Source: an uncultured Draconibacterium sp. (GTDB taxonomy: Bacteria > Bacteroidota > Bacteroidia > Bacteroidales > Prolixibacteraceae). Taken from it: a stretch of DNA of 64,000 bases. Made by a program: the position numbers and the translations under genes. The stretch spans positions 2,149,001-2,213,000 of the forward strand of contig NZ_OY776414.1 of NCBI RefSeq assembly GCF_963675585.1. Reading direction: 5' to 3'. Numbering within the stretch: the stretch's first letter is position 1; each line of letters begins with the position of its first letter. Below, in pieces: positions 1 to 64,000 of this stretch. The notes below the pieces were generated by a model. The model ran no database searches. It saw nothing but the letters and a program-made list of their open reading frames with translations, and was not told the DNA's origin.

Positions 1-625
1 TATCCAGGTCCTTTTCTTGTTTAAAATCTGAAAAATTGATCGTTCGGTTAGCCGCATCCACCTGCAGTGCTGCTCCAAATTTTTTGCCGTTTCTTCCGGT
101 CATCTTATCCAGATAAACTTTTTTCCCGGCTGCCAGTTTTTGCTTTTGTTCCGCCGATAATGTTGCACCTTTGATCTTATCCGGGACTTTAATATTCTTT
201 GTTCGCAGCGGAATCAGCTCATTGGTTTTCGGATCCAGTGCCAGGTAATAATTGTCTTTTTTCCCGTCCTTACCCGTGAGCTCGATCGTTTTTCCCAGGT
301 TGCGTTCGGCCACCAATTTGTTCCGTTCTTCATCCGTAAATTTGTGTCCCATAAATTTTTCAGGAATACTTAAACGCTGAATGGGATGAACTTTTACACT
401 TACTGTTCCGTCATCCTCCTTTTTCAAACGAAGCTTTGCCGGAATACGCTTTTGCTCGTCATTAACAATGGCATTAATGGTGTAGAGTTTTTGTGAACGG
501 AATCCATTCAAAAAATCCTTTAGTTCATTCTCATCCATACGATTTACAAAATCCTTGTTTACCCCAACTTTTTCCAGTTTATCAAAGGGGATCTCGTCTT
601 TTTTAATACGGGTACTTTGTTCCAT
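1..625 (-). CDS. DUF4099/DUF3945 domain protein of an ICE (3' part outside window)
   Basis: The reading frame opens with ATG at 623-625 and runs without a stop off the left edge, giving 208 residues. The N-terminal part (about residues 1-65) resembles the DUF4099 module. The remainder has repeated segments of the DUF3945 type, with phrases such as FMGHKFTDEERNKL and KIKGATLSAEQKQKL spaced about 50 residues apart, each followed by a short beta-rich stretch. Such proteins are common beside conjugation genes in Bacteroidota ICEs; their biochemical role is not established. The gene starts 43 nt after the coupling-protein stop and is probably the next gene of the tra operon. No signal peptide is visible, so it is likely cytoplasmic. 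Confidence 0.75.
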   Translation of the reverse strand, partial: MEQSTRIKKDEIPFDKLEKVGVNKDFVNRMDENELKDFLNGFRSQKLYTINAIVNDEQKRIPAKLRLKKEDDGTVSVKVHPIQRLSIPEKFMGHKFTDEERNKLVAERNLGKTIELTGKDGKKDNYYLALDPKTNELIPLRTKNIKVPDKIKGATLSAEQKQKLAAGKKVYLDKMTGRNGKKFGAALQVDAANRTINFSDFKQEKDLD

Positions 626-668
626 AATTAAATGTTTTAATGATTAATAAATGTGTTCGCTCTGGTTT

Positions 669-2585
669 TTATGTGGCATCCCGGAGTATGCCCACAATGT
701 CGTTACATATCTTGTTGCGGTTATATTCCAATACCTTGTCGATGTTGTCGAATTGGTAGATATCCGGAATACTTTGAAAATTCGTTTCTTCCCTCTTAAT
801 CGTTTCGGTATCCACATCAATCAGACAATTAAAATTGCGCTGGCTCACCTGCTGATCAAAGTTATCGGCCACTTGCCCCACCATATAGCCCTGTGGCAGT
901 GTTGCAATTTTCCCTTCTGGTACCAGAAAATCCATCTGTGTGGAAAAGGTTGATGACTGGGTATTTCGGTTAATGTTGATGGACTGACGTTCCTGCAGAA
1001 TCTTCCCCATCCTGTTCTGGATAAATTTGGCTGTTTCGCCAATGGACTGCCCGGCAAAAACATTTCCGATGTTGGTCAGGATGGCATTGGCCTGCTCCTT
1101 TCCATAATCCCGGATAAGTTGATCGATAGTCTGAATCCCTACCAAAGTGGAAATTTTATTGCTCCTTGCTGTGGCAATCAATGTATCCAGCCCACGGAAG
1201 TAGATCGTTGGAAGCTCATCAAAAACCAGCGATATTTTTTGTTGCCCCTTCCGGTTGATCACCTTTAACATTCGGGTGATAAACAAGGAAAGTACGGCTC
1301 CATACATTTCTATACGAAGTGGATTATTGGCCAGACAGACCACTTTTGGCTCCTTCGGATTATTTATATCCAGTGAAAAATCATTGCCTGAACAGATCCA
1401 GTAGATCTCTTTACTAATAATCTTTGAGATGGCAATTTTCAGGCTTCCCAGCTGGCCTTCCAGTTGCTCGTTCGCCCCTCTTTTATGCGCATTGACAAAA
1501 GGATTAACAATGTTTTCCACATCCTTTTCTTTGGCTAGGATGGTAAAGAGATCATCGTATTCCAGTTGCAACAGCTCAATGGCGTGTGGCAAAGTACAGT
1601 ACTCACCGCCTTTGTATTTTTTAAGAAACCAGATCACTGCAGCAAAAAAAGAAACCGCTGATTCGGAGAAAAATTCGCCTTGTTTGCGTATCCATTCGCG
1701 GTTCAGGTTATACAATACTGTCCGCGATGATTCAAATGCATCAATGGGACTTTCCATCAGTTCCGGTGCCAGCGGATTACAGCGGTAGGATTTTCGGATA
1801 TCATCGATGTTTATCACATAAAACTTTGTGGTTTTCGGTAAGGACTTTTTCTTTTTGGCATTCAGAAAATGGTTATAGGCAACTTCCGATAAATCGGGGT
1901 ATTTAAAATCATAAACGCACATGGAAAAACCTTTTGATAAGTGCTGTTTAATAAAGGGAAGTACCACGGAAAATGATTTCCCGGAACCGGGAGTACCAAT
2001 CACTATGGTTCCCCGAAAGGGATTGATCATGTTGATCCAGCCCTCGTGTTGCTTTTTGCGATACTGGTAAATCGTTTTAAGATTTACAGAAAATTCATTG
2101 CCCTGATAGGCCTGTTCCTGTGGAAAACTCTCATTCTCCAGGTTAAAGCGGTCCTTCATCAGGTTTACATTAATCAGCTTGGAGATATTGTCAAAACCGA
2201 TATTCAGCAATACAAATCCAAAGAAGGACAGCAACAGATAAGCAAGAGGCGTTTTAAAAACCAGCAAGCTTCCCCAATACATCACCAGCCCTATTAAGAC
2301 CTGAATTACGATATTGGCCACTTTCAGATCACGGTCTTTTTTTGCTTTGGTACCGATAGAGGTTATCACCAGAAATACAAGACACACCGTCTTTGCCAGT
2401 GCCGGGTTTCCTAAAAACCGGATGCGCACAATCTTGTCGCTTATGGCAGCAAACTCCGGGATATACAATCCCTTCTCCATAAAATAGGAAAGTTGGCTGA
2501 TATAAAGCGCCAAAAAGAGTAGCAGATAACTAAAAAAGCGAAACCCTTCGTGCAGGCGTTGTAATTCCCTGGATTCGTTTAACAT
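669..2585 (-). CDS. Type IV coupling protein (VirD4/TraG/MobC-like ATPase)
   Basis: This 638-residue protein is the likely coupling ATPase that brings the relaxase-bound DNA strand to the mating channel. It has four hydrophobic segments in the first 130 residues (about 16-34, 62-78, 91-110, 113-130), a Walker A motif GTPGSGKS at 197-204 and a Walker B motif ISLVFDE at 451-457, followed by a TARSNKIST/GIQTIDQL stretch typical of TraG/VirD4 proteins. Length and layout match the Bacteroidota coupling proteins. It follows TraN directly, so the traO-traP-traQ genes found between these functions in CTnDOT are absent here. No relaxase gene is in the window. Confidence 0.9.
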   Translation of the reverse strand: MLNESRELQRLHEGFRFFSYLLLFLALYISQLSYFMEKGLYIPEFAAISDKIVRIRFLGNPALAKTVCLVFLVITSIGTKAKKDRDLKVANIVIQVLIGLVMYWGSLLVFKTPLAYLLLSFFGFVLLNIGFDNISKLINVNLMKDRFNLENESFPQEQAYQGNEFSVNLKTIYQYRKKQHEGWINMINPFRGTIVIGTPGSGKSFSVVLPFIKQHLSKGFSMCVYDFKYPDLSEVAYNHFLNAKKKKSLPKTTKFYVINIDDIRKSYRCNPLAPELMESPIDAFESSRTVLYNLNREWIRKQGEFFSESAVSFFAAVIWFLKKYKGGEYCTLPHAIELLQLEYDDLFTILAKEKDVENIVNPFVNAHKRGANEQLEGQLGSLKIAISKIISKEIYWICSGNDFSLDINNPKEPKVVCLANNPLRIEMYGAVLSLFITRMLKVINRKGQQKISLVFDELPTIYFRGLDTLIATARSNKISTLVGIQTIDQLIRDYGKEQANAILTNIGNVFAGQSIGETAKFIQNRMGKILQERQSININRNTQSSTFSTQMDFLVPEGKIATLPQGYMVGQVADNFDQQVSQRNFNCLIDVDTETIKREETNFQSIPDIYQFDNIDKVLEYNRNKICNDIVGILRDAT

Positions 2586-2621
2586 TCTTCTGGAAGATTA
2601 GGGTATTAGAACTTTGGAATA

Positions 2622-3422
2622 TTAGAATGATTGCGCTTTTAGGATAGCTTTGTTTTTCACTTCAAGTGTTAGTTTGCGTCCGGTGTTTCCCAATGCTTTT
2701 TCCAGAAGCTCGATCTTTAAGATGCGTTTGTCGGGAACAATAAACTTGGGTAATACAACAACTTCCCTTAAGGTCGTTTTGGCCGGGATACGGTCCCACT
2801 TATAATGTCGGTAAAGGTCTTCCACCTGGTATTCCTGAACATTGGTGGCTTTTATCCGCTTTTTGTCATCTATCCACCAGTGAATGGCTTCTAGTTCCAA
2901 TACAATATTTGTGGAGTTGGTAATTTCGAGTTCAAAAAACAGTAAGTCCTGTTTCAGGTATAGATTCTTCAGACGAAAAATAATACCGTCTTTTTTAATT
3001 CTTAAGCGAACCGGTTTTTGGGTGCCATCGTTCAATATCTGACTACAATATTCTTTTAAGAGGTATTCCGGGACCGGGCCAATATTTAGATCCCCGGCTT
3101 TCTCCCCATGAAATTCTTCCAACTTATAAGAGATCTTATTGCCATCGGAATACTTTACAAACAAAGAATAGGACCGGTTGGCACTGACCAGTGTCAGTGA
3201 AGATTCGCCGTCAAAATCATCCACTGCTTTTACCCGCACCATATTGGGTTGTTCCGGTACCACTTCCGCTATCAACTTGTCGGGATCTCCGACCTGCAGA
3301 TAGGTAATTTTTTCTTCGGCGATCAGGTGAGTGGTTTTGTTTTGACAGATCTCTATTTGATTTTGAGCATTTACTGCCAGTGAAAAAAGAAAGAATGTGA
3401 TAATAAATATTGTTTGTTTCAT
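2622..3422 (-). CDS. traN: Conjugative transposon protein TraN (DUF4138)
   Basis: A 266-residue exported protein with an N-terminal signal peptide (cleavage near residue 19, after VNA). The rest is beta-rich and begins with a segment on stabilising or reading the cell-envelope channel seen in TraN/DUF4138 proteins (NKTTHLIAEEKITYLQVGD). By comparison with VirB9 in other type IV secretion systems it should be a periplasmic or outer-membrane-associated part of the core complex, partnering TraM. It is separated from TraM by only 5 nt, so they are translated from one transcript. Length is close to the usual 280-330 residues but at the short end. Confidence 0.85.
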   Translation of the reverse strand: MKQTIFIITFFLFSLAVNAQNQIEICQNKTTHLIAEEKITYLQVGDPDKLIAEVVPEQPNMVRVKAVDDFDGESSLTLVSANRSYSLFVKYSDGNKISYKLEEFHGEKAGDLNIGPVPEYLLKEYCSQILNDGTQKPVRLRIKKDGIIFRLKNLYLKQDLLFFELEITNSTNIVLELEAIHWWIDDKKRIKATNVQEYQVEDLYRHYKWDRIPAKTTLREVVVLPKFIVPDKRILKIELLEKALGNTGRKLTLEVKNKAILKAQSF

Positions 3423-3427
3423 GACGA

Positions 3428-4582
3428 TTATTTTTGATTGATGATATAAATCCGAGTGTTTTTTTTGACGGTTACTTTTTTCAGGCGTACCCGTTTCAGC
3501 ATGGTCTGGGCAGCTCTGTCGACCGCGCGAATACTGGTATAGGTCAGCGGATTGTTGGTGACACCCATCAGAGAAGAAGTATTGGTCGAAGCTCCCACCT
3601 CCTGGTAAACTTTGCGTGCGGCATTATCCGGCACATATAGCCCTTCCAAACCATCCAGATCACAGATCGTGAGTTTTACCGGGACAAAAGAATTTTCAAC
3701 AGGTAATTGCGTGATCTCAATCAGCAGGCGTTCATTTTTAATCTTACAAACGCCATAGACAAAGCTGTTTTTAGGTATCTGCTGCCCGTTGATGCGGGTG
3801 TCTTCCAGCAAGCGAAGTTTTACCCGGTTGCCGTTCAATACCGTTGTTGTCTCATAGATCTCAGCTTCTATCAGCGGATCATTCTTCAGCTCTTCCCTGC
3901 TAAATCCTGATGATCGTTTTTTCTCCAGGGTAAAGGACCGGTTTTGGATGGCCTCAATCTGTTGCAAGCGCCCCTGCACCTGTTGCAGATAAAAATTCAA
4001 CGAATCGTTTTCACGACTTAGTAGGACGTTTTTATCGATGATCTCATCCAGTTCCTCTATACCTGTGGTTGGAATTTCCTGTGTCGGAGATTTTACCTTT
4101 TCTTTTTGTTTTTTCACAACAGTTTCCGTAGCCTTAGCTTGCTTTTGAGGAAAAGCTGTTTTTTCGGATTTCGACAAGGCCGGATCGCCTTGCAGTTCCT
4201 CTTGTACCTGTTTCTCTTTGTTTCGGATGTGGGCAAGAATTTGTCCCTGATCGGCATTCTCATCAAGCAACGTATTGTCTCGTGCTATTGTGTCCTGAAG
4301 ACCCGGCTCTTGCTGAGTTGTATCATTTAGATCAACCTCAGCGATTTCCGCCACCTGCTGATCATCCTTCTGATAGGCTTCCATTTTATCGTAGATCTCA
4401 ATGGACTTTTCAGCTTCAGGAAGGTCATAATTTGCCCCTATACCCGGTGTCTTTACTTGCTTCCCTCCGTCTGCCTCAGCATCAGTTCCTCCACCCAATA
4501 CCCAGAAGATCAGGATAACAAAAGGAATCAGAACCAGCGGAAGAATAAACAAGGCTTTATTTTTTATCATAAGTTCCTTCAT
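3428..4582 (-). CDS. traM: Conjugative transposon protein TraM (VirB10-like)
   Basis: A 384-residue inner-membrane protein with one transmembrane helix at about residues 11-29 and a long charged periplasmic linker with low-complexity and coiled-coil character (about 75-215). The C-terminal TraM domain (about 235-384) contains LNGNRVKLRLLEDTRINGQQIPKN-type and VPVKLTICDLDGLEGLYVPD-type segments. TraM occupies the VirB10 position that links the inner and outer membranes of the mating apparatus. The 5' end overlaps the preceding gene by 26 nt. The assignment rests on the C-terminal domain and on gene order TraK-TraL-TraM-TraN. Confidence 0.85.
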   Translation of the reverse strand: MKELMIKNKALFILPLVLIPFVILIFWVLGGGTDAEADGGKQVKTPGIGANYDLPEAEKSIEIYDKMEAYQKDDQQVAEIAEVDLNDTTQQEPGLQDTIARDNTLLDENADQGQILAHIRNKEKQVQEELQGDPALSKSEKTAFPQKQAKATETVVKKQKEKVKSPTQEIPTTGIEELDEIIDKNVLLSRENDSLNFYLQQVQGRLQQIEAIQNRSFTLEKKRSSGFSREELKNDPLIEAEIYETTTVLNGNRVKLRLLEDTRINGQQIPKNSFVYGVCKIKNERLLIEITQLPVENSFVPVKLTICDLDGLEGLYVPDNAARKVYQEVGASTNTSSLMGVTNNPLTYTSIRAVDRAAQTMLKRVRLKKVTVKKNTRIYIINQK

Positions 4583-4877
4583 TGATGTAAGTTTTTAATT
4601 GGTTTTCAAATGAATCCACAGGCAGTTCAAAGGCTGAACGGCCGGTGTTTGTCGGAGCACTGGTCAACGGTCCGGCCAGTGGTGCTTCCACCTTCTGTGG
4701 TTTTACTTTTCCGGATGGAATCCAGATAAATGAGATAGCAAACAGGGCAAACAAAAAAGCTGTTATCAATATCCATTTGCTTTTTCGTTTTAAGGGATCC
4801 AGTGATTTGTCTTTATCGTCCAGCTCGTTTACCCAGCGGGTAAAACGACTGACATCTTTCAAATTATTTGCTGTCAT
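4557..4877 (-). CDS. Small membrane protein at the traL position
   Basis: A 106-residue protein with a single central transmembrane helix (about residues 34-54), a charged cytoplasmic N-terminus and a Pro-rich periplasmic tail. It sits between TraK and TraM, where CTnDOT-type elements encode TraL (DUF3989), and has similar length and topology. I do not see residue-level signatures firm enough to assert the family, so the name rests on position. It overlaps the start of traM by 26 nt, which suggests coupled translation. Confidence 0.65.
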   Translation of the reverse strand: MTANNLKDVSRFTRWVNELDDKDKSLDPLKRKSKWILITAFLFALFAISFIWIPSGKVKPQKVEAPLAGPLTSAPTNTGRSAFELPVDSFENQLKTYINEGTYDKK

Positions 4878-4922
4878 ATTTTTAATGTATTGTCGTTAAT
4901 GTGTATCTCAGCCATTGGGCTG

Positions 4923-5549
4923 TTAGAATGATTTTCTTCGGATGCTTTCCAGATCTTTGTTCTCATCGATTCGCCAGCTTTCCATCAGAAAACCATGCGG
5001 ATTATTATCCGTCCGGGAGATGTTTCTCAGGTAACCAGAAGTTTTGAGGCTACGAATAGTAATGTTGGATTTACGGACAATCTTTTGTTTGCCGGTAAAC
5101 GTAAAGTGATAGGGATAGGCAGAAAAATCCAGTTTTATGGAATCGGTCTGCAGGGTCATGCTAATGTCAGAAGCGATCACCTGGTTATAAAGGTTATTCT
5201 CCTTAAAGGCCTGATACTGTTCCATCGCACTCCGGTCAGCCAGATACAGGGCTTCCCTTACATTGTTTTCAATGTAAGTTTTATCCGGCTCAAGGGTAAA
5301 AAACAGCTCATGAAAACGTTTTACATGATCCCTGGCTTCCGCATCACGATTCTCACTAATATCTTCACGAAGGGCTACTAATAGTGATTTACCGTTATCC
5401 AGTACATAGATTTTCTCTTTGGAAAGCTCCACCAGTTGTACCGACCGATAGTAAATATAACTGCTTACCCCCATCAGCGAGAGGCTGATCAGAACCAGCA
5501 CATAAACGATAAAACGGAACTTACGTTGTATATCAAATTGTTTTTGCAT
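4923..5549 (-). CDS. traK: Conjugative transposon protein TraK (VirB8-like)
   Basis: A 208-residue bitopic inner-membrane protein: short cytoplasmic N-terminus, one transmembrane helix (about 12-32), then a periplasmic domain containing ARDHVKRFHELFFTLEPDK and an NISRTDNNPHGF segment near the C-terminus. Both are characteristic of TraK of Bacteroides conjugative transposons. The VirB8-like periplasmic domain is thought to nucleate assembly of the secretion core. It follows traJ by about 37 nt and is part of the tra operon. Confidence 0.88.
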   Translation of the reverse strand: MQKQFDIQRKFRFIVYVLVLISLSLMGVSSYIYYRSVQLVELSKEKIYVLDNGKSLLVALREDISENRDAEARDHVKRFHELFFTLEPDKTYIENNVREALYLADRSAMEQYQAFKENNLYNQVIASDISMTLQTDSIKLDFSAYPYHFTFTGKQKIVRKSNITIRSLKTSGYLRNISRTDNNPHGFLMESWRIDENKDLESIRRKSF

Positions 5550-5586
5550 TTCTTACTTGTATATTTTTAGATGAAATATTGGCCTG

Positions 5587-6537
5587 CTATTTCATGGCAC
5601 CTTTCGTGATGGCCATTACAGCCGCTGTGCGTACCAGTCGTCCTCCTCCAGAGTTAGTTCCTGAAGCATGTATGATCCATGATGAGATTTTTGGAACCAT
5701 TGCCATTCCGATGATTCCGCAAACGGGAACAATCAGGTTGGAAACAAAAAACAACTTGGGTTCATAGATCAGCATAGCATTGATCTGGGCAATTTCCATT
5801 TCCAGCACATAGATCAGGATCTCCTGCACGATGGACAGGATCAACAAGGCAATGGGCAGGTACAGATTGACATTGATAAAGCGGGCAATCCACTGCAGAT
5901 AGTTATCCTGAAAACCATCAAAGATGGACAGGGCAAACACCAGCGGTCCGAAGATCACCAGCAGCACACAGAATACTGTTCGCAGAAAAGCAATCAGATA
6001 AACCAGCACCTCAAAAAAGGATTCCAGCAATTGCCGCGTGGCATCCATCATATAAAAGTTGATCTGGTTATGAATTGCCCGTCCACTAATGATATTGTAA
6101 GAAGTCAGAATAAGGTTTACCCCTTTGTCCCAGAGATCGGCTTCCTTTTCTTCGTTCTCGTAAAACAAAGGCAGATCCGTAGACAGAATGGCTTGTTGTT
6201 TATCCTCCAGCCGCTCTTTTACGATATGCTTTTTATCCGCATACACGGCTTCCGATAAATGGGTCAATCCTTTTGTAGGTGCCAGCAGCAGATTTACAAA
6301 TGGTCCCCAAAAGGTGATCACCAGTACCAGTGCAAAAGGCCGTAATAAGGGCAGGATTGATACCGGGTTGTCTGCGATCAACTGCTCATATATTCGTTTG
6401 GAGATGTAAAAGAAAGCAGCGATCCCGCCAATAGCTCTTGCCATATCCACCAGGATACGGGCATGGTTTACACCGGAATCCACCAGTGTATCGGTAAAAG
6501 CAAAAAAATCATTGGTTGTCAGTACTTGTAATAACAT
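5587..6537 (-). CDS. traJ: Conjugative transposon protein TraJ (VirB6-like polytopic membrane protein)
   Basis: A 316-residue protein with at least five hydrophobic spans, beginning with an N-terminal segment that includes ARAIGGIAAFFYISKRIYEQ and the PILRPFAL-like motif here read as LPLLRPFALVLVITFWGPFV. The ends of the protein carry the GIIGMAMVPKISSWIIHASG segment of the family. TraJ proteins correspond to VirB6, the polytopic channel component of the inner membrane. Length agrees with the family. It is followed by traK with the same spacing seen in CTnDOT-like operons. Confidence 0.88.
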   Translation of the reverse strand: MLLQVLTTNDFFAFTDTLVDSGVNHARILVDMARAIGGIAAFFYISKRIYEQLIADNPVSILPLLRPFALVLVITFWGPFVNLLLAPTKGLTHLSEAVYADKKHIVKERLEDKQQAILSTDLPLFYENEEKEADLWDKGVNLILTSYNIISGRAIHNQINFYMMDATRQLLESFFEVLVYLIAFLRTVFCVLLVIFGPLVFALSIFDGFQDNYLQWIARFINVNLYLPIALLILSIVQEILIYVLEMEIAQINAMLIYEPKLFFVSNLIVPVCGIIGMAMVPKISSWIIHASGTNSGGGRLVRTAAVMAITKGAMK

Positions 6538-6563
6538 ACTTTTTCTGTTAATCGGTTAAATGC

Positions 6564-7277
6564 TTACTTGCTTAAAAAGGAATAGCTCAAGGGCTGATTA
6601 GAGAAGCTGTTAAAAAAGAGCAGTTTGCCATGGGTATAATCCAGTTCGCCCAGTAGTTTCCAAAGCTCTTTACTGAGCACAGTGAAAGCATCCAGCTTGC
6701 GGCCGTGATCGGTCTGAAAGAGGTTCACCATTAAAAACTGCATCAACAGCTGATCGGCTTCTTTCTCATAAATCGAATGGATCTTTTGGGAGTTACTCAG
6801 CCCTCCAAGTTTATTTACCTTCTGATAGAGTTTTATAAACTGTGCTGCCAGATTATAAATGTCCACCAGTTCATCCGAACGGGCACTAAACAATTGATCA
6901 TTGATCTGTTGGGTAAAGCCGGTATTGATTTTTATTCCATCCGTTTCTTCCTGCCTGCCTTTCATCTGGCTGCGTTCGATTGCCTTGGTAGCGATGCGCA
7001 AAAGACCGGTTTTTAGCTGGCCGGCAATTTCTCCTCCATCGGTAACAGGCAGGGCTCCCACTTCCACATAATAATGCGTTGGCCAGGTACGAACAAAAAC
7101 ATGGGGAATCGGAATCAACCAGCCGGTAAAAGCAATAAATGTGAGCGGATAAGTTCCTTCCATTTCGGGATAGTAACCGTGCCAGGGTTTGATTTCAATC
7201 AGCTGTGCTTTTGACTCTTCCGTTGTAGCGAAAAGCAGCAAGACCATTATAAGAATTTGAAAGATTCGTTTCATCAT
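6564..7277 (-). CDS. Unassigned exported protein of the tra operon
   Basis: A 237-residue protein with a signal peptide (residues 1-24, cleaved after SKA). The mature part begins with an aromatic-rich region (IEIKPWHGYYPEMEG) and a short hydrophobic stretch around residues 45-60 (TFIAFTGWLIPIPHVF). After that it is largely alpha-helical. I do not recognise the family. Its place between the VirB4-like ATPase and TraJ is that of traH/traI in CTnDOT, so it is probably a periplasmic accessory or pilus-tip (VirB5-like) component. It is linked to its neighbours by gaps of 11 and 26 nt. Confidence 0.7.
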   Translation of the reverse strand: MMKRIFQILIMVLLLFATTEESKAQLIEIKPWHGYYPEMEGTYPLTFIAFTGWLIPIPHVFVRTWPTHYYVEVGALPVTDGGEIAGQLKTGLLRIATKAIERSQMKGRQEETDGIKINTGFTQQINDQLFSARSDELVDIYNLAAQFIKLYQKVNKLGGLSNSQKIHSIYEKEADQLLMQFLMVNLFQTDHGRKLDAFTVLSKELWKLLGELDYTHGKLLFFNSFSNQPLSYSFLSK

Positions 7278-7288
7278 TTTTTCTTGAA

Positions 7289-7933
7289 TCAGTTATACAG
7301 GCTGTAATACATGGCAAATCCTTCCAGCGTACCACTGTCATGGCTTTTCAGGTAGGAAGCATAGAGGAGTTTATTGTGCAGATAGCAGATCGTTCCGTAA
7401 TGTTGTTTGACACTCAGGTAGATTCCGTTGATGGCATCGTAACGCTGTTTGTCATCCATCATAAACAGGTTGTCCTTTACGATGATATTTAGTATCGAAC
7501 TAACCAGTGCCTTGCTGTCATCCAGTATCAGGTCAAAACTTTGCACAATGGCGGCGGCCTGCTGGGTGGTAAAGTTGCCGTCCTGTACCAGCAAGGGAAC
7601 TTTTTCGGTATAGATGGCAATAATCTGCTGCAGGATGTCTTTGGTTTCCTGTATACGTTTATAGTCTTTAATCAGCAGCGAAACTTTCTCCAGGCTTTCC
7701 AGCATCTTTTGGTCGATGCCAAGGATTTCGCCGGTCAATCCTTTGATATCACCGTTCAGGGCTTTTATCAGGATATTGTACAAGTTGATTTTCGAAAGAA
7801 TTCCTTCTTCCTGTGTCCAAAGCGCTTCACGTTGGATTCCGGCTCCCACATCGGTTACCGGGGTTTGGCCAGTAGCCCTACCTGCATTTGCTGCAAGTAG
7901 AATTGTAAGGATGAGTACGATTAAATTTTTCAT
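7289..7933 (-). CDS. Exported helical protein of the tra operon (TraI/VirB5 position)
   Basis: A 214-residue protein with a clear signal peptide (about 1-22). The mature protein is almost entirely helical, with heptad-like stretches (for example LLIKDYKRIQETKDILQQI). Gene position directly after the VirB4-like ATPase, export signal and helical content fit TraI (DUF4141) or VirB5-type minor pilus proteins, but the sequence does not show the signature of either clearly enough for me to name it. It is transcribed with traG (20 nt gap) and the next exported protein (11 nt gap). Confidence 0.65.
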   Translation of the reverse strand: MKNLIVLILTILLAANAGRATGQTPVTDVGAGIQREALWTQEEGILSKINLYNILIKALNGDIKGLTGEILGIDQKMLESLEKVSLLIKDYKRIQETKDILQQIIAIYTEKVPLLVQDGNFTTQQAAAIVQSFDLILDDSKALVSSILNIIVKDNLFMMDDKQRYDAINGIYLSVKQHYGTICYLHNKLLYASYLKSHDSGTLEGFAMYYSLYN

Positions 7934-7953
7934 GATTGTTCTGTTTTATGGTT

Positions 7954-10365
7954 TTACATTTGTTTTAAGATCTCAAGGATAGACCGGTCAGCGATCAGCT
8001 GCTCCAGTATCTTTTCCTTTTCCTTTTGTTCGGTGGTATAGCAGTAGTATTCTGCCCGGCTCACTTCCAGGGCAAAAACACGGGAATACTCACCCAAAGC
8101 GATAAACACTTCTTTAAAACTCCGGCCCGAAGGCAGGTTTTTATTAATCGAAAGGATCTGTTGTTGCTGAAAAGCGGTCAGTCCCAAAAAGCTGCTGATC
8201 TGTTCAAATTTGTTTTTGAATTTGCCCATGTCCAGCAGAATGCGGGTATCGGCATTGTTAATGATCGCATCACGGATGATAGGTGATGAAATCACATCAT
8301 CCACTTCCTGTGTTACCACCATGGCCTCACCAAAAAACTTTCGAATGGTTTTAAAAAAGTATTTCATATACCCGGCCATTTGGGGTGTAGCAATGGCCTT
8401 CCATGCCTCCTCAATACAGATCACCTTACGTGTGTTTTTCAGCCGGCGCATTTTCTTGAGGAAAATATCCATGATAATCAGTGTAGCCACCGGAAAGATC
8501 ACGGGGTGGTCTTTGATATTATCCAGCTCAAAAACAAGGAAAGGACAGCTGAAAAACTCATCGGTTTTCATCGGTTTATTCAGCAGGTAGTCATATTCCC
8601 CTCCCCGGTAGTATTTTCCGAGGATAAAGAAAAATTCATGGGTATTAAACTCCAGTGACTGTTCTTCCACCAGCTGTGGGATATAGTCCCTACAGAACTC
8701 ATAAAAACCATTAAAGGACCGTTCAGCATCTTCGGTTTTGAAAAACTGTTTTAGTGCATGGGCAATCACATCCTTTTCCATTTCCGTGAGATCAGGTTTG
8801 TACACGGTGTAGATCACCGACAAAATGGTTTGCCGGTGTTCCAGATCCGCGTCCCCCTCCACCACAAAAGGATTAAAGGAAATCGGATTATCTTCGGTAA
8901 ATTCGATCATCCGGGCACCTCCCCTTTCCTTCAGCCGTTCATCCAGGTATCGTGTCAGTATCTCATAACTTCTGCCCACATCCAGCAACACCACATGGCA
9001 GTTGTCATTTTCCACATACTGCCGCAGCAGGTGATTGGTAAAAAATGACTTTCCTGATCCGGATCCGCCGATAATGATTTTGTTGCGGTTATGGATCAGG
9101 TGCTGTTGCATGGGCTCATCCGACAAATCGATCTTTACCGGGCAGCCTTCCATTCGGTCTGACAGGTGAAGTGTAAAATCGGATTCAGAGTTTCTGACTT
9201 CCCCTTCAAAATTGGTCAGACAGCAGGCCTGTGGCACCTGGGTCAGAAACAGTTCTGTTTCCGGCAATTGTGTGCTGAATGGCAATCCTGAAAAAAACAG
9301 AAACGGCAGGTCAAAAGTATGTTGGTATGGGAAACAGTTCATCAGCGAAAAAGCGGTGGCTGCTTCGCTTTTGATCTTTTTAAGTTTCGGAATCGAAGTA
9401 TCCAGAAGCGTTACGTTAAAGTGAGTTTTTACGATCTTCTCTCCCGAGGCTTGTACCGTATCCAGAAAATTTTCGATCAACCCGGCGTTGATTTTGTTCT
9501 CCGAAGAAAACTTTGACAGGCTGTAGATCTTTTTGTAATCCCCTTCCAGTCCTGCCTTCACCTCCTGTTGTCCGGGCACATAAATAAACTGGTTAGTGAT
9601 ATGCGAATACCGCAGGTGCCAGCTCAGCGGATAAACCATCGAAACAGGTAGCCCGGTCCGGGGATGGCCGCTTGTTGGACGAATATCCGAAGGCAGATGT
9701 GAATAATCACTCAGACTCAGGATCTCCACAAAACGATCCATCACCCGTAAGCGATCCCTAAAATCAATTCCTCCCAGCAGGGGCTGTCCCTCTCTGAAGT
9801 TAAGTGTCAGATAACGTTCAATCAGCCCGATTTCGGAGGCTGTTCCCATGGCTTGTTCTCTGGTTATCGGTATACTTTCTATTCCACTTTGCCGTAAGAT
9901 CGAAGAAAGGTTGGTCTGCAATTCCCTGATCTTTTCCTGTAACCGGGCTTCTTCCAGCCTTGCTTTACGTGAAAAGATCAGCGAAGAGCCCAGATAGTTT
10001 TTCAACAAACCGGTATTCAACAAGCTTACATAGAGGTAGCATTCGTGTTTCAGATAGTTTCTTCCCTGAAAATGATCTAAATAGTTTCCACTTAAACTGC
10101 GTTCGTGTTTCAATGTAGTAATGCGATCGATGCAAAATTCTTCTGTAAAAAAGAAGTCCTGTTTGTGTAGCAGCGAATTTTCCGGAAGGATGTTTATAGC
10201 CCGCTGAAAGGTATCATGAAGCATATACAGTTTTTCTGTACTGCAAGACAACAACTCAGGTAAAAATAGTCGCAGTCCAAAACCCATATCCAGGTTATTG
10301 GAGATCAGGATATCTCCATCAAAACCCAAAACAGGCAGACTGATTTGTATTGGTTTTACTCTCAT
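7954..10365 (-). CDS. traG: Conjugation system ATPase TraG (VirB4-like)
   Basis: An 803-residue ATPase that energises assembly of the mating channel. The N-terminal half is the CagE/TrbE/VirB-type domain; the C-terminal half carries Walker A GGSGSGKS at about 433-440, Walker B KVICIEEAW at about 647-655 and the VVTQEVDDV segment just after it, all typical of VirB4/TraG. I chose the ATG at 10363-10365 (MRVKPIQI), one base after the traF stop. An upstream ATG at 10452 would add 29 residues read from inside traF and unlike the family. Length matches Bacteroides TraG (about 830). Confidence 0.9.
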   Translation of the reverse strand: MRVKPIQISLPVLGFDGDILISNNLDMGFGLRLFLPELLSCSTEKLYMLHDTFQRAINILPENSLLHKQDFFFTEEFCIDRITTLKHERSLSGNYLDHFQGRNYLKHECYLYVSLLNTGLLKNYLGSSLIFSRKARLEEARLQEKIRELQTNLSSILRQSGIESIPITREQAMGTASEIGLIERYLTLNFREGQPLLGGIDFRDRLRVMDRFVEILSLSDYSHLPSDIRPTSGHPRTGLPVSMVYPLSWHLRYSHITNQFIYVPGQQEVKAGLEGDYKKIYSLSKFSSENKINAGLIENFLDTVQASGEKIVKTHFNVTLLDTSIPKLKKIKSEAATAFSLMNCFPYQHTFDLPFLFFSGLPFSTQLPETELFLTQVPQACCLTNFEGEVRNSESDFTLHLSDRMEGCPVKIDLSDEPMQQHLIHNRNKIIIGGSGSGKSFFTNHLLRQYVENDNCHVVLLDVGRSYEILTRYLDERLKERGGARMIEFTEDNPISFNPFVVEGDADLEHRQTILSVIYTVYKPDLTEMEKDVIAHALKQFFKTEDAERSFNGFYEFCRDYIPQLVEEQSLEFNTHEFFFILGKYYRGGEYDYLLNKPMKTDEFFSCPFLVFELDNIKDHPVIFPVATLIIMDIFLKKMRRLKNTRKVICIEEAWKAIATPQMAGYMKYFFKTIRKFFGEAMVVTQEVDDVISSPIIRDAIINNADTRILLDMGKFKNKFEQISSFLGLTAFQQQQILSINKNLPSGRSFKEVFIALGEYSRVFALEVSRAEYYCYTTEQKEKEKILEQLIADRSILEILKQM

Positions 10366-10366
10366 A

Positions 10367-10663
10367 TTAGTTCTGATAAATGCGTTGTTTGATGGTGATA
10401 AATTCAGGGAGTTGACGGGCAATCCGTTTTTTATGCCAGCCCCGGTGTCCATAGTTTTTCTGAATCCGGTTTAAGCGGTACAGCCAGACAAAAAAAGCGG
10501 GTACACAAACAGCAACCGAGATAAATGTTCCTGCTGCGATGTAGAGCACTACAAATACAATCAGCGTAATAAGTATACCGTAGAGTGCCAGGTAAACCAG
10601 CTGTCCGGAGAATCCTTTGATATAGAGATTAGTGTCGATCTTTTGAATGGTGTATGTTTTCAT
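10367..10663 (-). CDS. traF: Conjugative transposon protein TraF (DUF4133)
   Basis: A 98-residue inner-membrane protein with two adjacent transmembrane helices (about 21-62). The N-terminus has the IDTNLYIKGFSGQLVYLALYG pattern typical of DUF4133 and the C-terminus is basic (YGHRGWHKKRIARQLPEFI). TraF of this type corresponds to VirB3. It lies immediately before the VirB4-like ATPase, the normal VirB3-VirB4 order, with a 1-nt gap. Confidence 0.9.
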   Translation of the reverse strand: MKTYTIQKIDTNLYIKGFSGQLVYLALYGILITLIVFVVLYIAAGTFISVAVCVPAFFVWLYRLNRIQKNYGHRGWHKKRIARQLPEFITIKQRIYQN

Positions 10664-10767
10664 TGTTATCCGTTGATTTAAAAGGTTAGGGAAGATTGAG
10701 GAACGATACGGGATCGTCCCTCAATACCTACTTAGTCACACTGTCCGGTCTCCTCACCGATAATTTT

Positions 10768-11082
10768 TTATGCAAAGAATGAGCGGATTACTACACCAAC
10801 CAGAATCAGGAATAGACAGGCGCCAAACCATCCCATAATGGCCTTTTGCGTATCCTGGTCTCCACTCTGCCATTTGATGTACACACGCACTCCACCGATT
10901 AGTCCCACTACTGCCCCGATGGCAATAATCAGGTTGGCAACCGGATCCACATAGGAATTGACTTCCGTGGTTGCCTGATCGATCCCGGCCGAACTTTGCG
11001 CCATTACGTTATACACTCCCAAAACCAGCATAGCCATTAGTGCCATGCCTCTGCGATAAATCGCCTGCATTTGTTTTCTCAT
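10768..11082 (-). CDS. traE: Conjugative transposon protein TraE (DUF4134, VirB2-like)
   Basis: A 104-residue protein with an N-terminal hydrophobic leader (cleavage after MAQ near residue 29) and two further hydrophobic helices around AVVGLIGGVRVYIKWQ and GACLFLILVGVVI. This is the DUF4134 pattern (GIDQATTEVNSYVDP near the mature start), regarded as the pilin-like VirB2 counterpart. The frame is open upstream to 11220, but the ATG at 11080-11082 starts the recognised leader. The longer start would read through the end of the upstream gene. Confidence 0.9.
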   Translation of the reverse strand: MRKQMQAIYRRGMALMAMLVLGVYNVMAQSSAGIDQATTEVNSYVDPVANLIIAIGAVVGLIGGVRVYIKWQSGDQDTQKAIMGWFGACLFLILVGVVIRSFFA

Positions 11083-11101
11083 AATTTTAATTTTTAATGG
11101 A

Positions 11102-11464
11102 TTATTGTTGATATTGAAAATCGTCGATCTTAGCTGCCAGAGCCGGGTGGTTCTTTTGGGTAAAATGATCCAGTGCCATTCCTTCATCCATGCCAGTTTC
11201 TTCATACATCGATGCTTCAATACGCTGGTTTTCGACAGGGTTTACCGGTAAAATCGTTGAGGGAAGTTCATGAGAATAAACAGCGATGGGCTGTAATCCT
11301 GTTCCGGGGATAATTTCAGCATCACTGGTTTCATAGTGCAGCTCATTTTCTTTTTTCTTTGATTTGGACCAGGAATAAAGAATTATAAGCATGTACCATG
11401 CTGCCAGGCATAGCGCGAGAAAAGATAAAAATTCTGACCAGGTGATTTGATTGATTCCAAACAT
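11102..11464 (-). CDS. Small membrane protein, first gene of the tra operon
   Basis: A 120-residue protein with one N-terminal transmembrane helix (about 11-30), a short basic stop-transfer segment (SKSKKKE) and a long acidic hydrophilic tail of about 85 residues. I do not recognise a family. It ends 19 nt before the traE start and is the first gene after the long non-coding leader, so it is likely the promoter-proximal gene of the tra operon. The membrane topology (N-out, tail in the cytoplasm) is inferred from the basic segment. Confidence 0.7.
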   Translation of the reverse strand: MFGINQITWSEFLSFLALCLAAWYMLIILYSWSKSKKKENELHYETSDAEIIPGTGLQPIAVYSHELPSTILPVNPVENQRIEASMYEETGMDEGMALDHFTQKNHPALAAKIDDFQYQQ

Positions 11465-11551
11465 TTGCCTTAAGTTTTAAGTTTTTCCTATTCCGGATGC
11501 TTGCATTCTGCACCTATCCGGTCTGACAAATGTGATGGACTTCAACTTAAG

Positions 11552-11582
11552 TTTTACCCCATGAACACCCTACTGGGGTGTT
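11552..11582 (-). promoter_or_regulatory. Palindromic element upstream of the tra operon (copy 1)
   Basis: Contains the inverted repeat AACACCC-TACTG-GGGTGTT (11564-11582) preceded by TTTTACCCCATG. The same 31-nt block recurs at 14003-14033 with one mismatch, also upstream of an ICE gene and in the same orientation. It lies about 90 bp before the start of the first tra gene. It may be an operator for an ICE regulator such as the RteC-like protein encoded at 14703, or an RNA hairpin in the leader. A plus-strand reading would put T-rich sequence after the hairpin, but no plus-strand gene precedes it. Confidence 0.6.
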
Positions 11583-12483
11583 TTATATGGTTAAATAAAT
11601 TCCTTATATATCATCAGAATTGTTCGAATCTGGAGGAAAATAAGCTTTGATTGAAAATACTATTAACAATTGCATTTTAAATGCTTTCAATTGTTTTTAA
11701 ATAGTAAAATAACTTTCCCTCAAAAGAAAAGAAAAAAGGGGAAAAAAAGAAAAGAAACCAATGAAACTGACGGCCGTGGATAAAATGCAGGATTGCCACG
11801 GAACCGGTAATTACAGATAAATAAACCTGTAAAATCAGTAATCCGGGGCATTCATCTTGATCTTGCATTTTTCCCAGGGTGGATTTTGTGGGGAGGCCGG
11901 CGATCTTGGGTTTCTTTTTGGTTTTTCAACCTGTTAATTCATTAACACCTGTAAAGCCGTATCTGTGGGTGGCTAAAGAAAAGTGCAGGACTGGAGTGAA
12001 ACAAAAGGATGGCTCTTTTCGTGCGGTGCCTGAAGGCTCTTTTCCCTGTAACGGCGAAACAAGCGAGCGTTTCCCGTGAGTGAGCGAACGGGTTTAGGGA
12101 GCGTTGCAGGCGGTCAGGGGAATGTGCCGGGGCACTGGAAAAATACTTTAAACTACCTGTTAAATTATTAATTGCGGGCAGGCTAAAGGCAAGTGAGGTA
12201 ATGCAGGGAAGCCAGGTGAAACAAGGAAGCGCTGACCGGAGCCTGTTCCGGGTTTTCGCTTTGGGGGGATCAGGGGCAGACGAAAATACGGGGCGGGTGA
12301 AGGGAATGCCGGGGAAGGAGTTGAGCAAAGCGTACCGGAATTCCGGCTCTTGCCGTGGGATGCATAAGGCTTTTCATTCCGGGATATCTACAGGAGAGCG
12401 AATACCTGCGAATCATGAGCAGAACTGCTTAAGCATACCGGAATGATAGGCCGTTGCATTGGAAGAAACCTTAAAGCCTAACC
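11583..12483. other. Long non-coding tra leader, locally G-rich
   Basis: No convincing gene in 900 bp; the short open frames here lack codon structure and family features. The part from about 12050 to 12420 is visibly richer in G on the plus strand than its surroundings and holds small palindromes: GTGCC-GG-GGCAC near 12128-12140, CCCGT-(10 nt)-ACGGG near 12077-12095 and CCGGAATTCCGG near 12334. Such structure could be an oriT, a structured leader or an sRNA gene. No relaxase is nearby to support oriT, so I leave the function open. Confidence 0.4.
11722..11757. repeat. Mirror-symmetric homopurine tract (potential triplex/H-DNA)
   Basis: 36 consecutive purines on the plus strand arranged as A4-G-A4-G-A6-G4-A7-G-A4-G-A3. 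The two sides of the central GGGG are mirror images except for one extra A and the shorter end. Homopurine-homopyrimidine mirror repeats of this kind can fold into an intramolecular triplex under negative supercoiling. It lies in the tra leader, about 260 bp from the first tra gene. Confidence 0.6.
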
Positions 12484-13209
12484 TCAGATTCGTTTGTCCC
12501 CGGCATTTTTGTCAAAAGCGATCAGGTTAAACATTTCACGCATACGGCTGCGGACACGGTTGCCATACTTTTCTTCTATTTCACTGGCAGATAAGTTAGT
12601 GGTCAGGTGTGTAGGAATTCCTCTGGAAACAAACAGATCATAACGGCTAAGCAGGATCTCTCCCATCACGTTACATTCATTCCCAAAATGTTTTTGTACT
12701 TGCTCGACCCCCAGGTCATCAAAACAATAAATGTTTGGAACGGGATTGGAATAAGTCAGGTTTGCAGGATTTTTGCTGTAACGGTTAATCACTTTGTAAC
12801 CTTCTTTTTCAAATTCAAAACTGATATCACGGGCGGATACTACCCTAAATTGCTTTCCATTTTGAAAAAAATATTTTACCAGGCTCATTAGTGTTGTTTT
12901 ACCGCAACCTATAGGGCCGGTGAGCAAAATACCTTTTTTCAGATCCAGGTTCCATTTTGGGGCTACGTCTTTGTCTTCAATGGCATAAACAATCAAACGG
13001 TAAAGCAATTCTGAATCCTCAGGATACAACCGGAATTGCGCCCCGTAAGTTTTTTTTCCCAGGTCTTCCAGCCACTTTCGACAGGCTTTGAACCCAAACT
13101 GATGTTTCCCGTTTTCAAAACCAGCAATCTCCTTATAAGGGTTCGGAATAATCTTTATCGGTTTCGACATGGAGGGGATTGGCTTTTCCGTTTTGTTTTT
13201 TTCTTCCAT
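12484..13209 (-). CDS. DnaC/IstB-like ATPase of the ICE
   Basis: A 241-residue P-loop ATPase with Walker A GPIGCGKT at 98-105, a Walker B-like stretch IYCFDDLG at about 160-167, and a C-terminal TTNLSASEIEEKYGNRVRSRMREMF segment with the arginine-rich sensor/finger region of DnaC-type AAA+ proteins. Such proteins load a helicase or partner a replication protein. The preceding gene, a winged-helix-like protein, overlaps it by 77 nt in another frame, and the two may form the ICE replication module. An alternative start at 13170 (MSKPIK) would still overlap. Confidence 0.8.
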   Translation of the reverse strand: MEEKNKTEKPIPSMSKPIKIIPNPYKEIAGFENGKHQFGFKACRKWLEDLGKKTYGAQFRLYPEDSELLYRLIVYAIEDKDVAPKWNLDLKKGILLTGPIGCGKTTLMSLVKYFFQNGKQFRVVSARDISFEFEKEGYKVINRYSKNPANLTYSNPVPNIYCFDDLGVEQVQKHFGNECNVMGEILLSRYDLFVSRGIPTHLTTNLSASEIEEKYGNRVRSRMREMFNLIAFDKNAGDKRI

Positions 13210-13648
13210 TTTTTTTCAAATTTTGGGAGGAATCTTCTTTACTGTTTTTCTTGTTTATATAGTTTATAAAAGGTGTCCCGGTAGCAGTCCCGGTAGCAGT
13301 CCCGGTAGTAGTCCCGGTAGCAGTCCCGGTAGTGGTCCCACTAGCAGTCCCAGTAGCGGTCCCGAATCTGGTACAGCTAACTTTGCTTACCTGGTAACGG
13401 TTAGCTCCCGGCGAATACCGGATATATCCCCAGTCATTCAATTCTTTCATACACTTCGAATAGGTGGTTTTGGATCCGATCCGGGCCATGGCCATCACAT
13501 CCTGCCTGTTAATTTCAAATTGTTCCCTGAAGCGATTCAGGTTCCAGAGGTTAAAAAGTGCCATATACAGGCTGATGTGCTGAGATGTGATGTTTGCGTC
13601 TTGTTCCAGGTGGTCAAAAAAACCGCGCAAGTGCCGGATATAATTCAT
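13133..13648 (-). CDS. Putative replication/DNA-binding protein with Thr-Gly repeat tail
   Basis: A 171-residue protein. The first 95 residues are helical and look like a winged-helix domain (SLYMALFNLWNLNRFREQFEI, then SKTTYSKCMKELNDWGYIRY), as in replication-initiator or DnaD-like proteins of mobile elements. Residues about 97-125 are a Thr/Gly/Ala repeat encoded by 12-bp tandem repeats, followed by a Lys/Asn-rich tail. The start overlaps the stop of the preceding HTH gene by 4 nt (ATGA), and its 3' end overlaps the ATPase gene. Function is inferred from the fold-like pattern and operon context only. Confidence 0.65.
   Translation of the reverse strand: MNYIRHLRGFFDHLEQDANITSQHISLYMALFNLWNLNRFREQFEINRQDVMAMARIGSKTTYSKCMKELNDWGYIRYSPGANRYQVSKVSCTRFGTATGTASGTTTGTATGTTTGTATGTATGTPFINYINKKNSKEDSSQNLKKNGRKKQNGKANPLHVETDKDYSEPL
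13275..13358. repeat. 12-bp tandem repeat (seven units) inside a coding region
   Basis: Seven consecutive 12-bp units with consensus GTCCCGGTAGCA; the first four are nearly identical and the last three drift. On the coding (minus) strand each unit encodes a Thr-Ala/Thr/Ser-Thr-Gly tetrapeptide. Since 12 is a multiple of three, copy-number change keeps the frame and would simply lengthen or shorten the linker. Confidence 0.85.
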
Positions 13649-13941
13649 TTTTTCCGGCCAAAGCCAAAGTGGTTATGCACCCGGTTTTCTACCATCATTT
13701 TCTGAATTTCTTCGCTGTCGTAGAAGATGACACCGCCAATTTTGGTAAAGGCCAGTGTCCCGTTAATACGCATATTCTGAAGGGTTCCCGGAGAGATTCT
13801 CAGAAGCTTTCTTACTTCGTAAGATTTTAACCATTTTTTGGTGGGTTGCCCGTGGTGGGCAGCAAAGAGTTGTTTGATTTCTTTGAGTAATTCAATTTTG
13901 AATTCCCGAAGATCGTCGGTGGTTACAATTTCTGTTGGCAT
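13645..13941 (-). CDS. Helix-turn-helix (excisionase-type) DNA-binding protein
   Basis: A 98-residue protein. Residues about 37-85 (SYEVRKLLRISPGTLQNMRINGTL through YDSEEIQKMM) form a HTH_17/MerR-like domain of the kind seen in excisionases and in small regulators of Bacteroidota mobile elements. The N-terminus is an amphipathic helix (DLREFKIELLKEIKQLF) likely to dimerise. It heads a three-gene operon; the next gene overlaps it by 4 nt. The duplicated palindrome lies 62-92 bp upstream of its start. It may act in excision, in replication initiation or as a regulator; the sequence does not decide. Confidence 0.8.
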   Translation of the reverse strand: MPTEIVTTDDLREFKIELLKEIKQLFAAHHGQPTKKWLKSYEVRKLLRISPGTLQNMRINGTLAFTKIGGVIFYDSEEIQKMMVENRVHNHFGFGRKK

Positions 13942-14002
13942 AACTTTTTGTTTTAAATGTTACAAATTGAGTTTTGCCAAAATTGTGAAGTCATTTTGGA
14001 TA

Positions 14003-14033
14003 TTTTACCCTATGAACACCCTACTGGGGTGTT
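14003..14033 (-). promoter_or_regulatory. Palindromic element upstream of the HTH-replication operon (copy 2)
   Basis: Second copy of the 31-nt block at 11552-11582, differing at one base. The core is AACACCC-TACTG-GGGTGTT at 14015-14033. It lies 62 bp upstream of the HTH gene start, between that gene and the small Cys-rich protein gene. Presence of the same palindrome before two operons of one element suggests shared control. Confidence 0.6.
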
Positions 14034-14108
14034 GTTTTTTGGAGGCAAGCGTGACCTGTCAAGTATTCAATACACTCAACAACAACTCGTTATAAAAATC
14101 AAAAAAAA

Positions 14109-14369
14109 TTATACTTTTTGACTTTTATAATGCTCTGCCGATTCTTTCTGTGCCTGTTTAATTTTTTTTGCCAGACATTTACGATGAAAGTCCCTGAGTT
14201 CATCCAGTTTTTCTTCCGACAGTTCCTCTATCAGATTCATTCGTTTTGTTAAGTCTTCAATCTGCCAGTATTCCACAAAGGGGCAATCCAGCACAGCTTC
14301 ACCTAGCGGGCATTTTTTTAAGGGCACAAGTAAATCTGCATACTTAATGCTTCTTTCCGAAAAAGTCAT
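14109..14369 (-). CDS. Small Cys-rich hypothetical protein (paralogue of 16045-16227)
   Basis: An 86-residue soluble protein with two Cys-Pro pairs (KKCPLGEAVLDCPF), a middle helix with the pattern L-I-E-E-L-S-E-E-K-L-D-E-L and a closing F-H-x-x-C. The same order of features occurs in the 60-residue protein at 16045-16227, so the two are diverged members of one family. Three or four conserved cysteines could bind a metal. I do not know a function. It has a Lys/Gln-rich tail absent from the relative. It sits between the RteC gene and the HTH operon. Confidence 0.6.
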   Translation of the reverse strand: MTFSERSIKYADLLVPLKKCPLGEAVLDCPFVEYWQIEDLTKRMNLIEELSEEKLDELRDFHRKCLAKKIKQAQKESAEHYKSQKV

Positions 14370-14421
14370 GTGTTAATGTTTTGCTTACTGTCCTGTCCCT
14401 AAAACAGTAAATTTTAAAAGT

Positions 14422-14577
14422 AGCGTGAGGACACAGCTTAATTCGCAAGTGGGGACCATCACGTACCCTCGCCACAAAAATAAGCTGGCCCCACGCAAAT
14501 CGTGGGCGCCGAACTTATATTCCTGTGGCATAAATAAATTGTGATGGTTTTTACTTGCAAGAATAAAAGCTAACGCT
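14422..14577 (+). ncRNA. Candidate structured RNA with nested stems
   Basis: Plus-strand sequence folds into nested helices by inspection: AGCGT/ACGCT (14422-26 with 14573-77), AGCTT/AAGCT (14435-39 with 14567-71), a continuous 18-bp helix pairing 14445-14462 with 14541-14558, GCCACA/TGTGGC (14471-76 with 14524-29), ATAAG/CTTAT (14480-84 with 14514-18) and GGCCCCACG with CGTGGG-c-GCC (14487-95 with 14501-10), closed by CAAAT. Within the 18-bp helix, four positions are G-U pairs if transcribed from the plus strand but would be C-A mismatches from the minus strand. That points to a plus-strand RNA. No open frame or U-run follows. CTnDOT carries a regulatory sRNA (RteR), so an ICE sRNA would have precedent; I see no sequence proof of homology. 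Confidence 0.55.
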
Positions 14578-14702
14578 CTAATATCATTTCACTCACCCTT
14601 CCCTATAGGCAAGTAGATCTAGTATTTCTACTACAAAGATAATTCAATTCTTACTCATTTCTTATTTCCTTTTAATGTTTCTATTCAATTATTCGTTTAC
14701 AC

Positions 14703-15524
14703 TTATTCATCCAAATCATCCATTCGCTTTTGTAACACTTCTATTAAATGTTTCAGAAAAGTGATCTGATCGCTTCTTCCCCGCATTTCTTTAAAGGTGC
14801 CGTAAATGTCCTTAAACTTGATGTTGAACATTTTTTCGAAGGCGCGGGCAATTTCAATTCGGCTTGCCTTCCCATTATTAATGGCTTTAGCCAAAAAAAG
14901 TGAATACACTATTTCCAATGCATCAATATTAGGATTTGTCCAGTATAGATTACTGACAAACGCTTCGTTCCCTTTTAATTTTTTAATTTCATTCCCGATG
15001 TATTTTCCCAGCTGCTTGTAGGCCATTATTCTGGCTAGTGTTCTATCATATCCTGTACAGAAATTTGGATCTGTGTGGCACGAGATATTGTCCTCGTGAA
15101 TTCGGGAATCTAGGTTACCCCTTAAAAAGTAGATTCGATCTGATTGTACCTTATTCCGTTTTATGTAATAATACAGCTCTTTATTTTCCTTTTGAAAGAC
15201 ACAAAGATTATTGATTTCATCTCTCAAATATTTTAATTGAATCTTTTTACCCCCCTCCGGCCGGTTTGCTTCAAGTTGAAATAACTCAGTGTAAAATATG
15301 AACTTGCTCTCCACTTTTGGTTTAACATGCTTGAAAAAGTAAATTTCTTCTTCCTCACTTTTAAAACCATTCTCTATTACCGACTCACGCAATTTCATCA
15401 TTACACTGTCGCATAGTCCCATGGCTTTTTCGGTTAACTCCACAAAATCCTGGGTTTGTGTTTTTAACTGGGATAAAGTTTCTTCCAGTTCCTCGATGGT
15501 TTTATTGTATGATTGGTTATCCAT
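14703..15524 (-). CDS. rteC: RteC-family regulator of conjugative transposon excision
   Basis: A 273-residue protein that matches the RteC family along its length: FIFYTELFQLEANRP near the start, the YLRDEINNLCVFQKENKELYYY region, a VQSDRIYFLRGN segment with following Asp-rich loop, and a C-terminal helical domain with ALEIVYSLFLAKAINNGKA and IEIARAFEKMFNIKFKDIYGTF. RteC of CTnDOT is a DNA-binding activator of the excision operon. No rteA/rteB two-component genes or tetQ lie next to it here, so how it is induced is not visible. It is divergent from nothing: its upstream region is the AT-rich gap at 15525-16044. Confidence 0.88.
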   Translation of the reverse strand: MDNQSYNKTIEELEETLSQLKTQTQDFVELTEKAMGLCDSVMMKLRESVIENGFKSEEEEIYFFKHVKPKVESKFIFYTELFQLEANRPEGGKKIQLKYLRDEINNLCVFQKENKELYYYIKRNKVQSDRIYFLRGNLDSRIHEDNISCHTDPNFCTGYDRTLARIMAYKQLGKYIGNEIKKLKGNEAFVSNLYWTNPNIDALEIVYSLFLAKAINNGKASRIEIARAFEKMFNIKFKDIYGTFKEMRGRSDQITFLKHLIEVLQKRMDDLDE

Positions 15525-16044
15525 GATTCTATGCTTTTTTATTTATACAGCGAACAATACCATATAGTCCAAACTGTATATAAATGGGGTAATATGAATT
15601 TTTTATTTCATCGATTAAAATTTAAATTTTTATTTTTCGTAAATTCTGGGAGCACATTGTGCCCCCAGAAAACAAGTTACAATATTGCAACTTGAAGATT
15701 AATACCAATTCAAATCAACTATGTGCTGTATATAACTATTATTCTGAATTTAGTATTCCCATAAATCACTGAACATCAACCAAGTTTCTTCAAACTCTTA
15801 TGTCTTACAATTTTAAAATAGCCCGGGAGCAATTATACTCCCGGGAATCCTCTTTCATTATAAAAGAGAAAGATCTAACTAACTAAACAAACTAACTATG
15901 TAAATAGAACTATTTATTACCCTTCTAATACTTTATATCTGCATTTAAGTCTATCAATCCGTGTTCTTTCTTATCGTCAAAATCATTAAGTAGTTTCAGT
16001 TTCCAAAATATTTTGAAATGCAGTAATGAATTTTTTAGAATGCA
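15525..16044. other. AT-rich intergenic gap with two strong hairpins
   Basis: No gene seen in these 520 bp. Two inverted repeats stand out: a 12-bp stem with one mismatch (TTCTGGGAGCAC-ATT-GTGCCCCCAGAA, 15644-15670), and a perfect 8-bp GC-rich stem (CCCGGGAG/CTCCCGGG, 15822-15845). The second lies just beyond, in the minus-strand direction, a GATCTAACT-containing motif at 15871-15898 that also precedes terminators elsewhere in this window. The RteC promoter should be in the left part, but I cannot fix it. Confidence 0.5.
15822..15845 (-). terminator. Probable terminator hairpin at the PUL end
   Basis: Perfect stem CCCGGGAG-(8 nt)-CTCCCGGG; on the minus strand it is followed by CTATTTT, a weak U-run. 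A smaller stem CTCTTT/AAAGAG and the TAGTTAGATC motif precede it on that strand. It would end transcripts from the small gene at 16045 or read-through from the PUL. Confidence 0.5.
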
Positions 16045-16227
16045 TCAACTTTGTGAACAATGCTGGTGAAAATTTAAAATAGCTTCAATTCTGTCATCTT
16101 TAAGTTGATCAATCCAAATGATTTTATCATGAAATGAAAGATGATCTATTTCGAACAATGGACATTCTTTATTCCGGATTATTTTAGGACATTCATACGC
16201 AATGCAATACACATAGATTTTTTTCAT
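16045..16227 (-). CDS. Small Cys-rich hypothetical protein (paralogue of 14109-14369)
   Basis: A 60-residue protein with the pattern Y-E-C-P-(6)-E-C-P-L-F, a central IDQLKDDRIEAIL helix and a terminal F-H-x-x-C. These features align in order with the larger protein at 14109-14369, which supports both as real genes. Four to five cysteines suggest metal binding. It lies between the PUL and the ICE regulator gene. Function unknown. Confidence 0.55.
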   Translation of the reverse strand: MKKIYVYCIAYECPKIIRNKECPLFEIDHLSFHDKIIWIDQLKDDRIEAILNFHQHCSQS

Positions 16228-16449
16228 TTAATATTCAATAGTTTCGTAAAATTACATTTAAAACATTCTATCGTAGCAACTTAATTGAATCCATACTCGA
16301 ATTGACTATATAATTCGGTTTCATATTTCTGAGATTTCAAATCACCAATTGCATTTAATGCTTTACATCGCCTAACTCCTATTCGACTATGCTTTTTTGA
16401 TATAATTCGATTTTCATAAGAATGTTGATAACGGTTTCCTTTAAGAACC

Positions 16450-18786
16450 TTATTCATTTACTTTCAACTTAATATTTTGTATTGATAATGACGAATTTCC
16501 GACTATAATAGTAAAGTCCCCCGGTTCAACAATCCAATTATAATCTACATCATAAAATGCCAACAATTCCGGCTCGACGGTAAAAGTTACGGTTTTGGAT
16601 TCTCCCGGCTCTAACCAAACCTTTTCAAAACCTTTGAGTTCTTTTACGGGTCGTGGAACAGAGGAATAATCATCACGGATATACATTTGTACTACTTCGG
16701 CACCTTTGCGATTGCCGGTGTTTTTAACATCAACGCTGACTTGTACCGAACCATTTTTTTTCATCGTTGGCGAACTAATTTTCAGGTTACTGTACTCAAA
16801 GGTGGTATAGCTTAGTCCGTAGCCAAATGTAAAAAGCGGGTCAGTTCCAAATCCTAAATTGTAACCGCGACGAGCAGAGGGTTTGTAGCTGTAATATGCC
16901 GGCACATAGCCTGCGCCTCGTGGTATGCTAATTGGTAATTTACCACTTGGATTGATTTCGCCAAACAAGGCATCCACCATAGCATAACCGCCTTCCTGAC
17001 CAAGAAACCACGCTTGCATTACGGCAGGCACCTGCTCTACCAATTCACTAATATTGGTGGTGGTTCCAGTAACAACAAAAGCACAAGTGGGTTTGCCTAC
17101 GGCTACCACCTGGCGAATGAGTTCGTCTTGTCCGTTTAGCATTTCAAGTGTTGGCAGGTCGCCGGGGGCTGTTGGCCCATAAGCTTCACGACTTGTTGCT
17201 TCGTTAGCCCCCACAAATAAGACGACTACATCAGCTTTTTGAGCTACTTCCACAGCTTCGGCTATACGCTTGTCGTTTTCTTCACGAGGAACCAGCCGGA
17301 TTTTTTCCGGAAAAGGACTATTGACGTCTGTCAATCGCACCCCTTCTGCATATAGAATTTCAAAATTGTTTCCATATTTTTCTTTAATTGCCTGTAGCGG
17401 AGAAATACATTGCTTTGGAGTAGACGAATATCCTCCTAATATACATCGGTCGGCATTGGGCCCGATAAAGGCAATCTTCTTTATTTTATCCTTATTCAGT
17501 GGTAAAAAGTTATCTTCATTTTTAAGCAATACCATTGATTCGCCTGCAGCCTTGTATGCAACTTTTCGGCTTTCGGCATTTCCCACGATTTGCTCTGCCT
17601 TCTTGGGGTCAACATATGGGTTTTCAAACAAGCCTAACCGGATTTTTTCGATTAAGATCCGGGTTACCGCTTCATCAATTTTTGCTTTATCGATTTGCCC
17701 GGACTCAACATATTTAGCCAGAGTTTTATACCCCTCTATATCCGGCAACTCGATATCCACTCCTGCACTGAAAGCTTTGTAGCCGGCATCCTTTAAATCA
17801 TCCGTCACTTTATCCACGTTCACAAGGTTACTGACTCCATAGTAATCGGAAACCACAATTCCATCGAAACCGAAATCATCGCGCAATACCCCGGTCACTA
17901 CTTTTTTATTGCCGTGAACCGGCACTCCCCACAACTCGTTGTAAGTTACCATGACATTCATCGCTCCGGCATCAATACAATCTTTAAAAGGCTTAAAGAA
18001 CACCTCTCGCGCTGTACGCTCGTCTATGTTGCTCGGCGCTGTATTATGCCCGCCTTCCGGCTGACCATGTACCCCAAAATGTTTCAGGGTTGCAGCTACA
18101 TGATTGTCGTTTAAATAAACATCATCTCCCTGATAGGCTTTTACCTGGGCTACGCCTAAACGAGATATCAGAAACGGATCTTCGCCCATACATTCTTCGG
18201 TACGGCCCCAGCGCGGATCGCGAACAACATCAACAACAGGGGCGAGAACCTGGTGCCCTCCCCTCGAACGAATTTCTTTGGCGACAATGGAATATACTTC
18301 CTTCATCAGGTTTTCATTCCACGAACTCGCCAACCCAATGGAAACCGGAAAGTTTGTAGCATCTTGAGTCTGCTGACCATGCAGGCCTTCTTCGTGCGAA
18401 AGGACGGGAATTCCAAGGCGGGTTTCTTCCACAAAATATTTCTGGATTTTATTGTACTGGGTAGCTGCCTTACCTGGGGACAAAGTCGCATGAAAACCTG
18501 TGGCATCGGCTCCCATGTTTTCATTGAGCCGGGCTAATGAGCCGATGCTATTGGGAAGCAATTGGCGCACTTTTTCAACATCGAATTCACCATTGGTAAA
18601 AAGTTCGGCCTTACCGCTCCACATGCATTGCATTTGTGCAATTTTCTCTTCAAGGGTCATTCGGGAGAGTAAGTCTTTTGCACGTTCCCGGGGAGATAAA
18701 TTTTTGTTTTTATAGGCTGGTTGCTGTGCTGAAATGGAACCAACTGCAGCAACCATTATTAAACTTGCTAATATTAATTTTTTCAT
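16450..18786 (-). CDS. Glycoside hydrolase family 3 (beta-glucosidase/beta-xylosidase type)
   Basis: A 778-residue secreted enzyme with a signal peptide (residues 1-20, cleaved after SAQ). It has the GH3 N-terminal barrel with KHF at 235-237 and the nucleophile Asp314 in GIVVSDYYG, the alpha/beta sandwich C-terminal domain starting around 400 (KNEDNFLPLNK), and a fibronectin III-like domain from about 680 (SVDVKNTGNRKGAEVVQMYI). The length is typical. GH3 enzymes of this type release terminal beta-linked Glc, Xyl or related sugars; the exact specificity is not readable. It is the last enzyme gene of the PUL, 12 nt after the preceding gene. Confidence 0.92.
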   Translation of the reverse strand: MKKLILASLIMVAAVGSISAQQPAYKNKNLSPRERAKDLLSRMTLEEKIAQMQCMWSGKAELFTNGEFDVEKVRQLLPNSIGSLARLNENMGADATGFHATLSPGKAATQYNKIQKYFVEETRLGIPVLSHEEGLHGQQTQDATNFPVSIGLASSWNENLMKEVYSIVAKEIRSRGGHQVLAPVVDVVRDPRWGRTEECMGEDPFLISRLGVAQVKAYQGDDVYLNDNHVAATLKHFGVHGQPEGGHNTAPSNIDERTAREVFFKPFKDCIDAGAMNVMVTYNELWGVPVHGNKKVVTGVLRDDFGFDGIVVSDYYGVSNLVNVDKVTDDLKDAGYKAFSAGVDIELPDIEGYKTLAKYVESGQIDKAKIDEAVTRILIEKIRLGLFENPYVDPKKAEQIVGNAESRKVAYKAAGESMVLLKNEDNFLPLNKDKIKKIAFIGPNADRCILGGYSSTPKQCISPLQAIKEKYGNNFEILYAEGVRLTDVNSPFPEKIRLVPREENDKRIAEAVEVAQKADVVVLFVGANEATSREAYGPTAPGDLPTLEMLNGQDELIRQVVAVGKPTCAFVVTGTTTNISELVEQVPAVMQAWFLGQEGGYAMVDALFGEINPSGKLPISIPRGAGYVPAYYSYKPSARRGYNLGFGTDPLFTFGYGLSYTTFEYSNLKISSPTMKKNGSVQVSVDVKNTGNRKGAEVVQMYIRDDYSSVPRPVKELKGFEKVWLEPGESKTVTFTVEPELLAFYDVDYNWIVEPGDFTIIVGNSSLSIQNIKLKVNE

Positions 18787-18798
18787 AGTGATAATTGT

Positions 18799-19965
18799 TT
18801 ATTCAAAATCTTCTAATTTCCATTCTTCCTGCCAATAAATATTAGGCACACCGTTTTCCCATGTGATAGGCAACCATACATAAGTAGCCTTGTAGGTTAC
18901 ATCCCAGTCCGTTCGTTTATCCCCTCTTCTATCCAGAAGTTTTACATCATTAAAATTTTGAGGTTTTGGTTTCAGGTCTTTTAGCCACTCCCTTATTCTT
19001 ACTAACTCTTTTGCAGGTAAATCTGTACCACAGGCATCGGGCATCCATCTGTCAGCCATAACTACATAAAGGTTCTTTTTCCCCGGAATTTTAATTACAT
19101 CAGTAATTTGAGAGCAATAAGATGTATGTGTTGTATCTTTCGGATGAGGATTCCCTAAATTGATATAGTTACTATGGTAGTCATCAAAAGTTGATATTAG
19201 CGATTGATTGGGCGAGTAGCCACTGGTGCCCGAAGTGTACATGAAGTGTTTTCCGTTTGCAATAAAGTGAGTTGGCGCTTCCCGTGTATCAGGAGGCAGC
19301 AAACCTGAAAAATGTACAGAAAATTTGTCGGTTACATTCGTATAATCGTCTGTCAATTCTGCACATATCATTTCCCAATGCGGGCGTTCAAACCAAATGT
19401 AACCCTGCTTTGTATCTTCATCGACATATAAGTCGAAATCACCGGATTCAAAGCCGTTAGGCCTGAAACCTCTGTTTACCAACTGGTAGGGGCCCAAAAT
19501 ATCATCAGCCGTTAAAACAGCCATAAATTGTCCGTCGTCGCCCATTAATTTTATCCAGCACACGTACTTACCTGTTGCGTCATTATATATAATATGCGGG
19601 CGGTCAATGCCTTGCGAAGGATGCATTGGCGAATGAGGGTCTAATGTATCAGGTGGAATTATCAGCCCACGGTCTTCCCAGTTATAAAAATCTTTGGAAG
19701 TATAACAACGGATACCGTAAGTCCAAATATTACTGCCGGACTTGGTAAACTCCTTGTTCTCCCCATACCAATAGTAAGTTCCATCGTTGTATAATACCTG
19801 AAAGCCGTGTGCTTGAATGGGTTTTCCTTCGGTATCGAGCCAGACCTGTCCCGGTAGAATGGAGTTATAAGTTGGACTACTCTCTTGTTTTTGCCTTTTC
19901 CCTGTTGAGGAAGTACAGGCAGTTATTGCCAATACAATAATCGTGATAAGAAATGTTGTTCGCAT
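18799..19965 (-). CDS. GH43 lipoprotein resembling exo-beta-1,3-galactanase (GH43_24-like)
   Basis: A 388-residue lipoprotein (lipobox ending at Cys17). The beta-propeller opens with VWLDTEGKPIQAHG and YYWYGEN, continues with DRPHIIYNDATGKYVCW, a likely catalytic acid Glu229 in DTREAP, and SGTSGYSPN and MADRWMPD. This order parallels the fungal and bacterial exo-beta-1,3-galactanases of GH43 subfamily 24. Such enzymes release galactose with or without its 6-linked side chain from type II arabinogalactan backbones. The related subfamily GH43_34 is the main alternative. No CBM follows the propeller. Operon position supports a role in final backbone breakdown. Confidence 0.72.
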   Translation of the reverse strand: MRTTFLITIIVLAITACTSSTGKRQKQESSPTYNSILPGQVWLDTEGKPIQAHGFQVLYNDGTYYWYGENKEFTKSGSNIWTYGIRCYTSKDFYNWEDRGLIIPPDTLDPHSPMHPSQGIDRPHIIYNDATGKYVCWIKLMGDDGQFMAVLTADDILGPYQLVNRGFRPNGFESGDFDLYVDEDTKQGYIWFERPHWEMICAELTDDYTNVTDKFSVHFSGLLPPDTREAPTHFIANGKHFMYTSGTSGYSPNQSLISTFDDYHSNYINLGNPHPKDTTHTSYCSQITDVIKIPGKKNLYVVMADRWMPDACGTDLPAKELVRIREWLKDLKPKPQNFNDVKLLDRRGDKRTDWDVTYKATYVWLPITWENGVPNIYWQEEWKLEDFE

Positions 19966-19976
19966 GTTATATTGAA

Positions 19977-21386
19977 TTATTTAGGTAAAATGTTTATTAT
20001 AAATCGTTCAAATGCTGTAAGCCTTGGAATCCCCCTGTCTGTTGCCTGAACGATGACGTGTATTGTTTCCGGTTTATCAACAACAGGAGCGATAAATTGA
20101 ATTTTTTCTTTATCAAAAATATCAAACTGCACCATGCCATTAAAGGTTCCCGCTTCTTTGTATTGCTGCCACACAATATCAACCGGTAACCAGCCCGATA
20201 CACTCTCTGCCAATTCTTCATCGGTCTGTTCTTTTTCAGTATCAGTAAGAAACGGGTAGAAGCGCACCAGTTCCGAAAGTTGGATTGAATCATTATCACT
20301 GATTTTAGTTTCGATGGTAACTATATCGCCCGAGTGGACAGTCTGGTCGTTGTTTCCGATAACCTTTATGACAGGATAATGGTTCGCATTTTTGTATTTT
20401 TGGGTGATGCTCCACATGAGCCTTGACTGGAAATCGCGGTTAGCATACTCAATCCATCTCCAATAATCACCTTCACCTGCATCTCGATACAGGTTTTCGT
20501 ATCCATCCACTTTGTAAAAACGGCCTCCCCAACCTCCGAAAGTGGGATTTTCGAGACTTCGCAAACCGTTTTGAAGTAAATACAGAAACGACGGCGAGTC
20601 TCCCTCGCTGACATAAGGCTGCGGATAAAGTGCCCCAAGCGGCCCGTAATTATTTTGAACCTCATGAATAAACGGAAAGCTAAAGGTTTGACTGCCATAA
20701 GCCCAGGTTTTGTAAAAATAATACGACAAAAGGATGGTTGCTTTTGGGTGAACCTTTTCGATGTAACTTCCCGCCCCGTCCTGGTACCATATACTGTAAA
20801 GTATTACTTTGGAAACCGCTTTATCGTATTGATCCGGGTAAACAGTTTTTAATTTGTACAATGCACGAGCTAATGTATTTGAACCGCCCCAGGCTGTAAA
20901 ATAAACAGGGCGAGGATCATCTTTCAAAAGAACTTCTACGATTCTTTCTGATCCTGGAGTATCTACCCAATCGGATGGATCAATCTGTGGATCCATGCCC
21001 GGAACACGTTTATAAGAATCGTTATCAACTACGAGGTGTGCCGTATCTTCATCACCAATGTAGGTTTTGCTTCTCAAAAATTCAGCAGTCGGATATTCAG
21101 GATCGTGAACAATTAAATTGGGACGAACCTGCTCGTAAGCATCCAATTGCTTTTCAAGCCACTTATCAGAACTCCTCCCAAAGTGCTGGTGAACAGAGTT
21201 AGATTGGATAATTGCCTCAACATCAAATTCATTGGTGTAAAGTAAAAACCGTACCATTGAGCTTCTATCATCAATTTCTCCGTCTGTCATAACAATAACG
21301 CGAGGTTTAACAGGCTGAAATACTGTAGCGTGATTATTTATTGTTGTGGCGAGAATTGCGATAAACAGAATAATTACTTTTCTCAT
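19977..21386 (-). CDS. DUF1593 nucleoside-hydrolase-like secreted protein (copy 1)
   Basis: A 469-residue protein with a signal peptide (about 1-20). Its N-terminal domain has KPRVIVMTDGEIDDRSSMVR, recalling the Asp-cluster that binds calcium in inosine-uridine nucleoside hydrolases. The C-terminal ~120 residues are Ig-like (VIKVIGNNDQTVHSGDIVTIETKI). It is a full-length paralogue of the protein at 27164-28579; both share the SDKWLEKQLDAYEQVRPNL region and the GGWGGRFYKV motif. The substrate of DUF1593 proteins is, to my knowledge, not settled; a glycoside-cleaving role on a pentose is plausible here. Gap of 4 nt to the upstream GH78 gene. Confidence 0.8.
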   Translation of the reverse strand: MRKVIILFIAILATTINNHATVFQPVKPRVIVMTDGEIDDRSSMVRFLLYTNEFDVEAIIQSNSVHQHFGRSSDKWLEKQLDAYEQVRPNLIVHDPEYPTAEFLRSKTYIGDEDTAHLVVDNDSYKRVPGMDPQIDPSDWVDTPGSERIVEVLLKDDPRPVYFTAWGGSNTLARALYKLKTVYPDQYDKAVSKVILYSIWYQDGAGSYIEKVHPKATILLSYYFYKTWAYGSQTFSFPFIHEVQNNYGPLGALYPQPYVSEGDSPSFLYLLQNGLRSLENPTFGGWGGRFYKVDGYENLYRDAGEGDYWRWIEYANRDFQSRLMWSITQKYKNANHYPVIKVIGNNDQTVHSGDIVTIETKISDNDSIQLSELVRFYPFLTDTEKEQTDEELAESVSGWLPVDIVWQQYKEAGTFNGMVQFDIFDKEKIQFIAPVVDKPETIHVIVQATDRGIPRLTAFERFIINILPK

Positions 21387-21390
21387 TATT

Positions 21391-23781
21391 TTATATACTT
21401 ATAGTATTCAACCCCGCTTTTAAATCATAGGCTTTCCCTTCCCATACAAAAACACCGGATGTATTTGAAGGCAAATCAATGATTGCTTTCAATTTCTTTT
21501 CCTTAACTGAATAGTGCACTTTTATCTTCCCGGCAGGGTGTGGTATTTCACCTCCAATTTCTTTTATATCGCCCAAATGCGGCTCTATTTTTACTTTCGA
21601 AAACCCCGGGGCATCGCTATCAATGCCGAGTACAATTCTGAAAAACTCAATGTTCGGACTCGAACCCCAAGCGTGGCAATCTGAACGTGTTTCATTTATT
21701 TCTGAAGTTTCAGCCCAGGTCGTTAAGCCCATAGCTATATTCTCCCGCCATTTGTCGAGCCAACTCAAGTAATCATTTCCGTAACCTGCTAAGGTCAATG
21801 CCTGATGAAGGTAAAATTTGAAATAGATGGAGGCAGGTGCCAAGGTGGTATCAGACAAAAGTGTTGCTGCGATACGATGCGCTTCTTCCTTACTTACTAT
21901 TCGGTTAAGAATTGCCAGCGTATTTGCATGTTGTGAGAACAAATCTTTTTCAGGACGGTCGGCATAAAGCTGACGGCTTTCATCCCAATATTTTTCTTTG
22001 ATTGTTTTTTTAAGTTGTGCAGCTTTATTTTCATATTCAGCCGCCAATTCTTTTATTCCCATCCAGTTTTCCAAATCAGCTGCTACCTGATAGGCCCATA
22101 ACAGCTGTAAATCCAGAACTGCGGAGCTACCGTCCTTTCCCATTGGCGGAATGCCTTCAACCCAACCATCGGTATAAACCCAATCGGTAAAATTCCAGTA
22201 AGGAACATTTTTCAGACTGCCATCTTCACTTTGATATCGTTTAAAAAATTCCAAAACATTTCTTGTACTTTGCAGCTTTTCTTTAACAAACTCCGGGTTG
22301 TTTTCATACATCATATAATCATGTAGCATGGCAATGTACCATAAAGAAAAAGTTGAAATATATTGCGGAGTAAAAGAAGGATGACGGCTGGCAGTAACAC
22401 CTTCGGGTTGTTGCGAATAATACATCTGATTCAGAGCATTACGCATCAAACGGTCGTCTCCACTATTGTACAAAGAAACTAATGCTTGAATTCGCCCGTC
22501 GCCGATATATTGTAACTGCTCATAGTAGGGACAATCCATATAGGTATCCATTGCACATAAGCGTGCTGAACGCCACCCAATTTCCAACATCTTTTGAAGT
22601 TCATCATTGTTTGACTCTAATTTGGCATTGAATTGAAAAGGATAGCCGACAAATGTTCCATAAATATCTTCTAAAACAAGCGGCGACTCTTTGGTCGCAA
22701 TTTTTAATTCAACATAGCGGTATGTCCTGTAATTCATAGGCGTAAAAATCTGATTCTCCGAACCATCAGAAATGATACTATCAAGACGCCCAATCAAAAT
22801 TTTTCCTTCCACTTCATTTCTGTTTCCTTTTTCGGGATACTCTGTAAACAAAGCTTCTTGATAACCTAAGGTTATAATTCCATTTTTTCCCCCACTAAAT
22901 ATTAGTGTTGGATATGCATTTGTAAGAAATGTTTGGTCGAGTAGCAGGGTCGTATTCGTATTGGCCGGAATTGTAATTTTTGTTTGGGAAGAAGGAAAAG
23001 AAGCAGGAACTTTAACGCTTTCTGCCTTTCGAAGCCTTAACAACCGCTGTTCTTTCATTTCCATTTGAGGCAATGGGGAGGGCATCAGCAGCCAACTGTC
23101 AAGCATGCCAAAATATCCGGATATATTTTTCGGCATTCCGTTAAAAAGAGGTTCTGAATTATTCCAATCCTCATCTTCAAGAGAAATAGTGCTCCAGCCT
23201 TTAACTTGTTCTGCCATATTAATTCGTTCGCCGGGCCCCGCTACATAAAAGGTATTCATAATTACAGGGATTGGGCTGTAACTTTTGTCCTGAATACATT
23301 TCCATGACTCGTTGGTGTTTAGTACCTCTGCTTCTTTTGTGCCTCCTTGCATAATAAATGCAGTTCTTAATGACAGATGTCCTTCTGTGCGGAATTTCCC
23401 TTCATTCCAGACCTTAGCAGCAACCACATTTTTACCTGCTTGCAGATAGGGTGCCAAATCTATTGTCTCAAAATTCCAATGTTGCAAATCACCTTTTGCA
23501 GGTCCCAACGAAACCAGTTTTTCATTGACAAATAGTTTGTATCTGTTATCGGCAGAAACGTGAACCGGAAAAGATTTTGGGATAATATCTAAATCAATTT
23601 TTTTTCTGAAATAGTACACTCCATATTCGGTCGGGTTTAACCCCGGAGCTGAAATCCATTTAGCCCTCCATTCTTTATGTAAAATATCCTCATTATTTGG
23701 CTGTCCACCTGCTATACTAAACATTAGAGCACCAAGAAATACACTGCTAAATCGTTTTATATTCAATCTGAATCTTCTCAT
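21391..23781 (-). CDS. Glycoside hydrolase family 78 alpha-L-rhamnosidase
   Basis: A 796-residue secreted protein. An N-terminal beta-sandwich (about 40-150, YYFRKKIDLD through LSLRTAFIMQGG) precedes further beta domains and an (alpha/alpha)6 barrel. In the barrel, MDCPYYEQLQYIGDGR (general acid Glu421) replaces the more common DCPQRDER-WTGD form. The ETSEINETRSDCHAWGSSP region (about 700) supplies the second catalytic Glu and the CHAWG signature. A C-terminal beta domain follows. GH78 enzymes remove terminal alpha-L-rhamnose. The EQLQ variant is seen in a distinct branch of the family. It is co-transcribed with two GH106-type genes. Confidence 0.9.
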   Translation of the reverse strand: MRRFRLNIKRFSSVFLGALMFSIAGGQPNNEDILHKEWRAKWISAPGLNPTEYGVYYFRKKIDLDIIPKSFPVHVSADNRYKLFVNEKLVSLGPAKGDLQHWNFETIDLAPYLQAGKNVVAAKVWNEGKFRTEGHLSLRTAFIMQGGTKEAEVLNTNESWKCIQDKSYSPIPVIMNTFYVAGPGERINMAEQVKGWSTISLEDEDWNNSEPLFNGMPKNISGYFGMLDSWLLMPSPLPQMEMKEQRLLRLRKAESVKVPASFPSSQTKITIPANTNTTLLLDQTFLTNAYPTLIFSGGKNGIITLGYQEALFTEYPEKGNRNEVEGKILIGRLDSIISDGSENQIFTPMNYRTYRYVELKIATKESPLVLEDIYGTFVGYPFQFNAKLESNNDELQKMLEIGWRSARLCAMDTYMDCPYYEQLQYIGDGRIQALVSLYNSGDDRLMRNALNQMYYSQQPEGVTASRHPSFTPQYISTFSLWYIAMLHDYMMYENNPEFVKEKLQSTRNVLEFFKRYQSEDGSLKNVPYWNFTDWVYTDGWVEGIPPMGKDGSSAVLDLQLLWAYQVAADLENWMGIKELAAEYENKAAQLKKTIKEKYWDESRQLYADRPEKDLFSQHANTLAILNRIVSKEEAHRIAATLLSDTTLAPASIYFKFYLHQALTLAGYGNDYLSWLDKWRENIAMGLTTWAETSEINETRSDCHAWGSSPNIEFFRIVLGIDSDAPGFSKVKIEPHLGDIKEIGGEIPHPAGKIKVHYSVKEKKLKAIIDLPSNTSGVFVWEGKAYDLKAGLNTISI

Positions 23782-23796
23782 TTTTGTAATTTTTAA

Positions 23797-26700
23797 TTAT
23801 TTAATTGAAAACAGTTTCACTGAACCAAGCAAGCCCGAAGTCTGCAAAGGCGAATTTGCCCTGTAAAATGGCCAAGCCGAGTGAGCGATTTTTTCTTTTG
23901 CATCGGGTTGCATATCGCCAATCAATCGGTTTACCCAGAGGTTAGTTACCTTTATCTCCAATTTGTTATTGCCGGCTTTTAGTGCAGAAGTAACATCAAG
24001 CTCAAAAGGTTTTTTCCAGACCACGCCCAAATCGATACCATTAACTGTTACTTCAGCTAAATTTTTCACATCCCCAAGGTCAAGAATTAACTTTCCGTCC
24101 CCTGTAATATCGTTTTCCGGTACATTGATTTCTTTAGTGTAGGTGGCAGTTCCTGAAAAGTATTTTATTCCGTCATCAGGATGTTCGGTGTACGAAATCA
24201 GATTATCAAATACAGATGTTGCAGGCGCTCCTCGTCCGGGCTGAAATGATACATCCCACGCACCTTCAATCTTTACTATTTCTTTTTTATCTGTAACCGG
24301 CAGGCTTACGCTTGTTTCTTTAACAGGTTGATTAAACACCACAAAAACTGCATCATGCGGAGAAAGCTGTAAAGGAACTTCGGTAAGCACATCGTTCATG
24401 GTATAGGAAACATCTTCCCGCTTTCCTGTTTCAGGATTCCATAGTTCAGGTTTTTTACCACTTACCCTGAAAGTCAGGGTCACACTTTCATCATGGTCGC
24501 TTCTACTGTTTATCCAGTAAATATCGGTATCTGCAAGTTTTCGGTGAACATAAAGCAATTCAGGATTACTATCGGTTGCCTTGTAGGTAAAATCGGGCCC
24601 TATATTTAATGATGTTAAAACATCACCCATTTCCAATTCTTCATGAATATTTTGCCTCCCGGAATCCCATATGTCGCTTACAAGCTTTTGGAACTCTGCC
24701 TCGTCTCCCTCACGTCCTGCCTTTAATTGTGGCCGCTCGCCCACGATAACCGCTCCTTTATCCGCCAGTAAAGCAAGCTTTCGTAAAACTGGGAGCGACA
24801 TTCGTTTTGAATTTTTATCCAAAACAAGCATTTGGTAAACCATCCCACTAGGGGTTACCAGTTTGCCTTTTTTTACCTCAAGCAGGTTTATGAGTGCGTG
24901 AGGGTTTATAAAATCATAATTGTAACCTTGCGGAATAGGGGGTGGTTGGTTTCCAAACAAACCGGTAATGTTATTATCTTCGCCGTAGTAATATACAATG
25001 TCGGCAACAAACTTCCCTTGTTGTAGCATGTAACTACTACGGGCAAGGTAATTTATCCATGGTTTAGCCTGTTCTGCCCATGTTTCGTGCCGCGTAAACC
25101 ACTGGCCAAATTGTGCTAATCCCAAACCGGGAATCTTATCATCAACAGGCTGGTGTACGGAAGTGTGAATTATAAACCGGTTTAGGCCATTTGCCAATTC
25201 CAGGTCGGCTGTTGGTTTAATGTTTTCCGGAGAATAAGCCCAGGCCTTTCCTCCAATACCATTTACAGTGAAAGATTCGGCAGCCACCATATTCTGCCCG
25301 TAAATATGCGCTACCGATGCAGACTCGCGAATATCGGCCTGCGCCATATTTAAAGAAGAACCACTCGAACCTTCCATCCACATGGCAGACATGGGTATCT
25401 CTGCTGTTCTCTTAACGTCCATCCCGTCCACAAGGTACACCCTCCCGTTCTCGTGTGATTCGGAGTAACGATGCATTCCGTACTCTTGCAAGATGTCGGT
25501 TAACTGATCATAGTGGTTTTCGGCAATCAGTTCGGAAATGGTAAGACGCCAATCCCATAGAAATTGCTCACTTGCTTCGGTGCTTTGTATCACCTGCCCC
25601 GTCAGTACAGGCATCCAGGGAAGAAGAGAATATCCTCTGCGTTTTTGGAACTCTTCTGTCATCTTAGCAGTCCATGTTCCCTGACCGGCTTCATAACTGT
25701 CTGTAATTACATATTGCAGTCCCTTTTTCCCCATCAAACCACCAGTTGCGTCTTTGTATTGGTTCAGGTAGTTCACAAAATAATTCCTTACTGCCTCTGC
25801 ATCCATTTTATCTACTTCCAAACCGGTAGCTTCGGGCGAAGCGGGATGGTTTTGTTTGCCCGTGAGCGAATAACCAAAGCGCATAATTTTCCATTCCCTG
25901 CCAGCTATTGGAGGTGTCCAGGATAAAGAGCCATCGGCTTTCATTTTATTTGTAAGGTCGATAACATTCTTTTCATCAACAAACTCTTCCGATGAAACAG
26001 GCGTTGGGTACTGTTCGAGATCAGGAGTGGCAGCAAAGCCGGCTTTTTCTTCGGCATGATTAATACGGGCAGCCGTATGAAGTACGATTTCCGCAATATT
26101 GGTTCCAGCCGGTTCTTTAACTTTGCCTCCGTACTTTTTTATGATCCGAGCCATACCTGAAAGCTCAGGGTTCTTAAAATTAATCCTGAAATATTTTGCG
26201 GTGGCCGGTGGTATTGTCATGGTCTGCTGCTCCACTCCGCCAAGTGGAATTGAATCTGCAAGGCGAAAGGAAACGCCGTCATCGCTTATTTCTAAACTTC
26301 TTTTATTGGGAGGAGGTACATTCCCATATTCTTCTCTGATGCCTCCCCCTACAACAGTCAATGCCTTGATGGTTACAGGTTTCTGAAATTCAAATTGTAT
26401 CCAGGCATAACCTTTTATCGAATCCTTGGGTAACAGGCAGGTGGTTGCCAAATCACCATCAGTTAATTGTTCCAAGGTGAAGTTCCCTCCGCTTGAAGAT
26501 ATTTTGGGCTTTAACGTTTCTAAGGATACATCTTTTACAGGAAGGGGGTAAGCAACAACAGCAATATCCCTGTAATATTCAGGAAGTTGCCTATTTCTCA
26601 GGGCAAGGGTGTTGATGTCTTCTGTTTTCAGGTTCTGAAAGTGCCCCGTAGTCTTATACGGTTGCGGCAAAACACCATTAAAAGCGTTATCGCTTTTAAC

Positions 26701-27153
26701 CCTGATTTCTGACCACACCAACTTTTTCATTCCGTCTTTGGCAGCTACCCAGGGGCCACCGCTTTCGCTCCAACCCGGAGAACCGGCAATGGCCATCTCC
26801 AGCCCAAGAGAATCAGCCAGTTGTGTGGCGAATCTGAAAGCATTCTTCCACTCAGGGGTCATAAAGGTCAGTTTTTTTTCAACTACCTGGGGTGTAGCCA
26901 TACCCGCATCAAAATTCTGAAAGCCCCCAATCCCTACACGATGCATCCATTCCAAATCTTTTCGAATGCCATCCTTTGTAACATTGCCATTCATCCAATG
27001 CCACCATACACGTGGACGGGCAGAATTAGGAGGATTTTGAAATTCATTAGAAAGATTCTCTATTTCAGTATCCTTCATGTTTTGAGAACAAGACAAGCAG
27101 CCAACCAACAACGTTGTTGCAAACACTACGTTCCTGAACATTCTACAGTTCAT
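23797..27153 (-). CDS. Glycoside hydrolase family 106 alpha-L-rhamnosidase
   Basis: A 1118-residue protein with a lipoprotein-type signal (VGCLSCSQN, Cys about 22). The start of the mature chain has the GH106 signature SARPRVWWHWMNGNVTKDGIRKDLEWM and GIGGFQNFDAG. The central barrel includes ITDSYEAGQGTWTAKMTEEFQ and YSESHENGRVY, where catalytic acids of the family occur. A galactose-binding-like domain lies at about 215-345 and a sugar-binding GH2-type beta domain at the end (ATYTKEINVPE, NLWVNRLIGD). The length agrees with BT0986-like GH106 enzymes that act on pectic rhamnose. A second, shorter GH106-type protein lies at 41615. Confidence 0.87.
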   Translation of the reverse strand: MNCRMFRNVVFATTLLVGCLSCSQNMKDTEIENLSNEFQNPPNSARPRVWWHWMNGNVTKDGIRKDLEWMHRVGIGGFQNFDAGMATPQVVEKKLTFMTPEWKNAFRFATQLADSLGLEMAIAGSPGWSESGGPWVAAKDGMKKLVWSEIRVKSDNAFNGVLPQPYKTTGHFQNLKTEDINTLALRNRQLPEYYRDIAVVAYPLPVKDVSLETLKPKISSSGGNFTLEQLTDGDLATTCLLPKDSIKGYAWIQFEFQKPVTIKALTVVGGGIREEYGNVPPPNKRSLEISDDGVSFRLADSIPLGGVEQQTMTIPPATAKYFRINFKNPELSGMARIIKKYGGKVKEPAGTNIAEIVLHTAARINHAEEKAGFAATPDLEQYPTPVSSEEFVDEKNVIDLTNKMKADGSLSWTPPIAGREWKIMRFGYSLTGKQNHPASPEATGLEVDKMDAEAVRNYFVNYLNQYKDATGGLMGKKGLQYVITDSYEAGQGTWTAKMTEEFQKRRGYSLLPWMPVLTGQVIQSTEASEQFLWDWRLTISELIAENHYDQLTDILQEYGMHRYSESHENGRVYLVDGMDVKRTAEIPMSAMWMEGSSGSSLNMAQADIRESASVAHIYGQNMVAAESFTVNGIGGKAWAYSPENIKPTADLELANGLNRFIIHTSVHQPVDDKIPGLGLAQFGQWFTRHETWAEQAKPWINYLARSSYMLQQGKFVADIVYYYGEDNNITGLFGNQPPPIPQGYNYDFINPHALINLLEVKKGKLVTPSGMVYQMLVLDKNSKRMSLPVLRKLALLADKGAVIVGERPQLKAGREGDEAEFQKLVSDIWDSGRQNIHEELEMGDVLTSLNIGPDFTYKATDSNPELLYVHRKLADTDIYWINSRSDHDESVTLTFRVSGKKPELWNPETGKREDVSYTMNDVLTEVPLQLSPHDAVFVVFNQPVKETSVSLPVTDKKEIVKIEGAWDVSFQPGRGAPATSVFDNLISYTEHPDDGIKYFSGTATYTKEINVPENDITGDGKLILDLGDVKNLAEVTVNGIDLGVVWKKPFELDVTSALKAGNNKLEIKVTNLWVNRLIGDMQPDAKEKIAHSAWPFYRANSPLQTSGLLGSVKLFSIK

Positions 27154-27163
27154 CGTTTTCGAT

Positions 27164-28579
27164 TTAATGTTTACTTGGCACTACCGTAATAATCACCCTC
27201 GCAAAAGCTGTTAAGCTCGGAAAACCTCCATCTTTTACCTCAAGTATTAAATGAATGGTAGAAGGTTCGGTAACTTCCGGTGCAACAAAATGTATCCTGT
27301 CCTGAAACTGACCGGAAAGTTCAACCATGCCATTATATGTCCCGGCTTCTTTATATTGCCACCATAATGAACTGTACTTGGGTTGATTCTTTGCAAATAC
27401 AGGCATGATTGATTTATCCTGCCCGTGTTGTTCCAGAATGGGTCCCCATTTCTCCCACAAGGCATCATAATCGACCGGGTCGGGGTCACTAATTTTTGCT
27501 TCAATCTCTACCAATTCTCCCGACTTCACAATTCGATCCAAACCACCAATTATATTGATGACCGGCTTATGGTTTGCATCCTCGTATTTTGGAGCTACAC
27601 ACCATTTCAATCGGGCTTCAAAATCACGGTTTGCATATTCAACCCATCTCATGTAAGAGGCTTTATCAACATCGCGATATACGTTTGCTTTACCGGGTAC
27701 TTTATAAAAGCGACCGCCCCAGCCGCCATAAGTTGGGTGTTCATAGCTTCTTAAACCATTAGCAAGCGAGTACAAAAATGCCGGTGAGTCTCCCTCGCTA
27801 ATGTATTTTTGTTTGTACATCGCCCCTAATGCACCATGGTTGTTATGCAAATTATCGGTAACAAACTGTCTTGTATAAGGCTGGCTACCATAATCCCATG
27901 TACCGCTAAAGAAGTAAGAAATTAACATGGTAACACCGGGATGAAACTCTTCAATATAATCACCTGCTCCGTCCTGATACCAAATACCATACATCACAGC
28001 CTTTGAAACAGCCCGTTCATAGTCATTCGGATACTGGCTTTTTAATTTGTAAAACGCTCTTGCCGCGGTGTTGCCGCCCCCCCATGCCTGAATATAAACA
28101 GGTCGCGGGTCGTCTTCCAACAAAACTTTCACAATCCTGTCAGAACCGGGAGTATCTTCCCACTTTGCCGGATTGATCATGTTTTCCATTCCTGGAACGC
28201 GCTGAATGGTTTTTTGGCTAACAGCCAGATGGCTTGGGTCTTCATCGCCAACATATAGGTGAGCCTTTAAATAGTCGGGCGTAGGATAAGCAGAATCATG
28301 AACCTTCAGGTTAGGATATACCTGCGCATAGGCATCAATTTGCTTGTCGATCCACTTTTGAGAACTCCAGCCTTTTTGCTGAAAGACGGAGTTGGTTTCG
28401 ATGATGGCTGCAATGTCCATGTCATTACTATAAAGCAGAAACCTTACCATGGCACAATGATCATCAATTTCACCGTCGGTCATTACAATAACACGCGGTT
28501 TTGAGGATTGACCCGCATAAACAGTACATGTAAGCATTAATGCCAATACCAGACTTAAAGTACTTCTAATTATTTTCAT
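27164..28579 (-). CDS. DUF1593 nucleoside-hydrolase-like secreted protein (copy 2)
   Basis: A 471-residue protein with a signal peptide (about 1-23). It carries KPRVIVMTDGEIDDHCAMVR, GDEDPSHLAVS and GGWGGRFYKVPG, aligning end to end with the paralogue at 19977-21386. The N-terminal domain resembles nucleoside hydrolases and the C-terminal domain is Ig-like (GELVEIEAKISDPD). A difference is His-Cys in place of Arg-Ser after the Asp pair of the putative metal site. The two copies flank the GH78-GH106 pair, so the block may have grown by tandem duplication, though the copies are clearly diverged. Confidence 0.8.
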   Translation of the reverse strand: MKIIRSTLSLVLALMLTCTVYAGQSSKPRVIVMTDGEIDDHCAMVRFLLYSNDMDIAAIIETNSVFQQKGWSSQKWIDKQIDAYAQVYPNLKVHDSAYPTPDYLKAHLYVGDEDPSHLAVSQKTIQRVPGMENMINPAKWEDTPGSDRIVKVLLEDDPRPVYIQAWGGGNTAARAFYKLKSQYPNDYERAVSKAVMYGIWYQDGAGDYIEEFHPGVTMLISYFFSGTWDYGSQPYTRQFVTDNLHNNHGALGAMYKQKYISEGDSPAFLYSLANGLRSYEHPTYGGWGGRFYKVPGKANVYRDVDKASYMRWVEYANRDFEARLKWCVAPKYEDANHKPVINIIGGLDRIVKSGELVEIEAKISDPDPVDYDALWEKWGPILEQHGQDKSIMPVFAKNQPKYSSLWWQYKEAGTYNGMVELSGQFQDRIHFVAPEVTEPSTIHLILEVKDGGFPSLTAFARVIITVVPSKH

Positions 28580-28590
28580 CTTTTTGAATT

Positions 28591-29523
28591 TTATTTGGTT
28601 GGCTTTACTTGCTGAATGGTTCCATCTTCGTTGTAATACAATTTATCGAAGCAAATAGACCTGCGGAAAGGATGGACACTACCTTTGACCCAGCCAAATT
28701 TCGGGGACTCTTCAGGATGATTTTTGAAGTACAGGTCTGAATTATGATAAAACAGATACCATTGCCCTTTATACTCCACTATTGAATGGTGGTTAGTCCC
28801 ACTGTTCATTCGTTCCAGAATAACTCCTTTGTACTCAAAAGGTCCCAACGGATTATCGCTCATGCAATATTCAATTTGTCCCGTAGTAGATGAGTATGAC
28901 AAGTAGTATTTACCGTTATATTTATGCATCCAGATAGCTTCAAAAAATCCTTTAGCGCCTTCCGGTAAATGAACTTTACCGTCATAAGATATCATATCTT
29001 TATTCAGCTTAATTACATTAACGGCTAACTGTCCCATGTACAAGTACGCTTGACCATCATCGTCGATAAATGGACAGGGATCAATAAAATCGCGATTACA
29101 AACTACCCCTTTCGTATTTATATGAATCAATGCCGAGTCAAGCGGATCCTTAAACGGCCCTACGGGGTTATCAGCTACCGCCACACCTATCTTGCTGGAT
29201 TCCACCGGATAGTAAAAATAGTATTTTCCGTTACGTTCAATACAGTCGGGTGCCCATGCCTGCGATTTCGCCCAACTGATATCATTCAATGAAAATGCCA
29301 CTCCATGGTCAGTCCAGTGCTTTAAATCAGTGGTTGAAAACACATGCCAGTCCTCCATGGTAAAAAGGGTAGCCGTATCCTGATCGTGGGAAGGATAAAC
29401 ATACAGGGTATCATTAAAAACCCTTGCCGAAGGGTCGGCGGTGTACATGTGCGTAATAAAGGGATTTTGAGCAGAAACAATGTTAACTACCAGTACGCCT
29501 AAGGCTAATAAAAGATTCTTCAT
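28591..29523 (-). CDS. Glycoside hydrolase family 43 (arabinofuranosidase/xylosidase type)
   Basis: A 310-residue secreted five-bladed propeller with a signal peptide (1-18). The canonical GH43 triad is visible: base Asp30 in YTADPSARVFND, transition-state Asp148 in FIDPCPFIDDDG, and acid Glu195 in GFFEAIWMHKYNGKYYLSYS. There is no extra carbohydrate-binding domain. Likely products are arabinose or xylose from side chains; the sequence does not decide. Its start codon overlaps the stop of the upstream GH2 gene by 4 nt (ATGA). Confidence 0.9.
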   Translation of the reverse strand: MKNLLLALGVLVVNIVSAQNPFITHMYTADPSARVFNDTLYVYPSHDQDTATLFTMEDWHVFSTTDLKHWTDHGVAFSLNDISWAKSQAWAPDCIERNGKYYFYYPVESSKIGVAVADNPVGPFKDPLDSALIHINTKGVVCNRDFIDPCPFIDDDGQAYLYMGQLAVNVIKLNKDMISYDGKVHLPEGAKGFFEAIWMHKYNGKYYLSYSSTTGQIEYCMSDNPLGPFEYKGVILERMNSGTNHHSIVEYKGQWYLFYHNSDLYFKNHPEESPKFGWVKGSVHPFRRSICFDKLYYNEDGTIQQVKPTK

Positions 29524-32039
29524 TTTTTTTCATTTTTTAAATTGTTTGTAATTGTTGATTCGAGATTTACTGTAGTCCCTTTTAGCCCTTTACCCTGGAC
29601 ATTGAGTTCAATGCTTCCGGCTTCTTTGGTTGATTTGACAACCACCACTAATTTTCCGCTAAATAATTTCATTGTTGGTTCGTGGAACACTTCGAGCGAA
29701 GTAGCATCTCCGTTACATGCGGCCCTATAAGTACCTGCTCCTGTAACTTTAAAATTTAAACGGTTTGATGCTGTCGGACAAGGGATTCCGTTTTTATCGA
29801 CTACGGATACCGTTACAAACGACAGGTCTTCTCCATCTGCATTTAAGACAGTCCGGTCAGGCTTTAGAACAATCCGGTAGGGTTCTCCGGCTGTTACCAC
29901 CTGCCGCTCTTCTGCAGGTTTGCCGTCCTTATCAAAAGCAACTACTTTTAAAGTTCCCGGTTCGTACTTAACATCCATCCACATTAAGCGGTAACGGTTT
30001 TGCAGGGTTGAATCATTTTTATGCTGTACTCCCTGACTTTTGCCATTTACAAACAGTTCGGCACTATCATAGCTGGTGTACACAAAAACAGGCGTTGTTT
30101 CACCTTCCCGACCGGGCCAAGTCCAATGTGGAAGGATGTGTAATGTTGACTGCATTTTATTCCACTGGCTGCGGTACAAATAGTAACGGTCTTTGGGCAA
30201 TCCGGCCAAATCAACTATGCCAAAGTAAGAACTACGTGCAGGCCATGTGTTTTGAAAAGGTGAAGGTTCGCCAAGGTAATCAAAACCGGTCCAAACAAAC
30301 TGACCGATAGTCCACGGATTGTCATCCTGAAGGGCAAAATCTTTTTCGGGCAAATTTGACCAGATAAGATGGCTCAAATCATAGGATGAACATTGATGGT
30401 CGGCATCTTTTTCAGTATCTATTTTCCGAAAGTAAACCCTTTTTTCGACAGGAAACTTATAAATTCCCCGGGAACTAATTGTAGATGCAGTTTCTGCGCC
30501 TAACAGAAAACCCTGTGAAAGCATTTCATGGGCTTCGGTATATTTTTCAGTCCGGTAATTCAGCCCTGCCACATCAAGCAGTGTTGCAAATCCATTTTTC
30601 ATGGTTGCTTCAATCTGGTTCATCCCTGCGGTAACCGGTCTTGTGGGGTCTTCGCGATGAAAGATATCCTGCAAATAGCGGGCAACTTTAGGTCCTGCCG
30701 TAGTTTTCTGATCGGGCACTTCGTTACCGGTGCTCCACATTACGATGCAAGGATGATTACGGGTAGCGTGTACCATATTGATAATGTCTTTCTCTGCATC
30801 CGTATCAAAAAACCGGTGATAACCATTTTTCATCTTAGGTTCTTTCCATTCATCAAATGCTTCAGCCATGACCATAAAGCCCATTTCATCGCAGAGTTCC
30901 AATAATTCCATAGCAGGCATATTATGAGTGGTTCGAATGGCATCAACGCCCATATCTTTCAGAATAGTTAACTGTCTTCTCAAAGCGGCTATATTCACGG
31001 CTGTTCCCAGTGGTCCCAGGTCATGGTGCAAACAAACTCCTTTGAATTTTCTTAACTCTCCATTCAATCTGAAACCTTCTGACCCGTAAGTTATCGAGCG
31101 AATTCCAAAGATTGTTTTTACTTCATCGGAAAGTCCCTGCTCATTGTACAGTTTCGTTACTGCGGTGTATAATTCAGGATTTTCAGGACTCCATAGCAAT
31201 GGATTTGGCACCCGGATGTTCTGCTCAAATTCCTGAGCGATACAGTTAGTTGTTGTGTCTGTAGCAACAAGCTGCCCTTTGGGATTGTATATTTGTGTAA
31301 CAAGCGATAAATCACTTTCCGATACTTTTGTTTTTATGTTAACCTTGCTTAATTCGGCACTTACTACCGGGGTTGTGATAGAAACTCCCCAATGATCAAT
31401 ACTATTTTCATTTTTAACAATCAATTGCACCTTACGATAAATACCGGCTCCGGGATACCAGCGGGACTGTTGTTCATAATTGATGCAGTTTACTGCCAAC
31501 AGATTTTCCTCACCTTGCTTAACCAAGTCGGTTATGTCAAAATAAAAATAGTTGTAACCATAGTTCCATTCTCCTACTTTCTGCCCATTGAGATAAACTT
31601 TTGGTTCACTCATGACCCCATCAAAAGCAAGAATTACTTTTTGCTCTTTATGATATGACTTTGGCAGTTTGAACGAGTTCCGATACCACGCTTCCCCTAT
31701 AAATGGTAATGCCCCTGTTCTGCCGGTAACGGTGGCTGCATCTTTCTCCATGTTTTCATGAATTTGCTGCGCATATTTGTCGTTACTCTCGTCAAAAGGT
31801 CCATAAATAGCCCAATCGTGGGGAACAGTAACCATTTGCCAGAAACCATCGTCAAAGCTTACTTTATAAGCCTGATCGTTTTGCCCTTTTTGAAATTTCC
31901 AGTTTTCTGTTAGTTCAGTTACAGTTCGCAACTGACCAAACACCATTGTGTCTGATATAAACATTACTATCAGAACAAAAAATAGCTTTTGAGTTATTTT
32001 ATAATTCATTGGGTACAACATTATTTTTTTCTTTTCCAT
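29520..32039 (-). CDS. Glycoside hydrolase family 2 (beta-galactosidase-like)
   Basis: An 839-residue secreted enzyme. It has an N-terminal sugar-binding domain (about 45-215), an Ig-like domain and a TIM barrel with acid/base Glu440 in MWSTGNEVPD and nucleophile Glu516 in FLLGAETAST. C-terminal beta domains include the DUF4982 type (TPVFVYTSYDSAELFVNGKSQG) and an invasin-like domain. Several starts are possible; the signal peptide core begins at MNYKITQ (32009). The 5' end (MEKKKIM) overlaps the restored frame of the upstream esterase, which suggests translational coupling. The family covers beta-galactosidase, beta-glucuronidase and beta-mannosidase. Confidence 0.9.
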   Translation of the reverse strand: MEKKKIMLYPMNYKITQKLFFVLIVMFISDTMVFGQLRTVTELTENWKFQKGQNDQAYKVSFDDGFWQMVTVPHDWAIYGPFDESNDKYAQQIHENMEKDAATVTGRTGALPFIGEAWYRNSFKLPKSYHKEQKVILAFDGVMSEPKVYLNGQKVGEWNYGYNYFYFDITDLVKQGEENLLAVNCINYEQQSRWYPGAGIYRKVQLIVKNENSIDHWGVSITTPVVSAELSKVNIKTKVSESDLSLVTQIYNPKGQLVATDTTTNCIAQEFEQNIRVPNPLLWSPENPELYTAVTKLYNEQGLSDEVKTIFGIRSITYGSEGFRLNGELRKFKGVCLHHDLGPLGTAVNIAALRRQLTILKDMGVDAIRTTHNMPAMELLELCDEMGFMVMAEAFDEWKEPKMKNGYHRFFDTDAEKDIINMVHATRNHPCIVMWSTGNEVPDQKTTAGPKVARYLQDIFHREDPTRPVTAGMNQIEATMKNGFATLLDVAGLNYRTEKYTEAHEMLSQGFLLGAETASTISSRGIYKFPVEKRVYFRKIDTEKDADHQCSSYDLSHLIWSNLPEKDFALQDDNPWTIGQFVWTGFDYLGEPSPFQNTWPARSSYFGIVDLAGLPKDRYYLYRSQWNKMQSTLHILPHWTWPGREGETTPVFVYTSYDSAELFVNGKSQGVQHKNDSTLQNRYRLMWMDVKYEPGTLKVVAFDKDGKPAEERQVVTAGEPYRIVLKPDRTVLNADGEDLSFVTVSVVDKNGIPCPTASNRLNFKVTGAGTYRAACNGDATSLEVFHEPTMKLFSGKLVVVVKSTKEAGSIELNVQGKGLKGTTVNLESTITNNLKNEKK

Positions 32040-32135
32040 TTAAAATATTCCTCCCATAACAGCAGGCTTTCGTAATTGGGTACATTGCCTGTTTCAGGAT
32101 TCGCGTGTAAATACATCACCGAAGGCTTGTTGTTA

Positions 32136-33596
32136 TCAAAAAACTGGCCAATAAGGCAGCTTATCACCATTTGGATTTCCTGTTTTTGCAAAATTTACCC
32201 AGTATTGAGCCATTTGCTTTGAAAGCACAAGGTCGGCTTCCGATTTTTTTTCAGGGTCTAACGTTCTGAAAATGTAGGCTATTTCATCGCCATGCCAGGC
32301 ACCCCTTGGTGGCGATGCATTAAACATACTAAACATACTATTGGCTTCCTGTTGCTGATCAAAGTAGTATAAAAAAACATTGGAATTACCTGTTTCTTTT
32401 TGCAGCCTTGCCCATGCCCATGCGCCCCAGGCATAGTCCCTGTCCCTCTGAATATCTGCCATTGAAAATTTAATTTGCGCTTTATCATTTCCGGGATATA
32501 ATTCCAAAACGCGATCAGCGAATGTCCCATAATTGGTTTGTAGTGTTTTGTAATAATCCGAGGCATCTTCTGGTACGCCTATAAAGGAGGTAAACAAACC
32601 TCCTTCATCTGAATTAGTGCCTATTATTACGCTAATATCATTATATTCACCTTTTTGATATAGTTTATACTGATCGTCTGTAATAACATATCCATCTACG
32701 ATAGGTGCGAAATTTCCATCCATGTATGTAAACGGATCTGAAACCCACTTCTGCGGGTCCGTTTCTCTTAACTCCTCTATTGATGAGCATCCCATTTTTT
32801 TTGCAAATTCAATCCCGATTTCTTCTCCTAATTTCAGGTTCTTTATCCCATTTTTGCCTACAGTGCCAAAACTGGTTCCACTTTCGCTTATGGCACGCGA
32901 AAACAAGCAATTGGCAAGTGGCGATGCACATAAAATACTAACGGAAGCCCCTCCCGAAGATTCTCCGAATATGGTTACATTATTCGGGTCGCCTCCAAAT
33001 GCTTTAATGTTATCCTGTATCCATTTCAGGGCAGCAATCTGATCGAGCATACCATAGTTCCCCGATACCTTGTTTTTAGATTCGGCGGTCAGTTCAGGAT
33101 GAGCCATAAAGCCTAAAACACCCAAACGGTAAGCAATACTTACCATAACGACTCCCATCTCAGCCATATTTTCACCTGCGATTGCAGAAGTACCTGTTAC
33201 AAAGCCGCCTCCGGGTATCCAAACCATTACCGGCAGTTTCTCGTTGGATGATTTGGCTGGTGTCCAGACGTTCAGATACAAACAGTCTTCGGAGTATCCT
33301 GCCGAAGATCCCTGAAAGGGAGTTGATCGTTGTAAGGAACCAGGGGCATATCCTCCTGTCTTTCTTACGCCTTCCCATTTAATTGCAGGCTGCGGAGCCT
33401 TCCATCGTAGTTCGCCTACAGGGGGAGCAGCATAGGGAATTCCTTTGAAAACTGAAACCTTTCCATCAATATTTCCTTCCAATTTTCCCTCTTTGACCTG
33501 TACAGTTTTAAGCTGTGCAAAAACCTGATTACCTATCAGTAAAAAAAACACCAACGGTAAAGCACAAATAAGTTTTTGAAATGATTTCATAACCAT
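32136..33596 (-). pseudogene. Type B carboxylesterase, C-terminus lost by a 1-nt frameshift
   Basis: The 486-residue frame has a signal peptide and a carboxylesterase fold: EDCLYLNVWTP, oxyanion region WIPGGGFVTG, nucleophile Ser213 in GESSGG, NSDEGG, and the catalytic His in WHGDEIAYIF. It stops at YWPVF after a run of six T on the coding strand (32138-32143). Removing one T continues the frame as DNNKPSVMYLHANPETG and so on, ending in EEYFKWKRKK with a stop at 32021-32023 inside the next gene's start. That tail is normal for the family. The break is either a real mutation or a sequencing error in the homopolymer. Possible role: removing acetyl or other esters from the glycan. Confidence 0.85.
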
Positions 33597-33608
33597 GGTA
33601 TTAAAAAA

Positions 33609-36600
33609 TTAGTTATCACCATTCATAATCAGTGGTAAAATTGTTACCTCCCGTTCATACATTGTTGGATAGACCCTGTAAGCCGGAAAAACGCCACGGG
33701 CAGAACACCCGGTTCCACTTGTAGCATAATCCAGATTAAAGGTTATGCCATCCATTTTTTGCAACTGATAAGTGTATATAGACTTTGTTAAATTATCAGT
33801 TGAATACGGATACGCATTAAAATTAAACAACTCGTTCACTTTAAATTGGAGTCCTCTACCTTCGTTGTCAAGCATTTTCACCCAACGGTTATCGGTTCGC
33901 AACCCATAGTCTCCCGGCTTCAAGTATGGTACATACATATCATCAACCGTTGATTTATAAATACCAACTTTATAACCGCTTTTTCTTCCCGGGTAGTTTT
34001 CCTGGGGCCCACGTCCGTACCACTCTACGTTATGAAGGTTTTGATCGAGCGCAAATGACAACCCAAAGCGGGGAAAGTAGATTGGCGCTCTGCCTTGCGG
34101 TTTTGCAACATGGTGTATCGTGATCGCTCCTGCACCGTCAATGGTATAATTATAAATGTTTTCGATACCGCTATATTGAACACCAAAAATATATTTATCC
34201 AACTGACCTTCAGACCTTTCTCCAAAAATTGTAATTTGCCTTATTTTTAAGTATACTTTCCCATCTGCTTCAAATACATCGGTGTAAACAGGATAATTTG
34301 TTGTTTTATCAATTCCTGTCGAATAAAACTCGGTGGCTATGTATGTATTATAACCTTCTTTCCAGTTTGATGAACGTGCTGTATTTGCTCCCCAGCTATC
34401 CAAATCATTAGCCATTGGCGCTCTCCAAACACTCACCAACAATGGAGATTTCAGCATCTCTTTTCCATCAACAACAATCGAAGATAAAGCTCCCATGCTT
34501 TTATCAAAAGTATATTCAAAGCCTTTGCCCGTAACTTTCACTTCGTTGGCAGATTCTGAATAAGCGGCTTTTGCAGAACCCTGTTTTTCTGTCTGAACAT
34601 TCCTTTTCCAGGGAAGTTCCAACTGATCCCATGCTACTTCGTATCCGGCTTTTGCCCACAACTTATCCTCTTTTAATGAAGTACTTACTGTTATCCGGTA
34701 TTCAGCACCCTCTTTTAACAGTGGTTTTGTATAGGGAATTTTCAATGCCTTTTTTTCGCGGGGAGCAAGTTGGAGGTCTAAAACCCCTTCTTGTAAAACA
34801 TCTCCATCTGCTTCAAGAAACCATCGTGTTTTATATTGCGATGCATCAGTGAAATGATTCCGGTTCCATACTTTTACCATTCCGGTTTCAGCATCCAGCA
34901 AAGTGGTGACTATTGGTTGTCCCACTTTCTTCATTTCCCACATTTCCGGTTGAATTTCCCTGTTGCCCCAGATACTTCCATAATTTCGGGCGCCGGCGCC
35001 ATAACTCAGGAACGTACCTTTGTTTGTTTCTTTCTTGAAGTCGAGCCAAATAGCTGCTTTTTCAGGATCGAAGTTACCCGGTAGCACTGCATCGGAAAAA
35101 ATTCCAACATTATCAAGCATCGCATCGCACATGTAAGTGGGTGTTTCTGCTCCGTCAATCTCAGAGTCTCGTCCTAAGCTGATTGTAAATGGGAAATTCA
35201 AAATTTTTCCACTTGCAGGCCTGGCCCCCTTTTTATTTCCATCTATAAAAATTGACATTTCCTGCCCGTCGTAAATTGCGGTTATTTGGTGCCAGTTGTT
35301 TTCCCAGTTATCGGGTAAGCTCGTGCGCAGTGTATATTTTCCACCGGAATGGCCAGCTTCACCAAAACCTTGAAAACCGTCTTTTTTTTGCGGACTTGCA
35401 TTGGTTGAGATGTAGAACTCCAAAGAATCCACTCCTCTTTGAACAATTCCAAATTGGTTTGAACCTTTCGTAATAATTTGTCCACCGCCGGCATTCAATT
35501 TTCTTGGAAAAACATCAACGGTAATAGTTAGTTTGTTTCCTCTGATTTCCAAAGCATTGTCCCTGTATATTTCAACCCATTGGTCGTGGCCGTTCAGGTT
35601 GACAGCTTTTCCTGTTTTACCTTGTACCAACTTAATGTTGTTGCCCATTAAATGAGTAGGCACCTTATTGGGAGACCGGTCTTCCAGTTGACGGATTTGT
35701 TGGGTAAGCCCCGGACTCACAAAATCCCAAATAGCCCCCCCCATAGTTCTGGAATAGGATTCAATTACATTCCAGTAATCCTCCAGTCCGCTACCTGCGT
35801 TGCCCGCTACAGAAAGGTATTCATCCATAAATGAGGGGCGGATATCGGTCTCATTAAGACCAAGCCCAACGCGCATATCCAGTTCCAATGGGCTGGGATA
35901 ACGCGGGCCGATAATTTCTTCGGCAGGGTGAGAGAATGCGTTTCCTCCATACATCCAGTAACGGGTATGGTCATATTTCTTTCCTTCCTTAATAACCTCT
36001 GTAATGTTCTTCCCTTCACCACTTTCGTTTCCGGCGCTCCAAAACAAAATGCAGGGATAGTTTCGGTCTCGCAATACCATTTGGCGTACACGCTCGCGGT
36101 ACATATCCGTGAATTCGGGCATATTACAAACATTTTCAGTAGCATGTGCTTCCACACCTGCTTCGTCGATGATGTAAAGCCCATATTCGTCAGCCAACTC
36201 AAGGTATTTATTCACAGGAGGATAATGAGAAATACGAACCGCGTTAAAATTGAATTGTTTCAGTATTTGGAAATCCTTTCTGATAATATCCTCGGTCATC
36301 GCGTGGCCTAAATCGGCATCCTGCATGTGTGAGTTCGTTGCGTTTACTTTTATGGCAACACCGTTAAGATAGAATGTATCTCCGTCAATTAGTGTCTCCT
36401 TAAAGCCAATACGCTGCTCTGCCTTATCCAGAACTGCCCCGTTTGGGGTTAACAGTTCCATTTTTAATGTATAAAGAATGGGTGTTTCAGATGTCCATTT
36501 CAGCGGATTTACAACATCTGCTTTTAGTTCTACTTGTTTCTTCCCGGCATTTCCCATTGTGAATTTATCACTGCTCATTTCGGCTACCAACGTATTGTTG

Positions 36601-37475
36601 GCATCGTACAATGAAGCTTTTAATGCGTAAGATGCAGTCGGCGATGCGGTATATTTTTTTATATCAACTTGAACTGAAAGCTCAGCATCTGTATATGTTT
36701 CATCCAAATCTGTTACAACGTACCAGTCAAATAACCGGACATTAGGGCTTGCATAAATACTTACATCATCAAAAATCCCTGCCAATCTCCAGTAATCCTG
36801 TCCTTCAAGGTAATATCCATCAGAATATTTTGTAACAAAAACAGCCACTGAGTTTGTGCCTTTTTTAAGGTATTTCGTAATGTTGTACTCTGCCGGTTCC
36901 TGAGCGCCCTCGTTATATCCAACTTGTTCGCCATTTACCCAAACAAAACAAGCAGAAGCTGTTTTTTCCATTCTAAGGAACACCTGCTCCCCGTCCCAGG
37001 AAGCAGGCACCGTGAAAGTTTTACGGTATGCGCCGGTAGGGTTATACTCCCTCGGCACATTGGGCAAGGTTACAGCAAAGGCTCCGGGATCGGATTTTCC
37101 ATAAAGCATATTTCCAAAATATAAATCTCTTTTCAAAGGAAAAGGGGTGCATACATTTCTGAAAATCTGGTCTCCATATCCTTGCATCTCCCAATTTGAA
37201 GGAACGTCAATGATTCCCCACTTTTTATCATTGAAATTGCTTTTATAAAAGTCGGTAGGAACGCCTTCGGGTGTTTCACTGTACAAAAACTTCCATACTC
37301 CATTTAGCGAAATTGTTTTCTCCGGCATAAAGTATGTTCGTCCTTCCTCCTGGTTATATTCAAATACTGAAGTGTTTTGAATATAATAGTAAATATCATC
37401 CAGAAATTTAGCCGGTTGTGCCCAAATCAGGCTTGGGACTACTGCAAATAAAAGTATCAGTTTTATACGATTCAT
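33609..37475 (-). CDS. GH2 beta-galactosidase with LamG domain inserted in the catalytic barrel
   Basis: A 1288-residue secreted protein. Order: signal peptide (1-19), GH2 sugar-binding domain (about 45-240), Ig-like domain, TIM barrel with acid/base Glu484 (FWSAGNESGEG) and nucleophile Glu551 (FMDEYLSVAGN). After GGAIWDFVSPGL (577-588) comes a LamG/concanavalin-like domain (about 610-805). The GH2 barrel then resumes with LSYGAGARNYGSIWGNREI. The C-terminus is the large beta-galactosidase small-chain domain (about 1010-1285). LacZ-type enzymes cleave terminal beta-galactose. The LamG insert may hold a neighbouring sugar near the active site. It starts 17 nt after the upstream alpha/beta-hydrolase gene. 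Confidence 0.9.
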   Translation of the reverse strand: MNRIKLILLFAVVPSLIWAQPAKFLDDIYYYIQNTSVFEYNQEEGRTYFMPEKTISLNGVWKFLYSETPEGVPTDFYKSNFNDKKWGIIDVPSNWEMQGYGDQIFRNVCTPFPLKRDLYFGNMLYGKSDPGAFAVTLPNVPREYNPTGAYRKTFTVPASWDGEQVFLRMEKTASACFVWVNGEQVGYNEGAQEPAEYNITKYLKKGTNSVAVFVTKYSDGYYLEGQDYWRLAGIFDDVSIYASPNVRLFDWYVVTDLDETYTDAELSVQVDIKKYTASPTASYALKASLYDANNTLVAEMSSDKFTMGNAGKKQVELKADVVNPLKWTSETPILYTLKMELLTPNGAVLDKAEQRIGFKETLIDGDTFYLNGVAIKVNATNSHMQDADLGHAMTEDIIRKDFQILKQFNFNAVRISHYPPVNKYLELADEYGLYIIDEAGVEAHATENVCNMPEFTDMYRERVRQMVLRDRNYPCILFWSAGNESGEGKNITEVIKEGKKYDHTRYWMYGGNAFSHPAEEIIGPRYPSPLELDMRVGLGLNETDIRPSFMDEYLSVAGNAGSGLEDYWNVIESYSRTMGGAIWDFVSPGLTQQIRQLEDRSPNKVPTHLMGNNIKLVQGKTGKAVNLNGHDQWVEIYRDNALEIRGNKLTITVDVFPRKLNAGGGQIITKGSNQFGIVQRGVDSLEFYISTNASPQKKDGFQGFGEAGHSGGKYTLRTSLPDNWENNWHQITAIYDGQEMSIFIDGNKKGARPASGKILNFPFTISLGRDSEIDGAETPTYMCDAMLDNVGIFSDAVLPGNFDPEKAAIWLDFKKETNKGTFLSYGAGARNYGSIWGNREIQPEMWEMKKVGQPIVTTLLDAETGMVKVWNRNHFTDASQYKTRWFLEADGDVLQEGVLDLQLAPREKKALKIPYTKPLLKEGAEYRITVSTSLKEDKLWAKAGYEVAWDQLELPWKRNVQTEKQGSAKAAYSESANEVKVTGKGFEYTFDKSMGALSSIVVDGKEMLKSPLLVSVWRAPMANDLDSWGANTARSSNWKEGYNTYIATEFYSTGIDKTTNYPVYTDVFEADGKVYLKIRQITIFGERSEGQLDKYIFGVQYSGIENIYNYTIDGAGAITIHHVAKPQGRAPIYFPRFGLSFALDQNLHNVEWYGRGPQENYPGRKSGYKVGIYKSTVDDMYVPYLKPGDYGLRTDNRWVKMLDNEGRGLQFKVNELFNFNAYPYSTDNLTKSIYTYQLQKMDGITFNLDYATSGTGCSARGVFPAYRVYPTMYEREVTILPLIMNGDN

Positions 37476-37492
37476 AGGTTTCTTTGCTAAAA

Positions 37493-39688
37493 CTATTCAA
37501 CCACTACCCGTACTCTGTCCAGGTTCTGTATTCTTGTGTATGGCGTGTTTTTATCTCCGTTTCGCTGAGAAGCAACCCTTAATGTCGGGAAATACGTACC
37601 CGGCTCAGTGAAGGTGTGAGTTAGTTTCACTTCTACGTGAGAACCGGATTTATTGGTAGCTTTAAACTCTGCCTTAACAGGGAAAATAGGAGAGTCTGCA
37701 AAATCCCAACCCGGTATATTTTCCATATTATCAGGAACTCTGTCAAAATTCCATGCGGCAGCTACTATTTTTCCCATGCCTTCCGGAACCTCTGCAGTGG
37801 CTGTCAGTTCCACTTTTTCTCCTGCCTTTATATCGGCTCTTTTATTTCCGTTTACCAATAAATTAACTACCGGTTGTATTCCTTTTCTTTCGTCTGCCGT
37901 TTTAGGCACTATTACCTGTCCGTCAACTACTTTGTAATTGGTCGTTGCCGCAGGTTCGATACCTTTCTCTACCCAATCACTTAAATCGAGCAATGCCTGT
38001 TGCAGTACTCCCAGATAACTGACAATACGGGTAGGATCACTTTCCAATGACTGGTCGCCATGTAAAGCGCGATCTGTGTACCACAGCCTAAAGTAATTAT
38101 TAATGCTGTCGCCCAGATTTTCTTCCACCCTCGACCGATACCAGTCTGCCTGCCAGGGAAATGCTTCACGATCCCAAAGCGACTCTAACAAAATCATTTT
38201 CCCTTTAAAACTCCCTTTGGGCAGCACACCTGAAGCAGCACGGGTAAATAATGGGCCAAGTAACATGGGCCTTTGCGGGTATTTGGGATTACCGTTTTCA
38301 TCGCGAAACTGGTCCCACACTTTATAGTCCTTGCCCGGCACCTGATGGCGATAGTAGGTTTGCATCGCTAAAAAGTTGGAATTGTCCACCTGGACTTCGT
38401 CTCCCGGCTTTATCTTTATTAAAACACCAGGACTAACAGGTCCCAATATGACTTTGTCATCCTCTATTGATTTGATTTGAAGTATATTTCCGGTAGCCTC
38501 CCCACTCTTGATTATCAGATCACCTCCCATAAAGTTCATTTTCGGAAGCACATCTTCTAACTGATAGGCAGCGGGATATGTTCCTGAAACTCCACCCAAT
38601 TCTTTCCAGGCAGCATCGGCTGTTCCCCTATCACTTTCAGATAGTGGTTCAACTAAGCCTAAATCAACAGCTTTTTCCATTGAAATACTTGCTTTAATTT
38701 TGCTGACCTGCTGTATCCGAGCTTTTAACAGATAATCGGGGGCATCGTATCCCAAATAACCGGGAACATTCCAAAAATCATTTTTAAAGTATGTCGGGTC
38801 AGCTGCAACCACCCCCTGGTAAAGAACAAGAAATCCATGAATTCCCATTGTTTGATACCCAAACCACGAATGTGGCGGGAATCCCATTTTTGTAGCTTCT
38901 TCCAAGGCTTCCTTTTCATCGGCATTTAATCCCGCATAAATATCACCACTACCTCCCGGCTCCATTGCATCAATAATTTGAGGTAGTTTGTCATACAATA
39001 ACTGTAATGCTCGCATCCTAACGGCAAAAACATTAGGGATAGCCATGGGAGACCCCATTACATACGGAACAACCCCATCCCAAACACCCTCCGTGTTTTC
39101 AGCGCCGCCGATAGTGCGATAAGCACCACCGCTACCTCCGAAAGCATAACCAAAGGGCCTTTTACAGTCATAAATCCTTTCGGCAACCACTCTCGAAAAT
39201 TGAGCAGATGCTGCATTAGCCCTAAAAGCGCCATAATTCGCACCATAATTCGCACCAACACCCACGAAAAGGCTACCTCCACCTCCGTTGGTTTCGATAA
39301 AATAGGCTCCGTGATTTACGGAAAAACCTATTTTGTCTTCATCTCCTTTTCCGCTTTGCGACAGGTTCTCGTCAATAGGGAAGGGGGTTATATATTGGAA
39401 AAAACGGCCACTATAATTTTTCTTCGCGGGGAAATAATATGAGAAACGGGTATCCGTTCCTTCAAACCCGCCATGTACATAGCGATGCCGAACCGGAGTA
39501 TCGCGCCATTCGTCAATATCAACATAGGGCTTACTGAACAGTGTATCAATTGGTTCAAACACAAAATCTTTTTTTACCAGATTTTCATCTACACCAGTAC
39601 AACTGATAAATAGCGAAAAAAACAGAACTACTGCTGCTAATACGTTTAATATTTTCATAATCATATTATTAAAATTCTCATTCAACAA
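37493..39688 (-). CDS. Secreted alpha/beta-hydrolase-like lipoprotein with C-terminal PKD-like domain
   Basis: A 731-residue protein with a lipobox at FSLFISC (Cys30 from the first ATG; starts at 39664 or 39658 are also possible). Residues about 60-400 have the order of an alpha/beta-hydrolase: beta strands, then GYAFGGSGGAYR with a Gly-x-Ser-Gly-Gly elbow (Ser186). The C-terminal ~110 residues (VNLLVNGNKRADIKAGEKVELTATAEV through HTFTEPGTYFPTLRVAS) look like a PKD/Ig module. It resembles tannase/feruloyl-esterase-type proteins only in outline; I cannot assign a family. An esterase on an acylated glycan is the best guess. Confidence 0.65.
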   Translation of the reverse strand: MLNENFNNMIMKILNVLAAVVLFFSLFISCTGVDENLVKKDFVFEPIDTLFSKPYVDIDEWRDTPVRHRYVHGGFEGTDTRFSYYFPAKKNYSGRFFQYITPFPIDENLSQSGKGDEDKIGFSVNHGAYFIETNGGGGSLFVGVGANYGANYGAFRANAASAQFSRVVAERIYDCKRPFGYAFGGSGGAYRTIGGAENTEGVWDGVVPYVMGSPMAIPNVFAVRMRALQLLYDKLPQIIDAMEPGGSGDIYAGLNADEKEALEEATKMGFPPHSWFGYQTMGIHGFLVLYQGVVAADPTYFKNDFWNVPGYLGYDAPDYLLKARIQQVSKIKASISMEKAVDLGLVEPLSESDRGTADAAWKELGGVSGTYPAAYQLEDVLPKMNFMGGDLIIKSGEATGNILQIKSIEDDKVILGPVSPGVLIKIKPGDEVQVDNSNFLAMQTYYRHQVPGKDYKVWDQFRDENGNPKYPQRPMLLGPLFTRAASGVLPKGSFKGKMILLESLWDREAFPWQADWYRSRVEENLGDSINNYFRLWYTDRALHGDQSLESDPTRIVSYLGVLQQALLDLSDWVEKGIEPAATTNYKVVDGQVIVPKTADERKGIQPVVNLLVNGNKRADIKAGEKVELTATAEVPEGMGKIVAAAWNFDRVPDNMENIPGWDFADSPIFPVKAEFKATNKSGSHVEVKLTHTFTEPGTYFPTLRVASQRNGDKNTPYTRIQNLDRVRVVVE

Positions 39689-39719
39689 ATTTCCCTTTCT
39701 TCAATCAAACCAAGCCGAA

Positions 39720-41594
39720 TTAATCAACTACATCAAGAACGATTAATTGCAAACTGTTAGGTTTTAAGCACACTGACATTTCACTCATGTCTTTTATGTG
39801 CTTAATTTCTTCGTAAATAGTCTGTAGATTACAGTTTTTCAAATCATAATGATAGTTACTGGTATTATTATCAATACGGAATATTTTTACCCGGATTTTT
39901 TTATGCTTAAAACGTTTTTTAATATCATTAATCCTTAAATCAACATTGTAACCGTCAGTCTGTTTCCCCTGGTAATTCCAAAGTAAGATTGAGACGCCGG
40001 ATGAATCAGCACAAGCCATATTGTACAATCCTTTCCCTTCCTCAATGCTCGTCGAGGCTGTTGTATTGACCCGAACCTTTTTCATTTTGGAAAGCATCAG
40101 CATCGCGTTACCGTATGGCGTAAATTTATTTGTGTAAACCATTGCCGCACCGGTAGAATCCCGACTAACCAATTGGTCTTTTCGTCCTTCGGTTTGGTGC
40201 CGCATCACCCAGTTAAACGGATAGGTTTTCCCGCTGTTGAGATACCAGTATGTAATAGAAAGAATACCGGCAGCTTGCCGTAAAGCATCGTTTTTCATAT
40301 TACCAAAATCATCGAATAACGGGCCGGGATAGATTCCCATCTCTGTTACAAAAGCCGGAATATCGGTGTCAAGTCCCCGATTGCTTAATTCCTTATCCAA
40401 AATAGCACGCTGATCTTTTACAAGGCTTGGGTCGTCTTTGAAAAAGTTATAAGCGGTACCCGGTTTGGTAAAATATCCGTGGAACGAAATAAAATCAAGT
40501 CGCTTGTATGGCGATGGGTCGCTTTTGTAAGCATCGAGAAAAGTTCCAATCCAGTTTATATCGAATTGTGCCGTTGCGGGGCCTCCCAACTCAATCGGCA
40601 CTGCCGGTTTTAGAGCTAAATTTGCTGCATTTACGGCTTCGTAAAATATCTTATAGACCGGATAATAGTCGGACGCTTTAATGTGTTTGGAATAGTCCGG
40701 CTCATTCATCAACTCGACATACCGAATACCGGGGTATTGTTTTTTCAAATCAACCAAAACTTTCGTCAGGATGTCTTTTCTTTCAATAGCCGTTCCGCCC
40801 CATTCCCCGGTTACGCCGCGGGCATTAAAATTTAGCAGCAAATAATCGGATAATTCGCTTATATCCGAAATGTAATCAGCATACTTGTCGTAATTGTATT
40901 TACCGGTAGTTTTGTCATAAAAAGAGGTTTCATCTATCCAAAGTTTATATATTTTTCCGTGCAAACCCTGTCCATTCAGGAAACGGACATCTTCGTCGCG
41001 TTGCTCGACAAAAAGGTGCGCATCGGTTAAATTATTATATCGTTCAGTACGGATTAATTTACCTTCGGCTTTTGTGCAGTTCACAGTAATAGTTGAAGAA
41101 ATGGTGCGGGTAGTTTCTATCGGAAGAAGCCCTCCATTTTCACCCTCTTGATCCTCCATCAGTTTTCTTCGGATTTCTTCGGGGGGTCCACCGGCTTCTT
41201 CTTCCGGTATTCGGATATTCAGTTCACTATTTTCGGGAAGGCGTTCGCCTTTTACCGGTAACACACCCATAACTTTACCACTAATGTGACCTTGGTCAAC
41301 CGACTGGAAACGGATATTGACATTAGTCCCGCTTATTGTAAAATACACCAACACAGTTGTATCTTGCTGGTCTATACGGCTAATCCGTACCGGCTCTGAT
41401 TCGTCCATCCGGATAGCACCAACTAACCGTTCCCCCTCCAACTCCAGTTTCATGACCATTTGGGTATGTTCCAGCGAGCCTTCTCCTTTCAAGCTCCACA
41501 GCCCGGCAAACCGTGCATTTGCTTGTTGTGCCGTAGCAGCTATGCTGATTAGTTGAAACAGCATCAGAAATAAAGTAAGTTTGATAAATTTCAT
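39720..41594 (-). CDS. Clan GH-A hydrolase (GH39-like) with N-terminal lipocalin-like domain
   Basis: A 624-residue secreted protein. After a signal peptide (1-22), residues about 28-120 match the stand-alone protein encoded at 46134-46502. A Pro/Glu-rich linker (125-160) leads to a TIM-barrel with the acid/base Glu298 in YVELMNEPDYS and nucleophile Glu418 in PAFVTEMGIYPG, the GH39/GH-A pattern; a small beta domain closes the chain. GH39 includes beta-xylosidases, and some members act on arabinogalactan side chains. The fusion with the small domain is unusual. It starts 21 nt after the upstream gene. Confidence 0.75.
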   Translation of the reverse strand: MKFIKLTLFLMLFQLISIAATAQQANARFAGLWSLKGEGSLEHTQMVMKLELEGERLVGAIRMDESEPVRISRIDQQDTTVLVYFTISGTNVNIRFQSVDQGHISGKVMGVLPVKGERLPENSELNIRIPEEEAGGPPEEIRRKLMEDQEGENGGLLPIETTRTISSTITVNCTKAEGKLIRTERYNNLTDAHLFVEQRDEDVRFLNGQGLHGKIYKLWIDETSFYDKTTGKYNYDKYADYISDISELSDYLLLNFNARGVTGEWGGTAIERKDILTKVLVDLKKQYPGIRYVELMNEPDYSKHIKASDYYPVYKIFYEAVNAANLALKPAVPIELGGPATAQFDINWIGTFLDAYKSDPSPYKRLDFISFHGYFTKPGTAYNFFKDDPSLVKDQRAILDKELSNRGLDTDIPAFVTEMGIYPGPLFDDFGNMKNDALRQAAGILSITYWYLNSGKTYPFNWVMRHQTEGRKDQLVSRDSTGAAMVYTNKFTPYGNAMLMLSKMKKVRVNTTASTSIEEGKGLYNMACADSSGVSILLWNYQGKQTDGYNVDLRINDIKKRFKHKKIRVKIFRIDNNTSNYHYDLKNCNLQTIYEEIKHIKDMSEMSVCLKPNSLQLIVLDVVD

Positions 41595-41614
41595 AGGCTT
41601 TAATGTTATTTCGT

Positions 41615-44500
41615 CTATTTCTGATATACCACAACCGGACCAAGTAGTCCTGCTGCAAGCGGCTCTGAATTTTTATAATCATGGTAAAGATTATTCCCAT
41701 CAAGACCTTTACCAATAAACCCGTTAAGCTGACCGGGAGTTACCGTTACTTTAATCGTATTCTCTCCTTCATGCAATAAATCACTAATATTAAAACTGTA
41801 AGGCGCAAACAATCTTTGTCCTGCCGGTTGACCATTTACAATTATTTCCGCTGTATAAAACACCTCTCCCAAATCGATAAAATATTCAGCCTTGTGGTTT
41901 ATTTTATCTAAATGAAAACTTGATTGATATACTGCTTCGTGCGACGAATACTTTAATCGCGGGTTGTTTCTCCAATCAAAAAGCGGACTGTCTTCAACCA
42001 TAACCGTATCATTCTTTATTGCCCAATTGTCAATTTCGAGAACTTTTTCCGCTCCATATTCAATAGGCTCCGTAATCGATAATAAATCTGAATTAATTTT
42101 TTCCCCGGTTCCGGCATAAAGTATAACCGAGCTATAAGGAGGAATTATATAAGAAACATTCTTCAACTTATTAACCTTTGTAATCGTACCATTTTCAGCA
42201 TTCATCCAATATGCACTTTTAAATCTTTTATCCGGGGTCAACGAAATGGGCTGCCACTTATCACTCTCATTCCAAACAAAATGGATACGACTTCCATCTT
42301 TCATTTCGCGCTGCACCTGGCTAAAAAACGGATATTCGTGGTTGAATTGAATGGCTTGTGAAAGACTTTGGAACCAGTTGCCAACATCGGTAGTCTGTAC
42401 ATGCATTGCATTAGCACCATTTACTGCAGCAACCATTTGCTGTTGTGTTTCTTTATCATTCACCTCCCAATTCAAAAATGAGGGCTGTTTGTCGGGAAGA
42501 TTTCCAATAGCCAAAAAATTCATGCCATCCTTAGCCAATACATTTATTTTCCGCGCCGTTTTTAGTTCAATAACAGGTTCGTCTATCAGTATAAGTGCCT
42601 GATAATGATTTCCACGAATATTGATTTGCTTATTTTTATCAAGAGTCGCTTCCTGAATTGACTCATCATTAATCCAATCCCAGGTAAAGCCCTTTGCTTC
42701 CAACTGATTAATAAATGGGTAAAATACTTTTGCCCATGCCATTTCTTCTTTTGTAAAATGAGTGCCTTCTCCTTCGGGCAAAGGATTCTCAACACCCTCG
42801 AAATAGCCATCCTTTAGCAATTCTTCCGGATTAAAAGGAATATGCTGGCGGGAAAAAGGAAGGTAAATCAGCGCATCAGCCTGAGGTCTGCCTGATCGCA
42901 GGGCATATTGGGTTCGCCCCACATACTCATTAATCTCTTTCTGGTACTTCCAAAAAATATTTCCTTCGCCGAGATTCGATGAAAACTTGTTGCCAAAAGG
43001 ATACCACCCTTCATCTATGGTTTTCGGAGTAATATACCGATAAGGAACCCCATGATAAATGATTTGATTAATACCGGCAGCGAATAACTTATCCACAATT
43101 AACTTTAATTTCTGTGGGGTGGTCATATACGAACGGTTTATATAAACCGCCGATTCACAGGAAACAACAGGCCGGTTATACAAATGCGCACCCGAGCTTT
43201 GTATTTTCAGTCCGGCTTCTCCTCTGCCCATGGTTTCTGTTTCCGGAATCGAAGCGTTCCCTGCTAAAGCAATCATATCCAGCCTCATACCATAAGCTTG
43301 GGTTCTGAACAGTAAACCTTTTCCCCGGGTCCAATCGCTACTAGTCTTAATAAAATGTTCTTCTAACAGTTCACTGAGTGTCAAATCATAATCGTGCCTC
43401 AGTCGCCAGTCTTCGGTGCCAAATGAAAAGTCAGGTTCCTTATGAGGGTTCATAAAATCTACATAATTGTATTTCTCCTGCATATTGGCAGGAAGCCATG
43501 GTACAGGATCATACCCCCTTTTCTTTTTGAAATAAGGAATAAAATCGGACGAATAATGGCGGTCAACAGTAAACTCATAGCTATCGGTAAAAATGGCTCG
43601 TAACGGATTTCCGTAGTATTCTTCCAATCCGGTGCGTTGGCCAAATAGATAGTTGTAGCTTTTAACTACTGCCGTTGAATCAAACAAATTTAATACAGGA
43701 CCCTGCGAAGGCGTACCGGTAGTATTGCTCCCGTACAGGCTATTGGGTTTACTCCAAAAAGCAATAACTTTCCAATTTCCCTCGGGGACATCCCATATAA
43801 GGGTATCACTTGTAACGTAATTGGTAATAATTTGTGTTGAAGTAGGGTCTAAGCTAATTGTTTTAACGCTGTCCACTTCATTTTTGGGTAGCGTTTTCAC
43901 TGCCACTACTGCTTCAAGTTTGGACGCAACGCCTGTATTGTTACTAATTAAAGGCAAAGCCGTAACAATCCGCTTACTCCCACTGATGTCCACCGAAGTA
44001 AATAACAGGTTAACAAAACTTTCCCCGGGCGAAAGATATGCCCCTCCGGTTGGCCATCCACTACCGTTGGTCATGTCAACTGTAATACCTTTTCGCCGTG
44101 CTTCGTCCATAACCGCACGGACATTCTCGTAATATCCCGGAGTGTCCCAGGTCAAAACCCGACTAAAAGATTCCTGATCAAACGGAAGCCGGTTCCTCAA
44201 GGTCTGAATCTCGACACCTCCAAAACCGTTTTCTGCAAACAAGCGTATTTCACGGCGCAGCTCTTCTTCATTAACATCGTTACCTGGCCACCACCAACGG
44301 GCAAAAGGGTAAAATTCAGTTTTCGGTGAACTGAATTGTGTGGCATCAAAGTCGAAATAATAGAGCCATTCTTTTTTCGGTTCATTTATTGATTGTCCGA
44401 AAACAGGATGAGCAACCAAAACAAAAAGCACACAGAATAGTAATAATTCCTTCGCTTTTTTTATTCCGGTGTTGATACTGAGTTTATTTGAATCTTTCAT
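41615..44500 (-). CDS. GH106-type glycoside hydrolase (alpha-L-rhamnosidase-like)
   Basis: A 961-residue secreted protein. The N-terminal catalytic region carries the family start FYPFARWWWPGNDVNEEELRREIR and GFGGVEIQTL, then IFTDSYEFTVDRHY, MRLDMIALAGNAS and SCESAVYINRSYMTTP. It ends in a GH2-type sugar-binding domain (KAEYFIDLGEVFYTAEIIVNGQPAG). It lacks the extra galactose-binding module of the 1118-residue GH106 at 23797, which accounts for the shorter length. Activity on terminal alpha-L-rhamnose is likely. Its start overlaps the stop of the GH79-like gene by 4 nt. Confidence 0.8.
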   Translation of the reverse strand: MKDSNKLSINTGIKKAKELLLFCVLFVLVAHPVFGQSINEPKKEWLYYFDFDATQFSSPKTEFYPFARWWWPGNDVNEEELRREIRLFAENGFGGVEIQTLRNRLPFDQESFSRVLTWDTPGYYENVRAVMDEARRKGITVDMTNGSGWPTGGAYLSPGESFVNLLFTSVDISGSKRIVTALPLISNNTGVASKLEAVVAVKTLPKNEVDSVKTISLDPTSTQIITNYVTSDTLIWDVPEGNWKVIAFWSKPNSLYGSNTTGTPSQGPVLNLFDSTAVVKSYNYLFGQRTGLEEYYGNPLRAIFTDSYEFTVDRHYSSDFIPYFKKKRGYDPVPWLPANMQEKYNYVDFMNPHKEPDFSFGTEDWRLRHDYDLTLSELLEEHFIKTSSDWTRGKGLLFRTQAYGMRLDMIALAGNASIPETETMGRGEAGLKIQSSGAHLYNRPVVSCESAVYINRSYMTTPQKLKLIVDKLFAAGINQIIYHGVPYRYITPKTIDEGWYPFGNKFSSNLGEGNIFWKYQKEINEYVGRTQYALRSGRPQADALIYLPFSRQHIPFNPEELLKDGYFEGVENPLPEGEGTHFTKEEMAWAKVFYPFINQLEAKGFTWDWINDESIQEATLDKNKQINIRGNHYQALILIDEPVIELKTARKINVLAKDGMNFLAIGNLPDKQPSFLNWEVNDKETQQQMVAAVNGANAMHVQTTDVGNWFQSLSQAIQFNHEYPFFSQVQREMKDGSRIHFVWNESDKWQPISLTPDKRFKSAYWMNAENGTITKVNKLKNVSYIIPPYSSVILYAGTGEKINSDLLSITEPIEYGAEKVLEIDNWAIKNDTVMVEDSPLFDWRNNPRLKYSSHEAVYQSSFHLDKINHKAEYFIDLGEVFYTAEIIVNGQPAGQRLFAPYSFNISDLLHEGENTIKVTVTPGQLNGFIGKGLDGNNLYHDYKNSEPLAAGLLGPVVVYQK

Positions 44501-46017
44501 TTTTTCTTTTCTATGGTCAGGAACATGATGCCCTGCGGTGGAAGCTGCACGGTTCCTGCTTTAATATTTTTTCCTTCAATTTTGGGTAATTCATCACCGG
44601 TGGTCAGCCTAAGTTCCCTGCCATTCAGTTTTACATTTTTTGACAGAATGTCGTCTGCTGTAAGTAAATACTGTTTTGCATCATCCGGAACCTCGATTTC
44701 TATTTCCTCCTTTGTTGGATTTACAAACAACAAAGCAAATCCTTCCTTCGAATTTTTCAGGTTATGAACAAAAACATCAGCATTTGGAGACTGGAAACCG
44801 GATTCGTAAACCTGCGTACCCATCAGCTTATTCCAAAGCAGGGCAGCCCAGTAATTGGGGCGTGGGTCGTGTGTGTCCTGATCGAGCAAAGCATATTCGC
44901 TGGCACAAAGTGTATTGTGCATGACCACCTGAACGCCCTCTTTAGCCAATCTCCCCAGTTGCTCCAAGTACCTGAAACAATCGACATAGGTTGCCGCCCA
45001 GGGGTTTCCGCCGCAAGCGGCTTCTGCCGTTTCAGTTAGCCAGATAGGTACACCCGGTGCATATTTATCGCGGGCATCCCGGTAATATTTTAAGCCAAGC
45101 TCTGTTTTACAAAGCCATTCCTTTGTTAAGGCATGTTCCGGTGTTAATTGCCCCATGCATCTTTTTGAAACACCTCCATAAAAATGGTATGTAAAAACAT
45201 CAAATTGGGGTATTGGGGAGGCGTTCATTATACTATCAGTTGACATCCCCCGATCAATTGGCAATATCCCGCCTTCCCCGGTTGAACCGGGACCAAGTAT
45301 TCTCATATCGGGGGCAGCCTTGGATACAAAACTCTTGAATGCTGCAAAATCCCTTGCGTAGGAATTGGCATCATACCCCTTAGGAGCGCCACCGTGACTT
45401 GCATGAGATGGTTCGTTAAACATTTCGGAAGCTACAATATTACCTCCTACCGAATGTGTATAATGTAAAAGCGGTTCAAGCTGGGCAGGGGTCCAACTCC
45501 CCTCGTTATCACGTATGCCTTCGCTGATAGCAAACGATGTTACTAATTTAGAATCAGTAGCTTTACAAAAATCAATTACACCTTTCCACTCTTTTCTGGT
45601 GAGCACATTTTCATATCCCTCCGGCGCCTTTTCTAATTTAGGGGCATCGTTATCCTGAAAATAGGTAGTATTCGCCCATGTTCCGCTTACCCTAATATAC
45701 ATTGGCCCCAAAGCAGAAGCCAGTGTCAGTAATTTCCTTTCATATAAATTAATCGGCGGAATGGTTCTTTTTAAGGCAGAAAATCCACCTGATTTTACTT
45801 TTGCAGAATCAAGCAAAGCGTATGGAATCCAGAAGTCTCCCCCAACCACTTCACACATTTCAATATTTACCGATTGATACCTCTCATCAACCTGTCCTGT
45901 TAATTTCAGATCAGCAAGTTGTAATTTTATTATTTCCTTCCTATTTTCTTTAGATTCTCCAACTGACACACAGGCTAACAGTTGAAAAAGAACCAACAGT
46001 ATAACAATCTGTTTCAT
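44497..46017 (-). CDS. GH79-like clan GH-A lipoprotein (beta-glucuronidase-like)
   Basis: A 506-residue lipoprotein (lipobox at LLACVS, Cys16). The barrel shows YIRVSGTWANTTYF, the acid/base Glu202 in ASEMFNEPSH and nucleophile Glu329 in PIWLTETAEAACGG, the arrangement seen in heparanase/GH79 beta-glucuronidases. A beta domain at the C-terminus (YLLTADDILSKNVKLNGREL) agrees with this family. Removal of glucuronic acid, often capped by rhamnose on arabinogalactan, would fit the nearby rhamnosidases. GH39 or GH30 membership is a less likely alternative. It is the first enzyme gene after the internal terminator. Confidence 0.75.
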   Translation of the reverse strand: MKQIVILLVLFQLLACVSVGESKENRKEIIKLQLADLKLTGQVDERYQSVNIEMCEVVGGDFWIPYALLDSAKVKSGGFSALKRTIPPINLYERKLLTLASALGPMYIRVSGTWANTTYFQDNDAPKLEKAPEGYENVLTRKEWKGVIDFCKATDSKLVTSFAISEGIRDNEGSWTPAQLEPLLHYTHSVGGNIVASEMFNEPSHASHGGAPKGYDANSYARDFAAFKSFVSKAAPDMRILGPGSTGEGGILPIDRGMSTDSIMNASPIPQFDVFTYHFYGGVSKRCMGQLTPEHALTKEWLCKTELGLKYYRDARDKYAPGVPIWLTETAEAACGGNPWAATYVDCFRYLEQLGRLAKEGVQVVMHNTLCASEYALLDQDTHDPRPNYWAALLWNKLMGTQVYESGFQSPNADVFVHNLKNSKEGFALLFVNPTKEEIEIEVPDDAKQYLLTADDILSKNVKLNGRELRLTTGDELPKIEGKNIKAGTVQLPPQGIMFLTIEKKK

Positions 46018-46087
46018 TGTAACACGATATTAAATTAGTTGATAAAGTTTATTTTCTCTCCCAACTTTGTAAATGAATACTGAAAAA

Positions 46088-46112
46088 AAAAGGTGGCATT
46101 TCACCACCTTTT
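46088..46112 (-). terminator. Intrinsic terminator inside the PUL
   Basis: Perfect 9-bp stem AAAAGGTGG/CCACCTTTT with a 7-nt loop. On the minus strand it is followed by a T-run (46083-46090). It lies 21 nt after the stop of the small-domain gene and before the enzyme genes, so susCD-side transcripts would partly end here. The motif TAGTTAGATC (minus strand, about 46118-46131) sits between stop and stem. Confidence 0.85.
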
Positions 46113-46133
46113 AAAAAGATCTAACTATACTAA

Positions 46134-46502
46134 CTATTTAAGGATTCTTTCACCTGTAGCTTCGAACATTTCCATCAAACTACCCTTGATTTTATTTTCG
46201 TCAACCTTAGTAAAAGAGAAGTTAATATCATATCCCATTGAATTATAATAAACCGTTATAGTCCCCTCTTTTTCATCAACCTGGGTTAACTTTGCAGGAT
46301 CGGTCCCTTCTGTTCTCATTTCGCCTGTAAGTTTACCTTCTTTCCTTTCGAGGTGCATTACCATGGTTGCATCACCGTTCGGTGTTCCTTTCACTTCTAC
46401 TTTCCAGTCTCCAACAAAATAGTCAGCCGGTTCGTTTGCAATTGCGGCATTTGTAATAAAAAGTAAAACCAAACCTACTAAACTCAATCTGAAATTTTTC
46501 AT
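46134..46502 (-). CDS. Small secreted lipocalin-like protein, same domain as in the GH39-like fusion
   Basis: A 122-residue protein with a signal peptide (1-22) and a single beta-rich domain: FVGDWKVEVKGTPNGD, MVMHLERKEGKLTGEM, TVYYNSMGYDINFSF and KGSLMEMFEATGERI. The same sequence of motifs occupies residues 28-120 of the enzyme at 39720-41594, at about one-third identity by eye. I chose the ATG at 46500-46502 (MKNFRLS) because it begins the signal peptide; the frame is open 20 codons further upstream, into the preceding gene. A glycan- or ligand-binding role is plausible; no catalytic residues are apparent. Confidence 0.75.
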   Translation of the reverse strand: MKNFRLSLVGLVLLFITNAAIANEPADYFVGDWKVEVKGTPNGDATMVMHLERKEGKLTGEMRTEGTDPAKLTQVDEKEGTITVYYNSMGYDINFSFTKVDENKIKGSLMEMFEATGERILK

Positions 46503-46524
46503 CTGTCTATTTTTAAAATTCTTC

Positions 46525-47802
46525 CTAGTTTTGACAATACATGCTTGTGACGTCGAATCCATTGCTCAAAATGGCTATCACGCCTGCGCGTGTAATTTCC
46601 GCCATATCCTTCGTCCAAACGAATGTGAACCTCCCATTGATAGGGCTTCCACTAGCATACTCAGAATAGTCGGCAGTGTTCAAAAATCTCACGGAACCGG
46701 CATCAGCAGAACATACGAGAACTACCGTTGCACCAATTGGAATTTTGGCAGCTTCTTCGGCAGTAGCGGTTAGAGCAGTATAACCACCCATATCGCCGAT
46801 TGCAAAATCTAACTCCGATTGCATGTTTATAGAGTAAAAGCCGCTAACATCAAAGCCATCGCGAAGTATTGCTATTATGCCTCCTGTAGTGGCAATGTCG
46901 GCGATTTCTTGTGTCCATTTGAAAGCAAATTTGCCACCTACCGGGCTACCGCCGGCATATTCAGCATAGGTTGCCGTATTTAAGAAGGAGATTGTACCGG
47001 TATTGCTCGGACATACGAGAACTACCGTTGCACCAATTGGAATTTTGGCAGCCTCTTCGGGAGTAGCAGTAAAAGCGTTATAACCACCCATATCGCCAAC
47101 ATTAAACACTAAGTCTGTTTTTTGATAAGCGCAATACATCGACTCAACATCAAATCCATCGCGTAAGATTGCCATCATTCCTGAGCTAGCTGTAATACCT
47201 GCCATTTCCAGTGTCCATACAAATTTAAATTCACCATTTACTGGACTACCTCCAACATATTCGGCATAAGTTGCCGGATTAAGTAAGGAAACCGTACCAT
47301 CATCACTTGGGCATTTTAACAGAACTGTTGCCCCAATCGGTATTTTTGCCACTTCATCAGAGGAGACAGATAAGATGGTATAACCGCTTGAATTATCAAT
47401 GCTGAAATTCAAATCTATTATTTTCGCACCACCACCAACTGGATTTGCTTCCTGTGTAATGGTAAGAACCTCTTCAACTCCATTTTTTGATAAGGTGATT
47501 TGCCCTACTCGTTCATCAGTGATATCGTTTTCCAGAAACTGAACGTACATGGTTTTACAGTTATCTTCATAACGAACAGATAACCAATCTTTAGCTGATT
47601 TTTCAACATTTGCATAAAGTATTACATTGGATGAAAACTCTATAAGGGTATCTCCCTCAGCATATCCCACGTATATATCTGGATTAATTACATCAATTAT
47701 AGGAATGAGAAACTCTTCTTTATCATCTTTGCACGATGAGAACAGCGCCGATATTCCAAGCACCATTATTAATATTCTATATATATATACTTTGTTTTTC
47801 AT
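46525..47802 (-). CDS. Surface glycan-binding lipoprotein: BACON domain plus three 100-residue repeats
   Basis: A 425-residue lipoprotein (Cys24 in LFSSCKDD). Residues about 35-118 form a BACON domain (TLSKNGVEEVLTITQEAN at its end). Then follow three tandem repeats of exactly 100 residues (about 128-227, 228-327, 328-425), each with KIPIGATV-LL/V-C, YAEYxGGSP and AILRDGFDV. The repeat period is 300 nt in the DNA, and stretches are identical between repeats 2 and 3. It lies directly downstream of susD, the position of SusE/SusF or SGBP genes, and is likely exposed on the cell surface to bind glycan. Confidence 0.82.
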   Translation of the reverse strand: MKNKVYIYRILIMVLGISALFSSCKDDKEEFLIPIIDVINPDIYVGYAEGDTLIEFSSNVILYANVEKSAKDWLSVRYEDNCKTMYVQFLENDITDERVGQITLSKNGVEEVLTITQEANPVGGGAKIIDLNFSIDNSSGYTILSVSSDEVAKIPIGATVLLKCPSDDGTVSLLNPATYAEYVGGSPVNGEFKFVWTLEMAGITASSGMMAILRDGFDVESMYCAYQKTDLVFNVGDMGGYNAFTATPEEAAKIPIGATVVLVCPSNTGTISFLNTATYAEYAGGSPVGGKFAFKWTQEIADIATTGGIIAILRDGFDVSGFYSINMQSELDFAIGDMGGYTALTATAEEAAKIPIGATVVLVCSADAGSVRFLNTADYSEYASGSPINGRFTFVWTKDMAEITRAGVIAILSNGFDVTSMYCQN

Positions 47803-47820
47803 TATTATTTACTTTTCAGG

Positions 47821-49485
47821 TTACCAATTAGGATTTTGAACCAGGTTAGGATTCGAGTTTTTATCTGATGCCGGTATCGGAAAAAGTTCGTGTTGACCTG
47901 ATTTAAAACCTTCGCCTGTTGTTTGGGCGTATTCAATTCTCCAGTTTTCCTTGCTTTGTGGTACGCTGTTCTGGCCATTTACATAACCAAAGAACGTTGG
48001 TTTTACCTTACCAACCGAAGCAAGAACCGATGCTGCATCTCCCCATCGGACAAGATCAATAAACCTGGAGTTTTCATAGTAAAGCTCTGCTCGTCTTTCT
48101 GCTTTAATCCCATATTCTTCATTGTCCATATCAAGAGCCAGAGCATCATCCAAACCAGCTCGCTCACGAACCAAGTTCAAAGCACCCAATCCTGAAAGAG
48201 TTCCTTCTGAACCTCCCATCGCAACAGCCTCGGCATAATTTAAGAGCACCTCGGCATATCTCATAAAGCAGAGGTTGTTATGCAAAAATGTTCCGTGCCA
48301 AAAAGCTTCTCCATAAGTGTTTTCCGTTCGAGGTATCGATTTCATACGCCAATACCCCTCGCCGTCATCAACTCTTGTAGCCACACCTTTTTCCCCGGGG
48401 TAAGTAAATATAGATTCATCCAATAAGTCTTCATAACTCGCTATTGTTCCCCTATAGCGAGTTGACTTTGCGCCACCTGCTGTTATATCATGTGAATCCA
48501 TAAAGTTGCCGAATGATTTTGACGCACATGCTGTTAAACCATATCCTGCTCCACTATAAATTTCTGCAGGATAGTGAATGCCTGAACTCCAGTTATAGAC
48601 AACTTCCAATCGACCAGCTTGTGAGGTTGCATAATTGTTGTCGAAATGAGTTTCAATTTCCCACAAATACTCGTCACAAAAATCACTCGTATAACTATTC
48701 AATGCCGTGAAATCGGGAACAAGGTCGTATAGGTTTGTAGAAATAACTTTTGAGTACAGGACTGACGCGGCCTCGTTGTACTTTTTTTGCCATAAATATG
48801 CCTTGCCCAAATAGGCATATACAGCTTCCCTCGTTATACGGCCTCCTATTTCGCTCTGCCCGCCCAAACCTGATTTGGATGGTAATAATTCAGCCGCTGC
48901 AGCTAACTCGGTTTCGATAAAATCCCACGATTCAGAAGCAGGCGTATTGCCTTCACTGCCATTTAAAATATGATCGGCAAGCGGTGGATTTCCCCATAAT
49001 TGAACCAAATACATCATCATGATGGACCGTATGGCACGCGCTTCTGCAATAACACGTTCCTTTGTTTCTGCCGAGGCAACATTATTGGCAGGCAGGTGTT
49101 CAACAATCATGCTGCAGTGGTATATTATGCTGTAATAATAAGACCACAACATGCTATAAGTAAAAGCTGAAGCCGACTCCGAATACGAAAAATAATCGGA
49201 GAAATCTCCAGACATCTGCTCCATACGATGTCTGACACTGTAATAGCCGGTACCATACAACGAATAATAATAAGTGCTAAATACGTCCCAGTTATTACCT
49301 CTCAGTTTGTGGTAAACTGAAGCAATGAATGCTGTTGCTTCTTCATCATCAGCATTTGTATAGGTATCTTCAACCGACAACACTCCATGTTGTGGAATCA
49401 CCAGGTCATCTTCTACGTTACAGGATAGTAATCCGGTCAACGATAATAAAAAAACAATAATATTTTTTTTCATATTAATTTTCAA
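47821..49485 (-). CDS. susD: SusD/RagB-family glycan-binding lipoprotein
   Basis: A 554-residue outer-membrane lipoprotein with a lipobox at GLLSCNV (Cys22). It shows the SusD layout of TPR helices with long loops: TNADDEEATAFIASVY, ERVIAEARAIRSIMMMYLVQLWGNPPLADHI near the first third, LCFMRYAEVLLNYAEAVAMGG and LNLVRERAGL in the last third, and the closing QHELFPIPASDKNSNPNLVQNPNW. It pairs with the SusC-like channel encoded 8 nt upstream and forms its lid. Its sequence is intact although the partner susC is frameshifted. Confidence 0.93.
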   Translation of the reverse strand: MKINMKKNIIVFLLSLTGLLSCNVEDDLVIPQHGVLSVEDTYTNADDEEATAFIASVYHKLRGNNWDVFSTYYYSLYGTGYYSVRHRMEQMSGDFSDYFSYSESASAFTYSMLWSYYYSIIYHCSMIVEHLPANNVASAETKERVIAEARAIRSIMMMYLVQLWGNPPLADHILNGSEGNTPASESWDFIETELAAAAELLPSKSGLGGQSEIGGRITREAVYAYLGKAYLWQKKYNEAASVLYSKVISTNLYDLVPDFTALNSYTSDFCDEYLWEIETHFDNNYATSQAGRLEVVYNWSSGIHYPAEIYSGAGYGLTACASKSFGNFMDSHDITAGGAKSTRYRGTIASYEDLLDESIFTYPGEKGVATRVDDGEGYWRMKSIPRTENTYGEAFWHGTFLHNNLCFMRYAEVLLNYAEAVAMGGSEGTLSGLGALNLVRERAGLDDALALDMDNEEYGIKAERRAELYYENSRFIDLVRWGDAASVLASVGKVKPTFFGYVNGQNSVPQSKENWRIEYAQTTGEGFKSGQHELFPIPASDKNSNPNLVQNPNW

Positions 49486-49492
49486 TTAAATG

Positions 49493-52400
49493 TTAAAAAC
49501 TTAGGTTGATTCCGAACATAACGGTTTTTGTTGCAGGATATCTACCCGGATCGATTGCCATTGCGTTTGGTAATGCTGAACGTACCTCGGGGTCTTGTCC
49601 GGGATACTTTGTAAATACAAAGAAATCATCTAAGGATACAAAAGCCCGCAACGACATCACATTTATCTTTTGCAATAATTTTTGGGGAATATTATAGCCC
49701 AGTTGGATTTGTTTAATTTTAAAATAAGAAGCATCGAAAACCATCGCATCAGAGGCCAGGTATTTCGCATCTGTTTGATACAGGGCCGATGGTCGGGGTG
49801 CATTGGGGTTATCTGAAGTCCAACGCTCGTCATACAGGAATTTGGGGCGGTTAAATTCCGGCTTATTATCCCAGGAAGCGGCATACATTAACTTCCCGCC
49901 TGAAGCTCCTGACCCTAACACCAGCAAATCGAAATTTTTATAGCTTGCCGTAAATGTTACACCATACGTAAAATCGGGAATTGCACTTCCAATGTCGGTT
50001 TTATCATTTTCTGTAATTGTCCCTGAATTGTCTAAGTCGGCATATATTGGCGCTCCGGTATCACTATCGATGCCCGTTACTTTATATCCTCTGAGATACC
50101 AAACTGAATGACCTTCCTCAAAAAAAGTAACATTACCTGTAGTTCCACCTAATTTTGCACCATCAATTCGTACTCCTTCTCCTTTATATTCAGTCACCTT
50201 ATTTGAAAGAAATGCAATGTTTCCTTTCAGGCCGTACCTTAGGTCTTTGCCAATTTTGTCGTTCCATTCAAGGTCAAATTCAAACCCTTTATTGTTTACA
50301 ACACCAACATTTTGAAAAACGTAATTTGTGCCGGTTGTCAGAGGCGCAACCGACTGAATCAATAACCCATCCGTATTTTTGTCGTAATAATCTAACGACA
50401 TGGACAGTTTACTCTTAAAGAGCCTTACATCAAGACCGGCATCAAACTGCACAGATTCTTCCCATCTTAATTCAGGATTGGCAAGAAACTGGCTGGGATA
50501 CACACCTGTATATAACTGGTTGTTGGTATAGTAATAATTCCCCGTGAGAAGACTGGAGGCATACATATAATTTCCTAAATTGCTAATACTGCCATTTTTA
50601 CCATAGGAAGCTCTTAGTTTAACCTGTGAAAGGATATCTGAATTGATGCCTTTCATAAACTGTTCTTCCGATAGTGTCCAGCCCGCTGAAACTGATGGGA
50701 AATACCCCCACGCGTTATCTTTATCAAGCTTAGAATTATCATAAGCGTCGGCTCTAAAATTGACCTGAATGTTGTACCGGTTATCATAACTCCATCCAAT
50801 CCGGCCAAAATAAGCCAACTGTGAATTTCTTATCTCATTTCCCTGGATTAAATCATTGGCTGATGTGGTCGAATAATCTAAATAAAGGTAATTGGGCAGG
50901 GTCCTCTCCACAGCATCGGTCGATCCGAGTACATTCGAATTGGTGTAGTCAATATATGACGTACCTGCCATAATTGAAAAATCGTTTTTCTTCAGGCTGA
51001 AATTATAATTTACAAAGTTCTCCCACTGAAGATATTCTAAAGCTCGTTGCTCCTCTGAAAGCATTAAAGTTTGTGCATAACTCTCCGTGGCAGCCCAGAA
51101 TGCGGGAGTATAGCTATGAATACGGGTATTATTTAACCTATAACCTAACCTTGAAGTTACGATAAGGTTTTTAACCGGCTCTATATTGGCATAAAAAGTT
51201 CCGTTGACCCTGAACCTTTTATCTGTATTCGTATTTTTATAGATTTCGGCAATAGGGTTGCCAAAATTCGGAACCCAGTACGAAGTTCCGAAATAGTTGC
51301 CTGATTCGGGATCCTTCATGGGTTCATAACCATTATTTAGTGCATTCTGAACAAGAGAAGAAGCCCCAACAATACCATCTTCATATGTAACAGGTGTGAG
51401 TGGGTCAAAAACATACATGGTGCTCAATGCTGCTCCATTTGAAATGCTACCCTCTGAAATTGTTCCCAACTTGACTCTTTCGATTGAGTTTGTGGTACCA
51501 ACTTCCAACCAACTCTTTATTTTGTACGAAGCATTAAATTGCGCCGTTATTCGTTGGTAAGAATCTTTGGACGATTTCACTATCCCGTCATAATCCAAAT
51601 AGCTCAATGACAAGTAGAAAGAACCCTTATCGCTTCCCCCCTTCGACTCCAACTGTATGTACCTGGTTAAATCCGGTCTCCAGTACTTCGTCCTGCCAAT
51701 CAGTGTCTGCAAGCTTGTTATTTACGTATGAGGAGGGGTTATTGTAATAATAGTCGTTTATTAACTGTTCTGAATACCCTGCCTCTTTAATAAATTGAAT
51801 GTACTCGTTTGCATTTAATAAATCGGCCTTGTTTGATGCCTGCACGAGGGAGAATTTGTTGTTATAGAAAAACCTCCCATCAGATTTTTTTCCGATCTTG
51901 GTTGAAATTAATACCACTCCATTACCTGCTTCAGCGCCATAAATTGCAGCAGAAGCAGCATCTTTCAACACCTCCATACTCTCAATACTTTCCGGATCGA
52001 GGTAGTCTATATTATCAACTTTAAGTCCGTCAACGATAAATAATGGGTCTGAATTTCCGTTAGAAGAAAAACCACGTACGCGTAGGGTCGAAGGCGCACC
52101 GGGAGCACTTGATGTTGATATTACTTGTACACCGGCGACCTTACCCTGAAGCGCTGAAACAGCATCAGTTGTTGACCGGTTTGCCAAGTCTTCTGACTTT
52201 ACACTGGAAATTGCCGCCGGTAACATTGCTTTTCTTTTGAACACCGTAACCAATAGCGACTACTTCTTCAAGACCAATGTTTTCCTCTATCATTTGGATG
52301 TTAATCTGACTTTGCCCATCCAGTGTAATTTCCTGAGTTTTCATTCCAATAAATGAGAAGGATAAGATTTGAGCATCTTCCGGAATTTCAAGAGTGTAAT

Positions 52401-52932
52401 TCCCATCAAAATCGGTAGTGATCCCAATAGTTGTTCCTTTAACAATTACAGTAACTCCGGGAAGTGGTTCGCCTTTTGAATCGGTTACTTTTCCTGAAAT
52501 AGTTTTCTTTTGTTCTTGTTCTTTTACCTTTTCAGGCGTACTCGTTTTTATAGAAGAAGGCTCAACTTTCTTTTCTAATATAGATATTTGCCTGTCGCTA
52601 ATTTCATAATAATTTCGAGTACCTTTAAGCAACTGATCTAAAATATCTTCTATTGTTTTATCTTCAACCGAAATATTAACTTCCCTTTTTAAGTCAACTG
52701 ATTTTTCGCTATAGAGAAAAATAAATTCGCTATTTTCTTCGACCTTCTGAAATACTTGTTCAACAGTGATATTCTCAAAACTCATCGTGAATTTAGTCTG
52801 CTGCGAGTACGTTGTGGAAGCTATTGAAGCAACCGACAAGAACAACAGAAAGCTAAGTAATTTCATTTTTAATAATAGTTTAGTTCCAATGGGCTTATTA
52901 CAATTAAGTAGCCCGATCCGTTTTTTTTTCAT
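49493..52932 (-). pseudogene. susC: SusC-like TonB-dependent receptor with STN domain, two 1-nt frameshifts
   Basis: One receptor spread over three frames. Frame A (52932 to about 52215) holds a signal peptide, an STN domain (residues about 45-115, TKFTMSFENITVEQVFQ onwards), a CarboxypepD_reg-like domain and the plug start at GYGVQKKSNVTG. Frame B (to 51636) continues with AISSVKSEDLANRST and the plug. Frame C (to 49493) has GSDKGSFYLSLSYLDYDG and the beta-barrel to the C-terminal GINLSF. The junctions are one extra G in a GGCGGC context (52212-52220) and one extra G in a run of six (51636-51641). Restored length is about 1145 residues, normal for SusC. The STN domain implies signalling to FecR. 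Confidence 0.9.
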
Positions 52933-52978
52933 AGATTTGATTCGTTTTTTGTTAATACAAGTTATTAATACAAACTTC

Positions 52979-53011
52979 GAAAACCGGTGAGGCTCAAATT
53001 CCCCGGTTTTC
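52979..53011 (-). promoter_or_regulatory. Leader hairpin between fecR and susC
   Basis: Perfect 9-bp stem GAAAACCGG/CCGGTTTTC with a 15-nt loop, 47 bp before the susC start codon. No U-run follows on the minus strand, so it is more like a 5' leader hairpin or processing/attenuation site than a simple terminator. Confidence 0.45.
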
Positions 53012-53144
53012 TTCTTATTGATTTAGTTATTTCATAAGCAAAATGACGTTTAGTTAATAATTACTTTTTCTTCCTCAATTTTATATTTGATTTTTGCAAC
53101 TTTTGAAAGCGTAGTCATTACTTCTTCAAAAGATTCTTTAAGAT

Positions 53145-54254
53145 CTAGTTTCCCTGAAATAGGCAATGCATTTCGATTTGTTCACTCTGATAAACGAAAG
53201 TCTTATTATAGTATCGCCCAATTTTCACAAGAACTTGTTCTATATTCTCATTTTTAAACTTATACCAACCGTCTATCCAGGCAATATAATTTTCCACATC
53301 CGATTCAGATACAACTGTCATTTCATTATTTGATGCACGGAAAGTGGCTTTCTGATTTGGTACCATATGAACTTTTTCCTTTATCAATTTACTATCACTC
53401 CATACATTCACACTACCTTCCAGCAATACTATTTCGGATAATTTATCGGAACTATAGGAATTCATATTAAACTTAGTACCAAGCACTTCTACATTCAAGT
53501 TTCTTGAGGAAACAATAAATGGCTGCTGCTCATTTTTGGCAACCTCAAAATATCCTTCACCGTCTAAATATACTTTCCTCCTTTTTCCATTGAATTTTTG
53601 AGGAAAAGCAAACCTTGAACCTGCATTTAACCATACTTTGGTACCATCACTTAATTCTAGTGTAATCTTTTTTCCGAATGGAATGACAAGCTCATTAAGG
53701 GGCATTTCCTTATTGATTGAAGATGATGCAATTTGATTATTATGTACATTTTCGTCAACAAGAACACTCTCATTCTCTAGAACAGTAATATTGGATTGCT
53801 TTTTTTGAACTTCAACTCTTTCACCATTGGCAAGACTTAGGATAGTATTTTCATGCTTCGAGGAATTGCTTATTTCAGAGAAGATATATTCATCTCCGTG
53901 ATTATGCAAATTCAAATAAAGTATACTGCTAATTGACAATATAATTAAAACAGAAGCTGCAATTCTTAGAATACGCTTTAATTGAACCGATTTATTCTCT
54001 TTCCGATCGCTTTTGTTAAAGGCTCTTATTTTTAACCAAAGGTCATGTTTTAAATCGTCATGAAGTTGTACTTTCTTTATCCAAAAAAGAGAGATAAATT
54101 TTTTGGCTTTTAAGATATTTTCTTTTGAATCTTTATGGACATCTAAAAATTCACGCCATTCTTTTTCAGTTGAGATATTTTGAATTATTTCAACAAATTC
54201 ATGATCGTGAATTAATTCTTCAAATGTGTAATCTATGTATTTCTTTTTTGTCAT
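53145..54254 (-). pseudogene. FecR-type anti-sigma factor, C-terminus lost by a 1-nt deletion
   Basis: The frame from MTKKKYIDY (ATG 54252-54254; an earlier ATG at 54275 is less likely) encodes a cytoplasmic anti-sigma part, one transmembrane helix (ILRIAASVLIILSISSILYL) and the FecR domain (TLELSDGTKVWLNAGSRFAFP, then FEVAKNEQQPFIVSSRNLNVEVLGTKFN). It ends early at CLFQGN. One additional A in the GGGAAAC context (53148-53151) would continue as KLDLKESFEEVMTTLSKVAK and stop at 53050-53052, a normal FecR C-terminus. The missing part is what contacts the SusC STN domain. Sequencing error or real mutation cannot be told apart here. Confidence 0.85.
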
Positions 54255-54318
54255 TTTTCGCCTTCTTATAAACAAAAAGGGCTTTCATTGAAGTTTGTGA
54301 CAAAAAAGATGAGAAAAA

Positions 54319-54909
54319 TTATATTTTTTGACGCTTGAGCAGAAACAAAAAGATAAATCCTCTAGAAATCAAATACTTCTTTAAATTTTGAATTGAGCGT
54401 GAAACCAATTGTCTGGCAGTATCATAAGAAATTGACATGATTTCACATATTTGTTGATAATCAAATCCACATGTAAACCTGTAATACAGAACCTCACGCT
54501 GTTTGGCATTCAGCTTCTCCATTCCTCTTTTTAATTCTAATTCTTTTTCTGACGCTTCCTCGTCAGATATTAATTTCTCCTCGATTGAAAAAACTATTTG
54601 AGGATCCTCTGAAAAATCTTTTTCAAGTTCTTGTTGTTTTGTCCTTTTCTTGAGCTGTTTAAATAATCTCCTACGAAATGCCTTAAGTAAGTATATCCTG
54701 ATGTTATCGGTTTCTCCAAGAGTTTGTCTTTTACTGATTAAGTAGAAAAATAAGTCCTGAATAACATCAAGAATCAAATGATCATTTGTGGTAAACTTTT
54801 TGCCATAAAAAAACAGAAAATCAACATTTTGGTGATAAATAAATGAAAGAGCATCCTCTCTTTCATCTATAAATTCCTTCCATATTATTTTATCCGTTTT
54901 GTTTTTCAT
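54319..54909 (-). CDS. ECF-type RNA polymerase sigma factor
   Basis: A 196-residue sigma-70-family protein with region 2 (DALSFIYHQNVDFLFFYGKKF, then ILDVIQDLFFYLISKR) and region 4 (LNAKQREVLYYRFTCGFDYQQICEIMSISYDTARQLVSRSIQNLKKYL). It lacks sigma regions 1 and 3, as ECF factors do. It is followed by the FecR gene 64 nt on and then by the STN-bearing SusC, the usual trans-envelope pathway that induces a PUL when the receptor binds its glycan. Two small hairpins lie in its leader: TAGCT/AGCTA at 54910-54925, next to the start codon, and AAAGATGAA/TTCATCTTT at 54925-54953. Confidence 0.9.
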   Translation of the reverse strand: MKNKTDKIIWKEFIDEREDALSFIYHQNVDFLFFYGKKFTTNDHLILDVIQDLFFYLISKRQTLGETDNIRIYLLKAFRRRLFKQLKKRTKQQELEKDFSEDPQIVFSIEEKLISDEEASEKELELKRGMEKLNAKQREVLYYRFTCGFDYQQICEIMSISYDTARQLVSRSIQNLKKYLISRGFIFLFLLKRQKI

Positions 54910-55207
54910 TAGCTTTGATTAGCTAAAGATGAACGTAAGTATATTTCATCTTTATAATTAGTTAGGGTTACAATATTACGATTTTTCTTAAACTTGTAAC
55001 TCTAATTTTTTATTCATCCATGACATATAAAAAATATTATAAATTCTATTTAATCTCAGTTCATTCCGTTTTATTCCTAAAATATTTAATAAGATCAGAT
55101 TGTGTATTAAGCATTAAAACACCTTAATAAATTTGAAAATAAGGTTCATTAATCTAACTTTATAATAAATATTTTGCCTTTAACTTTAAATATTTATTTA
55201 GCAAAGC
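54910..55207. other. AT-rich divergent intergenic region
   Basis: Region between the sigma gene (minus) and fic (plus). Apart from two small inverted repeats next to the sigma start (54910-54953) I see no structure; the promoters of both genes must lie here or in the adjoining repeat block, but I cannot place them. Confidence 0.4.
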
Positions 55208-55325
55208 AATAATTATTTTTCATGCTCTACAATAATTAATAATCGTTTTTCTCGCAAAATAATTATTTTTCATGTTATCTTTAAAACCATATTTCATACT
55301 TTCAAAACATGAATAATCATTTTTC
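55208..55325. promoter_or_regulatory. Four direct repeats AATAATYRTTTTTC upstream of and into fic
   Basis: Copies begin at 55208, 55238, 55258 and 55312; the first and third share 17 identical bases (AATAATTATTTTTCATG) 50 bp apart. The last copy overlaps codons 2-6 of fic, and a weaker relative (GTAACCATTTTTCA) follows. Such spaced repeats at the gene start look like operators of an autoregulated gene. Confidence 0.5.
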
Positions 55326-56559
55326 GCAAAAAGTAACCATTTTTCATAGACGACCTCTCCCTGAAATAGGGATGTTGGTAGGATACTCTCTATTGATTCA
55401 AGAAATTGAACGACGTGTAAAAAAAATACTACCTCTTCCAAGACAACTATCCATCGTTACAGAAAAGTATCAGAGATACAACACCGACCAGTGGCAGGTA
55501 TTTACTAATAGGCACAAACCAAACAATGACCTAATAAGTCATATCGTCTTTGCTCTTAAGTATGAAGGCATTGATTTACTAATCCTAAAAACGATATTTC
55601 AGCTGATAGGAGAAAAAGATATCAAGGAAGCTATTCAAAGAGAACCAACCGGTCAATATTCAAGAAGAATCTGGTTCCTTTATGAGTGGTTAGTGGGAAC
55701 AAAACTCAATATACCTGATCTAAAAACCGGCAACTATGTTGAGATTGTGAATCCAACCCTACAATATCCGGGACCAACGATTAATTCAACCCGGCACAGG
55801 GTAAAAAACAACCTGCCTGGCACTCCTGAATTTTGTCCAATGATCAGAAAAAGTGAAAAGCTTGAGAAGTATATTTCTGCTAATATTCAGGATTCCATTT
55901 ACAAAGGATTGAATGGAAGGAATAAGGAACTTATCAGAAGAACAGCAGCATTTCTGCTACTTAAGGATTCTAAAGCTTCATTTGCCATAGAGGGTGAATT
56001 CCCTCCAAATATGCGCGCAAGAAACTGGGGAAAAGCAATTGGAGAAGCAGGCAAAAAAGAGTTAACTTTATCAGAAATAGAACGACTCCAACATGTAGTT
56101 ATTGGGGCTAAGAAATTGAGGCACATGGGATTCAGACAGGAGGAAGGTTTCATAGGAGAACATGATCGTGAAAACTTTTCACCTATTCCTGACCACATTT
56201 CAGCAAAAGCGGAAGATTTAGACTCTTTAATGAATGGTTTACTGAATACAAACAATCTTCTTCAAGAGAGTGAATACGATCCTGTTCTTACAGCGACAAC
56301 CATTGCTTTTGGTTTTGTTTTTATTCACCCTCTTTCTGATGGTAACGGAAGGATACATCGGTATTTAATCCACCATATTTTGAACTGGATGGGATTTATA
56401 AAAAGGGATATGATTTTTCCTGTTTCGGCTGCTATTTTAGACCGAATTAGTGATTACCAGGAAATACTGGAAGATTATTCCTCTCAGAGAATAGATCTAA
56501 TTGAATGGAAGCCTACACCAAGTCATAACATAGAGATACTGAATGATACAATAACGTGA
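55309..56559 (+). pseudogene. Fic-domain protein, 5' part, interrupted by an IS982 element
   Basis: 415 native residues, then two residues and a TGA supplied by the IS end. N-terminal domain (1-180) has the RRPLPEIGMLVGYSLLIQ and PTGQYSRRIWFLYEWL stretches of the long Fic family. The Fic core has HPLSDGNGRIHR at 340-351 (Leu for the usual Phe), so the catalytic His and nucleotide-binding loop are present. SFAIEGE at 224-230 matches the inhibitory [S/T]xxxE[G/N] helix, placing autoinhibition before the Fic motif. Fic proteins transfer AMP to target proteins. Removing the IS restores a 514-residue frame with the fragment at 57592. It is the only plus-strand protein gene in the window. Confidence 0.9.
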
Positions 56560-57584
56560 GTTCGATTTAATGCAAGTTGCAAATTTGGTTATTTTCAATA
56601 ATTTCATCGAGATTTAAAGTAGGCTTTTTAGGAAAGTGCGAATAAGCAATCAGACCTGCTAGCAAGTTTGTAAGAAAGTTCCCAAAGCTTCGGTGTCTTG
56701 TGTGTTCTATCTGGCACATATTTTTTAATTCGTCGTTAACTGTCTCAATCAAAGCCCTTTTTCGCAACAATATTTTATCTTGTGTCAGCATCAACGAGTT
56801 TTTCATGTTTTTGCGGATTTTGGTAATCAGGTGAATACCGTCGATAAAAAGTTCGTCGAACAATGTTTTTGAGATATAACCTTTATCACCAATAAGTTTC
56901 CCGAATATTTTGTCATGGAAATTTTTGTTTTTCAACGGCTCCCTGTCATCAACATTGGCTTGGGTGAAAAGGAAGTCGAGGATTTCTCCTTTGTCGTTGA
57001 TGACGATGTGGAGTTTGAACCCAAAAAACCATCCCATCGAACATTGCCCTTTAGTAGCCAGTCCTTTAAAAGTTTTGTGTTGAAACTCTCGTCTGATATG
57101 GCACACTCTAATGGGGGTGGAATCTATAAACGAAACACCAGTACATTTGCCAAGGCAACATAGTTGCAGGAATACTGCCATGGGCATCAATGATTTCTGC
57201 TGAAGCTCGACAAAACGGTTGTATGATACCGTTTTTGGGAAGTCGGATTGCATGTGTTTTTGCACATAATGCACATAAAAATGCTTCAAACACCTGTAAT
57301 TCTTTAGGTGAAACAACACCATAATGGTAATCACTTCGCTGTCGGACATAACGAATTTACGGTTTCTTCGCTTTTTAGAAGATTCTTCAACCAGGACATG
57401 TCCCTCCTTAACCTTCTCAAATTCTTTGCAAAATTCGTCAATTAAATAGAAAATTTCGGTAATTTTAGAGTTCATATTAAAACAAGGTTTTGTTTGTTAT
57501 ATATTTAATAGTCAGATAATTAAATATAATCAAAACCTTGTTTTTTTTAAAATATTTTATTGCATTTTTATATCGAACTCACGT
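56554..57584 (-). mobile_element. Complete IS982-family insertion sequence
   Basis: 1031 bp with matched terminal inverted repeats, a 7-bp target duplication and a single full-length transposase on the minus strand. Size, terminal AC dinucleotide and transposase type agree with IS982. It is inserted in codon frame of a fic gene and replaces its last 99 codons with a stop. Confidence 0.93.
56567..57475 (-). CDS. IS982-family DDE transposase
   Basis: A 302-residue transposase. Catalytic residues read as Asp118 (SFIDSTPIRVCH), Asp197 (GKLIGDKGYIS) and Glu244 (KRALIETVNDELK), with the conserved GWFFGFKLHIVIND and IEHTRHRSFGNF segments of IS982. The frame is uninterrupted and starts 109 bp inside the right end of the element, so the element may still be active. 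Confidence 0.93.
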   Translation of the reverse strand: MNSKITEIFYLIDEFCKEFEKVKEGHVLVEESSKKRRNRKFVMSDSEVITIMVLFHLKNYRCLKHFYVHYVQKHMQSDFPKTVSYNRFVELQQKSLMPMAVFLQLCCLGKCTGVSFIDSTPIRVCHIRREFQHKTFKGLATKGQCSMGWFFGFKLHIVINDKGEILDFLFTQANVDDREPLKNKNFHDKIFGKLIGDKGYISKTLFDELFIDGIHLITKIRKNMKNSLMLTQDKILLRKRALIETVNDELKNMCQIEHTRHRSFGNFLTNLLAGLIAYSHFPKKPTLNLDEIIENNQICNLH

Positions 57585-57591
57585 TACAATA

Positions 57592-57891
57592 GATTTATAT
57601 CGTTACTACGATTTAACTCTTCAGGCAGAATTTCTTTACGAATGTGTTGTAGACACGATAAACAGGATTATTCCAGAAGAAATTGATTTTCTCGAAAAAT
57701 ACGATCGATTAACCAATGCAATAAATTCGTTCTTAACTCTGCCAGACACAAGGGTTGATTTACTAATCAAATTGTTAAATCAAAATAATGGGAGGCTGTC
57801 CAAAAGGAAAAGACAGAATGACTTTGATGAACTGACTGATGAAGATATTTCTCTGATTGAAGAATATTATGCTGATATTTTTATGAAATAA
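57592..57891 (+). pseudogene. Fic-domain protein, 3' fragment beyond the IS
   Basis: After one copy of the target duplication the fic frame continues without change: DLYRYYDLTLQAEFLYECVV onward for 99 residues to TAA at 57889-57891, ending in IEEYYADIFMK. The region is a helical C-terminal domain with a Lys-rich stretch (SKRKRQNDFDEL). A short open frame that appears to begin inside the IS is only this fragment read through the right end. Confidence 0.9.
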
Positions 57892-58012
57892 TGTATTAAG
57901 TCACACCATATAGAGCTAAATTATATGTAAAAACAGTGCTGGTGAACGATTCGGTTAACACTCAAATATCTCCTGCTACAAACCACTGATTTAGTGCTCA
58001 ATATCCATATCA

Positions 58013-58032
58013 TTCGACTCCCGCCAGCTCCA
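58013..58032 (+). other. tmRNA (ssrA) 3'-end fragment, probable att site
   Basis: TTCGACTCCCGCCAGCTCCA matches the T-loop, 3' T-stem and acceptor strand at the 3' end of bacterial tmRNA. The sequence before it (ATATCA) does not form the 5' T-stem, so only the 3' fragment is present and similarity begins in the T-loop. This is the footprint left at the far end of an element integrated into ssrA by a tyrosine integrase. The orientation places the intact ssrA and the element to the left. No integrase is in the window. Confidence 0.6.
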
Positions 58033-58050
58033 CTTTCAAAATGAGAAACA

Positions 58051-58085
58051 AAAACTCCTGTAAATAAATTATTTACAGGAGTTTT
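58051..58085. terminator. Bidirectional terminator between fic and the GH92 locus
   Basis: Perfect 15-bp stem AAAACTCCTGTAAAT/ATTTACAGGAGTTTT with a 5-nt loop, followed by T-runs on both strands. It separates two convergent transcripts (fic fragment on plus, GH92 on minus). Confidence 0.9.
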
Positions 58086-58110
58086 TTTATTTAATAAACA
58101 AGTTAATCAC

Positions 58111-60354
58111 TTATTTTCCCCACTCTTTATTTGCTTTCGGTCCCATTTCAAAAGTTAGCTTTCCGCCTTTTGCAATGGCTTCGTGTGAAATCCAGGGTAC
58201 ATTAAGTGGCACTCCGTTTAACATGGCCGATTGAATGTATTTATTTTCATCTGAGGCGTTGTAAGCTTCAATTTCAAAAATTATATCGTTGCCCAAATCA
58301 ACAGAAACATTTTCAAACATTGGGCTGCCGATTGAATATTGCTGACTTCCGGGTGTTACAGGATAAAATCCCATGGCTGAAAATACAACAAACGACGACA
58401 TACCTCCGCCATCTTCATCTCCGGGAACTCCCATCAAATCGTTGCGAAACCATTCTTTTAAAAGTTTGCCTATGCGTTTTTGAGTTTTCCATGGCTGACC
58501 TGCGTAATTGTACAAATAAGGAATGTGCAACGATGGCTCATTCGCCATTGTAAACTGACCCACATTGCCCGTTTGATCGGGTAACTGAGCATAAAAACCA
58601 TATTTACTCCGACCAAGAGATTCGGTGAATGTACGATCCAGTTCTTTTACAAAATTCTGACTACCTCCCATTAATTTAATCAGATCCGGTATGTTATGCT
58701 GTACATCCCAGCGATACGTCCAGCCATTATTTTCGCCGTAATATTCTCTGGCCCCCATTCCTCCAGAAAATTTGTAATCAAATGGTTCAATAAAATTCCC
58801 GTCTTTATCCTTGGGATGAAAAAACTTTGTTTCGGCGTTAAACAGGTTTCGGTAGTTGAACGAATTATTTTTGAAAAAATAGGCTTCTTCTTCATTCCCC
58901 AATTCTTCTGCAATCTGCGATAAACACCATTCATCGTACGATGTTCCCAAAGTTACCGCAACAGGCTGGCGTTTTTCTCCCGGATTAACTTCAGGAATAA
59001 TTTCCTTTTCTCCTTCATACAAAGCCGGAATATAACCATGTTGTTTATAAAAGTGATCAAGTTCACCGGCGGGTCTTCCCGACCAGGGAGCTAAGGTTTT
59101 TTCTGTGATTGCACCCTTGCAGGCGATATATGCTTTATTCAAATCAAAATTTCGTAAACCTTTCCGGTAGGCATCAATAACAGAAGCTACACCATGATTC
59201 GAATTCATGCGACGGCTATCTCCAGTAATTTCAGGGAAAGTCGGCCACCAGTTATTTTCCATTTGCTCCGACATAAGAACAAAAGAATTCAAAATATCTT
59301 CTTCCTTTTTTGAATCGATTAAAACACGTAAGGGATGATGCGCACGATATGAATCCCAAATCCAATCGTCGGTATAAAACGGACGACCATGATCTTCGTG
59401 CACTTTGCTATCGAATGCACTGTAATAGCGACCGTTTTCAGAAATACATACAGGACGCTCGAAACAACGATACAAGGATGTATAAAAAACAGTTCGTTCA
59501 TCATTTGTACCACCTTTTATATCAATCTTTCCAAGAGCCTCGTTCCAAATATTACGCCCTATATTCTGAAGTTCGGCAACTGATTTACCTGCAACCTCTC
59601 GCTTCAAATTTTCTTTTGCCTGCACTTCGTCTATAAATGAAATTCCGTAACGCACATTTAAGGCACTGGTTCCTTCGGGGTATTTTAATACCAAACTGGC
59701 GTTCGCTCCTTTTACATTACTTGCTTCACTTAATGTATTATCTGATAGTTGAGATACTTGTACGGGAATTTCTTCGGGAACCATGTACACATAAACTCGT
59801 GTGTTGTTTGCAATATACTGGTAGCCGCTTATTGCATTTCCATCCCATTTTAGTTCTCCGTTTTTAGAACTTAAAATCAAATACGCCGGATCACTTTTTT
59901 CGAATTGAAATTGGTAAGCTGCCGATTGATGCGAAAGCCCAAAATCAACCTGAATTTGTTGCTCATCCAAATAAACAGAATACGAATAAGGAGTAAGTTT
60001 CTCCTGGTCGTACCGATAATTTATTACCGGGCGTAATTCACTTTCGTTCCCCTGAAATGGACTTAATCTGAATGCAGAACTACCACGGTGACTGGTAACC
60101 ACCAAGGGCAATGCATGTAACTCAATATTGGTAAAATCGCCACGTTCGGGATATACACGCAACAAACTGTTGGGTAAATGGATTGTCGGGAAAGTTGGCA
60201 CCAGCAAATGACTAATATTTCCCATGTAAGGATTTACAAAATCAACAGGCTGTCCTGATTTTTCGATGTACTCATTCTTATTTGTGGTACACGAAAACAA
60301 CGATACCATAACAAGGATTAAGAGGTAAATTTTGGTTTTAGGTTTTAGGTTCAT
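58111..60354 (-). CDS. Divergent GH92-family lipoprotein (alpha-mannosidase-like)
   Basis: A 747-residue lipoprotein (Cys22 in LFSCTTN). The N-terminal beta-sandwich begins FVNPYMGNISHLLVPTFPTIHLPN, in place of the Gly-rich start of usual GH92 proteins. The (alpha/alpha)6 barrel has DDWIWDSYRAHHPL, FPEITGDSRRMNSNHG and, in the catalytic segment, GVPGDEDGGGMSSFVVFSAMGFYP. Standard GH92 has NEDxGQMSAWY at this spot; here Asp replaces Asn and Gly-Gly-Gly-Met replaces Cys-Gly-Gln-Met. It may have a changed specificity or reduced activity. A classical GH92 protein lies two genes upstream. Confidence 0.8.
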   Translation of the reverse strand: MNLKPKTKIYLLILVMVSLFSCTTNKNEYIEKSGQPVDFVNPYMGNISHLLVPTFPTIHLPNSLLRVYPERGDFTNIELHALPLVVTSHRGSSAFRLSPFQGNESELRPVINYRYDQEKLTPYSYSVYLDEQQIQVDFGLSHQSAAYQFQFEKSDPAYLILSSKNGELKWDGNAISGYQYIANNTRVYVYMVPEEIPVQVSQLSDNTLSEASNVKGANASLVLKYPEGTSALNVRYGISFIDEVQAKENLKREVAGKSVAELQNIGRNIWNEALGKIDIKGGTNDERTVFYTSLYRCFERPVCISENGRYYSAFDSKVHEDHGRPFYTDDWIWDSYRAHHPLRVLIDSKKEEDILNSFVLMSEQMENNWWPTFPEITGDSRRMNSNHGVASVIDAYRKGLRNFDLNKAYIACKGAITEKTLAPWSGRPAGELDHFYKQHGYIPALYEGEKEIIPEVNPGEKRQPVAVTLGTSYDEWCLSQIAEELGNEEEAYFFKNNSFNYRNLFNAETKFFHPKDKDGNFIEPFDYKFSGGMGAREYYGENNGWTYRWDVQHNIPDLIKLMGGSQNFVKELDRTFTESLGRSKYGFYAQLPDQTGNVGQFTMANEPSLHIPYLYNYAGQPWKTQKRIGKLLKEWFRNDLMGVPGDEDGGGMSSFVVFSAMGFYPVTPGSQQYSIGSPMFENVSVDLGNDIIFEIEAYNASDENKYIQSAMLNGVPLNVPWISHEAIAKGGKLTFEMGPKANKEWGK

Positions 60355-60420
60355 TTTTCAATTAAAATAAAGGGTGATTAAAAAGCTTTACAGTAAGACT
60401 TTTTAGGTACTTCATCGTAT

Positions 60421-61257
60421 CTATTTATTTTGGGTCGATGTTATTACTCCCCGAAAATAACCAATTGATTCTGCAATTCCCATAAAAGGATTGTCCATCT
60501 GACGTTCATGTTCCAACGAAACGACACCGTTATAATTTACCTTTCTCAACATGTTAACCATTGCCGGGAAATCTATTATTCCACGCCCCACTTCAACCGA
60601 ATATCCGGCTCCTGTATTTCCGGTTACATCTTTTAAATGAATATCAAAAATTCGTGAGTGGTACTTCTTTAAGTCTTGCACTGCATCGTTTCCATTGCGG
60701 GTGTCGTGCCCCATGTCAAAACACATTCCAATTCGCGGATCGAGATCATTCACATGATCCCAAACATCTTTGGCATCGGGGTATTTGTTAATATCGGGTC
60801 CATGCAAATGTATCGCCATTTTGAAATTGTATTCCTTAACTTTTTTGTCAACATAAGGTAATAAATCATATTCCGGCACCCCAACAATTAACTTAACGCC
60901 TACTCTTTTTGCATATTCGAAAGCCCGATCCACTTCCACTTTGTTTTTCATATAAATTGGGCCAACAGCATAACCAGTAATTCCATTCTCTTCTAGTTTG
61001 GCATTAAACAATTCAATTTGCTCATCAGTACTGCTTAATGCTAAATGAAAATCTTTTATACATAAATAATGTATATCAGCCTGTTTTAAAGTTTCCAGCG
61101 TTTTGTCGATACCGAACTTAACAAATGTGTAACCGGCCATTCCTAATTTAAATGCTTCGTTTGTTTCAGGTGCCGGTTGTGGATCAGGACGTTTTTCAGC
61201 CTTCAGCGCTGTTCCTACAATAAATACAACAACTAAAAATGCAATTATCTTTTTCAT
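60421..61257 (-). CDS. Secreted sugar isomerase/epimerase-like TIM-barrel protein
   Basis: A 278-residue protein with a signal peptide (1-20, after LKA), then a xylose-isomerase-like (AP endonuclease 2 superfamily) barrel. Metal-binding positions are suggested by MAIHLHGPDIN, GMCFDMGHDTRNG, RIFDIHLKDVTG and GVVSLEHERQMDNP. Exported members of this superfamily are common in Bacteroidota sugar loci, where the substrate is often unknown. It is located between the two GH92 genes and 66 nt upstream of the second one. Confidence 0.83.
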   Translation of the reverse strand: MKKIIAFLVVVFIVGTALKAEKRPDPQPAPETNEAFKLGMAGYTFVKFGIDKTLETLKQADIHYLCIKDFHLALSSTDEQIELFNAKLEENGITGYAVGPIYMKNKVEVDRAFEYAKRVGVKLIVGVPEYDLLPYVDKKVKEYNFKMAIHLHGPDINKYPDAKDVWDHVNDLDPRIGMCFDMGHDTRNGNDAVQDLKKYHSRIFDIHLKDVTGNTGAGYSVEVGRGIIDFPAMVNMLRKVNYNGVVSLEHERQMDNPFMGIAESIGYFRGVITSTQNK

Positions 61258-61275
61258 CTTACAAATTTTTCATGG

Positions 61276-61305
61276 AAGTTGTCAGAAGTAAACTTCTGAC
61301 AACTT
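61276..61305 (-). terminator. Strong hairpin between the GH92 and isomerase genes
   Basis: Perfect 13-bp stem AAGTTGTCAGAAG-TAAA-CTTCTGACAACTT. On the plus strand it is followed by a T-rich run (TTTATTTATTTTTTT); on the minus strand, the coding direction, by TTCCATGAAAAA. It may partly end minus-strand transcripts or protect a processed 3' end. Confidence 0.65.
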
Positions 61306-61397
61306 TATTTATTTTTTTAAGTAATACGGTTGAAAGGAAAATTTACTTATCTGATTTTAAAATATCTCTAATACCAATTTGATAAGCCAAACTATAA

Positions 61398-63662
61398 CTA
61401 CAATGAAGACGTCGGTCTGACATCAGGGGATTTTCCGAAGTTATAATTGGGCGTATTGCCCATAATAAATTTCAAAACCCCGCCAGCCATAATATCATCG
61501 TGTTTTATATATGATTTTGAGTATTCAGATCCATTCAATTCAACCGACTGGATGTAATAATTTTCTTTGGTGTTATTGACAGCCTCTACGGTAAATTTTC
61601 TTCCTTCAGGCAGCTTTATTGTTGCTTTGTCGAATAACGGACTGCCAAAAACATATACTCCGTTTGAAGGATTCACCGGATAAAATCCGAGCGACGACAT
61701 AATATACCAGGCCGACATTTGCCCACAATCTTCATTCCCGATTAAACCGTCCGGCTGATTCGTGTAAAATTCATTCAGTATATAACGTATTTTTTCTGCT
61801 GTTTTCCATTGCTGACCAGCATAGGCATAAAGGTAGGCGATATGATGACACGGTTCATTCCCCTGTGCGTACATACCAATTAATCCGGAAATATCGATAG
61901 AAGCATGTTCTCCAAAATTACCTTCCAGTGTAAACAACGAATCGAGTTTACATGTAAATTTCTCATCACCACCCAAAAGGTCAATCAATCCTTCCGGATC
62001 CTGTGGAACAAGAAACGTATATTGCCAGCCGTTTCCTTCAGAAAAATCGCCATACATATGTACCGATTCCATTGGATCATATGGTGTTACCCATGAGCCA
62101 TCAGATAATCTTGGTCGAACAAAACCAACCGATTTATCAAAATAGCTTTTATACGTTTCCGCTCTATTAAAAAAGTACTTAAAGTCATTTTCTTTACCAA
62201 GGCCTTTTGCCATTTGAGCCACACTTCTGTCATCGAGTAAATTTTCCAATGCAACCGAAGTAGCCTCCCTCGATTTGTCTCGTGGACTGAATCCGTAATC
62301 CATTAGTGGTGCAATTCCACGTTGTGTTTTACAGGTACCGGATGCTTTCAATGCTTCAAAAGCCAATTCTTCATCAAAACCATCGAAACCTTTTTGCCAT
62401 GCATCAACTACTACAGGTGCTGCACTGTACCCCGACATCGCATTGGTTTCGTTGCCCATAAGATGCCATTGAGGCAATTTGCCCTGCTGCTGAAAGATAG
62501 CCAGCATCGAGTTAATAATGTCATTTACTCTTTCAGACTGAACAATGGTTAGCAACTCGTGCTCTGTGCGGTATGTATCCCATAGCGAAAAAACAGAATA
62601 GTTCTCAAACCCGGGATTGGTATAGACTTCTTTATCGGTTCCCCTGTAACTTCCATCTGCATCGTTGAATAAAACAGGTGCAATAAAGGAATGAAACATT
62701 GCAGTATAAAAGACCTGCTTCAAAACCGGATCATTGGTTTCAATTTCAATTTTTGATAATTCTTTGTTCCATTTCTCCTCTGCCTGACCGGCTATCTTAT
62801 CGAAATCCCATTCAGGAGCTTCAATATCGATATTTGCTAATGCATTTACGGAACTCACAGGCGAAATTCCTACTTTCAAAATTACTTCCTGAGGATTGCC
62901 GGCAAATGAAATTACACCTTTCACGGCATGCGCCATAAACTCTTCTTCACCAACTAAAGTGTCGTTATCGTACAATTCCAGCTTCTCAATTTCGCGATTA
63001 CTTTTTAGGGTAAACCAAATCCGTTGGTCTTTTGCCCAGCCTTTCGAAAAGCGATACCCTTCAATGGTATTGGCATCAACTTGTTTCAGGAAAGTTTCAT
63101 ACGACTTGTCTCCAATCCCTTCTTTTAAATCAATTATTACATGATTATCATTTTTTCCCGGGAAAGTATACTTATGAACTCCTACTCTTTCGGTTGCTGT
63201 TAGCTCTGCTTTAACCTTGTACTTATCCAGCAGTACCGAATAATAACCCGGTTTTACCAATTCGTTATCGTGACTAAAGTAGGATGCGTATGCATTGTTA
63301 ATATTTTTTTGTTCTCCTCGTTTTATATTGACTTTCCCGTTTATGGGCATCAGAAGAATATCACCTAAGTCGGAACCACCTGTTCCACTTAAATGCGTGT
63401 GCGAAAAACCGGTTATAATACTGTCAGAATAATGATATCCCGAACACCAATCCCATCCTTTAAAAATATTGTTTGGTCCAAGTTGTACTGCCCCAAACGG
63501 CACACTTGCGCCGACAAAAACATGCCCATGTCCTCCGGATCCAATGATCGGATTGACATGTGTTGCCATATTTGACGTTTTGTTATTTGTATGAGAGCAC
63601 ATACAAAATAAGGGCAGAAAGAATAACATTGTTATGTATTCTCTTAATTTTCTTTTTTTCAT
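61398..63662 (-). CDS. GH92 alpha-mannosidase
   Basis: A 754-residue secreted protein (lipobox-like FCMCSHT at about 20-26). It has the classical GH92 signatures: HVNPIIGSGGHGHVFVGASV at the start, HTHLSGTGGSDLGDI, YRTEHELLTIV, and in the catalytic region GLIGNEDCGQMSAWYIMSSLG with the catalytic Glu. GH92 enzymes are calcium-dependent exo-alpha-mannosidases on N-glycans or yeast mannan. Length agrees with the family. It is transcribed from the SusD side on the right. Confidence 0.93.
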   Translation of the reverse strand: MKKRKLREYITMLFFLPLFCMCSHTNNKTSNMATHVNPIIGSGGHGHVFVGASVPFGAVQLGPNNIFKGWDWCSGYHYSDSIITGFSHTHLSGTGGSDLGDILLMPINGKVNIKRGEQKNINNAYASYFSHDNELVKPGYYSVLLDKYKVKAELTATERVGVHKYTFPGKNDNHVIIDLKEGIGDKSYETFLKQVDANTIEGYRFSKGWAKDQRIWFTLKSNREIEKLELYDNDTLVGEEEFMAHAVKGVISFAGNPQEVILKVGISPVSSVNALANIDIEAPEWDFDKIAGQAEEKWNKELSKIEIETNDPVLKQVFYTAMFHSFIAPVLFNDADGSYRGTDKEVYTNPGFENYSVFSLWDTYRTEHELLTIVQSERVNDIINSMLAIFQQQGKLPQWHLMGNETNAMSGYSAAPVVVDAWQKGFDGFDEELAFEALKASGTCKTQRGIAPLMDYGFSPRDKSREATSVALENLLDDRSVAQMAKGLGKENDFKYFFNRAETYKSYFDKSVGFVRPRLSDGSWVTPYDPMESVHMYGDFSEGNGWQYTFLVPQDPEGLIDLLGGDEKFTCKLDSLFTLEGNFGEHASIDISGLIGMYAQGNEPCHHIAYLYAYAGQQWKTAEKIRYILNEFYTNQPDGLIGNEDCGQMSAWYIMSSLGFYPVNPSNGVYVFGSPLFDKATIKLPEGRKFTVEAVNNTKENYYIQSVELNGSEYSKSYIKHDDIMAGGVLKFIMGNTPNYNFGKSPDVRPTSSL

Positions 63663-63778
63663 AAACTCTTAGCGTTAATCATTTACACGAAATCTGTTAC
63701 AGGTATTACTGATCATTTGCACCATTTTATGCGACCTGATTAATACCCTTTTTACTTTGCTAAAGCCATAAAAAAACA

Positions 63779-63813
63779 GGACTTCTCGCTTGCTTTCGCA
63801 TTGCAAGAAGTCC
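63779..63813 (-). terminator. Intrinsic terminator downstream of the right-hand susD
   Basis: Stem GGACTTCT/AGAAGTCC extended by inner TTGC/GCAA pairs, followed on the minus strand by TGTTTTTTT (63769-63778). A GATCTAACTACTA motif (63818-63830) lies between the susD stop and this stem. Confidence 0.85.
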
Positions 63814-63879
63814 GTTTGATCTAACTACTAGCTATTTAGTTGGTATAGGAAATAATTTCCTAATTAAAAACTATAAAAA

Positions 63880-64000
63880 TTACTCTTCGTATCCTGGATT
63901 TTGCTCCAGTACGGCTCCTGTATTTAAATCTATTTCGGTTTGAGGAATAGGCCACAAACTGTGGTAATCCTGAATGCTGGCACCAGGATTTCCCGGATTA
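63880..64000 (-). CDS. susD: SusD/RagB-family protein, C-terminal end (5' part outside window)
   Basis: The last 39 residues of a SusD protein run in from the right edge: a segment with SLWPIPQTEIDLNTG followed by AVLEQNPGYEE and a stop at 63880-63882. The WPIP-E-x-N-N/Q-NPGY ending is diagnostic of SusD C-termini. It shows that the GH92 genes belong to a second Sus-type locus. Confidence 0.88.
   Translation of the reverse strand, partial: NPGNPGASIQDYHSLWPIPQTEIDLNTGAVLEQNPGYEE

Follow-up and report, generated by a model that had tools for sequence, protein, structure and literature searches.

A 22-bp sequence in the genome of an uncultured Draconibacterium is very probably the right attachment site of a single integrative and conjugative element (ICE). 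The element measures 72,333 bp, would have entered the tmRNA gene ssrA at its 3' end by means of its own tyrosine recombinase, and has a whole glycan-degradation locus (PUL) within its borders. We analysed a window of 64,000 bp (C4:2149001-2213000) from this genome, which comprises 6.03 Mb in 4 contigs. A sequence-only reading of the window had taken 20 bp near its right end for a remnant of ssrA left at an island boundary. We find both att sites, the integrase gene, the gene content between the sites, ends common to another element and an uninterrupted site in a congener.

Attachment sites at ssrA

Positions 58013-58032 of the window (+ strand) read TTCGACTCCCGCCAGCTCCA. As the sequence-only reading had claimed, these 20 bp equal an ssrA 3' end; they are an exact repeat of the end of the genome's only intact ssrA (C4:2134306-2134702; tag peptide GENNYALAA by ARAGORN), which is also the sole tmRNA in the genome above the Rfam cut-off. 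The orientation of the fragment had pointed to an element on its left, with an intact ssrA ending in the same 20 bp to be sought beyond the left edge of the window, and this is where the gene lies. A genome-wide search at up to 2 mismatches returned two copies of the 20-mer, at C4:2134680 and C4:2207013 (window 58013), both exact and both on the + strand; the reversed control pattern had zero genome matches at the same tolerance. Identity between the two copies extends 2 bases rightward, giving 22 bp, and 0 bases leftward. From base composition, such a 22-mer is expected 2e-7 times on both strands of the genome, and 100 dinucleotide shuffles of the window gave no match to the 20-mer at up to 3 mismatches. 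ARAGORN found no whole tRNA or tmRNA within the window. No tmRNA occurs in the 17 kb to the right either, so that an arrangement named in advance as contrary to an element on the left, an intact ssrA just right of the site, does not exist here. The result is the layout of an island at an ssrA 3' end, with a direct repeat at both borders and intact ssrA at one. The two att copies bound 72,333 bp, and the features at the borders are as follows (window coordinates unless a contig is given):

C4:2134680-2134701, attL, inside ssrA, 14.3 kb left of the window
57918..58012, no strand assigned, inner arm at the right end of the element, with conserved counterparts in Draconibacterium orientale and G020
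58013..58034, + strand, attR, at the right border of the 72.3-kb element, repeating 22 bp from the ssrA 3' end
58050..58086, + strand, intrinsic-terminator-like hairpin of 17 pairs, right of attR on the host side
58111..63662, - strand, right host flank with GH92, sugar isomerase-like and GH92 genes, of which the isomerase-like gene has a homologue adjoining ssrA in G003

A second terminator-like hairpin is located on the element side of attL, behind ssrA, and in the relative G007 a hairpin resembling 58050..58086 lies 3' of ssrA. The hairpin at 58050..58086 is likely to be the original host terminator of ssrA, severed from the gene by the element. From the placing of the two hairpins, one within the element and one in host DNA, a rebuilding of ssrA on the left is most likely. 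In this scheme, whose polarity of strand exchange we infer, attP of the element would recombine with a 22-bp core, formed by the final 20 bp that match ssrA and two further bases. Since the element contributes an identical core and a new terminator hairpin, ssrA would be rebuilt intact on the left, and the original core and terminator would stay behind on the right.

A relative without the island provides the comparison that the sequence-only reading had proposed. galU lies left of ssrA in at least seven other genomes (G003, G007, G008, G014, G019, G020 and G026), and in the congener G003, which has no insertion, galU-ssrA is followed by an isomerase-like gene whose near (3') end lies ~400 bp on. 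This gene stands on the same strand as, and is 71% identical to, the second gene right of attR in the window genome. We infer the exact pre-insertion state, because G003 belongs to a different species and does not have the GH92 gene with which the right flank of the window genome begins. Two other candidates were rejected. G007 has the similar terminator behind ssrA but lacks the flank's genes, which leaves G003 as the sole uninterrupted site used. In G033 a GH92 gene (77%) lies to the right of ssrA at a distance of 13 kb, but other genes fill ~12 kb of that gap, in which the only core matches are two chance-like ones (5 and 6 substitutions); this genome is loosely consistent with a pre-insertion state at most.

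Gene content of the element

A tyrosine integrase gene had been expected left of the window and is found directly behind ssrA. It starts ~250 bp right of ssrA in the same orientation and encodes a protein of 407 aa with Phage_integrase (E 3e-19), Arm-DNA-bind_5 and SAM_5 domains. Further right, still outside the window, ardC (L010:2194-5782) is split by an IS21-type pair. Next comes an operon for HAD-like, PRTase-CE, ORC-CDC6-like, CARF6 and PfkB proteins (C4:2140357-2147398; L010:6357-13398), a candidate CARF-based conflict or defence system; its CARF6 protein has a PADLOC match at E 8e-112, and three of the five proteins have no PADLOC family. Relaxase and MobC genes follow this operon, and the remainder of the element lies in the window:

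669..11464, - strand, CTnDOT-type conjugation module with coupling protein, TraN (DUF4138), TraM, TraK, TraJ, TraG, TraE (DUF4134) and small unassigned genes
12484..13941, - strand, AAA ATPase, an unassigned 171-aa gene and an HTH_17 protein, DNA 92.9% identical in the G009 sister ICE
14703..15524, - strand, rteC (Pfam RteC, E 3e-58, 197 bits, above cut-off)
16450..54909, - strand, PUL (38 kb), between rteC and fic
55309..57891, + strand, fic, next to attR at the right end, interrupted by an insertion sequence
56553..57585, - strand, insertion sequence in fic with ends AACGTGAGTTCGAT (set by eye) and a DDE transposase ORF at 56567-57475

The family search of the transfer module covered part of its small ORFs. 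Pfam Relaxase (68.8 bits) and T4SS-DNA_transf (76 bits) both score above cut-off, as do TraM, DUF4138 and DUF4134 in Pfam and TraG (647 bits) and TraK (239 bits) in NCBIfam. Below the NCBIfam cut-offs are the relaxase as MobB (128 vs 400 bits), MobC, the coupling protein (812 vs 900) and TraJ (150 vs 290), and RteC has no NCBIfam family at 0.001. The sole candidate for an excision gene is that of the HTH_17 protein, a possible excisionase.

The PUL encodes GH3, two GH43, a GH78-type, two GH106, two GH2 and a GH79-like enzyme, a carboxylesterase and two Sde182-like proteins. It also holds SusD, SusC, FecR and an ECF sigma factor, that is, a SusC/SusD pair and a regulator in addition to clustered CAZymes. 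SusC occupies three reading frames and the adjoining FecR gene is apparently frameshifted (window 49493-53200), so that the cargo may be decaying or the assembly may be locally poor; either real decay or assembly error would account for the frameshifts. Both fic and ardC are likewise interrupted, in their case by insertion sequences. The GC content of the PUL is 41.1%, against 37.9-38.7% in the flanks, a mild difference that we set aside as evidence.

The suggestion that the PUL travels with an ICE appears to hold in terms of position, since the PUL sits within the delimited element. We propose that it is cargo in a slot bounded by rteC on one side and the fic-attR end on the other, and that it would move along if the element excises and transfers. 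Alternatively, homologous recombination, or recombination driven by an IS, may have brought it later into an element that was at ssrA beforehand. Insertion sequences lie near both element ends, and one genome cannot tell whether the PUL was acquired before or after the ICE inserted; we nevertheless consider this history unlikely, and whatever the history, the content between the two att sites now belongs to the element. The best match of a PUL GH106 protein among the 60 relatives is only 67%. A comparison with 344 sampled genomes of the order, self included, scored no more than two candidates per genome (E up to 1e-200) and gave a best non-self match of 64%, to a paralogue in the same genome, so that no local source of the PUL is visible. 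In the reading that we favour, the PUL would have arrived with the element, and excision may still work.

A related element at the same site in D. orientale

D. orientale FH5T (G006) carries a 28.4-kb element at the same ssrA site (NZ_CP007451.1:4235930-4264387), with the same att core at ssrA and again 28.4 kb away. At the ssrA-integrase end the two elements are 92.8% identical across 1.9 kb, ssrA itself making up ~0.4 kb of this, and their integrase proteins are 98% identical. They also match in the relaxase/MobC region at 78% across 1.4 kb, in a non-coding stretch at 84%, in 198 bp of fic at 72% and at the right end at 85.6%, where the 118 aligned positions include attR. The likeness of the two elements thus covers the integrase, the att core, relaxase/MobC, fic adjoining attR and the right arm. 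Because the D. orientale element matches both ends of the 72-kb element, these ends belong to one element type. The two differ in size and cargo: the D. orientale element carries genes whose products resemble esterases, aldo-keto reductases and xanthine-dehydrogenase-type proteins (translations read by eye). Three tra probes gave no match to it, and no SusC/SusD was seen in its ORF lists, read by eye; it reads as mobilisable rather than conjugative.

Searching 61 genomes (60 relatives and the window genome) at up to 2 mismatches located the core in 45, and two copies on one contig solely in the window genome (G000), D. orientale (G006) and G020. The G020 copies, behind ssrA, enclose a 2-kb island with fic and an overlapping 124-aa ORF (G020:C5:1596617-1598614; L137), which is either a deletion remnant or a minimal passenger. 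As in the window genome, fic adjoins attR in both G006 and G020.

Integrases at least 87% alike occur in five places, four of them directly behind ssrA: in the window genome, in D. orientale, in the Prolixibacteraceae MAG G014 (JAFGDX010000519.1) and in Sunxiuqinia indica, where the match begins at residue 32. The fifth (G034, 98%) was ruled out as a second user of the att site, since it lies 86 kb from ssrA in a displaced, truncated copy of the D. orientale-type element. This copy (G034:C1:6067455-6079638; L133, L181) is piecewise 95.6-99.6% identical to the D. orientale-type element, and its left border retains just the last six bases of the 22-bp core. Less alike integrases are also found behind ssrA, three at 41-47% (G026, G038 and G042) and a partial one at 32% (G043). 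In other genera, two integrases of 44-45% are found behind tRNA-Pro (23 of 52 loci were checked for a neighbouring RNA gene), as is one of 46% in the window genome. With close integrases behind ssrA in four of five places and distant ones mixed, the ssrA target is a trait of the close clade, and targets vary in the wider family.

Sister elements and their cargo

TraG proteins at least 74% identical are encoded in 17 places in 10 of the 61 genomes (self included), and 16 of the 17 neighbourhoods were read (G005:C16, at a contig edge, was left out). Testing 11 integrase-linked RNA genes yielded six elements delimited by direct repeats of 14-24 bp, at these targets:

ssrA, the element described here
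tRNA-Pro, in the same genome
tRNA-Lys, in G009
tRNA-Lys, in G029
tRNA-Arg, in G031
tRNA-Leu, in G034

All six contain SusC and SusD genes. The second ICE of the window genome (C4:2713942-2776790) spans 62.8 kb between 23-bp repeats at tRNA-Pro and has its own SusC/SusD. The sister ICE in G009 has core genes 89.9% identical over 12.7 kb and SusC/SusD right after rteC; it is bounded by direct repeats at tRNA-Lys, and a second tRNA-Lys gene lies just outside its attR. In the G029 element the repeat measures only 14 bp and the integrase is split in two. At the other 5 of the 11 RNA genes (tRNA-Pro in G024, tRNA-Pro and tRNA-Lys in G031, tRNA-Arg in G010 and tRNA-Leu in G030), the available sequence contains no repeat of at least 14 bp.

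In G010 and at tRNA-Pro in G031, SusC/SusD lie between integrase and rteC, and this gene order places them inside the element; the G031 case is less sure because the tRNA-side integrase has an internal stop codon and other integrase genes lie between. Four more places have SusC/SusD on the rteC side with no second border found (G030, G024:C5, G006:3773k and G034:3695k). At four TraG places no SusC/SusD pair was found (G005:C29, G024:C3, G031:5233k and G034:5033k). G005:C29 (L183-L185, L300) has a TraG of 97% followed by RND efflux-like and nitrate reductase-like operons, not a PUL (translations read by eye).

These genomes are PUL-rich, with 51 SusD genes in the window genome and 27-77 in six relatives. 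The six delimited elements (464 kb together) contain 10 SusD genes, 8 with PF07980 among the matches listed and 2 from tblastn, against 3.8 expected (Poisson P 0.006), an apparent enrichment that is suggestive and no more.

The single-element reading can be set against two tandem elements at ssrA, an ICE from integrase to rteC and an island with the PUL and fic, from between which the middle att has been lost. Island sites can accumulate several elements, and G020 has a fic island of 2 kb between two att copies. We hold this arrangement to be very improbable here. The element contains no internal att-like copy on either strand at up to 5 mismatches, the D. orientale element has the same integrase on the left and fic with the same right arm on the right within a single 28.4 kb, and the sister ICEs carry SusC/SusD on the same side of rteC. 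The proposal that one element spans all of window positions 1-58 kb is thus supported by the lack of an internal att and by the match of the D. orientale ends to both of its own. Chance similarity or a duplicated ssrA fragment without any element, which the recurrence of short T-loop-like stretches in tRNA genes could suggest, is refuted by 22 identical bases in the right orientation, the integrase at the other copy and the same arrangement in D. orientale, and its probability is practically nil.

Discussion

The element described here resembles CTnDOT-type elements in its TraE, TraG, TraJ, TraK, TraM and TraN genes, its MobB/MobC-like genes, RteC and an Arm-DNA-bind_5/SAM_5 integrase. It differs from them in being specific for the ssrA 3' end and in having a PUL as cargo. 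The CTnDOT target, in contrast, is reportedly short and loosely specific.

PMC6907783 reports 47 PULs with SusC and SusD on gut mobile elements, and loci for porphyran, agarose and carrageenan on ICEs or mobilisable plasmids are cited in PMC8845570. These cases are alike in having a PUL inside a mobile element, in some instances a conjugative one (PMC6907783, PMC8845570). They differ in the bacterial group and in that the site here is ssrA; the terms 'tmRNA' and 'ssrA' are absent from the main text of PMC6907783. Genes for tmRNA are described as common island sites in PMC11915505 and PMC3146451. The Dehalococcoides islands for vinyl chloride respiration are likewise at ssrA according to PMC3146451, a likeness by description only, with unrelated host and cargo. 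Searches of one open-access library yielded no paper that deals with ICEs in Prolixibacteraceae or Draconibacterium; the one Draconibacterium paper that came up there concerns type IX secretion (PMC7323717). Hence PUL-bearing ICEs and ssrA islands are each already known, and it is well supported that this element joins both kinds.

A guess based on 20 bases has become a delimited element. It adds to the gut examples a concrete case in which a conjugative element, equipped with a transfer module and an intact integrase gene, contains a whole glycan-degradation locus. D. orientale has the same chassis with other cargo, and in four other species delimited elements combine a related transfer module with a different integrase and PUL genes. 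Whether such bacteria exchange PULs can therefore be tested directly. Tentatively, and with our judgement inclining slightly against it, a CTnDOT-type ICE family of the genus, to which D. orientale belongs, may keep an rteC-side slot of the transfer module that repeatedly receives whole PULs, with integrase and target (ssrA, tRNA-Pro, -Lys, -Arg or -Leu) swapped independently and PULs exchanged between species as ICE cassettes. In the Draconibacterium group, polysaccharide clusters may be regular cargo of conjugative elements.
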